Below, one piece after another: positions 1 through 34,490 of a stretch of DNA of 34,490 bases (positions are counted from its first letter, which is position 1; each line of letters opens with the position of its first letter). Position numbers and translations under genes: made by a program. This stretch comes from BD1-7 clade bacterium (lineage in GTDB: Bacteria; Pseudomonadota; Gammaproteobacteria; Pseudomonadales; DT-91): NCBI GenBank assembly GCA_902705835.1, contig CACSIN010000005.1, positions 65,316-99,805 on the forward strand. Direction: 5' to 3'. The notes below the pieces were generated by a model. It saw nothing but the letters and a program-made list of their open reading frames with translations. It was not told the origin of the DNA and did no database searches.

Positions 1-352
1 AAATAGATGCAGTTGGGGTAAGGCTGGCAGAAGACTGCCCCATTAAATAATGGTGAATATAGCGTTGATCCCACTGTTGATCGGGGGCAGCAGACTGCAA
101 ATTTGCTAAAGAGAACGCAGCACATATACCATCGTCAGTATGCGTGTAGAAAACAGCAACCTGCCCCAGTGCATCCGTCCAAGCAAATCCGTTGCCCTGA
201 GCATCCAGTAAAATACCCGCACTGATACTAGGATCATTGATTTGTATAAGTGTTTGGGAAAAAGAAGATCGATCTAAATAAGACGAGGGAATTAGCCTTA
301 CCCGCGATTGCCCGCAGCGGGTGAGGCTATGGAGGTGCAAAATAGTATTCAA
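1..352 (-). CDS. Asparagine-synthetase-like lasso cyclase (McjC/LasC type), N-terminal part, runs off left edge
   Basis: An open frame of about 117 codons runs off the left edge on the minus strand. It resembles the end of the N-terminal glutaminase-like domain of asparagine-synthetase-family lasso cyclases: a stretch reading AWTDALGQVAVFYTH, then ICAAFSL, then YIHHYLMGQSSASLTP. This mirrors the usual pattern of 'n-D-x-x-G-x-x-P-x-x-Y', a short beta strand, and a 'yL......T' segment. In lasso pathways this enzyme activates the acceptor Asp/Glu side chain with ATP and closes the macrolactam. The frame follows directly on the stop codon of the precursor gene at 353. There is no ATG. TTG at 352-350 or TTG at 340-338 are the only plausible starts in the upstream part, and the hairpin at 294-328 would then lie inside the coding region, so the true start is unresolved. 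The ATP-pyrophosphatase domain lies outside the window. An ordinary AsnB-like enzyme is the main alternative. Confidence 0.6.
   Translation of the reverse strand, partial: MNTILHLHSLTRCGQSRVRLIPSSYLDRSSFSQTLIQINDPSISAGILLDAQGNGFAWTDALGQVAVFYTHTDDGICAAFSLANLQSAAPDQQWDQRYIHHYLMGQSSASLTPTASI
294..328 (-). other. Stem-loop after the precursor gene
   Basis: Two 12-base arms (294-305 and 317-328) pair at 11 of 12 positions, with one G-U pair in the transcript, around an 11-base loop. It lies 25 bases after the precursor stop, with no T-run following, so it is not a classical terminator. In RiPP operons such hairpins commonly raise precursor mRNA relative to enzyme mRNA by stabilising or attenuating the transcript; that role here is inference. 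Confidence 0.6.
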
Positions 353-514
353 CTAACTTCTGTAGGCAGGTGTTTCAGACCCCTTTTGGTTCTGCATCGG
401 ATTCCCCTTTGTACTATGAGCAACAGAAAGTACTTCGCTGACTTCCGGCTCTTCCCAAGTACGACGTGACGCTTGAGCTTCCGTGGTTTTTTTATCTGTT
501 TTTACCGTACCCAT
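353..514 (-). CDS. Putative lasso-type RiPP precursor peptide (53 aa)
   Basis: A 53-codon ORF with start ATG at 514; an in-frame ATG at 520 is possible, but the GGGA at about 7 bases favours 514. It has a charged leader with TWEEPEVSEVLSVAHSTK followed by the candidate core GNPMQNQKGSETPAYRS. The leader has the lasso pattern: an aromatic (W20) three residues before P23, a hydrophobic at P+2 (V25), and Thr35 at P+12, which becomes the -2 Thr before Gly1 of the core. This spacing is the same as I recall for the lariatin leader. A strong promoter lies just upstream and an asparagine-synthetase-like gene follows immediately. The core ends in Ser, the residue phosphorylated in paeninodin-type peptides, and an HPr-kinase-like gene lies divergently. 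The oddity is that ring positions 7-9 are Q, K, G; the only acidic residue is Glu11. The RiPP call is inference from leader spacing and context. Confidence 0.62.
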   Translation of the reverse strand: MGTVKTDKKTTEAQASRRTWEEPEVSEVLSVAHSTKGNPMQNQKGSETPAYRS

Positions 515-520
515 ATCCAT

Positions 521-811
521 ATCCCATAATCAGAGTATTTAAATCCTGTGCGTATTATAACCAGAATGTTAAACGCTTCAACATACTGAGATGTATAAAC
601 AGTGTTTTTTGTAGATGGGATGAGTACCCCGCATCCATTATCAATTTCACACTGCCACCTTGTGTTTATAGCGTAATAGCAGCATAGATCTGGAAGCACA
701 CTGCTGATATAGGTACGATACTTCTTGAAAGCACTGGGTATTGCTTTTTACTGCCACTGATCAGCGCTACGTGCTAGTAGCAATCAATTTAAACGATGGA
801 TGTGATATTGA
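521..811. other. Divergent intergenic region of the RiPP cluster
   Basis: About 290 bases separate the divergent precursor and kinase genes. Apart from the minus-strand promoter at 554-581 I see no convincing promoter for the kinase: a TTGAAA near 725 lacks a good -10 at the right distance. The short ORFs on both strands here have no recognisable content. Confidence 0.5.
554..581 (-). promoter_or_regulatory. Sigma70-like promoter for the RiPP precursor
   Basis: On the minus strand a TTGAAG -35 box (581-576) is followed by a 16-base spacer and a perfect TATAAT -10 box (559-554). Transcription would begin near 547, about 30 bases before the ATG of the precursor gene. Confidence 0.65.
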
Positions 812-1714
812 ATGATGTATTTTTATTCTGTTTTTGGCCTTTCTATCTGCTCAGATATTGCCTTGCCATTGCAGAAGCTGGAGCACTCCGATGAAAGTGA
901 AGATACGGATATACACATCAATCAGGCCAATGTCCCTGACAAGCTTGAGCGAGTAACAGAAAAAGCCACGTTGTTCTCTGTTAATGAAGATGAGTTCTTA
1001 TTCTGTATCCCCGATGTCGGCAAATATTTGGTGACAAACGGCCAACGTATTACTTATCAAATGGCTGATGATGGCGATGCTAAAGCATTTAATACGCACT
1101 TATTGGGTTCGGTAATGGGAGCCTTGCTGCATCAGCGCGGTTTCATCGTATTGCATGCCAGTGCTATTGCGTTTGGTCGTGAGGCCTTATTGTTCGGTGG
1201 TGCATCAGGAGTAGGGAAGTCAACGATTGTTGGTGCTTTGCATAAGAAAGGCTACCCGTTTATCAGCGATGACATATCCGTACTCACAGAACGAGACGGA
1301 CAGCTGTACATCGTTCCTGGCTACCCTCACAGTCGATTGTGGGATGACAGCATGCAATCGTTATCCATCAATTCAAAAGGCATGGATACAGCCGTCAAAA
1401 GTGAAAACAAGTTTATTGTGCCAATAATCGACAGCTATCAAGAAGTGTTACCTGTTAGAGGCATCCTGCAGGTAATCCCCTCTGAAGCAGATGCTTATGC
1501 CATTGAGCAATTGGAAGGTGGGGCTGCCATTAAAGCACTACACGCAATGCTGTACCGCAAAAAAATTCGTTACGCAATACAGGGGCAGGCACAGATTTTT
1601 TCTGAATTAACCCAGCTAGTTAAACGCACAAATACTTATGGTATTCAGCGCCCGAACAATCATTGGTCGTTAGAAACGCTTGAGGATTGTTTACAGCATG
1701 CGTTCACAGAATAG
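812..1714 (+). CDS. HPr-kinase-like (HprK C-terminal fold) kinase, probable RiPP/lasso peptide kinase
   Basis: A 300-residue protein. An N-terminal half without clear motifs (about 1-105) precedes LHASAI (114-119), a Walker A loop GASGVGKST (130-138) and ISDD (151-154), the order seen in HprK-fold kinases that lack the N-terminal HPr kinase domain. Stand-alone proteins of this size occur in lasso clusters; the paeninodin kinase phosphorylates the C-terminal Ser of the precursor. The candidate precursor across the divergent promoter region does end in Ser. Two ATG codons lie side by side (812 and 815); the ribosome site is weak. The 3' end overlaps the sulfotransferase gene by 17 bases, so the two are likely cotranslated. 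An HprK-type kinase of another pathway cannot be excluded, but the context favours peptide tailoring. Confidence 0.78.
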   Translation: MMYFYSVFGLSICSDIALPLQKLEHSDESEDTDIHINQANVPDKLERVTEKATLFSVNEDEFLFCIPDVGKYLVTNGQRITYQMADDGDAKAFNTHLLGSVMGALLHQRGFIVLHASAIAFGREALLFGGASGVGKSTIVGALHKKGYPFISDDISVLTERDGQLYIVPGYPHSRLWDDSMQSLSINSKGMDTAVKSENKFIVPIIDSYQEVLPVRGILQVIPSEADAYAIEQLEGGAAIKALHAMLYRKKIRYAIQGQAQIFSELTQLVKRTNTYGIQRPNNHWSLETLEDCLQHAFTE

Positions 1715-2582
1715 CTCACTGCATTGGCTGGCCTCATACCCAAAATCAGGCAATACCTATTTACGGGTATTATTAAGCAACTACTTGTCTGATGGCGAAC
1801 CCCCCGTAGATATTAATCAACTGCCATTCGGAGACTCCATCAATCGACGAGTGAATTTTGAAGATTTTTTAGGCATTTCTATCGATGATATCTCCGTACA
1901 AGAATTAGCACGCTGCCGCAGAGAATATTGTCGGTGGTGGGTGGGTGCCATTAATGACGCTCAAAGCGATGCGTATTTTTCCAAGGTGCACAATCAATAT
2001 ATAGCGGGCCAGAGTGAGCACGCTATTTTTGCAGAAACGACACCCATGAGAGCGATTTATCTTGTACGCAACCCAATACACGTTGCTCCCTCATACGCTT
2101 ATCATAGAAACAGCAGCATTGATGAAGTCATTCACTTTATGAGTGACACGACAGCCTCTATTGCAGCCAAACGTAACCCCGATGTGTTATATCAGCACCT
2201 AGGCGACTGGAATACACATATAAAGAGCTGGACTGAGCAACAGACTATTCCTTTGCTCGTTATACGTTACGAAGATTTATGCCGAAAACCTGAAAAGTCA
2301 TTGATAAAAGTGTTAGATTTTTCGGGAATCGCTATCGAGCCCGATCGAATAGCACTGGCTGTTAAAGCATCCACGTTAACAGCGCTACAGCAGCAAGAAA
2401 AAGTATCGGGCTTTGCAGAAAAGTACCCTAAAGCTAAATCTTTTTTCGGCCGCCAAAAGGAAAACAAGCAAGACAAGACCTTGCAATTAACAAGCTCACA
2501 CCTCGAAATCTTAATTAACAACCATGGACCGTTGATGGAGCAGCTAGACTACTCTACAGATATAAAGGCTTATTGCCTTTAA
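1698..2582 (+). CDS. PAPS-dependent sulfotransferase domain protein
   Basis: A 294-residue protein taken from ATG 1698, with AGGA about 11 bases upstream; an in-frame TTG at 1680 would add six residues. WLASYPKSGNTYLR (about 10-23) is the 5'-phosphosulfate-binding loop with its Lys. KVHN near residue 96 and YLVRNP...APSYAYHR (about 121-137) form the 3'-phosphate-binding region with the conserved Arg and Ser. RYEDL follows near residue 190. It should transfer a sulfuryl group from PAPS to a hydroxyl. It overlaps the kinase gene and faces the RiPP precursor, so the peptide is the simplest candidate substrate; the core offers Tyr15, Ser10, Thr12 and the terminal Ser. The substrate itself cannot be read from sequence, and an action on a lipid or polysaccharide is possible. 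Confidence 0.82.
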   Translation: MRSQNSSLHWLASYPKSGNTYLRVLLSNYLSDGEPPVDINQLPFGDSINRRVNFEDFLGISIDDISVQELARCRREYCRWWVGAINDAQSDAYFSKVHNQYIAGQSEHAIFAETTPMRAIYLVRNPIHVAPSYAYHRNSSIDEVIHFMSDTTASIAAKRNPDVLYQHLGDWNTHIKSWTEQQTIPLLVIRYEDLCRKPEKSLIKVLDFSGIAIEPDRIALAVKASTLTALQQQEKVSGFAEKYPKAKSFFGRQKENKQDKTLQLTSSHLEILINNHGPLMEQLDYSTDIKAYCL

Positions 2583-2771
2583 AAGACTGACGCACTATGC
2601 CTGCATATTGGATGAGCCATTCCTGAGTTCAAGCGTTAACCGCAGTGTTGATTCGAGTAATTACTGAGGGTAGTGCATCAATGGATTTGCCAACAAGCGG
2701 CGGTGCCGATAAAACTCCCGTTTTTAAGGCCGGGTTTAACTCGCTCCACGTCCAAGATAATAGACCGCTCT

Positions 2772-5615
2772 TCAAGAAACCAACCGCAACCCAATCGGCA
2801 GCGCTTCACCAAACACGCGTTTAGTTTCGGCTTCATCCAGTGTTTTAACCGTGCTCACCATCTCAATCCAGCTCGCGGGTGCTTTGCTTGCGGTGAGTTT
2901 TTCTACAACTTGTTGCTGCCATTGTTCATCTACATCACGCACGCGGTCGCCGCTTTTTCGTGTCATCATCACGGCGCAGAAGGCGGCGTGAGGGTTTTTC
3001 TTCCAATCGGTGTTCAATATGGCGGGAAGCCACTGCTGTACGGTGTTTTTATCGATAACGTTGTGGGCACTACCGTGAAAGGGCGTACGTGTGGCGATAC
3101 GCCCGAGCGCCCACCAACTATTTTGTGATTCAGCCGGTTTTTCGAGCCGTTTCAACAGGCTTTCGGCCATGTTGATTTTGTCGGTGGGCGGTAATTTCTC
3201 AAGCGCGGCGAGGAGCTTGACGATGTCTTCATAGGATTTTTGCTTGCCATCGGCTTGTGTTTTACGGCTGCTGAGCTTTTGTGCATCAATGTACTGGCGC
3301 ACATCGTTGAAGATCTGTTGTTGTTGCTCGTCGCTCAATCCACCCGCTGCACGCGCCCAAAACATCCACCAGGCAGACCATAACTGGGTCTCTTGCGCGA
3401 ATTGCAGCCCTTGTTTGTAGTACGGCCAAATTTTTTCGATGCGCCATTCATCTGCGGGGTAGCCGAAGCCGGGGCGCAGGGCGTAGCCTGCCAGCGTAAA
3501 CCATACGCGTTCATGGGCGGCTGAGCGGCGGCGGCGTTTTTCATTCGTTAGAAACTGATCAAACAAGGTGCGCAGCACGGGGATTTCCCAGCTGTCGCGT
3601 TTGCCTAGGCGTTTTTCTATATCGGCACGCAGGGTTTTAACCGCTTTGGGGTTGGCTTTCTTTTTGCTGTCGCCGTAAACATCGTCGATTTTTTGTTGAA
3701 TCACATCAAAACCGTCGGGCAGTTTATCGGTGTTGGCGGGGCTTGCTTGGGCGCCGGCTTTTTGGCGTACTTCAAACGCAACATGCCAGCGTTGTTCGGT
3801 ATTGCTGATGCAATCGAGCTGCAGCGTACCGACTTCACTGAGGTTGGCGGCCAGTTGTACCACCTGCTCTTTTTTGTCGTTGTCGTTATCTATCTCAACA
3901 TCTAACCCCGCATCCATGGCAACAACCAGCGGCGGCAGTGAGATAAAGCGTTGGCTGCTGATGTCGTCGTCATTCAGTGTGATGATTTCACCGGCTTTGT
4001 AGGGGTGATCATGGGTGGTTGAATACAGGTGGAATTGAATGGGCTGGCCAAGGCGCAAGACGAACTGTCGGTCACTCAGGTGCAATTCGTGGTTTTCTTC
4101 GGTGCCTTTGGGCATGATGCAGACGGCTTGGCGGCTGTCGTCGTTATCATTGGCCAGTGCCAAAAAGAAGGTGCGTGCCGAGCCGCCGCCGATTTTTAGC
4201 TGTGCACCGCGTCGTGCTTTGGCGTAGGCAACGGCACCTTGGGCAACGGCAAGATCAGGGTTGTTGTTGTCGAGTACTTGCACGGGCGATTGCGCCCATG
4301 TGGATAACACGGTATGCGCGCGCGCGCTCAGCAGCGGGCTATTGAATACGCCACCGTTGAATAATACGGCATCAGGTATTGCAGCTTGATCAGTATCGTT
4401 AGTGAGGCTCAGAGCGTCTCGGCAAGCAGTTTGGTGTTCATTCAAAAACGCGGCGATGTGTTTGCTCACTGCTGGGTCTGCAGCATAGGGCAGGCCGAAT
4501 TCAACAACGGCGCTGCGTCGTGTATTGGGCAGTTGATCAAACGCTGATAGCGGGAAGAAGCCATCGAGTGCAATATCACGCACCCATTGTTGGGTGAGTG
4601 TGGCGCGCTTGGCACCGCCAATAAGCCGTGCGCCGCTGCCTAAAATGGTGACGTTGGCGCTGTCGGGGGCGTTATCGCTGAGTAACAGTTCTTTCGCTTG
4701 GCGGGTTTGCTGAATCAATTGAGACAGGGCAGACGCGCTGAGTTTTTTAGCGGAATTTTTGCCGTTAATTTGCTGCTCACTGTGGTGGGCAAGCGCGAGG
4801 TCAACGTTGTCGCCGCCGAGCATCAGGTGATTGCCAACGCCGATCCGTGTGAGTGAGAGTTGATCGTCTTTGCCTTTGGCGACTTTGATTAGGCTGAGAT
4901 CGGTCGTGCCGCCGCCCACATCGCAAACCAGCAGTAATCGCATTTTTGCCAGCGCTTGCTGGGCGGCATCGCCTTGGCGTGCATACCAGTCATAACACAC
5001 AGCTTGGGGCTCTTCGAGTAATACGATATTGGTTAAGCCGGCGAGTTCGGCGGCCTCTACGGTGAGTGCTCGTGCGCTTTCGTCGAAGGAGGCAGGCACG
5101 GTTACAACGATCTCTTGTTGTTCAAACGGTGCGTTGGGGTGTGCGTTGTTCCAGGCTTTTTTCAGGTAATGCAGGTAGCTGGCTGAGGCGAACACGGGGG
5201 AGACTTTTTCGACGCCGTCGGCACCGGCCCAAGGCAAGATAGGAGCAGCACGATCCACTTGCGGGTGTGATAACCAGCTTTTTGCACTCACCACTTGGCG
5301 GCCATCCACTTTGGCGCCGAGCTGGCGTGCCCATTCGCCGATAACAACCTGCGGTAGTTCACCTTGAAGGTACACGTCGGCATCCGCTGACCACGGCAGC
5401 AGCATGTCGTTAGCGTCGATTTCGCCAGCGGTAGGGTGGTATCGGAATGAGGGCAGCAGTGGGCGTTTGCCGACTTCGCCAGGTGCCACTAACTGTTCGA
5501 TGTCGAAGATTTGGCAATTATCGGCAGTGAGCGGCTGTTGTAAATCGGCATAGGCTAACACGCAGTGTGTGGTGCCAAGATCGATACCGATTAAAAACTG
5601 TGGCTGTGCCGTCAT
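2772..5615 (-). CDS. Large Hsp70-family protein with DUF3731 C-terminal region
   Basis: A 947-residue protein from ATG 5615, preceded by AAGAGA at good spacing; the longer open frame to 5681 lacks support. The N-terminus has the Hsp70 phosphate-1 loop GIDLGTTHCVLAYADL. Near residue 230 comes the phosphate-2 loop CDVGGGTTDLSLI, and a further actin-fold motif VLFNGGVFNSPLL follows. About residues 1-480 are the ATPase, then a short beta-rich stretch resembling part of a substrate domain, then a basic, Trp-rich helical C-terminus (from about 610) typical of DUF3731. DnaK is about 640 residues, so this is a much longer relative and is unlikely to act as the general chaperone. It is the last gene of the DUF2760-Hsp70-Hsp70 group, with a 121-base gap holding a hairpin. 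Its clients are unknown. Confidence 0.88.
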   Translation of the reverse strand: MTAQPQFLIGIDLGTTHCVLAYADLQQPLTADNCQIFDIEQLVAPGEVGKRPLLPSFRYHPTAGEIDANDMLLPWSADADVYLQGELPQVVIGEWARQLGAKVDGRQVVSAKSWLSHPQVDRAAPILPWAGADGVEKVSPVFASASYLHYLKKAWNNAHPNAPFEQQEIVVTVPASFDESARALTVEAAELAGLTNIVLLEEPQAVCYDWYARQGDAAQQALAKMRLLLVCDVGGGTTDLSLIKVAKGKDDQLSLTRIGVGNHLMLGGDNVDLALAHHSEQQINGKNSAKKLSASALSQLIQQTRQAKELLLSDNAPDSANVTILGSGARLIGGAKRATLTQQWVRDIALDGFFPLSAFDQLPNTRRSAVVEFGLPYAADPAVSKHIAAFLNEHQTACRDALSLTNDTDQAAIPDAVLFNGGVFNSPLLSARAHTVLSTWAQSPVQVLDNNNPDLAVAQGAVAYAKARRGAQLKIGGGSARTFFLALANDNDDSRQAVCIMPKGTEENHELHLSDRQFVLRLGQPIQFHLYSTTHDHPYKAGEIITLNDDDISSQRFISLPPLVVAMDAGLDVEIDNDNDKKEQVVQLAANLSEVGTLQLDCISNTEQRWHVAFEVRQKAGAQASPANTDKLPDGFDVIQQKIDDVYGDSKKKANPKAVKTLRADIEKRLGKRDSWEIPVLRTLFDQFLTNEKRRRRSAAHERVWFTLAGYALRPGFGYPADEWRIEKIWPYYKQGLQFAQETQLWSAWWMFWARAAGGLSDEQQQQIFNDVRQYIDAQKLSSRKTQADGKQKSYEDIVKLLAALEKLPPTDKINMAESLLKRLEKPAESQNSWWALGRIATRTPFHGSAHNVIDKNTVQQWLPAILNTDWKKNPHAAFCAVMMTRKSGDRVRDVDEQWQQQVVEKLTASKAPASWIEMVSTVKTLDEAETKRVFGEALPIGLRLVS

Positions 5616-5673
5616 GATGATGTCTCTTGTATTTCTGTTGCAGTACGCTGTCTGGATAGGAAGCAGATAGGGC

Positions 5674-5708
5674 CTGCACAATTATGCTGTGTTGCCATTA
5701 TTGTGCAG
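5674..5708 (-). other. Intercistronic hairpin between the two Hsp70 genes
   Basis: Perfect 9-base arms CTGCACAAT and ATTGTGCAG (5674-5682 and 5700-5708) enclose a 17-base loop. There is no T-run on the minus strand afterwards, so partial termination, RNA processing or a protein-binding site are all possible. Confidence 0.5.
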
Positions 5709-5736
5709 TTAATCCCTTGAATCGGTGCGGTGCGTT

Positions 5737-7659
5737 TTAGTCGCGCACGTTGAGTTCGATTTGCCAGCGTGGTGTGTCGTTTGTTTCACTGTCTGAGTCA
5801 GCATCAATGCCAATGGCTTCAAGCTTGAGCGTGCCCACTTCGGTCACGCTTGCGCTCAAGCGCACAGGTACCACTTCACCCGCGCGTCGGCCTTCCGTGG
5901 GGAGGGTAACTTGCAGTTCAGGCAGCTCTTCGAGTTCGCCATCTTGCCAATGGTCTAACTGTACGCCGGCTTGATCGTGACGGCGTGTGTTAGAGCCGAA
6001 AAACCGAAAGTGCACTGGTTCGCCAACCACTAAGCCGAATTCTGCACTGCCGGCGGCGGCTTCAGTGCCTTCTTCCATACCGAAGGGGGCAATACATAAG
6101 GCCTCTAACGGAGGTTCCATGCCAGGAATCGCTGGCATGGCACTTTCAATGCCGACGTAATAGCTATTCGCGAGGCCGCCGCGAATGCGCACGCCGTTAC
6201 CTTGTTTGGCGTAGCCAAAGTAGCTAGCGCCTGCGGCCACTGCGAGATCCAAGTCGGTTTTACCCAGCAGGCGGGCAGGCGCTGCGCCGGCATCTTGTAG
6301 CCACTGGTTAATGATGCCGAGTGTGCGTTCGGCCAATAGCGGTGCCTTGAGCACGCCGCCATTTAACAGCACGGCACTGGGTTTGATGAAGTCTGCCGCT
6401 GGTTGAGCGTCAAACCCGGCCAATGGGTCAGCCGCCATGTCTGCCATGCCGCCCGTATCCGCAGCGTTGCTGCTGCCGAAGATATCATCGGCGGCATCGG
6501 CTTGGCGGCTTAAAAATGCGGCAAGATGGCGCGAAACCGCAGGGTCTTGTGCATAGGGCAGGCCTTTTTGGCTGAGGGCCGAACGACGCGCTGCACGCGG
6601 GTGTTCATCAATTGAAACTTGAGGGAAGAAGCCTTCAACTAACGCTTGTTGTACTTCCTCTCGTGTGAGTTCGCCGCGCAGTGTGTTGCCCAGCAGTTTC
6701 GAGCCGCGGCTCGGCACAACGATTGGCACAGCTTGTGTGTCGTTGTCGACCAGCAGTTGTTCTTTGGCATCACGGCACGCATGCACGATGGCTTGAACTT
6801 GCCACGGTTGCAGCTCTTTGCCGTCGGCGGCCAGTTTGGCTTTCACACGGTAGGCAAGGGCGAGATCCATGTTGTCACCGCCGAGTAAGATATGATCACC
6901 CACCGCAACACGATTCAAGGTGAGGTTGCCATCATCTTCACTCACAGCCACTAAAGATAAATCCGTGGTACCGCCGCCAACATCCACAACCAGAATGATG
7001 TCGCCAACGTTCACTTGGTTACGCCAATCATCGCCGCAGGTTTTCAGCCAGTTGTAAACGGCAGCTTGCGGCTCTTCGAGGAGCGTGAGCTGCTCAATGC
7101 CTGCAAATTCCGCGGCTTCTGCGGTGAGTTCACGCGCGGAAGGGTCAAACGAGGCGGGGATGGTTATCGTCACTTGTTGTTGGGCCAGTGGCGCATCGGG
7201 AAACTGATGATCCCACGCATCACGCAGATGTTGCAGGTATTCAAACGTGGCTTCCATCGGCGAGATTTTTTTCACTTCTTCCGGGCTGCCAGCGGGTAAA
7301 AAGTCACTGTGGCGATCAACGCCGTTGTGGCACAGCCAACTTTTGGCCGATGCGACCAAGCGGATCGGCGTTTTACTGCCGAGGAATCGTGCAGCACCGC
7401 CGGTGATGGTTTCAGGGCTGTTATTCCACGGGAGCACCATCTCGCTCGCATTGAGTTCGGATTCATGCGCCATGTAGATAAATGATGGCAGTTGGTTCAG
7501 CGATTCAATTTGCCCAGGCTGTGTCACTTGCGGGATGGCCAGCGTATTTACCGCAGGCTCTGCGTCGCTTTCTTCGCGTAAATCGACGTAGGCCATCACA
7601 CAGTGTGTGGTGCCTAAATCGATACCGACAGCGTAACGGGTGTTGCTAGCGTCACTCAT
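5737..7659 (-). CDS. Hsp70-family (DnaK-like) ATPase, shorter paralogue
   Basis: A 640-residue protein. GIDLGTTHCVMAYVDL at about 12-27 is the phosphate-1 loop and VVDVGGGTTDLSLV near residue 220 is phosphate-2. A later SAVLLNGGVLKAPLL resembles the adenosine-side motif. An Ala/Asp-rich insertion (about 395-430) breaks the ATPase half. The C-terminal ~130 residues are beta-rich, with no helical lid or DUF3731 region, so it looks like an ATPase with a reduced substrate domain. ATG 7659 overlaps the stop of the DUF2760 gene (ATGA), indicating translational coupling. It is paralogous to the downstream 947-residue protein, sharing the loop wording GIDLGTTHCV and the order of motifs. The pair probably works together, but their role is not known to me. 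Confidence 0.88.
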   Translation of the reverse strand: MSDASNTRYAVGIDLGTTHCVMAYVDLREESDAEPAVNTLAIPQVTQPGQIESLNQLPSFIYMAHESELNASEMVLPWNNSPETITGGAARFLGSKTPIRLVASAKSWLCHNGVDRHSDFLPAGSPEEVKKISPMEATFEYLQHLRDAWDHQFPDAPLAQQQVTITIPASFDPSARELTAEAAEFAGIEQLTLLEEPQAAVYNWLKTCGDDWRNQVNVGDIILVVDVGGGTTDLSLVAVSEDDGNLTLNRVAVGDHILLGGDNMDLALAYRVKAKLAADGKELQPWQVQAIVHACRDAKEQLLVDNDTQAVPIVVPSRGSKLLGNTLRGELTREEVQQALVEGFFPQVSIDEHPRAARRSALSQKGLPYAQDPAVSRHLAAFLSRQADAADDIFGSSNAADTGGMADMAADPLAGFDAQPAADFIKPSAVLLNGGVLKAPLLAERTLGIINQWLQDAGAAPARLLGKTDLDLAVAAGASYFGYAKQGNGVRIRGGLANSYYVGIESAMPAIPGMEPPLEALCIAPFGMEEGTEAAAGSAEFGLVVGEPVHFRFFGSNTRRHDQAGVQLDHWQDGELEELPELQVTLPTEGRRAGEVVPVRLSASVTEVGTLKLEAIGIDADSDSETNDTPRWQIELNVRD

Positions 7660-8243
7660 AGTTCAACTTCCGCCGGTGCGATGATGCGGGTGTCGTGGCC
7701 GTCAGCGATTTTCGGCAGGTTTGATGCGGTTACCTTCCAGCCTTTGTGTACCAGTGCGCCAGTGAACGGTGCTTCACCGACCACGTTACCGGTTAAACGC
7801 ACTTCGCTGGCGTTGAAACCTTCGTTCAGGGTGACTTGTGCTTCTTCGTCTTCGCTACGAATCGGCGCAAGGGTAAAGTGTGTATTGAGTGCTTTTTTGC
7901 TGCCTTCATGCACGACGCGTGCTGCCGCGCCGATGTCTGCATCGCTGTAGGCGGTAAGGTCTTCTTGGATAAAATCGACGAATCGGCCTTCTTGTTGCAA
8001 TAAGGTCAGTAATTGTAAGGCCGCATCAGGGCTGGCTTCTTTAAGCGCTGGTGCAGTTTTTGTCGGCGCAACGGTTTTTGGCTCGGGTGTTTTTTCCGGT
8101 GCCTGTGGTTGTGGCGCAGGCGCTTGTGCGTTGCTGCCTTTGCCTTTCACTAAAAACAGGATGAAAAATACAACGGCAAAAATTGCCAGGCCCACATGGA
8201 GCGCATCAAGCGTGGTGGGTAGAGTTTGTAAATCGATATTCAT
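7656..8243 (-). CDS. DUF2760 membrane-anchored protein
   Basis: A 195-residue protein with one N-terminal membrane segment (about residues 17-33, VGLAIFAVVFFILFLV). A Pro/Ala/Lys-rich linker (about 38-70) follows, then a soluble domain that begins DAALQLLTLLQQEGRFVDFIQEDL and ends with an RIIAPAEVEL tail, typical of DUF2760. AGGAGAT stands 7 bases before ATG 8243. It is the first gene of the operon and overlaps the Hsp70 gene by four bases. Given the recurrent association of DUF2760 with Hsp70 paralogues, it may anchor or feed the chaperones at the inner membrane; that is inference. The orientation with the domain in cytoplasm or periplasm is not settled by the sequence. Confidence 0.85.
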   Translation of the reverse strand: MNIDLQTLPTTLDALHVGLAIFAVVFFILFLVKGKGSNAQAPAPQPQAPEKTPEPKTVAPTKTAPALKEASPDAALQLLTLLQQEGRFVDFIQEDLTAYSDADIGAAARVVHEGSKKALNTHFTLAPIRSEDEEAQVTLNEGFNASEVRLTGNVVGEAPFTGALVHKGWKVTASNLPKIADGHDTRIIAPAEVEL

Positions 8244-8602
8244 CGTCGGATCTCCTGTGTGGCCTGGCCGTTTTGAGCGGCAAGCCCTCGAAAAATTCGT
8301 GCGTCAGCGCGGTGATGACGTCATTTGCCGCGCATTGTACCGAGTGTTGGCACTGATTTTTAGCATTTTGAGTGGGGAATCATCGGAATCCATGTGTTTG
8401 GGCGAAAGGCGTGGCTATGTATTGATCGACTTGGCCGATAAATGAGTGATCAAGCGCAAGGCGGTTGCATGCGCGAGTTTGTAGGTATCTTGCAACGATT
8501 GATATTCCACCGTGACTGAAATACCATCCCCAGCTCTTAATAGCGCTGAAACGGATAGACCATTGTACGGGTTTGTATCGTTGACGATAAAGGCAATGAG
8601 TG
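8244..8602. other. Divergent intergenic region
   Basis: A stretch of about 360 bases between the divergent DUF2760 operon and the small helical protein gene. Beyond the palindrome at 8315-8324 and the ribosome site before 8603 I see no gene or clear promoter. Confidence 0.5.
8315..8324. promoter_or_regulatory. Palindrome upstream of the DUF2760-Hsp70 operon
   Basis: ATGACGTCAT is a perfect 10-base palindrome about 70 bases upstream of the DUF2760 start. On the minus strand a TACAAT (8339-8334) lies just upstream of it, so the palindrome would sit near the transcription start, where an operator could act. No convincing -35 box accompanies it. Confidence 0.35.
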
Positions 8603-9025
8603 ATGATGAATACCAAGATATACAAAGCGGTTTATGATTTAGCCGGGGAGCTCATGGAGGCCGCCAATAGAGAAGATAGGGAGACTTTTGATTCGCTTTA
8701 TGCCGATTTAAAGGCGATTTGCATTGATAACGAAAATACCGATAAAGATCACCCCGTACAGTGGGAAACACTTGCTGACTTTACTGAAGATTTAGATGAG
8801 GCCTTGGGTGTTTATGCAAAATCTCTAGAAAAATCGATCGCTATTAATTCAAAGGATTATATGTCGTCAATCGCATTTACCATGGCTACTCTGCACATTG
8901 AATTGGGGCAAACTGATTTGGCGATAGAACGTTTGCAAGATGCAAAAATTAGCGCCAACAAAATTGAAGATAAAACACTGAAAAGTGAAATAGATAACTT
9001 ACTTGAAACCCTCCTGGCAGATTAA
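8603..9025 (+). CDS. Small acidic helical (TPR-like) protein, unrecognised
   Basis: A 140-residue acidic protein from ATG 8603, with AAAGG nine bases upstream; GTG 8600 and ATG 8606 are alternatives. It is all helical by composition. Two helix-turn-helix pairs, DEALGVYAKSLEKSIAINSKDY and the span from about 94 to 114 containing LHIELGQTDLAIERLQDA, have the spacing of tetratricopeptide repeats. There is no signal peptide or membrane segment, so it should be cytoplasmic. It stands alone: the upstream genes are divergent and a convergent gene follows. TPR-like proteins usually mediate protein contacts; no partner is evident here. I do not recognise the family. Confidence 0.72.
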   Translation: MMNTKIYKAVYDLAGELMEAANREDRETFDSLYADLKAICIDNENTDKDHPVQWETLADFTEDLDEALGVYAKSLEKSIAINSKDYMSSIAFTMATLHIELGQTDLAIERLQDAKISANKIEDKTLKSEIDNLLETLLAD

Positions 9026-9033
9026 TACTGCCA
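9015..9033 (+). terminator. Possible weak terminator hairpin across the stop codon
   Basis: TGGCAG (9015-9020) and CTGCCA (9028-9033) form a perfect 6-base stem around the TAA stop of the preceding gene, followed by ACTTT. The T-run is too short for a confident intrinsic terminator. Confidence 0.35.
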
Positions 9034-9302
9034 ACTTTAAAAGCCCCGACTATGTCAGGCAGCTGTTAGAGGTACATCACGCTAAGCAGGCAGAAAAAAT
9101 CTACGGCTCGTAGCCCTGCAGGCATATGCTGTTCAAGCTTGTTACAAGACGGCGTTATCTGATTGTTGCATCCCTCGGTTATTCGACAGCGCCGGCAACA
9201 ACTAAGGGGGGGCTTCATGAGCGCATCAGCAATGTCGGCAGTGTTCGGTATCTGTTCACGGCTTTTTTGCTGATCCGCCCATTTTTAGAGACCCCCTATA
9301 GG
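9034..9302. other. Convergent intergenic region
   Basis: No gene is seen between two converging genes. Near 9281-9300 an ATTTTTAGAGACCCCCTATA stretch resembles the right arm of the hairpin at 23505-23559 and may be a decayed half-copy of the same repeat. Confidence 0.4.
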
Positions 9303-10913
9303 TTAATCACGTTTTGGATTGGTTGCTTGCCGCACCGGCTTTGTTTCTAAAACATCCGCGTTACACTTGTACTTTTTATGCGACGCAGACGCTAACTTCA
9401 TCACTTTACAAGATTGTTTCAACACTTCGGCGGGGCGGGGCCAGTTGTCATCCCATCCGCCGTTGGATTCATCGAAGCGAACGTCTTTGAAGAGATCCCA
9501 CAAGATAATGCTGTTCGATCCGGTGTTTTTGGCACTGTTGAGTATTTCACTGAGTTGTTCGTGATCCATGATCATATCCCCCCAGCCAGGCCGGCCTGAG
9601 AGCAATCCGATGGCGAAATCAGCGGTTACTTGTACTTTTTTCGGTTGAATTGACGATTGTGCGTAGTTTGGCGCGCCTTTGACTAGAGCGTGCTCCGGTG
9701 AGCCCAAGGTGTCGTCTGGCAGTATGGCGTATGCGCCAGTTCTCAACCAAGAGAGGAATGTGCCCCAATAGAACCTTACCTGCTGGTCTAACGCACAGGG
9801 AATGAATGTTCCGTTGGCAGCGCCGCAGTCGGTTGATGATAGGTCGTAAGTCATCGCACCGATGAAATTTACTGTATCCAACTCGTTGGGGTACAACAAC
9901 GCGGTATTGTAGATAAGCCCGTAGAGATTACCGCCATACCACGCGCCGCCATAGGTGCTAACGGTTTGTGCGTTGGTTCCCCAGTTGGCGGACATTGTTG
10001 GAATTGCCCCAACTGCGGGTACTGCAATCGATACTTTCAAATCTGCGTTGGCGGCGTCAATGTTTGTGTCGATTTCGCGAAGAATTGCAGCAAATTTATC
10101 CACGGTATCTGGCATTGTTCGGGGTGTGCCGGCAATCACAAGATTATGATCATCGTCGTATACCTGATCGCCTTGCCCTTGTGTGAGTAGCTCTTCGGTT
10201 GTCATGTAGGTGATGCCGGGAGATGGCTCAACGTTGTCTGGCGTAATGCGCCATTCGTAGGCGTTGATGTCTGCGTGCCACGCTTCTTCGTAATCAACAT
10301 CGATGCCGCTAGCACCGAGGTTTGACACCATTTGAACCAGTTTTGTGTAGCTTTCACGCGCCAGTTCGGGGCTATACGTGTTATCAAACCTTGATGGGGT
10401 GTCGAGCGGGTTAGGGAAGGTATCGTATTCTTTGTCGGCGGGCCCGCAGGCATCTTTTGCACCGACGGTAATGTCGTAATATTCAGGTGAACAGCTATAA
10501 GCTGCGCCCCCCACAGAGAGATAGGTTTCTACGCCACCCGCTTTCAATGTACTAATGGCGGCCTTTAGTCGATAGAAGCTCTCGGTGTTATATGTACTGT
10601 CATCCGGTTGGCTGTCGCAGTAGAGCCCAAACAATCCTGTGCACTGTAGTGAATTGGCTTCAGGTCGGTAGTAAGCCAAGGAGGGTTGAACGAAGGATAA
10701 GATCAGCCGGTTGAAGTTTGTACCGCGGTCGCTGACATTGGATGCGAGTGATTCTAAGTTTTCTAGGGAGGCGTAACGTTCGCCGCCGGTAACGTCGCTT
10801 GGGCCGGTTAGGTAGTAACCAGCGATCACCGGTTTCCCGGCCATGGCAGCCATCGGAAGTGAAGACAATAAAATAAGCACGGTACGTGCAATCATAACAT
10901 TCACTTTTTCCAT
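9303..10913 (-). CDS. Secreted glycoside hydrolase family 18 (chitinase-like) protein
   Basis: A 536-residue protein from ATG 10913, with GAGGAAA at good spacing; the longer open frame to 11012 is rejected. A Sec signal peptide (MEKVNVMIARTVLILLSS...MAAMA) ends near residue 25, so the product is exported. GH18 barrel features appear in order: VIAGYYL, LILSFVQP, TYLSVGGAA, then SGIDVDYEE (about 202-210), then GAMTYDLSS, then a terminal IILWDLFKD. These match the strand motifs and the catalytic DxDxE with Glu209. The first Asp of the usual DGxDxDxE is Ser202 here. A chitin-type beta-1,4-N-acetylglucosaminide hydrolase is the likely role. There is no carbohydrate-binding module; the tail after the barrel is short and Cys-containing. 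It is monocistronic. Confidence 0.85.
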   Translation of the reverse strand: MEKVNVMIARTVLILLSSLPMAAMAGKPVIAGYYLTGPSDVTGGERYASLENLESLASNVSDRGTNFNRLILSFVQPSLAYYRPEANSLQCTGLFGLYCDSQPDDSTYNTESFYRLKAAISTLKAGGVETYLSVGGAAYSCSPEYYDITVGAKDACGPADKEYDTFPNPLDTPSRFDNTYSPELARESYTKLVQMVSNLGASGIDVDYEEAWHADINAYEWRITPDNVEPSPGITYMTTEELLTQGQGDQVYDDDHNLVIAGTPRTMPDTVDKFAAILREIDTNIDAANADLKVSIAVPAVGAIPTMSANWGTNAQTVSTYGGAWYGGNLYGLIYNTALLYPNELDTVNFIGAMTYDLSSTDCGAANGTFIPCALDQQVRFYWGTFLSWLRTGAYAILPDDTLGSPEHALVKGAPNYAQSSIQPKKVQVTADFAIGLLSGRPGWGDMIMDHEQLSEILNSAKNTGSNSIILWDLFKDVRFDESNGGWDDNWPRPAEVLKQSCKVMKLASASHKKYKCNADVLETKPVRQATNPKRD

Positions 10914-11531
10914 AACAGTTTCCTCAAATGTGTTCCGTCTTTTAGTGAATTCGCGTTTCGTATGAGGCGCGGCTGATTGTGCGCAATTGATGGGGGAGAC
11001 GCTGATGCACAACCCTGTGATCCGAAAGCTAGAGGTTTTTTGCTTCAGTGAACTCCAGTGGCCTACGCAACAAATTCAGTAACACTGTGCATCTCGATAA
11101 ACGCGCTACACAAGTGGGTGAACTTCCTAATACGATTGAAACGCGTAATGTTCGATGCTGTGAGGTCGTGGCAAGTTTCGCCCTATTTGAGACGGTTGGC
11201 AGAAATGTGACTTCTGTTCGTATCGGGGGTATTCAGCGGCGTGATATCGCTGCCGTGAGGGAATGCAGTGGCGGAAGAAGTAATTTTTAAAAAATTGTCA
11301 GTGTGCCTTTTTGCCGATGTTGTTGTGCCGCTAGCGCGTTAAATTTTCACAATGGCATACCAACAGCATTTTTCGATGGCTGTTTATGCACGACGTACGT
11401 TAACGCAACTCGTGCAGTCGCGGCCTCAATGTTCTTGAGGGGGGATGCCAAAGTGATGCGTGTGAACCAGCAAGTTCTTAGCAGTCGGCTTGATCGAGCG
11501 TTGCTGGAAGAGGCCAAACATAACGATATAG
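10914..11531. other. Long stretch without a convincing gene
   Basis: About 620 bases. Short plus-strand ORFs at 11048-11290 and 11303-11542 have low-complexity or implausible composition and no recognisable motif. A phrase in another frame near 11265-11335 (KKLSVCLFADVVVPLAR) reads like protein but stops at once. The stretch may hold decayed coding sequence; nothing firm can be said. Confidence 0.4.
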
Positions 11532-12089
11532 CTATAGTTTAGCTCGGCTCCATCCCCATGAATCATCGGTTATAAACCCGGAAGCTAGGCCACTTCTTAA
11601 TACAAACCCTGTACGAGAATTACCACCAAACATCCGTTTAAATGTCTCGATAAAGCTCTCAGCATCGGAAAAGGGCGGAGATAGCTCGTACTCCAGCAAA
11701 TTAAGAAACTTGCTGATAGTGTGCTTGGAATACTTGTACGTGGGTGAGAATTTGATATCCGCAATATTGGGGGTGGCGTCTCGCTCCAACCATTGTGAGA
11801 GGGTATATCCGTTGCCGAACGACTGTAGTAACGCGATGTGGGTCATATGCTGAATCAGTACAAATGAATGCCCAACCAGCTGATGCAAGCTGTAATCAAT
11901 TTTATAAACACTCGGTACGTTCATTGTTGTTTTCAATGATTCAATTAACGATCTCAAAGAGTTGCCAGATTCAATATCGCCCTGGCTGAGAAGATCAAAA
12001 ACAGACTGCGCAACCGCGTGGCATTCTGATTGATGGATAAAATCGCTACTTGCAACACGATCTAAACATTCGGTAAGACTTAAAGGCAT
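11532..12089 (-). CDS. Hypothetical protein (185 aa), unrecognised
   Basis: Start ATG 12089 is preceded by GGAGA with a 7-base gap, a good ribosome site. The protein looks soluble and mostly helical in its first half (for example ECLDRVASSDFIHQSECHAV), with a Ser/Thr/Tyr-rich middle and FIETFKRMFGG near the C-terminus. There is no signal peptide, membrane segment or known motif. It is flanked by long non-coding stretches on both sides, so no operon partner helps. Good translation signals and normal composition support a real gene, but its function is unknown to me. Confidence 0.65.
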   Translation of the reverse strand: MPLSLTECLDRVASSDFIHQSECHAVAQSVFDLLSQGDIESGNSLRSLIESLKTTMNVPSVYKIDYSLHQLVGHSFVLIQHMTHIALLQSFGNGYTLSQWLERDATPNIADIKFSPTYKYSKHTISKFLNLLEYELSPPFSDAESFIETFKRMFGGNSRTGFVLRSGLASGFITDDSWGWSRAKL

Positions 12090-12808
12090 AAAAAGGTCTC
12101 CTGCAATTCCGCCGAATCGTAAAACTATCGTTTAGCGAGGGCCTATGCGTGGGTCCGTCGCTGTTTATGTGTAAGATATCATTCCCGCAAACAGTTCAGT
12201 TAGTCAGCGATGGTAGCCCTCTGATTCCATTTTTCTGGGGGTTTTATACCCACGGGTAAAGTTGCATCTTAAACGGTACTTAAACACGTCAACGATTCGA
12301 AGAGCTGCCGTTCGGCGGATTAGCGGGAGGGTGTGTGAGTTGAATGGTGCCCGGCAAAATGTTTCTCGGTAAAAGTGACTTCAGAATACGCGCTGTTCAC
12401 ACTGTTTTATTCAGCAATCAAATTCTATGCCGAAAGCTCTTCGCAGTTACGGGTCAACCGTTCATACGTACCATATTCATGCGAAGTAAGTTGTTGTGCC
12501 TCACGATCTGCACGTTCCGGCTCCAACGGATAGCCAAAAAACAGTAAATTACGAGATGAGCCGCCTGCATTAAACGGCTGCGAAGTGCTTAGGTGAATGC
12601 TATTCGACTCAACCCTTCGAATTGATATTTATATCTCTGTGACGCATGGTTTTTAGATCCGAGAGACCAAATACATCTGTCGAATTTCATATAGCGCAGT
12701 TCTTACGAAACGGCGAAAAAAGGTTCTATATTCAAATTTTGGTGCCTTTTTATTCTGTGATGGTTATGAAAGAATACGGTTTTAAGAATTAATACGGATG
12801 TTAGAGGT
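12090..12808. other. Long stretch with a possible decayed gene fragment
   Basis: About 720 bases lacking an intact gene. It contains a palindrome TACCCACGGGTA near 12247 and a minus-strand coding-like fragment at 12425-12628, annotated separately. Plus-strand ORF 12344-12547 looks like its shadow. Confidence 0.45.
12425..12628 (-). pseudogene. Possible coding remnant (C-terminal end of an unknown protein)
   Basis: A 67-codon open frame between stops on the minus strand, without an ATG, reads like genuine protein: AGGSSRNLLFFGYPLEPERA and then HEYGTYERLTRNCEELSA before the TAG. The protein-like composition contrasts with the surrounding sequence. I do not recognise the family. It could be the tail of a degraded gene or chance; no start codon or ribosome site supports an intact gene. 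Confidence 0.3.
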
Positions 12809-13648
12809 ATGTCGCAAAATGCTCACAGGCTCTTACTTTTCTTCGATGATCAAAAGATCTACAAGGATGTCTTTCGTTTGTTCAAATCACTAGAACAAGG
12901 CAATTCCGATCAGATCGAAAAAATGCAGCTTGCTTTGAGCGTTAGTTTTGAAGAGGTTTGGAATAATAACTGGTTTAATCAAGAGGTCATCCCTGAGCCG
13001 ACGCACCTCTGTATTGATTTTGAAACGAGTGCTCGTGATATTCCTCCTTTTCAAGTCATTGAGTCGTTGTTCGATATTGGCATCATCGCTGCGACTATTG
13101 AAACTTTCTATGATCAGGTAGGTGAGTTTCAACAGCTTCACTTTATGGATAAATGCTTGGTCGACAAAGCGAGTTTGTATGAACGCTATCCTCGAATTAA
13201 GAGTATTCTAGCGAATGCGTTTGAAGCTGAAGACGATGAGCTTGATGACGACGGTTACGAACGTCCGAAAAAACTCAGCCGATTGATCAAGGATGAAGCT
13301 AAAAACCAGAAAGAAGCCGCTGAGCTTGTTAACGCGATAAGCGGTTTGAGTAAAGTAGCATCTGAATCTGGTACGAATCCGTTCGAGGCAGTAAAATCTG
13401 CCCTAGTAGTGAGTGCAGCGATTAGAGGACTTGCGCAAGCTCTGTTATTTGGTGTGATGACCATTCTTTTATTCAAAGGAATATGGTTGTGGATTTGCTT
13501 AACTATCGTAGCGGTAGTTGCATTGCCTATTTATCAAGTCATGCAACTAAATTCATCTGTCAGTGATGATGACGATAGTTTTATGAAAGATGATGGCGCG
13601 AATCCAGATAAGCAAGAAAAACATGAAAGCGAGGGCGTCACATGTTAA
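12809..13648 (+). CDS. Two-segment membrane protein with large N-terminal cytoplasmic domain, unrecognised
   Basis: A 279-residue protein. Residues 1-190 are soluble and acidic, with a run of Asp/Glu near 139-149, then a Lys-rich helix (about 154-170). Two adjacent membrane segments lie at about 198-221 and 224-246. The C-terminus is a very acidic, Lys-dotted tail. GAGG is only one base before ATG 12809, unusually close; no better start is visible. The gene ends inside the next one by a 7-base overlap (ATGTTAA), which indicates coupled translation and a probable joint membrane complex. There is no catalytic motif and no recognised family. Confidence 0.72.
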   Translation: MSQNAHRLLLFFDDQKIYKDVFRLFKSLEQGNSDQIEKMQLALSVSFEEVWNNNWFNQEVIPEPTHLCIDFETSARDIPPFQVIESLFDIGIIAATIETFYDQVGEFQQLHFMDKCLVDKASLYERYPRIKSILANAFEAEDDELDDDGYERPKKLSRLIKDEAKNQKEAAELVNAISGLSKVASESGTNPFEAVKSALVVSAAIRGLAQALLFGVMTILLFKGIWLWICLTIVAVVALPIYQVMQLNSSVSDDDDSFMKDDGANPDKQEKHESEGVTC

Positions 13649-14067
13649 CTGAGATCGAATGGTGGGGCGGTTTGCTTTTTATCTGGATGGCGTGGTGCTT
13701 TTCTATGCTGTTCGAGAACAACGAAAGCCAAACCAAGATTGATGTTAGTTCTGTTGCGACAATGGTTACTTTTCTTTGTGCAGCAATTGTTTTGGCGTTG
13801 TACTTTTATCCGCTAACCGATCCAGTCATGAAAAAATCCTATTTAGCTGTATCTGCGCTTGGTATTTTTTCACTGATAGTGATGTTTTTGTGGCCAGAGA
13901 AAGATGATGGCCTGCCGGATAAGGAAGTGGATAGCGATTTACAGAACGATATCGAAAATGAGGAGGATTCACTACTCTGGCTAGGGCATTTGATCATTCT
14001 TTTCCCCGTGTGTGTGGCTTTGAGTATAGGCGGATACCGATCTTATGGATTTATTCATCTTCTATGA
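13642..14067 (+). CDS. Four-segment integral membrane protein, unrecognised
   Basis: A 141-residue protein with four hydrophobic segments at about 7-25, 35-55, 65-85 and 113-133, separated by charged loops, the last of them strongly acidic (about 87-110). The start codon overlaps the stop of the preceding gene, so the two are a translationally coupled pair. There is no motif for transport or enzyme activity. It may be a small inner-membrane partner of the preceding two-segment protein; that is inference from the overlap alone. Confidence 0.7.
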   Translation: MLTEIEWWGGLLFIWMAWCFSMLFENNESQTKIDVSSVATMVTFLCAAIVLALYFYPLTDPVMKKSYLAVSALGIFSLIVMFLWPEKDDGLPDKEVDSDLQNDIENEEDSLLWLGHLIILFPVCVALSIGGYRSYGFIHLL

Positions 14068-14177
14068 TCTCTCCTCTCACTTATAGTGCCTTAGCGTGAA
14101 CACGTGCGCAGTAGAATGGCATGGGGGTATCGTCGACCGGATGACGGCTTTTCAGGTTTGATTCTCAGGCATACATC

Positions 14178-14202
14178 AAAAACGGGGTCAGGCCTTACAT
14201 TT
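14178..14202 (+). repeat. REP-like repeat, copy 1
   Basis: A 25-base unit with core ACGGGGTCAGGCCTTACAT. It is the exact inverted match of copy 2 at 14592-14616. Confidence 0.75.
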
Positions 14203-14392
14203 GGCATGCTTCCGATCGGTTATATGTAGTTATGAACGTCACATTGACTCAAAATCCGGTATTGCCCGCTTGACGCTTTATCCTGCTAATGGCGACAAAT
14301 GAATCACGTTTCGTGAGCGGTTAGTTGTAAAAATTGGCTTGTATTTTGGTTCTCGCCAGGGTTATCTGGAAGATAAAGTTGATCGTAATTTT

Positions 14393-14539
14393 ATGGGTAA
14401 GATCCACGTCCGCATAGTGATTCCTGGCGAGCTTGATGTCGATGACGATTTCATCAATAAGATCCTCATTGATTGCAAAAACAATGCAGAAGGCTCTCTG
14501 GCCTATTACGAAGTCGAAGGTTGGGATGAACTGTACTGA
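14393..14539 (+). CDS. Small ORF inside the inverted-repeat segment (48 aa)
   Basis: From ATG 14393 the frame gives 48 residues with a beta-alpha-like pattern: KIHVRIVIPGELDVDDDFIN, then a helix, then LAYYEVEGWDELY. The open frame reaches back to TTG 14339, adding 18 plausible residues. There is no clear ribosome site at either start. It is acidic and probably cytoplasmic. It could be a real small protein carried by the element, or a surviving fragment of a longer one. Family not recognised. Confidence 0.38.
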   Translation: MGKIHVRIVIPGELDVDDDFINKILIDCKNNAEGSLAYYEVEGWDELY

Positions 14540-14591
14540 TCGATGCAGTGTTGAGTTTCAAGTGCAAGGACAGTGAGGTCGTTTGACTGTG

Positions 14592-14616
14592 AAATGTAAG
14601 GCCTGACCCCGTTTTT
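14592..14616 (-). repeat. REP-like repeat, copy 2
   Basis: The exact inverted match of copy 1 at 14178-14202. Plus-strand sequence includes TGTAAGGCCTGACCCCG. Confidence 0.75.
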
Positions 14617-14884
14617 CCTTAGCATAGTTCAAGTCGAGGGGCGGTTTTTTCCTGTGACTGCAAACGGCAGTGCTGCTTTGTTGGTGAAGTAGGTGGGCTG
14701 TTGATATTTCAGGGTAGCAACGCTGGCTGCCGGAAGTGCGTTTACTTTCGTTTCATGTTATGCAGGCGTTATTGCCTCATTGCCCATTTGTGAAGCAATG
14801 CGATAAATCGGCTGTGTTTACCATTGAGGTAATTGAGGCAGTGCTACACACAACACGGCGTAGCACTATCACCCATGTTTTACA

Positions 14885-15862
14885 TTATCGGTTAAGAATG
14901 GTGACAACTCTTTGAAGCAGCACTAATACCAGTATGAAGGCAATCGTGTATAAGAGAATCGTAGATTGAAAGCTGAACATTGATTCAGGCTCTGCTTTAA
15001 TCGGCTTCGTCTCGGTTTTTTCTATAAATACGTGTTCTGTAAAGGATGGATCTGATAACAGATTCTTGGCTGAGTTCTCAACGGTTCTTTGAAAAACACC
15101 ACTCACCATATGATCCGCCGAAGCTCGATTTTTTTCTATTGTTTCGCCAAACCCTTCTGATTGATATATGCCTAGTGTTTCTCCTGACAGATTCGCAACG
15201 CGCCATTTGATATTTGCTTCTATCATGGCGTAGCTAAATTTGTAGCTCTTGAAGTCAGTGCCATCGAGCTGAGTGAAATTTCTGTCGCGTCCGAGGGTCT
15301 TGCCGCACACCTCTATATAAATTGATTCAATACTGGGTTCGATAAGTAACGCTTCAGTTCTAATGTTTTCGCCGAGCGTCTTGGATACCTGTGGTTGGCT
15401 AGATATGCCACGACTCCTAAGACCTTTAATAACAGAGCTTAGTAATTGTCTCTGATCTGGCAAAAAGCGAGAGTGTACTCCTTCAATATGCGAATAATTC
15501 ATGTTGCTCGGACCGGTGCACTCCTTGCCATAAAAGTACTTCCCGATCTTGAAATCTTGTTGGGCGTCTTGCAGCTCATTCATTGTTGGCAGGAAAACAT
15601 GAATGGGGCGAGTTGACAGCCCCTTGGGTGTCAAAATTTTCAAATCAGCGGGGCCGATAATCACGCGCTTCTTTCTATTCAGGGTGAATGAGTTATTCCC
15701 GTCGATATCGAGAACTTGTGTTTGCTCAGCTGACGTTGGCTCTTTGTCAGAATAGAAAACGTTTCCATTGGCATCGACGTGTTTGTATATCTTCGCATGA
15801 ACCATTTGAGTGCTAACAAGCGCCGTTATACATAGAATAAGTGAAAGAATATCCCTAGCCAT
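14885..15862 (-). CDS. DUF4124 domain envelope protein with C-terminal membrane anchor
   Basis: A 325-residue protein from ATG 15862, with GGAG six bases upstream. The signal peptide (about 1-23) is followed directly by the DUF4124 sequence KIYKHVDANGNVFYSDKEP, a small beta-rich domain common in exported gammaproteobacterial proteins. The middle (about 60-285) is of unknown fold, with an 'EVCGKTLG' stretch. A hydrophobic segment near residues 299-317 (STILLYTIAFILVLVLL) anchors the C-terminus, leaving the bulk in the periplasm. It lies between REP-like copies 2 and 3, with no operon partner. The role is unknown; DUF4124 alone does not define activity. Confidence 0.78.
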   Translation of the reverse strand: MARDILSLILCITALVSTQMVHAKIYKHVDANGNVFYSDKEPTSAEQTQVLDIDGNNSFTLNRKKRVIIGPADLKILTPKGLSTRPIHVFLPTMNELQDAQQDFKIGKYFYGKECTGPSNMNYSHIEGVHSRFLPDQRQLLSSVIKGLRSRGISSQPQVSKTLGENIRTEALLIEPSIESIYIEVCGKTLGRDRNFTQLDGTDFKSYKFSYAMIEANIKWRVANLSGETLGIYQSEGFGETIEKNRASADHMVSGVFQRTVENSAKNLLSDPSFTEHVFIEKTETKPIKAEPESMFSFQSTILLYTIAFILVLVLLQRVVTILNR

Positions 15863-15980
15863 TTTTACTCCAAAATAACCTCTGTTGAAATCGTCCCTGT
15901 AGATAGGGAAAGAGGCATAACATATTGGCTATGTCTTTAAATTTCAACCTGCATGGCTTGGATATTTCACTGGGTATTTG

Positions 15981-16005
15981 AAATGTAAGACCTGCCCCTG
16001 ATTGT
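15981..16005 (-). repeat. REP-like repeat, diverged copy 3
   Basis: The plus strand reads AAATGTAAGACCTGCCCC and onward, matching copy 2 in the same orientation with several changes (GG to GA, A to C, and within the T tail). Confidence 0.55.
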
Positions 16006-16069
16006 GGCCTGAGCTGGCTCTTGACCAATTCTTAGATCTGCCGGAAGTTGCTGTTGATAACGCTACGTG

Positions 16070-16094
16070 ACATTTAAGGCCTGACTCTGTTTTT
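16070..16094 (-). repeat. REP-like repeat, diverged copy 4
   Basis: ACATTTAAGGCCTGACTCTG followed by five T matches copy 2 in the same orientation with a few changes. It lies directly before the transposase remnant. Confidence 0.6.
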
Positions 16095-16100
16095 CTTGCA

Positions 16101-16463
16101 GCGTTCGGGCAGAGCAAGCGTGATGCCATATTGCGCTGGCGAGAGTTTGTGAAAGAAGGTAAAGGCCAGCCGCCGATATGGAAAAAGCTGAAGAATCAGA
16201 TTTATTTGGGCAGTGATACGTTCGTTGAAGACATGCAATGCAAGCTACTGCCTGATCAACCACTTGCCGGTGTTCCCAAGATTCAAAAGCAATCACCTCC
16301 GAAGCCGTTAACGTACTTTCAGGATAGATATGCGTCAAGAAATGAGGCATTGGCGCACGCATACTTGAGTGGCCATTACACGCTTGCTCAGGTAGGGGCG
16401 CATTTTGGCGTTAGCTATGCGACTGTGAGTAGGGCTGTGAAAGCGCTTGAGAGTGAGATATAA
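16101..16463 (+). pseudogene. C-terminal remnant of a REP-associated tyrosine transposase (RAYT, Y1_Tnp family)
   Basis: About 120 codons run without a start from AFGQSKRDAILRWREFV through IYLGSDTFVEDMQCKL to a terminal helix-turn-helix-like LAQVGAHFGVSYATVSRAVK. This is the typical C-terminal tail of RAYTs, which are normally about 230-330 residues with an N-terminal HUH motif and catalytic Tyr. Both are absent, and the reading frame meets a stop inside the repeat copy just upstream. The break falls at the REP-like repeat, as if the 5' part was lost by recombination between repeats. An ATG at 16131 could in theory start a small DNA-binding protein, but a truncated transposase is the simpler reading. 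Confidence 0.75.
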
Positions 16464-16802
16464 GGTCTTTCTCTACTATGTTCTGGCAAGTCGTTCATAT
16501 CGAAAACGTTAGTTTTTTCTGATAACTAGTATGGCTTAGCCGCTAAGGTAAAAAAGAAAGGTGAAGCACTTTGATGAACAGGTGTGCGATGAACTACACC
16601 AAGCGTAGGCACAGTTATGTTTATCCCACTAGATGTTTCAATAGCGATGTTGCTGCTTACTCAGTAAAGATCAAGCTTTAACGCACGCTCATCGATGGAT
16701 AGCCACTATTTCTCGCAGCCACCTGTGATGAATGTTTGTCTCGCGTTATTGTAGAATGCATTTTTCACTCGATTTACTGCAGCACTATGAGAGACGTAAA
16801 AG
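16464..16802. other. Intergenic region
   Basis: About 340 bases with no gene seen. A TAGAAT at 16752 upstream of the next gene could be a -10 box, but no matching -35 is clear. Confidence 0.4.
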
Positions 16803-17588
16803 ATGTTTGCACTGTTTAAACGATCTGCACCCATCGATGAGTTCAGTATTGATTGGATGTTTTCGACATTTGCTTGGGCGTTGGAGAACTTTGATGCCAA
16901 GTATTTTCAGTATGAGACAGAGTTGATATTGCCAGAGGAGCGTTTCTTCCCTGGGTCTTTTGATAGTGCTAATGCCATGGCCAAGGGCATCTTCGAAAGC
17001 GTAAAAACCCATGCGGGTTTGCAGCATTGGCCGTTTGAGTTTGTTGAACCGGAGCGTTTTTTGCCTCAGCCAGTTGCGCTTCAGCAGCAGCTTGTGACGG
17101 GTAAACGCGGCGGTAGTGCGCAGGTAACGGCTTATAATGCGGATTATCATCCGTTAACGCTGAGTTATCAGCCGCAGCAGATCAATAAACCCGATGCGCT
17201 GGCTTCAAGCTACGCGCACTTGCTGGCGCAGCATCAGTTGTTTCAATCGCAATTGGCGGTGCCCGGTGGTGAGGCTTATACCGCGCAGGCGACTGAAATT
17301 ATCGCCGTGATGATGGGTTTCGGTTTGTTGATGGCCAATACGGCCTACACCTTCAAAGGTGGGTGCGGCAGCTGCTATAACGCGGCTGAGAATCGGCAGG
17401 CAACGTTATCAGAAAACCACAGTGTTTATGCGCTCGCCATGTTTTGTGCGCTTAAGGGTGTCGATAATAAGCTTGTGCTTCAGCAGCTGAAAAAGCACTT
17501 ACGGCCGGTGTACAAACGCTCGTATCGCGATATTCAATCGCGGGAGCAGCAATTAGATAAACTCAAGGCGGTACTGCCGTTGGCGTAA
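16803..17588 (+). CDS. Conserved-looking hypothetical protein (261 aa) with a GGCGSCYN motif
   Basis: ATG 16803 has GAGAGACG upstream. The protein is soluble: an N-terminal part with several Trp/Phe residues (about 1-85), a middle with no motif, then a helix-rich C-terminal half. This contains FKGGCGSCYNAAENR (about residues 185-199) followed by LSENHSVYALAMFCALKG. The CGSC pair could bind metal or form a disulphide, and the surrounding Gly-rich loop looks conserved, but I do not recognise the family. The basic C-terminal tail (KKHLRPVYKRSYRDIQSREQ) may contact nucleic acid. The exonuclease gene follows after 113 bases; a link is possible but not shown. Confidence 0.75.
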   Translation: MFALFKRSAPIDEFSIDWMFSTFAWALENFDAKYFQYETELILPEERFFPGSFDSANAMAKGIFESVKTHAGLQHWPFEFVEPERFLPQPVALQQQLVTGKRGGSAQVTAYNADYHPLTLSYQPQQINKPDALASSYAHLLAQHQLFQSQLAVPGGEAYTAQATEIIAVMMGFGLLMANTAYTFKGGCGSCYNAAENRQATLSENHSVYALAMFCALKGVDNKLVLQQLKKHLRPVYKRSYRDIQSREQQLDKLKAVLPLA

Positions 17589-17664
17589 GGGTGGGAGGCC
17601 TTGCGGGTATGGGATTGTGCATTGATTTTGCTTTTTCAATGGATGCGATGGAAACCCATTTATC

Positions 17665-17690
17665 GGTTGTTGATCTCGGTTGTTGATCTC
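17665..17690 (+). repeat. Perfect 13-base tandem duplication
   Basis: GGTTGTTGATCTC occurs twice in a row, immediately upstream of the open frame of the exonuclease gene. It may be replication slippage or a spaced binding site. Confidence 0.8.
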
Positions 17691-17701
17691 GAGCGATTGA
17701 T

Positions 17702-18436
17702 TTGAGCCATTGTCTCCCAGAAAGCGACCAGCTCGCGTCGACTTTTGATCAAACCAACGGCATTTCATACTATTCCATCCCATTCGACTGCATCGAGGAA
17801 TTTGTTATTACACCCAATCATTCTGCCTCTTGGGCTCGGCCCAGCAAAGAAACCATCGCGAGTATGCCGATATTTGATGGCTTGAGTCTTGCGGCAATTA
17901 CAGTCGTTGATAACGAAGATGCGCTTCAGCGCGCCCGTTCAATGCTCAACGGTAAGGCGTTTATTGGTTTCGATACTGAAAGCAAACCGACCTTTAACAA
18001 GGGTGAGACGTCTAATGGCCCGCATGTTATTCAATTGGCGGTAGGAGATCATGCTTTTCTGTTTACACCGCATTTTATGCCGGGTGTTGATTTCGCGTTG
18101 GAAGTTCTCTGTGATGAATCTGTGCTTAAAGTGGGCTTTGGGTTAAAAGGTGATCGTGGATTGTTCCGTAAAAAATACGCTGTTGAAGCCGCTGCCATGG
18201 TGGATTTGGCGCGAGTGTTGAAACAGGTGGGTGAACTCAAGAACGAGGTTGGCGCGCGGGCAGCAGTGGCAATGTTATTTCAGCAACGTTTGATAAAGTC
18301 GTCGCAACGCTCGAATTGGAGTAAATTTCCTCTCACTGATCGACAAATCGTGTATGCGGGCAATGATGCATACGCTGGGTGGTTAGTTGCTGAAAGTTTG
18401 CAGGCCGCGGGCGTGGTGTTGGAGCGGTACCGATAA
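17702..18436 (+). CDS. DEDD-family 3'-5' exonuclease domain protein (RNase D/WRN-like)
   Basis: The 3'-5' exonuclease fold is clear. Motif I FIGFDTESKP holds the Asp and Glu. VGFGLKGDRGLF holds the motif II-type Asp. The C-terminal motif YAGNDAYAGWLV holds Tyr and the last Asp, so the four acidic metal ligands are present. It should remove nucleotides from DNA or RNA 3' ends. The start is uncertain. The frame is open from TTG 17702. The first ATG (17864) would cut the RPSKETIASMP lead-in that I expect in this family. An ATT at 17807 has GAGGAA eight bases upstream and could be a rare start, giving about 209 residues. It is probably transcribed alone or with the preceding gene. Confidence 0.82.
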   Translation: MSHCLPESDQLASTFDQTNGISYYSIPFDCIEEFVITPNHSASWARPSKETIASMPIFDGLSLAAITVVDNEDALQRARSMLNGKAFIGFDTESKPTFNKGETSNGPHVIQLAVGDHAFLFTPHFMPGVDFALEVLCDESVLKVGFGLKGDRGLFRKKYAVEAAAMVDLARVLKQVGELKNEVGARAAVAMLFQQRLIKSSQRSNWSKFPLTDRQIVYAGNDAYAGWLVAESLQAAGVVLERYR

Positions 18437-18494
18437 AATGTCCCGCGAGTTTAAAGGTCTATTTTTTGTTTCTTTAAAGAAGATCTCTTGCCGC

Positions 18495-18522
18495 TTTGAA
18501 ATGTGGCGCGTTTTGTTACAAT
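18495..18522 (+). promoter_or_regulatory. Candidate extended -10 promoter for the ABC exporter operon
   Basis: TGTTACAAT (18514-18522) contains the TG extension and a 5/6 -10 box. A poor -35 TTTGAA lies 16 bases upstream. It sits about 105 bases before the permease gene. Confidence 0.42.
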
Positions 18523-18626
18523 CCTAAATTCCCTTGCACTGGGTATGAGGCAAATTGATTTGCCGTTTCTTGTGCTAAGCCAGGCCACGCAACCGGACGT
18601 GCGTTAATCACACAGAGCCAACATCT

Positions 18627-19412
18627 ATGCAAATATCTTCCCCGAATCCTTTAATGCATGTTTCAGTGCTAACGCGTTTGGAATTTACGCGTCTGTTTAC
18701 CCTGAAACAAGGCTGGTTATACCTGACGAGTTTTATTGTCTTTTGGCTGTTGTTACTCCGGTTTGGCATTTTATCTGTTAGCGAATTTGTGCTTCAAAAT
18801 GGGCAGCAAGGTTTTGATTGGGTTGAGCATGTTGGGGGTACGTATTTTGTTTTTTGCTTGTTTATCTTCCCGCTATTAAGCATTTTTACCGGAGCTAACC
18901 AAACCTGTAGCGATAAGCAGCGCGGCACCTTGCGGTTCCTTGCTTTGCGAAGTTCACGAGACAGCATATTCTTCGGCCGTTTTATTGCCCAATGGTTGAT
19001 TTCAGGCGTGCTGATTTTGTTTAGTTTGGTCAGCACCGTTGTGATGGCGAGCGTTTGGTATGGCGGCAGTTTTGATGCGCTGATGCAATTGAGTCTACTC
19101 GCGCTTCAGGTATGGATCGCGGTGTTGCCATTTCTCGGGTTGATGGCGTGTTTGTCGATAAAAATGAGCTCTAGCCGTCAGGCTACGGTACTTGGCGCAT
19201 TAATTTGGGTGTTGGCTTCGGGCATTATCGCTGGGGTAAGTCATTACTTTCCGGCGTTGTCGGTTTTGGAATACCTAGTGCCGGGGTTGCAGTTTGATCA
19301 GTTGAAAGAGCTCGAAGGGCTCAGCAAATTCAATCTGGCTTATATCCCGCTGTTACAAACATTGGTGTTTCTTGCCATTGGTCGCTGGTTGATAAAAGGA
19401 GCTGAGCTATGA
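18627..19412 (+). CDS. ABC-2 type transporter permease
   Basis: A 261-residue inner-membrane protein with six hydrophobic segments (about 28-50, 70-88, 115-142, 150-172, 185-205 and 235-255). A cytoplasmic loop SDKQRGTLRFLALRSSRDSIFFGRF after segment 2 is the coupling helix region typical of ABC-2/NosY-type permeases. Its stop overlaps the ATPase start (ATGA), so the two are coupled subunits of one exporter. The substrate is not evident. Order permease then ATPase is the reverse of many such operons but not unusual. Confidence 0.85.
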   Translation: MQISSPNPLMHVSVLTRLEFTRLFTLKQGWLYLTSFIVFWLLLLRFGILSVSEFVLQNGQQGFDWVEHVGGTYFVFCLFIFPLLSIFTGANQTCSDKQRGTLRFLALRSSRDSIFFGRFIAQWLISGVLILFSLVSTVVMASVWYGGSFDALMQLSLLALQVWIAVLPFLGLMACLSIKMSSSRQATVLGALIWVLASGIIAGVSHYFPALSVLEYLVPGLQFDQLKELEGLSKFNLAYIPLLQTLVFLAIGRWLIKGAEL

Positions 19413-20317
19413 GTACGTTGATTCAATGTCAGCAACTCAGTAAGTCTTATAGCGGTAAGCAGGCGTTAAAAGCCGCGACGTTTGAGTGTGAAGCTGGCGC
19501 GCCCATTGCGCTTGTTGGGCCAAATGGGGCGGGTAAGACAACGTTACTCAGCTTGATCTGCGATTATATCCGCCCAACTTCTGGTTCACTTCAGGTGCTC
19601 GGCCACAAACCGGGTGATAGTGCCTTGTTTGGTCAGCTTTCTGCATTGCCTCAGGATGCGCAACTTGATCCTGCATTTAGTGTACGAAAGCAGTTGGCAC
19701 TGTTTGCCGAGCTACAGGGTTTTTCTGTTTCTTCCGCTAAGTTAGAGGCTGCCCGCGTACTTGAGCTGATGGATTTAACGGATGCAGCCACTAGCTTACC
19801 GGGTATGCTTAGCCACGGAATGCGCAAGCGAGTAGCGATCGCGCAATCGCTGATCGGTAGCCCGAAACTGGTATTGCTCGATGAGCCAACTGCGGGTCTC
19901 GACCCGGCAAACGCGCGTAATATTCGTCAGCAGATTGCGAAATTGTCTGACGAAACCACCTTTGTTATCAGCTCTCACAACCTGCAAGATCTTGAGCGTC
20001 TTTGCCAAACGGTTTTGTATTTGGAGCAAGGCGAACTCACGCAGCGAGATATTCATGTAGTGCCAGATCAGAATCAACAGGCGTTTCTAACGTTGCAATT
20101 GATGCCTGGCAAGCTTGATGCGGTTATTGCTGCATTGCAGCAGATTGCGGGGGTGGCAACGGTTAGTGAATCTGCGAATAACGAGATATTGATTGCATAC
20201 AACCGTCAGCAAATTAGTGATATGGATATTAAAGTGCTGCAGACGCTCGCCAGTAATCAGTGGCCGTATCGAGCATTGATTAACGGTAAGACGTTAGAGG
20301 AGCAGTTGTTTTCTTGA
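19409..20317 (+). CDS. ABC transporter ATP-binding protein (ABC-2 exporter family)
   Basis: A 302-residue protein. Walker A GPNGAGKT at 37-44, Q-loop near PQDAQ (81-85), signature LSHGM (134-138, a variant of LSGGQ), Walker B LVLLDEP (154-160), D-loop GLDP, and switch His in ISSHNL. A C-terminal extension of about 90 residues follows the nucleotide-binding domain, as in CcmA/NatA-type exporters. Four-base overlap with the permease shows coupled translation. It would energise export across the inner membrane. The non-canonical LSHGM signature is the one notable deviation. Confidence 0.9.
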   Translation: MSTLIQCQQLSKSYSGKQALKAATFECEAGAPIALVGPNGAGKTTLLSLICDYIRPTSGSLQVLGHKPGDSALFGQLSALPQDAQLDPAFSVRKQLALFAELQGFSVSSAKLEAARVLELMDLTDAATSLPGMLSHGMRKRVAIAQSLIGSPKLVLLDEPTAGLDPANARNIRQQIAKLSDETTFVISSHNLQDLERLCQTVLYLEQGELTQRDIHVVPDQNQQAFLTLQLMPGKLDAVIAALQQIAGVATVSESANNEILIAYNRQQISDMDIKVLQTLASNQWPYRALINGKTLEEQLFS

Positions 20318-20325
20318 GTTACCGT

Positions 20326-20358
20326 AAGTGGCCTCATGTCTGTTCATGAGGCTCACTT
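20326..20358 (+). terminator. Hairpin after the ABC exporter operon
   Basis: Arms AAGTGGCCTCATG (20326-20338) and CATGAGGCTCACTT (20345-20358) pair around a 6-base loop with one small internal mismatch. It starts 8 bases after the operon. No T-run follows, so termination would be imperfect or Rho-assisted. Confidence 0.5.
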
Positions 20359-20623
20359 AAGTGGATGCGAAATCTCAGTTGTACGAATTACCGAAGCTAA
20401 CAAAATAAGTATGTTTCGTATCGTTGATTAAAAATCTATTTTGCATCACCCAATTATCAATGCCACCTGTTACCTTTCAGAAAACATAAGATTCGGTGGA
20501 TATCGTTTTAAGTCGTAAAACGCAGCTTGAGAGCGTTGTGTCTTGCACTGGATTTGCACTTAGATTCTAACAACCTAATTTGATATCATCCGAAAATCAG
20601 GTTGTCTAAAGGAATAGCAAGTC
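20359..20623. other. Intergenic region before the membrane-protein trio
   Basis: With the hairpin this makes a gap of about 306 bases. A TTGCAC near 20554 has no matching -10. The ribosome site AAAGGAAT lies before the GTG start at 20624. No gene is seen. Confidence 0.4.
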
Positions 20624-20833
20624 GTGTCCTCCTCTACATCATCTAAAACTCAATCGCATGACATTGTGAGTAACACTTTACGCCAAGCCAATACCATTTG
20701 GGTGGCTGGCCTTGCCTTTGTGATTATTGGATTGGCTTTGCTTCAGGCGTTAGAGCCAGTACCTTATGCTTGGTTAATCAGCTTGATCGGTATTGTTTTA
20801 ATAACCATTGGTAAATGGCGTGCGCGTTTATGA
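20624..20833 (+). CDS. Small two-segment membrane protein (69 aa)
   Basis: Begins with GTG 20624, with AAAGGAAT eight bases upstream. A hydrophilic Ser/Thr-rich start precedes two hydrophobic segments (about 27-45 and 49-64: IWVAGLAFVIIGLALLQAL and AWLISLIGIVLITIG) and a short basic tail WRARL, giving a hairpin in the inner membrane with the tail in the cytoplasm. It overlaps the next gene by four bases (ATGA), so it is the first member of a coupled trio. Function unknown. Confidence 0.72.
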   Translation: MSSSTSSKTQSHDIVSNTLRQANTIWVAGLAFVIIGLALLQALEPVPYAWLISLIGIVLITIGKWRARL

Positions 20834-21978
20834 GCTCGCTAAACCATCCTCAAGCGAACGCAGTTGATCATTGTGTGTACAAAATTCGATTTGATGGCAG
20901 CAGTCGTTTCATCGATGAAGCACGCCTTCAGCAAGCCATTAGCAACAATCAATTATCATCCAAATTACGTGACGTCGCTGAAGCAGCGAAACCATGTATC
21001 GTACGAAAAAATCTTGATTGGCTGTCTGCTCGAGCGCTGAATCATCAACTATTCGAGGCAGGGCTAAATACCGAAATACAGCTGCAGTTTACCGCTGAAG
21101 CATGGCAGAGCGGGGTGCAGCGGCGTGTGTTTGTTGAGAAGCCTTCGCCAATAGCGGATGCTGGGATCTCAAGAACTGCGGGTGCGGTCATAGCTTGTAA
21201 TGATGCTGCTTCGGCAGCGTCGGCTACTAATGTGCGATGCAGCTTTAATACTCAAACTCTGCAGCCGGGCTGGATATCAACACCGCGTCGTTCTGCAGCA
21301 TGTGAGCCGATGTTAAGTTCATCCTATCAGATCAACTATAAACACTGGTCTATTCCCCGAGGATTGTCAGTGATGCTGGCGTTGCTTTTGTCGGTGAGCC
21401 TCACACAGAACGCTGATTATCTTGCTAGCCTTGAAATCGATCGAATATTTCGACAAATATTGATGTTGTTGTTTTTTGTGGGTATTGCTCTTTTAACAAG
21501 CTGGGCGGTATATCGTCAGCGCGCCGTGGAATTAATCGCCGATAAAAAACAATATTGGCTATTAGAAGAAACCGATGTTTGGCAAAGCAATCTGCAATTA
21601 GGGTTGTACGATGAAGAACTGAATCATCAAGGTGATGTCACCCTTGAAGATGGCGGTAAAGTAGCTGTTTATGAGTCAGCGGATTCCAGCTCAATATTGC
21701 GTCTTGCGATTGAGGCAGATGATGATGTGCTGAGCGATCTGTCAGAAGCGGGTTGGGGTGATATTGTACCGTCGTTTCTGACTGACATTAAAGACGCCGT
21801 TCAGGGCTTGTTGTCGATGAGGGGTGAGCAGAGCATCGTCAAGGCGCGTATTAGTGATCAAAATCATCAGGTACTCGCGTCGTTGGAAATCGACAAACGC
21901 CTGACGTTTCAAAGTTATAACGATGAGACTTTACCGCAACAAATGGCGCTAGTTGCAGCCTTGATGGTGAAAAAATGA
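20830..21978 (+). CDS. Membrane protein with N-terminal 'bound-helix' module and C-terminal cytoplasmic domain
   Basis: A 382-residue protein from ATG 20830, overlapping the preceding stop. Residues about 13-80 (YKIRFDGSSRF ... IVRKNLDWLSARALNHQLFEAGL) have the alternating strand-helix-strand-helix pattern, with the Lys/Asn-Leu turn and the Ala-rich helix, seen in an L7/L12-like module found at the N-terminus of assorted gammaproteobacterial membrane proteins; the next gene has the same module. A linker follows, then two membrane segments (about 176-193 and 206-228). An acidic soluble domain (about 245-382) ends the protein, and its closing phrase LASLEIDKRL echoes LASLEIDRIF before segment 2. 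Function unknown. The domain match is by pattern, not by search. Confidence 0.7.
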   Translation: MSSLNHPQANAVDHCVYKIRFDGSSRFIDEARLQQAISNNQLSSKLRDVAEAAKPCIVRKNLDWLSARALNHQLFEAGLNTEIQLQFTAEAWQSGVQRRVFVEKPSPIADAGISRTAGAVIACNDAASAASATNVRCSFNTQTLQPGWISTPRRSAACEPMLSSSYQINYKHWSIPRGLSVMLALLLSVSLTQNADYLASLEIDRIFRQILMLLFFVGIALLTSWAVYRQRAVELIADKKQYWLLEETDVWQSNLQLGLYDEELNHQGDVTLEDGGKVAVYESADSSSILRLAIEADDDVLSDLSEAGWGDIVPSFLTDIKDAVQGLLSMRGEQSIVKARISDQNHQVLASLEIDKRLTFQSYNDETLPQQMALVAALMVKK

Positions 21979-23504
21979 GCCAGCCTGAGTATCAATTTCG
22001 CTGGTATGGCGAGCTTAAAACCGGTGTCTCGGCGGCAGCTGCAGCAAAACACATTGCTCGCGAGTTTTCGATCGATACTACCGACGTGATGGCGATCATT
22101 CAGCAAGATGATTTGCTGTTTGAAAAAAACTTGAATACGTTCCAGTTGCGCGCTTATGAGTCGCTATTTGATAGTGTTGGCGCGATATTTCAAGTACGCC
22201 AGCAAGATCAAGCGAACGCTATTCCAGAAGAGAATGCGGCAGAAGACAAGCCCACAGCCATTAGTGTGTTTGTGTTGCAGTGCTATAAATTGGCACTGTT
22301 GGCGATGATTGTCGGTGGGGTCGCCGACAAGCTTCTCAATTATATCTCAGTAGATGCCAGTATCTTTGCCTACGTGCCTGGATTTATTCTTCTTGTTATC
22401 GGTAATTTCTTTTGGGCTGATGAGCGAGAAGAGCGTTTGTGGCTGAAATTGGCCAGCATATCAGGGTTCATCGGGTTTGGTTTGTTGCTTTTAACCCCTA
22501 ATCAGCGCCAAACCGGTGCCGCGGGCCGTCAACAATTACTCGGTTTAGCAAGCTTGGCAGCGGGTGTATTTGTGATCGCCACTTATCTAACGACAGGGGC
22601 AGCTGTAAGCACGTATGTTAATCAGTCGAGCCACCCGTTAATGGAGCGTTATCGATATCCTGATGGTTCTATGCTATCAGCGCCAAAGGATGCGGAAGCG
22701 CTTTCAAACCATGTTGCTACGCGTATTGATGCAGCGTTTTTGTTGATAGATAAACACGACTTATCGCTATCAGATAAACGTGAGTTGAGCCGAGCCATAG
22801 TCGATACGTTCGAACAATGGGCAATGTTAATGAACTATCAAGCATACGTTTATCGCCAAGAGCAACTGACCGCACCCGACTATTTGGCGCCCTCGTTTCT
22901 GAATACGCATAATTTTGAACGCCAGAAACATCAATTCTATCGTCAGATTGAGGCGCAGCGTGAACGTTTAGATGATCTTCAATTTACCGATGCGTTAGCG
23001 ATTGATTTTGGCGCGATATCGGTTGACCCTATCGACCAGTTAACATTGGCAGAGCGTAAGCCGACAGATGCTTCGCACTTTAATCGAGTGGCGTTTAAAT
23101 TGTCCTCGACTTTGCATCAAAGCGATAGCTATACCCCAACACGCATGGCCCCTAAACTTTTCATGGCTTCCAGTAATAGAAAACCTCAGAAGAAAAAAGA
23201 TAACTCGCAGCCGCGAGTTGCTGTAGACGGCCTGCTAAATCGTGCGGGATTCCCTGACGGAACATATGAAAACTGGCAAATGGTGCAAGAGGGCAATATG
23301 TTAACCTTTAGCCTTCGGAGGAGTTTTGATCGTCGTAAAGCGGTTTATTTAATGCACCGTTGGCCCAAAGCGGAAGGCCGGCGGATGAGAAATTCTGGCT
23401 ACGTACACTTTTCGCGTGTTGGCGGGTTATTACCCAATCGGCTATTTGCGCAAGGCGGAGCATTCGAGTTGTTCGGTCACGCGATGGTCGAAAAATACGA
23501 ATAG
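21975..23504 (+). CDS. Four-segment membrane protein with the same N-terminal module, unknown function
   Basis: A 509-residue protein; ATG overlaps the previous stop. Residues about 5-75 (FRWYGELKTGVSAAAAAKHI...FEKNLNTFQLRAYESLFDSVGA) match the module in the preceding protein. Four hydrophobic segments follow (about 92-110, 123-147, 156-173 and 182-205). The large C-terminal region (about 215-509) is soluble and rich in charged residues, with helical stretches such as RQKHQFYRQIEAQRERLDDL and a closing VDGLLNRAGFPDGTYENWQMV. There is no catalytic motif. The three overlapping genes probably form one inner-membrane complex. The hairpin at 23505 follows one base after the stop. Confidence 0.7.
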   Translation: MSQPEYQFRWYGELKTGVSAAAAAKHIAREFSIDTTDVMAIIQQDDLLFEKNLNTFQLRAYESLFDSVGAIFQVRQQDQANAIPEENAAEDKPTAISVFVLQCYKLALLAMIVGGVADKLLNYISVDASIFAYVPGFILLVIGNFFWADEREERLWLKLASISGFIGFGLLLLTPNQRQTGAAGRQQLLGLASLAAGVFVIATYLTTGAAVSTYVNQSSHPLMERYRYPDGSMLSAPKDAEALSNHVATRIDAAFLLIDKHDLSLSDKRELSRAIVDTFEQWAMLMNYQAYVYRQEQLTAPDYLAPSFLNTHNFERQKHQFYRQIEAQRERLDDLQFTDALAIDFGAISVDPIDQLTLAERKPTDASHFNRVAFKLSSTLHQSDSYTPTRMAPKLFMASSNRKPQKKKDNSQPRVAVDGLLNRAGFPDGTYENWQMVQEGNMLTFSLRRSFDRRKAVYLMHRWPKAEGRRMRNSGYVHFSRVGGLLPNRLFAQGGAFELFGHAMVEKYE

Positions 23505-23559
23505 AGGGAGCCTCTAAAAACGTAGGCGGCGCAAGCAAGATAGATTTTAGAGGTTCCCT
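23505..23559 (+). repeat. Near-perfect 15-base inverted repeat after the membrane-protein trio
   Basis: Arms 23505-23519 (AGGGAGCCTCTAAAA) and 23545-23559 (TTTTAGAGGTTCCCT) differ by one G-U-compatible base and enclose a 25-base loop. There is no T-run after it, so it is probably a REP/MITE-like repeat or an mRNA 3'-end stabiliser. A similar half-site lies at 9281-9300. Confidence 0.6.
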
Positions 23560-23881
23560 AGAGGCAATTGCTGATTTGGGATTTGAGTGTGTCGAGCTCT
23601 CTGTCGGAAGTAATGGGTCCTTCAATAAACATTGCGCGCAATGCTAATTGTGTAGTCTGCGTGTCGCGAATTTCAGTCCGTTCGGGTTAACTGCGTGGTG
23701 GCTTTGACCCTAGCGTTATTGCACATATTCCGGCAGTTAACGCTTGCGATCTAGCCGTTTAGCATTGGTCTGCAGGTTAAGTGTTTCAAAAACCCTTCGC
23801 TAGATAGTCATCTGGGTGATTCAAAAAACCGCCCGTTTTTGCTTAAATGCATAGCTCTCCCTTTTAGTAAGACCGACGCCA
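23560..23881. other. Intergenic region before the helicase gene
   Basis: About 320 bases with no gene or clear promoter. The GTG start at 23882 has no strong ribosome site in the preceding 20 bases. Confidence 0.4.
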
Positions 23882-26800
23882 GTGGCAAACGCAAAAAACT
23901 CGTCAATAACCATTCCTAATATCGACCGTGAAGCCATGCTCGCAAATTTTGATGCGGGCGCGATAACTCGTGGCAGGCACTATTTTGAAACCAATAAGGT
24001 CGTAAGCTGGGAGTGGCTTGAAGAAGACTCCATCCTACGTGGAAAAGTACGTGGCAGTGGCCAACGCCTGTATGTGCAAAACGTTGATCTGATTATCTTT
24101 GCTGAAGAAGGCGAGATTTTCGGCGATTGCAGTTGCCCGGTCGGTTACAACTGCAAGCACGTTGTGGCGCTGATTCTTCAAAGCCAAGGGCACGATATCT
24201 CCGCCCCTGGCGCGAACGCGCCGCAAAAATCCGCACGTGCAGCGCAGAATACGCCGGATGCGTTAACACAATGGCAAACTTTGTTGGATTCGCATTGTGC
24301 GCATTCGGTGAATGACTTTGCGGCGAAAACAGAACATATCGTTTATCGATTGGTTCGTGGCTATCGAGATCAATGGCAGTTGCGCGTAGATCGCTCACGG
24401 CGCCTTGTGAAAGGCGGTTGGGGCGCTGTTGGGAGTGTCAGTATTGATTCGCTAGCGGCAGGTTACGGCCGGCCATCATACGCCAAAGAAATTGACGGTG
24501 TGATAGCCCGTTTGATGCAGCAAATGATGCGTGTTGAATACGGCCAGTTTGATTACGACACCTTGATACCCAAGGGCGCACTGGGTGCCTCATTGATGGA
24601 AAAACTGCTGGAATCCGGGCGCTTGTATGTTGAAGGGTTATCGGAGTACCCGGTAACGCGAGCGGTAGATAGTACGGCGAGCTTCCATTGGGATCAACAC
24701 AATGGCAACTATCGGCTGTGCATCGATATTTTGCCTGAGGGCAGCGACACTCCGCTCGATGAAAACGAAGTGATGTTGTTTAAAACGTCACCGCCGGCGT
24801 ATCTGCAAGCGCAAAAGAATCAAGCAGGGTTTGTTCATACTACGTTGGATGCGCCGATATTTAATGCTATAGACAGTTTACCACCGTTGACTGAAAAAGA
24901 AGCCCAGGCGTTCTCTCGGCAGTTATTCAGCGAATATCGTGAAGTCTCATTACCGCCGCCAGTTGAGATTGGTATTCAGCGTTATGAGGGGGATTCTACC
25001 CCGGTACTGATGTTGTCGACCACCCAAAAGAACGGCAAAACGTTGAACTACTGTCGACTGAATATTCGCTACGGTAGTTGCCTGCTCGAACCGGAAATAT
25101 CTGCCGCCGACGATATGCGGCTTTATCAAGATGACGAAGACAACGATTGGTTGATCGACCGAGACGTTGACGTTGAGCGCAGTTACACCCGAAAACTGCT
25201 GGATATGGGCATGGTTCAGGTGCCGGCTGCGGTTTTAGGTGGCGGGCAAGGGCTGGGGAAAGGGAAGAGCCAAGGTGCGAGCGAGAGCGATCACGTACTC
25301 GATCGTGATTGGTTTTTCATGCCGACGTCAGATCATCATCACATTAAACAGTGGCAGGTGTTTCTGCGTGAAGGCATCAGTGAGCTAGAAGCGTTAGATT
25401 GGCAGATTCAACACGACCCTAGCTTTAGCCTTAAATTTGCGTCGTCAGATCTTTCTCGCGGGCAGATCAATGGCCGAGGAGATTGGTTTACGGTGGCGTT
25501 GGATCTTAAAATCGGTCGGCAAAAGGTCGCTTTGCTTCCATTAGTGTTGCAATGGATCACCGAAAATACGCTGCGCTCACCGGACGACATGTTACTTGAG
25601 CACAAGCCCAACGAATGGATAACCATCTCAAAATCCGTCGCCCAGCCCATTGTGGATACCTTGGTCGAGCTACACAGCGGTCATACACTCGACGAGCATG
25701 GGCGGTTGCAGCTACCGCGTGTTCAGGCGCCATCGGCGTTTTATCTTGAAGAGGCGTTGAAAGTACAAAACCCTGAGTTCAGTTTCACTGGCGGCAAACG
25801 GTTACGTGACCTAGCAACGCAGCTGACGCATTTTGACGGTATTCACGTTCAGCCAATTCCCGCTGCTTTGAATGCCGAGCTTCGGCCTTATCAACACGAT
25901 GGCGTCAATTGGTTGGGTTTTATTGCTCAGTTCGGTTTTGGCGGCATTTTGGCCGATGATATGGGCCTGGGTAAAACGCTGCAAACGTTAACCCATCTGC
26001 TGATCGAAAAAACAGCTGGGCGACTAAAAACCCCCGCGCTGGTGGTTGCTCCAACGAGTTTATTAAGTAACTGGAAGCGCGAAGCTGAGCGCTTTGCCCC
26101 TGATTTGCGCGTTGCCATAAGCCACGGTATTGATCGAGTAGGGGGGAGCATCAATGCCAAACACTGTGATTTGATTGTGACCAGTTACAGCTTGCTGGTA
26201 CGTGATGAAGCCGCACTTGGCGGTATTCATTGGCATGCGGTGGTGCTTGATGAGGCGCAGATGATCAAGAATCCGGTGTCTCAAACGGCGCAGGTTGCGC
26301 GTGGCTTAAAAGCCCAATATCGGCTTTGCCTAACGGGTACGCCGATTGAAAATCACTTAGGGGAGTTGTGGTCGCTGTTTCACTTCTTGATGCCAGCATT
26401 CCTCGGATCGCAACCCAGCTTTAACAGCATGTTCAGAAAGCCGATCGAAAACGACGCCAGCACTAAACGCCAGCAAGAATTAAATCGCCGTGTGCGGCCG
26501 TTTATGTTGCGCCGCACCAAGATCGAGGTAGCTGCAGAACTGCCACCGAAAACGGAAATCATCAAATCAGTCACCTTGGGAGAAGCCCAGGCGCGTTTGT
26601 ATGAAACCGTACGCGTCGCCATGGAAGACAAAATCGCCAAGTTGATGAAGGCCAAAGGGTTGGCCAGCAGCCGTATCGAAATGCTCGATGCGTTGCTCAA
26701 GTTACGACAGTCATGTTGTGACCCACAACTGTTGAAAATTCCCAGCGCGCAAAAGGTTAAGCAATCGGCTAAACGCGAATTGTTGATGACGCTACTGCCT

Positions 26801-27265
26801 GAGCTTGTTGAAGAAGGGCGGCGTATTTTGGTGTTTTCTCAATTTACCAGCATGCTTAGCCTGATTGAGCAGGATCTTAACCAGCGCGATATCGGCTACA
26901 CCAAACTCACCGGCCAAACACGTAAGCGCGATGATGCCATTGCGCGATTCCAGCAGGGCGATGTGCCGGTGTTTTTGATCAGCCTCAAAGCTGGTGGTGT
27001 GGGGCTTAACTTGACGGAGGCCGATACGGTGATTCACTACGATCCATGGTGGAACCCCGCCGCTGAGAATCAAGCCACCGATCGAGCGCATCGTATTGGG
27101 CAAGATAAACCGGTATTTGTGTACAAACTGATTACTGAAAACACGGTAGAAGAGAAGATATTGGCCCTGCAGCAGAAGAAACAAGCGATGGCGGATGCCT
27201 TGTATGCTGATGGTGAAAACGTTGGATTCTCAGCGGATGAATTGCTTGGGTTGTTTGATGCCTAA
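23882..27265 (+). CDS. SWIM-type zinc finger SNF2-family DEAD/DEAH-like helicase
   Basis: A 1127-residue protein starting with GTG. An N-terminal SWIM finger GDCSCPVGYNCKHVV has ligands C83, C85, C91 and H93. A long central region of unknown fold (about 100-640) follows. The SNF2 core then shows Walker A DDMGLGKT (about 691-698), motif II DEAQ (about 789), motif III LTGTPIENHLGELWSLF, and the C-terminal helicase lobe with SLKAGGVGLNLTEAD, DPWWNPAAENQATDRAHRIGQ. All motifs are intact. It should be an ATP-driven double-stranded DNA translocase or nucleoprotein remodeller; SWIM fingers bind nucleic acid or protein. This is a common stand-alone bacterial family, and no defence genes accompany it, so a housekeeping or repair role is more likely than phage defence. 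Confidence 0.92.
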   Translation: MANAKNSSITIPNIDREAMLANFDAGAITRGRHYFETNKVVSWEWLEEDSILRGKVRGSGQRLYVQNVDLIIFAEEGEIFGDCSCPVGYNCKHVVALILQSQGHDISAPGANAPQKSARAAQNTPDALTQWQTLLDSHCAHSVNDFAAKTEHIVYRLVRGYRDQWQLRVDRSRRLVKGGWGAVGSVSIDSLAAGYGRPSYAKEIDGVIARLMQQMMRVEYGQFDYDTLIPKGALGASLMEKLLESGRLYVEGLSEYPVTRAVDSTASFHWDQHNGNYRLCIDILPEGSDTPLDENEVMLFKTSPPAYLQAQKNQAGFVHTTLDAPIFNAIDSLPPLTEKEAQAFSRQLFSEYREVSLPPPVEIGIQRYEGDSTPVLMLSTTQKNGKTLNYCRLNIRYGSCLLEPEISAADDMRLYQDDEDNDWLIDRDVDVERSYTRKLLDMGMVQVPAAVLGGGQGLGKGKSQGASESDHVLDRDWFFMPTSDHHHIKQWQVFLREGISELEALDWQIQHDPSFSLKFASSDLSRGQINGRGDWFTVALDLKIGRQKVALLPLVLQWITENTLRSPDDMLLEHKPNEWITISKSVAQPIVDTLVELHSGHTLDEHGRLQLPRVQAPSAFYLEEALKVQNPEFSFTGGKRLRDLATQLTHFDGIHVQPIPAALNAELRPYQHDGVNWLGFIAQFGFGGILADDMGLGKTLQTLTHLLIEKTAGRLKTPALVVAPTSLLSNWKREAERFAPDLRVAISHGIDRVGGSINAKHCDLIVTSYSLLVRDEAALGGIHWHAVVLDEAQMIKNPVSQTAQVARGLKAQYRLCLTGTPIENHLGELWSLFHFLMPAFLGSQPSFNSMFRKPIENDASTKRQQELNRRVRPFMLRRTKIEVAAELPPKTEIIKSVTLGEAQARLYETVRVAMEDKIAKLMKAKGLASSRIEMLDALLKLRQSCCDPQLLKIPSAQKVKQSAKRELLMTLLPELVEEGRRILVFSQFTSMLSLIEQDLNQRDIGYTKLTGQTRKRDDAIARFQQGDVPVFLISLKAGGVGLNLTEADTVIHYDPWWNPAAENQATDRAHRIGQDKPVFVYKLITENTVEEKILALQQKKQAMADALYADGENVGFSADELLGLFDA

Positions 27266-27560
27266 CGTGCTGGATTGACGCTGATTCGCATGCAGGGTAG
27301 GAGAGATCATGCGTTTATCTTTAGCTCTATTATTCAAGTAGTGCGGCGGTGTGAATTTAAGATTGATATCTATCGTTTCAACTATGTGTGAACGACTAAA
27401 AATTCTAACGAACTTCCTAGTATCCTCTCGAATTGTGATCACGGTGGTGGAATTGTTATCGTGATTCTGTAAGAATCGTGCCCGTTACTTGCTTGGCAAT
27501 TTGGATGCCGAGCCAATAGAAAACAACAGCGGCAGCTGTCAGCAAGGGTTTGCGTTAGGA
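27266..27560. other. Intergenic region with a short hairpin and a palindrome
   Basis: GTGATCAC (27435-27442) is a perfect palindrome, and GATTCTGTAAGAATC (27463-27477) is a 6-base hairpin with a 3-base loop, both just upstream of the DUF4123 gene. They may be regulatory, but the sequence does not show how. Confidence 0.35.
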
Positions 27561-28187
27561 ATGCAAGATTTAACGGAATACGACCAACAATACGCCAATC
27601 ATTTTATCGATACCCTCAGTGCAACAGGCCCTGAAGGCCATCGACTCTACGCCATTCTCGATGGCGCACAAGATTCACGCATCTATCGACACCTTCAGCA
27701 GCACGGTGACGTGTACATGAGTATGTACACCGACGATGTCGCCGAACCTCTCAAAGCCGTTGGGCCACTACTTTACCAATTTCGCAAAAACGACGAACTC
27801 ACCGCATGGCTGATCAAGCACGGCGCGTTCAATAACTGGTTTATTGTGTTTCCGTCATTGGGGAAGACCATGGTACAGCTGCGCCGGCACTTTAAACGGT
27901 TTGCGGTGGTGTTGAGCCCTCAGGGTAAGCGAATGTATTTTCGGTATTATGATCCGCGGGTGTTGGGGGGCTTTTTGGTGGCTGCGGATGACTGCCAACT
28001 GAGTATTATATTCGGTGATATTGGGTGTATGTGGGCGTCTGGTAGTGAGCTTGGGCAATATTGTAAGTTTGTTAAATGCACTTCTAGATCTGAAAGTATT
28101 GAGCTGGTTGATCTATCGTATCGTGAAAATTTCACGATCACCCCTGACGACGCTCCGGTTACTGTATCGCCAACGGAAACTGCTTGA
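27561..28187 (+). CDS. DUF4123 domain protein (type VI secretion adaptor-like), orphan
   Basis: Taken from ATG 27561 (208 residues); the frame extends to TTG 27489. LYAILDGAQDSRIYRHLQQHG, then WLIKHGAFNNWFIVFPS, then VQLRRHFKRFAVVLSPQGKRMYFRYYDPRVLGGFL follow the DUF4123 order, including the aromatic 'FRYYDPRVL' hallmark. The C-terminal ~50 residues are acidic and Ser/Thr-rich. DUF4123 proteins usually load effectors on to VgrG. Here no VgrG, effector, PAAR or immunity gene is adjacent, and a good terminator follows at once, so it stands alone. It may serve an effector encoded elsewhere, or be a leftover of a lost effector module. AGGA sits directly before the ATG, unusually close. Confidence 0.8.
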   Translation: MQDLTEYDQQYANHFIDTLSATGPEGHRLYAILDGAQDSRIYRHLQQHGDVYMSMYTDDVAEPLKAVGPLLYQFRKNDELTAWLIKHGAFNNWFIVFPSLGKTMVQLRRHFKRFAVVLSPQGKRMYFRYYDPRVLGGFLVAADDCQLSIIFGDIGCMWASGSELGQYCKFVKCTSRSESIELVDLSYRENFTITPDDAPVTVSPTETA

Positions 28188-28246
28188 GCCTGATAAGCGA
28201 GCACGGTGAGAAGGGACTGAATTTCGTTAGCTGGCCGCCCTAGTAT

Positions 28247-28277
28247 AAGAAGGGAGACATGATCCACTTCTTTTTTT
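28247..28277 (+). terminator. Rho-independent terminator after the DUF4123 gene
   Basis: AAGAAGGGA and TCC-A-CTTCTT pair into a 9-base stem with one bulged A and a 7-base loop, followed by a run of T to 28277. It separates DUF4123 from the quinoprotein cluster. Confidence 0.6.
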
Positions 28278-28566
28278 GAGTGCTGTAGACAAACGATTTA
28301 ACTCTCAGCTCAAATCTGAAATACTACATTCGATAGATCGATTTTCTGTTACATGGGCGTTAAATTCAGGCCTTGATATCAGATTGTCACCCCCCCCTTG
28401 AAAGTGAAAATTGTCCGATAGCGACCATTTCATAATAAGGTAAAACAGTTGTAATAAACGTAACATCTTAGGCTTGTTATAGGCGCTTGTAATGAAGTGT
28501 AATCTTTATTACTTATTAACCGCCTATAGTCAAACCTCACTAACGATAAAACTACAAGGAGGTTTT
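28278..28566. other. Upstream region of the quinoprotein cluster
   Basis: About 290 bases with no gene. A run of eight C (28390-28397) is followed by TTGAAA, but no -10 box lies at the right distance. AAGGAGG just before 28567 is a very strong ribosome site. Confidence 0.4.
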
Positions 28567-30060
28567 ATGAGCAAGCGAGCAATTCGTGTGCTTTCAACAG
28601 GGCTGTTGCCGGTTTTTCTGCATTGTTCTGGTGCCCATGCTATGGGTACGTCAGATGATGAATTATGCGGTAAACCGATCGACTGGATATCTAAAGTTCA
28701 ACAAGGCAAAGATGTTGGGGAGCCAGACTTTAAGGCGTTTCCGTGTGGCTACGTGCCGAGCGGAACGGCAATTAGTGACCCAACCAATATGGCGTTTCAC
28801 GATATATCCTGGCAGTACTTCGCTTGGTTAACTGAGTCAGATGGCGGTAAGTTGCGGTTTGAAGATTACCCCACGCGCATAACCGATTTCGGTAGTGATC
28901 AGTTTTATCCTGCGTCAAGTATCACGCCTGAAGGCATCGTCGATACAACACCGATGAATGTTTTGGGTGGTATTACTCAAGCAGGCCCTCATGGGATTTT
29001 GGTTGACCAGAACGGGCGTGCGGTTTATACCACAATGGTTGTAAATGGCACTTATTTGGAGTTTATCGAAAACAATAAGCTATATAGCGCTGAGGGCTTG
29101 GAAGCCAACGCAACAAAAGATCCCGATTTAAATTTTCCAGAAGGCTCTATGTCAATCAAAGCCTCGTGGATGATCGTCAGTGATGCCGACAAACCTCAGT
29201 TCAGTGGTCTGTATACACGAGAAGCGCTGTTGTATCCGTTAGTAACGGTTGATGGCATTGTGACCACGGCTGATAACCAAGTAGATAAACAAGCCGGCAA
29301 AAAAAACCAAGATCTAATCAGTGCTGAAGTTGCTCTAGTAGGGCTTCATATTGCTGTGGTTGTTAAAGACCATCCAGAATTCATCTGGGCGAGCTTTGAA
29401 TTCAACGATAACGCACCGAACGTTGTGATGGATTCCGATAATAAGCCGGTTATTAGCAATCCAGATGGGAAGTACCTTTTTTATAAATCGGGTACACCGT
29501 TTAATGGCACTAACCGGCTAACAACGGGTGAAAATTTACAGGTCAATAAAGATCAAACGCTATCACTGGTAGGGTCAACGGACATTTTTAGTACTCAGGT
29601 ATCTCGGCGTCATCAGTTTGGCGGTGGTTCAATTGAGACACCGTGCACGCCAGAATCAGATGCGAATCAATGTAATATTCCGCGCTTGAATAACGAAGTG
29701 CAGAACGCATTTGCTGAGAATAAAAGCAACAGCCTATGGCAGCATTATCACGAGGTTGGTGCTGTTTGGTTCAATCTTGCTAAGGGCAAGCTGGAGCCGA
29801 ACTGGAGCCCCACCAGTAACCCTGATTTGATGGCAGGATCACTTACGTTATCTAATTCAACGATTGAGACTTTCACTCAGGATCCAAATCAACCGGATGG
29901 ATGCTTTTCTTGCCACAACACGACGGTGGTATCTTTACCCGACGGTAAACAGTTGGCAGGTCAGAATATACTAACCAGCCACATTCTTCTGGTTAACTAC
30001 CTTGAACAAAAAACCGATAATGAGAAAGATCTCATTCGCGGTATTGATCGCACCAAATAA
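28567..30060 (+). CDS. Exported protein with a single c-type haem motif, partner of LodA-like oxidase
   Basis: A 497-residue protein from ATG 28567, with an AAGGAGG ribosome site four bases upstream; the frame back to 28492 is unlikely to be used. A Sec signal peptide (MSKRAIRVLSTGLLPVFLHC...AHA) ends near residue 25, so it goes to the periplasm or outside. CFSCH at 446-450 is a CxxCH haem-c attachment site and the only one. The rest is Asp/Asn-rich and beta-like (for example EYLEF, FIWASFEF). No Met ligand motif was identified with confidence. It is 17 bases upstream of the LodA-like gene, so the two are cotranscribed. A role as electron acceptor for the quinoprotein is inference. The family is not otherwise recognised. 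Confidence 0.72.
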   Translation: MSKRAIRVLSTGLLPVFLHCSGAHAMGTSDDELCGKPIDWISKVQQGKDVGEPDFKAFPCGYVPSGTAISDPTNMAFHDISWQYFAWLTESDGGKLRFEDYPTRITDFGSDQFYPASSITPEGIVDTTPMNVLGGITQAGPHGILVDQNGRAVYTTMVVNGTYLEFIENNKLYSAEGLEANATKDPDLNFPEGSMSIKASWMIVSDADKPQFSGLYTREALLYPLVTVDGIVTTADNQVDKQAGKKNQDLISAEVALVGLHIAVVVKDHPEFIWASFEFNDNAPNVVMDSDNKPVISNPDGKYLFYKSGTPFNGTNRLTTGENLQVNKDQTLSLVGSTDIFSTQVSRRHQFGGGSIETPCTPESDANQCNIPRLNNEVQNAFAENKSNSLWQHYHEVGAVWFNLAKGKLEPNWSPTSNPDLMAGSLTLSNSTIETFTQDPNQPDGCFSCHNTTVVSLPDGKQLAGQNILTSHILLVNYLEQKTDNEKDLIRGIDRTK

Positions 30061-30077
30061 TAAGAGGCACGGATGCT

Positions 30078-32171
30078 ATGACAACTTTATTTAGAATTCA
30101 CCCCGCTATCGGGATTGCTCGTGTAGGCAATTCTGAAGAATATTACCTTGGCCCTGAGTCGATGGCCGGCAGTGAACGTGATGGTTTAGCCGGTGGTTTA
30201 CCCTTGTCGGTTTCTGATACCGATGGCACAACAACGATCAAGAGCTCCGAATTGCGCGATGCAGATCATGCGCTCAAACGTCAGGCGGCACGGTTTCGGA
30301 TATATGCTTATCAATCTCCGACTGACGTTACTCCCTGTGAAATTACCATCGGATCAACCGTGATGGTCGGTAGCGAGCAAAAAGTAGTGAAGGATATCGT
30401 TTGGAGCTCGCACCTTGCGAACAAAAAGGCCAACTGCTGGATCGAAGACCCGCGTGGTATGGCTGCTTATGATGATGGTGGGTTTCCTGATCTTCGGAAT
30501 AAATCATTTCAAGGCGAACCAGATCCTGCAGCCGATATACGCCTTCAGAAATTGGTGATTGACGCCGGGCCGCAGGCGATATCTGGCGCGCAAGGCGGGG
30601 AAGTGCATTTTACGCGCAACGCAGCTAATCACTACGTGAATGATAGTGGCGATATTGTTGGCGTTGATTATCCGCAGCAGTTTCCGGAATATCCGTCTGA
30701 TGCAGAATCTAGCGCTACTATCGATACGCTGGGCAGCCTTCGAGTTGATAAGAGCGGTCGCTTGATCGTGTTAGGCGGGTTCGGCAAGGCATCGGGCTTT
30801 GATGAAAATGCTGACTATGATCCCAATGCCTCACTGAGTGAAAGCGTGAATAACGACAATTGGTTCGATGATACTTCAGACGGCCCGGTGACGGCATGTG
30901 TGCATTTCGAGGATGGCGATATTGCGCAGGTGCAGGGGGCCGGTTGGATTATCGTATCCGACCCGTCGTATGCGCCACAGGTACGTAACGTCGTGTCTTT
31001 GTGGGATGAAATCTACAACACGTGGCTCGAGAATTTTAATCTCAACCCCGCAATTTATCATGAGGGCAAACTGGTTCACTATCAGACCGATTACCAGCCG
31101 TTTTACGATACTGATATCAAACCCATCTTGGCTGCCGCTGAGTTACAGCGTTGGGCAACCAATTTAAATGATACGGGCATCAGCGCTCATGCTGCGGTAT
31201 ACGCCAATTCAACACCGACGGAGATGTCACGGCCTGACTTAGTATCGTTTATTCGTAACCCAAACCAATCCGCTGATAAGCAAAACAGCGATCCACAAAA
31301 CGGTACACGCATGCCGCTATCGCTGGGAGATTCAGAGCATGACTTTTTGAGTTTGACGAAAACGCAGTACTTTTTCATTAAACAATGGAGTCAGCATAAG
31401 ATCCGTGATGGCGAAGCCGATTTTGGTGATGGTGTCGAACTGGATAAAAACGTACTTGCGAATTGTTTAGGTGGGCGGTTTAGTCCAGGTATTGAAATGA
31501 CATTTATTATTCGTGATCCGCATTTGTATCATGGTATCGACGATCCGTCTTCAGCGGCGCTGAGCAATGCCGGGCCGTTTCGCATGAACGCCGACATACT
31601 GGATTACGCTGCTGTGACACAAAGCCCGGCACTTGGTGTGGGTTATATTCCGCAACGCTCTAATAAGGTTCAGCCAGGCGATATCTGCAAATTTATGTCG
31701 ATTCCTTGGCACACCGATTACAACTCTTGTGCGACACATGGGCCTGTGCCTAATGTTAAAAACAGTAACATGACCTATTGGTCGTGGCCTGCACAGCGCC
31801 CTGTTGCTGTTTATAACTATGAAGATGTCGCCATCAATGACTTTGAACTGGCGTTACAGCGTTTCTCGGTGAGAGGCGAGGGCACTTCAACCGACGCCAT
31901 GAGCGAAGTCGGCCGCTATCAAGATATCATTGATTTTGTTGATGATTGGCAGGACGTGGGTTTTGTTATTCAAGGCAGAGCCATTGATGAGGCAGGCGGT
32001 GTACCTGCGAAGGCGATTGATTACTTCATGGAGGTAGAGAGTCGATTCGTCAAGGATGAAAATGGCGTAGACGTTGGCATTGATGAGAGTAATCGGGTCA
32101 TCGATGCACCGATAGCCGATAACGCTTTTACAGCACCGCCGTATCCGTTCCCGCATAAAATGGGTTCGTAG
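30078..32171 (+). CDS. LodA-like cysteine tryptophylquinone (CTQ) oxidase
   Basis: A 697-residue protein without a signal peptide. The N-terminus FRIHPAIGIARVGNSEEYYLGP is the hallmark opening of the LodA/GoxA family (L-lysine 6-oxidase and glycine oxidase, about 700 residues). LANCLGGRFSPGIEMTF supplies C463 and KFMSIPWHTDYNSC supplies W544, the expected partners of the CTQ cross-link. Their spacing (81) is larger than the 65 I recall for LodA. The mature enzyme would oxidise an amino group and, in the known members, form H2O2. The substrate cannot be read from sequence. The gene follows the haem-motif protein by 17 bases and precedes the LodB-like gene by 128 bases, giving the cofactor-building partner. 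Export despite the lack of a signal is known for LodA. Confidence 0.9.
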   Translation: MTTLFRIHPAIGIARVGNSEEYYLGPESMAGSERDGLAGGLPLSVSDTDGTTTIKSSELRDADHALKRQAARFRIYAYQSPTDVTPCEITIGSTVMVGSEQKVVKDIVWSSHLANKKANCWIEDPRGMAAYDDGGFPDLRNKSFQGEPDPAADIRLQKLVIDAGPQAISGAQGGEVHFTRNAANHYVNDSGDIVGVDYPQQFPEYPSDAESSATIDTLGSLRVDKSGRLIVLGGFGKASGFDENADYDPNASLSESVNNDNWFDDTSDGPVTACVHFEDGDIAQVQGAGWIIVSDPSYAPQVRNVVSLWDEIYNTWLENFNLNPAIYHEGKLVHYQTDYQPFYDTDIKPILAAAELQRWATNLNDTGISAHAAVYANSTPTEMSRPDLVSFIRNPNQSADKQNSDPQNGTRMPLSLGDSEHDFLSLTKTQYFFIKQWSQHKIRDGEADFGDGVELDKNVLANCLGGRFSPGIEMTFIIRDPHLYHGIDDPSSAALSNAGPFRMNADILDYAAVTQSPALGVGYIPQRSNKVQPGDICKFMSIPWHTDYNSCATHGPVPNVKNSNMTYWSWPAQRPVAVYNYEDVAINDFELALQRFSVRGEGTSTDAMSEVGRYQDIIDFVDDWQDVGFVIQGRAIDEAGGVPAKAIDYFMEVESRFVKDENGVDVGIDESNRVIDAPIADNAFTAPPYPFPHKMGS

Positions 32172-32299
32172 TAGTCGCTAGACTACCCTCTGAGGTATAT
32201 GCGTTCTGGTGCTAGTTTTATCAGGGCGCATTTCTGATTGTTGATGTTTCGTCTTCTCTTTCCGCGTTTTGCCGCGTCTATTACAGGCCATCTATTCAC

Positions 32300-33475
32300 G
32301 TGAATCAAAATCAATCGAGTAACATTGTTATTATTGGTGGCGGCATTGCTGGTGCCTGTTCAGCGATTGCGTTAGCCAATCAGGGTATCGACGGTTTAGT
32401 GGTTATGGATAACCAAAAATCAGCGGATACAAAAATCGGTGAAAACTTACCACCAAGTGCCAATGTGTTGATGAAAAAGTTAGGTATTCACAACGGCTTC
32501 TTAAATCTGGGTTTTCAACCGGCCTATAGCAATGCGTCTTTGTGGGGCAGCGATAAACTTGGTTACAACGATCATATTTTGAGCCCTCACGGGCATGGTT
32601 GGAATATTGATCGTGTGCGCTTTGAAGCTTTATTGAAAGCTGAAGCGATTCAGCGAGGTGTTCACTGGATGTCTGATACTCGGTTTGTTGACGCGCATAA
32701 GCTGCCATCGAACGCGTACAAGCTAGCGTTAACCTCAACTGATGGCGCATTCGCGCATGAGGCTAAGATAGTGATTGATGCGAGCGGTTATCGCAGCTGT
32801 TTTGCCGTATCTCAAGGGATATCACGCCAACAAGACACCCAGCTAATATGTGTATATTCCATATCAAGTACGACAGATTCAGCGTCAGACGCTCTCTCGA
32901 AAATGAGCGTTATTGAGGCTTCAGAATCAGGTTGGTGGTACAGTGCGCCGCTGCCTGAAGCCCGCAGGATTACGGCTTTTTTCACGTTGCCCTCACTATA
33001 CAAAACACTGCACATAAACAAAAAACAGTCGTGGCTCGATTTGTTAAACAGTACGTTAAAGGTAAAAAGCGTTGCGAACCTTACTGCCTGCAATATAAAA
33101 ACGTTAGATCGCTGTTTTGCAGGATCTTCAGCGGCGCAGCGTGTTGTTGGAAGCCGCTGGTTAGCGGTGGGCGATGCAGCGTGCACTTTTGATCCATTGA
33201 CAGCCCATGGAATGACGAAAGCCATGGATATGGCGCTGAACGCCTGTGACGTAATCGTTCAAGCGACTCGTCGTGATACTGATGCATTGTTAGCATATGA
33301 CGCCACGGTACAGCGTCAGTATCTCGATTATCTGACGGGTAGGGCTTTTTACTATCAACAGGAACAGCGATGGCCGCAATCCTTGTTTTGGCAAACAATG
33401 CACAAGCAGAAGACGCCTGCAGAGATACAGTTACTCTCTGAACATGCAGCCTCTGCGGCTGGTGCTTCAGCTTAA
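32300..33475 (+). CDS. LodB-like FAD-dependent protein, CTQ maturation
   Basis: A 391-residue protein starting with GTG. VIIGGGIAGACSAIALANQG (about 10-29) is the Rossmann dinucleotide motif. KIGENLPPSANVLMKKLG is characteristic of tryptophan-halogenase-like flavoproteins, and WLAVGDAACTFDPLTAHGMTKAM is the FAD ribityl-binding motif. LodB-type enzymes oxygenate the Trp during CTQ formation in LodA. Halogenase activity needs a Lys that I did not identify, and the LodA-like neighbour explains the gene better. It overlaps a small ORF by 32 bases. The ribosome site before GTG is weak. Confidence 0.88.
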   Translation: MNQNQSSNIVIIGGGIAGACSAIALANQGIDGLVVMDNQKSADTKIGENLPPSANVLMKKLGIHNGFLNLGFQPAYSNASLWGSDKLGYNDHILSPHGHGWNIDRVRFEALLKAEAIQRGVHWMSDTRFVDAHKLPSNAYKLALTSTDGAFAHEAKIVIDASGYRSCFAVSQGISRQQDTQLICVYSISSTTDSASDALSKMSVIEASESGWWYSAPLPEARRITAFFTLPSLYKTLHINKKQSWLDLLNSTLKVKSVANLTACNIKTLDRCFAGSSAAQRVVGSRWLAVGDAACTFDPLTAHGMTKAMDMALNACDVIVQATRRDTDALLAYDATVQRQYLDYLTGRAFYYQQEQRWPQSLFWQTMHKQKTPAEIQLLSEHAASAAGASA

Positions 33476-33683
33476 ACAAGGGCAATGGATGCCATTGTGT
33501 TTCGATGAACACCATTGGTCTTTAATTTGTGACGGTGCTCAAACCCAACAACCTGCCCATTTTATGTACAGAGCTCTCGACATTGGGCCGTCACATCTCT
33601 ATAGTCCCCCCTTTTTCGCTGGCGGCCTGCCATTTCGGCCTCTTGCAGCGCCTTTATTGACAATGCTCAGGACACTCCCTTGA
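33444..33683 (+). CDS. Small ORF coupled between the LodB-like gene and ybiT (79 aa)
   Basis: ATG 33444 lies inside the LodB-like gene, and the TGA stop overlaps the TTG start of ybiT (TTGA). Such chained overlaps suggest a translated gene rather than chance. The product has a hydrophilic first half ([17 protein letters not shown]) and a Pro/Leu-rich tail ([15 protein letters not shown]); no membrane segment, signal peptide or motif is clear. A product that helps LodA assembly is a guess. Alternatively the overlap is fortuitous and the ORF is not translated. Confidence 0.45.
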
Positions 33684-34490
33684 TATCTACAGCCAATATC
33701 ACCATGCAGTTTGGTGCTGAACCTCTGTTTGAAAATATTTCGGCCAAGTTTGGCAACGGCAACCGGTATGGTTTGATTGGGGCCAATGGTTGCGGTAAAT
33801 CAACGCTGATGAAGATATTAAGCGGGGAGTTGACGCCAACGTCGGGTAATGTGTCTGTTACTCCTGGTGAAACCTTGGGTACCCTGAGCCAGGATCAGTT
33901 TGCATTTGAAGAGTTTACGGTTGTTGATACCGTGATTATGGGTGATGCCGCTCTTTGGGATGTTAAACAAGAGCGTGATCGTATTTATTCGTTACCTGAA
34001 ATGTCGGAAGAAGATGGCATGAAGGTCGCCGATCTTGAAACCCAGTTTGCTGAGATGGACGGTTACACGGCGGAAAGCCGCGCAGGCGAAATTTTGCTGC
34101 AGGCCGGTATTGAGGAAGATTTTCACTTTGGCTTGATGAGCCAAGTTGCCCCCGGTTGGAAGCTGCGTGTATTGCTAGCGCAGGCACTATTTGCTGATCC
34201 AGATATTTTGCTATTGGATGAACCGACTAACAACTTGGATATCCACACCATCAACTGGTTGTCGGGTGTGTTGAATCAACGCAAATGCACGATGATCATT
34301 ATCTCGCATGATAGACACTTTTTGAATGCAGTATGTACGCACATGGCGGATATCGATTACGGCGAGTTGCGGGTTTACCCAGGTAACTATGAAGCCTACG
34401 TTGCTGCATCCACCCTTATTCAAGATCAGCTGCACGCCGGCAACGCTAAAAAGGCGGCCGAGATGGAAGAGTTGCAGCAGTTTGTGAATC
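33680..34490 (+). CDS. ybiT: ABC-F ATPase YbiT, N-terminal part, runs off right edge
   Basis: The first 270 codons from TTG 33680 match the beginning of E. coli YbiT closely: [28 protein letters not shown] (Walker A, about 31-42), [67 protein letters not shown] (Walker B) and [31 protein letters not shown]. The product is an ABC-F protein with two ATPase domains and no membrane part that acts on ribosomes; only the first domain is in the window. It has no obvious relation to the quinoprotein genes except the overlap with the small ORF. The second domain lies beyond the window. Confidence 0.93.

Follow-up and report, generated by a model that had tools for sequence, protein, structure and literature searches.

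A probable lasso-type RiPP precursor gene beside a divergent cyclase-like gene and an HprK-like kinase in a BD1-7 clade gammaproteobacterium

Gene content and layout of the locus

The DNA analyzed here, referred to as the window, is a stretch of 34,490 nucleotides (G000:C5:65316-99805) from the genome of a BD1-7 clade bacterium, which is assembled to 5.06 Mb in 30 contigs. The BD1-7 clade is placed in the family Spongiibacteraceae (Gammaproteobacteria) by NCBI taxonomy. Base 1 of the window adjoins an ambiguous base (N) and lies inside a cyclase-like gene (C), with the partner genes of the latter situated just outside the window. A stretch spanning the left flank and the start of the window (L002, in which window base 1 is position 10317) was examined over 13 kb. 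The following features were recognized:

Window 353-514, minus strand: precursor gene A, 53 codons plus stop, with a WEEPEV leader motif
Window 515-520, minus strand: alternative in-frame upstream start (MD) of A; the ATG is absent in the sister species
Window 554-581, minus strand: promoter-like TTGAAG-N16-TATAAT, identical in the sister species
Window 1-352, minus strand: 5' part of the cyclase-like gene C (Asn_synthase family); the whole gene is L002 8995-10668 (557 aa)
Window 293-329, minus strand: 13-base inverted repeat within the start of C
L002 8727-9002, minus strand, left of the window: B1 (PqqD/RRE), 91 aa, overlapping the end of C
Window 812-1714, plus strand, divergent from A: HprK-related kinase with H, GxxGxGKS and DD motifs
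Window 1680-2582, plus strand: sulfotransferase (Sulfotransfer_1; match 2.1e-17)
Window 1-2650: right part of a 7.7-kb cassette common to the sister species; a second alignment reaches 2716
L002 5280-10316: left part of the cassette, with genes for an Asp/Asn hydroxylase, GT8, Sulfotransfer_3, JmjC_2, B1 and most of C

The gene order on the minus strand is A, C and B1, and to the left of this run the plus strand encodes, in order, an Asp/Asn beta-hydroxylase, a GT8 protein, a Sulfotransfer_3 protein and a JmjC_2 protein. Neither an ABC transporter nor a signal-peptidase domain was recovered among the L002 proteins scanned.

The 7.7-kb cassette is conserved at about 91% (90.7%) identity in one sister species, G004 (L002 5280-12966 against L026 6881-14581). 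Beyond its ends the compared flanks do not align between the two species, except for the slightly longer right end (window 2716), indicating that the cassette has different surroundings in each genome. The eight cassette genes other than A, all found by profile, are open in both species. Comparison of six genes between the two species gave synonymous divergences (pS) of 0 for A, 0.120 for C and 0.124 for B1, versus 0.316-0.363 for the Sulfotransfer_1, GT8 and Sulfotransfer_3 genes, i.e. C and B1 have diverged at synonymous sites about one-third as much as these three tailoring genes of the same cassette. The lower pS of the A-C-B1 block suggests recombination in this block or constraint on it. 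With respect to mobile-element ends, no tRNA is present in the window, and the cassette ends were compared by alignment. At L002 1181-3915 a small ORF separates two phage-tail-collar domain proteins, and a periplasmic-binding protein follows; since the alignment with the sister species ends before reaching the collar genes, these were not counted as part of the system. On the minus strand next to the cassette end (window 2772-7659) is an adjacent pair of Hsp70-like genes, of which the first has a DUF3731 C-terminus.

The precursor gene and its leader

A first-pass annotation of this DNA had proposed a hidden lasso-type precursor of 53 codons at 353-514, and a frame of 53 codons and a stop is indeed found there on the minus strand. 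An upstream in-frame ATG would extend the product to 55 aa (353-520); as the corresponding codon is ACG in the sister species, the start at 514 is the one shared by both. The leader features ascribed to this ORF, namely a W-x2-P-x-V motif and the spacing of T(-2) and G1, were read correctly: the motif is WEEPEV and the leader ends in HST-K ahead of G1. WEEPEV conforms to the lasso leader motif [Y/W]xxPx[L/V/I] for the RRE, and the Thr at -2 lies 12 residues past the motif Pro, the distance being 10-15 in 12 canonical parses. Leaders with a motif of the same form were also found in other loci, so that this part of the annotation likewise held.

The leader-plus-Thr pattern occurred in 8 of 912 ORFs of 30-100 aa from five partly overlapping stretches: the window ORF twice, its sister-species copy, the two other lasso-type precursors of the genome and three unrelated ORFs. 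By itself the pattern is weak evidence; what convinces is its combination with the place of the ORF before C and B1. It is very improbable that the ORF is spurious and the true precursor lies elsewhere. Such a reading could draw on the changes between the two species, which are three nonsynonymous and no synonymous in the A frame and give no sign of codon-level selection, and on the neighboring non-coding DNA, which is also about 96% identical, such that the conservation of A is not outstanding. Against it, the leader motif has the same form and spacing as in the two other precursors of the genome, A directly precedes C, and the pattern scan of L002 recovered no second ORF of this kind. In the sister species A is open and of the same length, with a S10A change in the core. 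A precursor search of genome contigs recovered the sister species only (one of 55 pattern stretches confirmed). The window ORF is thus very probably a real lasso-type precursor gene of a kind that is easily missed. A match of the precursor to Colicin_E5 (0.082; 13.6 bits against a cut-off of 25) was rejected as a chance hit.

The promoter-like TTGAAG-N16-TATAAT reported upstream is also present, with TTGAAG starting at 581 and TATAAT ending at 554, about 40 bases ahead of the ATG at 514. It is the best-scoring (10/12) of three such sites in 900 bases; the shuffle mean is 1.9, and this count does not exceed chance. The hairpin announced along with it exists as well (arms 293-305 and 317-329, 92% complementary) and is located inside the cyclase frame just past the precursor stop. 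Its fold is only modestly better than that of shuffled sequences (z -1.41; 19 of 200 shuffles at least as good). A reading as a terminator was rejected, no terminator-like site being detected in window 1-900; the inverted repeat at 293-329 might possibly act as an RNA-level device.

Related loci in the same genome and in relatives

Two further loci of the genome carry A, B1, B2, C, an HprK-like kinase and a sulfotransferase-like gene. The first, C1 (L024), encodes B1, B2, an ATP-grasp protein, A with a C-terminal Ser, C, the sulfotransferase-like protein and the HprK-like kinase, with an ABC transporter further along (13425-15146). The second, C2 (L025), encodes B2, B1, the sulfotransferase-like and HprK-like proteins, then CobS/CobT, C and A, again with a C-terminal Ser. 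The B2 proteins of C1 and C2 match PF13471 at 5.9e-17 and 1.6e-22.

Among order-level relatives, the genomes G678 and G746 each contain at least four long C genes in the stretches examined and together eight WxxP precursors. Their loci combine HprK-like and Sulfotransfer_1 genes (sometimes fused) with Asp/Asn hydroxylase genes; Sulfotransfer_3 and GT8 are fused in L047 and L051. G678 has two and G746 five PqqD matches, and each has one PF13471 gene above the cut-off, a second match in G678 scoring 22 bits, below the 26-bit cut-off. The B2 of G746, where Pfam was tested, carries an NTP_transf_5 domain, and the G678 protein resembles it; in Firmicutes lasso clusters, fusion of a nucleotidyltransferase to B2 has been described (PMC8498205). 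The C gene of L047 lies 1.27 Mb from B2 in G678 and that of L079 1.5 Mb from B2 in G746, and from this gene content one B2 appears to serve several loci in these genomes. Parts of both form lasso-type super-loci (G678:C1 1.42-1.49 Mb and G746:C1 3.39-3.44 Mb; L048-L051, L074-L076), in which several pairs of precursor and cyclase genes occur together with kinases, sulfotransferases and a single strong B2.

The predicted core and its ring acceptor

Cleavage after T-K predicts the core GNPMQNQKGSETPAYRS, extending from G1 to S17, with a calculated mass of 1863.853 Da in linear form and 1845.843 Da after loss of water. Positions 7-9 are Q7, K8 and G9, with neither Asp nor Glu, and the sole acidic residue is E11, two to four positions beyond the usual ring-closing place; an acceptor at 7-9 is stated as general (PMC7280977, PMC9266682). 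The lack of an acid at 7-9 had been left unmentioned in the first-pass annotation. The same parse applied to 13 other precursors placed an acid at 7-9 in 12 of them, a proportion biased upward because the ORFs were picked by leader motif near C genes and some screens also required the later Thr; the exception, L079, has no suitable Thr. The canonical parse arises in 7-78% of shuffled tails, depending on the precursor. Left out before the count were L106 8574-8822 (motif YKTPRF; a D8 parse by eye) and L103 8721-8816 (31 aa, no suitable Thr), and no convincing precursor was seen for L054, L107, L108 and two of the three L104 C genes.

When aligned by eye, E11-x3-Y15 coincides with the predicted acceptor-x3-Tyr arrangement of L047, L051, L049 and L050; L048 and L076, which are among the six precursors next to the closest C clade, do not have it. 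Given the Tyr four residues after it, as in the four relatives, Glu11 is the best acceptor candidate, and the alignment hints that it might be equivalent to the acceptor of the relatives in a core that grew on its N-terminal side. The sister species retains E11 next to the changed position 10. No lasso rings larger than 7-9 turned up in the portions of the literature returned by our search; the unprecedented ring of metanodin concerns an Asn at position one (PMC12670498), and according to a review, production drops significantly when the size of the ring is changed by one residue (PMC13352647).

A divergent cyclase-like protein

The asparagine-synthetase-like gene noted directly after A starts with TTG at 352, abuts the stop of A and runs off the window, and encodes 557 aa in the genome. 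Its product matches the Asn_synthase Pfam model at 5.4e-14 and keeps the SGGLDS, GLGGDEG and YPLL stretches of the synthetase half along with the conserved Arg near the end; the N-terminal half is shortened. With the lasso cyclase model it scores 46.5 bits against a cut-off of 525, a threshold that the two other cyclases of the genome also fail to reach (281 and 404.5). Of 52 alignment columns that are conserved in 14 or more of 16 other C proteins it retains 26, and of 261 columns that do not vary among six of these proteins it retains 73. Between the two species C (pN 0.025, pS 0.120) and B1 (pN 0.023, pS 0.124) are under purifying selection, and from these sequence features we think that C is likely to be an active but unusual enzyme.

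Searches with C recovered few relatives. At E 1e-10 only two of 56 relatives were hit, its own genome and G004, and the two other cyclases of its own genome were missed; among 369 class genomes at 1e-12 its own genome alone was returned, among 398 phylum genomes at 1e-8 three including its own, and among 390 order genomes at 1e-3 sixteen including its own and G004. Two plasmid records matched at 23-24% identity, and no solved structure was matched by sequence at E 0.1. The best matches outside the genus among the 390 order genomes come from G678 and G746, both of one other family, with 24-28% identity to six of their C proteins (E 1e-18 to 1e-26). The C protein of L052, from a third family, is at a similar distance (23%, 1.9e-19), and the pairwise E values to the two other cyclases of its own genome are 3.6e-5 and 0.26. 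In a tree the window C occupies a branch of 2.47 within a multifurcation and attracts a long-branch warning, and hence no sister group is claimed for it.

Such divergence bears on whether C might carry out some modification other than lasso formation, e.g. closing a head-to-tail Gly1-Ser17 macrocycle, making a side-chain link or changing the C-terminus. A C protein so divergent that even the other cyclases of the genome are missed at E 1e-10, a core devoid of the canonical acceptor, and the description of a RiPP with C-terminal nitriles in a paper that names asparagine synthetase 12 times (PMC13060819) are in keeping with this alternative; however, the closest relatives of C occur near precursors that combine T(-2) with an acid at 7-9, and both B1 and the leader are of lasso type. 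We regard it as unlikely.

B1, and B2 at other loci

A B1 (RRE) gene, which the first-pass annotation had suggested looking for beside the cyclase on the left, was found there overlapping the end of C. Its product is a discrete RRE protein, as in lasso peptide loci: it matches PqqD at 2e-16, its best NCBIfam model is lasso_PqqD_Bac (3.9e-20; 71.8 bits, under the 80-bit cut-off), and it matches the solved chains of the lasso PqqD chaperone 9x90_B (1.4e-10) and TbiB1 (2e-9). The B1 calls in L002 and L024-L026 rest on Pfam too. The transglutaminase-like B2 sought at the same place was not recovered in the 13 kb of L002, and none of the six PF13471 matches of the genome (E<=1) lies on the contig of the window; two B2 genes over the cut-off are found in the other loci of the genome. 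Absence of any B-protein or RRE gene on the left side, together with lack of a conserved leader elsewhere, had been named as refuting the assignment; this combination did not occur, as the RRE is present and the leader shared, with B2 absent. In the sister species, too, two B2 genes exceed the cut-off, and neither shares a contig with its cassette; the two species have 92-94% identity in the stretches surrounding B2. Three further members of the genus and one of the family gave no PF13471 match at E 0.01.

The paeninodin RRE prefers WxxP, and related RRE/kinase systems that discriminate Y from W are described as coexisting in one genome (PMC13381572). Since all three precursors of the lasso-type loci in the present genome have WxxP, cross-recognition between the loci and sharing of B2 appear plausible.

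The missing B2, the missing acid at 7-9 and the shortened N-terminal half of C could alternatively point to a decaying lasso locus, in which B2 was lost, the acceptor was lost or shifted, C is eroding and the precursor is no longer matured. The purifying selection on C and B1, the eight open cassette genes besides A in both species and the retention of the cassette between different flanks in the sister species argue against decay, which we hold to be quite improbable.

Kinase and other tailoring genes

In an alignment the kinase displays the H...GxxGxGKS...DD residues expected of a paeninodin-type kinase, and these are the residues named for BsfK (PMC10368454); its scores with the family models are below the cut-offs (HprK_rel_A 44.4 against 200, Hpr_kinase_C 20.8 against 33.3). 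In the linear precursor, the residue that paeninodin-type kinases phosphorylate is the C-terminal Ser (PMC8498205, PMC10368454), and the core of window A ends in Ser17, just as the two other precursors of the genome end in Ser. BsfK acts on Ser3 (PMC10368454), and for this reason the phosphorylation site in window A is not certain. The nearest relative of the kinase in the set is the C1 kinase of its own genome (33% identity over the full length, versus 28% for G678/G746), which raises the possibility of a mixed origin of the cassette. The cassette hydroxylase shares 46-47% identity with three G678/G746 genes and 31% with the G617 hydroxylase; Sulfotransfer_3 (38-41%) and GT8 (31-33%) also have counterparts in the G678/G746 loci, and B1 and Sulfotransfer_1 are about equally distant from the own-genome and G678/G746 sets.

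Sulfation of the core Tyr might be predicted from the gene content, only as a lead. A core Tyr is present in window A and in seven of the eight G678/G746 precursors (not L075), and the two other cores of the genome are without Tyr even though their loci carry sulfotransferase-like genes. Sulfotransfer_3-type genes occur near L047, L048, L050/L076 and L051, and none was found in the stretches around L049, L075 and L079, so that their match to the core Tyr is imperfect. Among the literature matches listed, none was a lasso-focused paper on tyrosine sulfation.

Comparison with known systems

One close comparison is with the paeninodin-type phosphorylated lasso peptides of Firmicutes, with a putative one in S. 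yanoikuyae. They share the WxxP leader, discrete B1, HprK-like kinase and C-terminal Ser with the present locus, and their clusters sometimes include sulfotransferase and nucleotidyltransferase genes (PMC8498205; PMC13381572). Unlike them, the cassette is without B2, its core is without an acid at 7-9 and its C is very divergent; its additional hydroxylase, JmjC and GT8 genes go beyond that type. The Bsf cluster of the Gram-negative Bradymonas sediminis likewise combines A, B1, B2 and C with a kinase of the H-G-G-G-K-S-D-D motif, but has Ile(-2), a phosphorylated Ser3 and its own B2 (PMC10368454). The linear polyphosphorylated peptides (LPP) of Bacillota resemble the cassette in their RRE, HprK-like kinase, lasso-like leader motif and coexistence with lasso loci; they differ in having YxxP, a SipW-like peptidase and no cyclase (PMC13381572), whereas here WxxP and a C gene are present and no signal-peptidase domain was detected in the proteins scanned. 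The G678/G746 multi-precursor loci, with one strong B2 per genome, share the WxxP leader, C, HprK-like kinase, Sulfotransfer_1, Sulfotransfer_3, GT8 and Asp/Asn hydroxylase, and differ in the acid at 7-9 (seven of eight tabulated precursors) and in the NTP_transf_5 domain of B2, tested with Pfam in G746.

Proposed pathway and its implications

By its defining features the peptide cannot be filed as a lasso peptide, as both an acid at the acceptor position and a B2 in the cluster are wanting. Of the earlier proposal of a lasso precursor with its cyclase, the run of A, C and B1 in one stretch survives; a B2 was not recovered in the 13 kb of L002, and the predicted core has no acid at 7-9. The locus very probably works through the same B1/C logic as lasso peptides, and we read the ORF as a lasso-type (B1/C) RiPP precursor with a protease in trans and an 11-residue ring or another macrocycle. 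The best explanation, which we hold with moderate confidence, is that the 53-codon ORF is a lasso-type RiPP precursor of the kind that an HprK-like kinase and sulfotransferases modify, with B2 supplied in trans. The product would probably be an unusual, decorated lasso-like peptide.

In the corresponding pathway, B1 would bind the WEEPEV motif of the leader and the kinase would phosphorylate the C-terminal Ser17 of the linear precursor, with the hydroxylases, GT8 and sulfotransferases potentially adding further groups. A B2 from locus C1 or C2 could then cut in trans behind T(-2)-K(-1). The divergent C would next activate a carboxylate, most likely that of Glu11, and join it to Gly1, possibly with threading of the tail. 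The full version of this scheme, in which a divergent cyclase closes the ring at residue 11 rather than 7-9 in a satellite locus that borrows its B2, and a kinase, two sulfotransferases, two candidate hydroxylases and a glycosyltransferase decorate the peptide, is put forward tentatively, and we consider it rather doubtful as a whole.

Whether the ring closes at residue 11 is the point of greatest interest, since closure at Glu11 would break the stated 7-9 range of lasso rings and make available a cyclase that forms larger ones. Genome mining that requires A, B and C to be complete in one cluster would overlook satellite loci of this type if B2 acts in trans. The recurrence of the kinase, sulfotransferase, hydroxylase and GT8 set next to several precursors suggests a peptide family with extensive decoration. 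A separate locus, L104 (G522:C1 541000-560900), contains three close C genes (9767-11845, 15839-17545 and 17506-19203) together with B1, B2, two HprK-like kinases and one plausible precursor.
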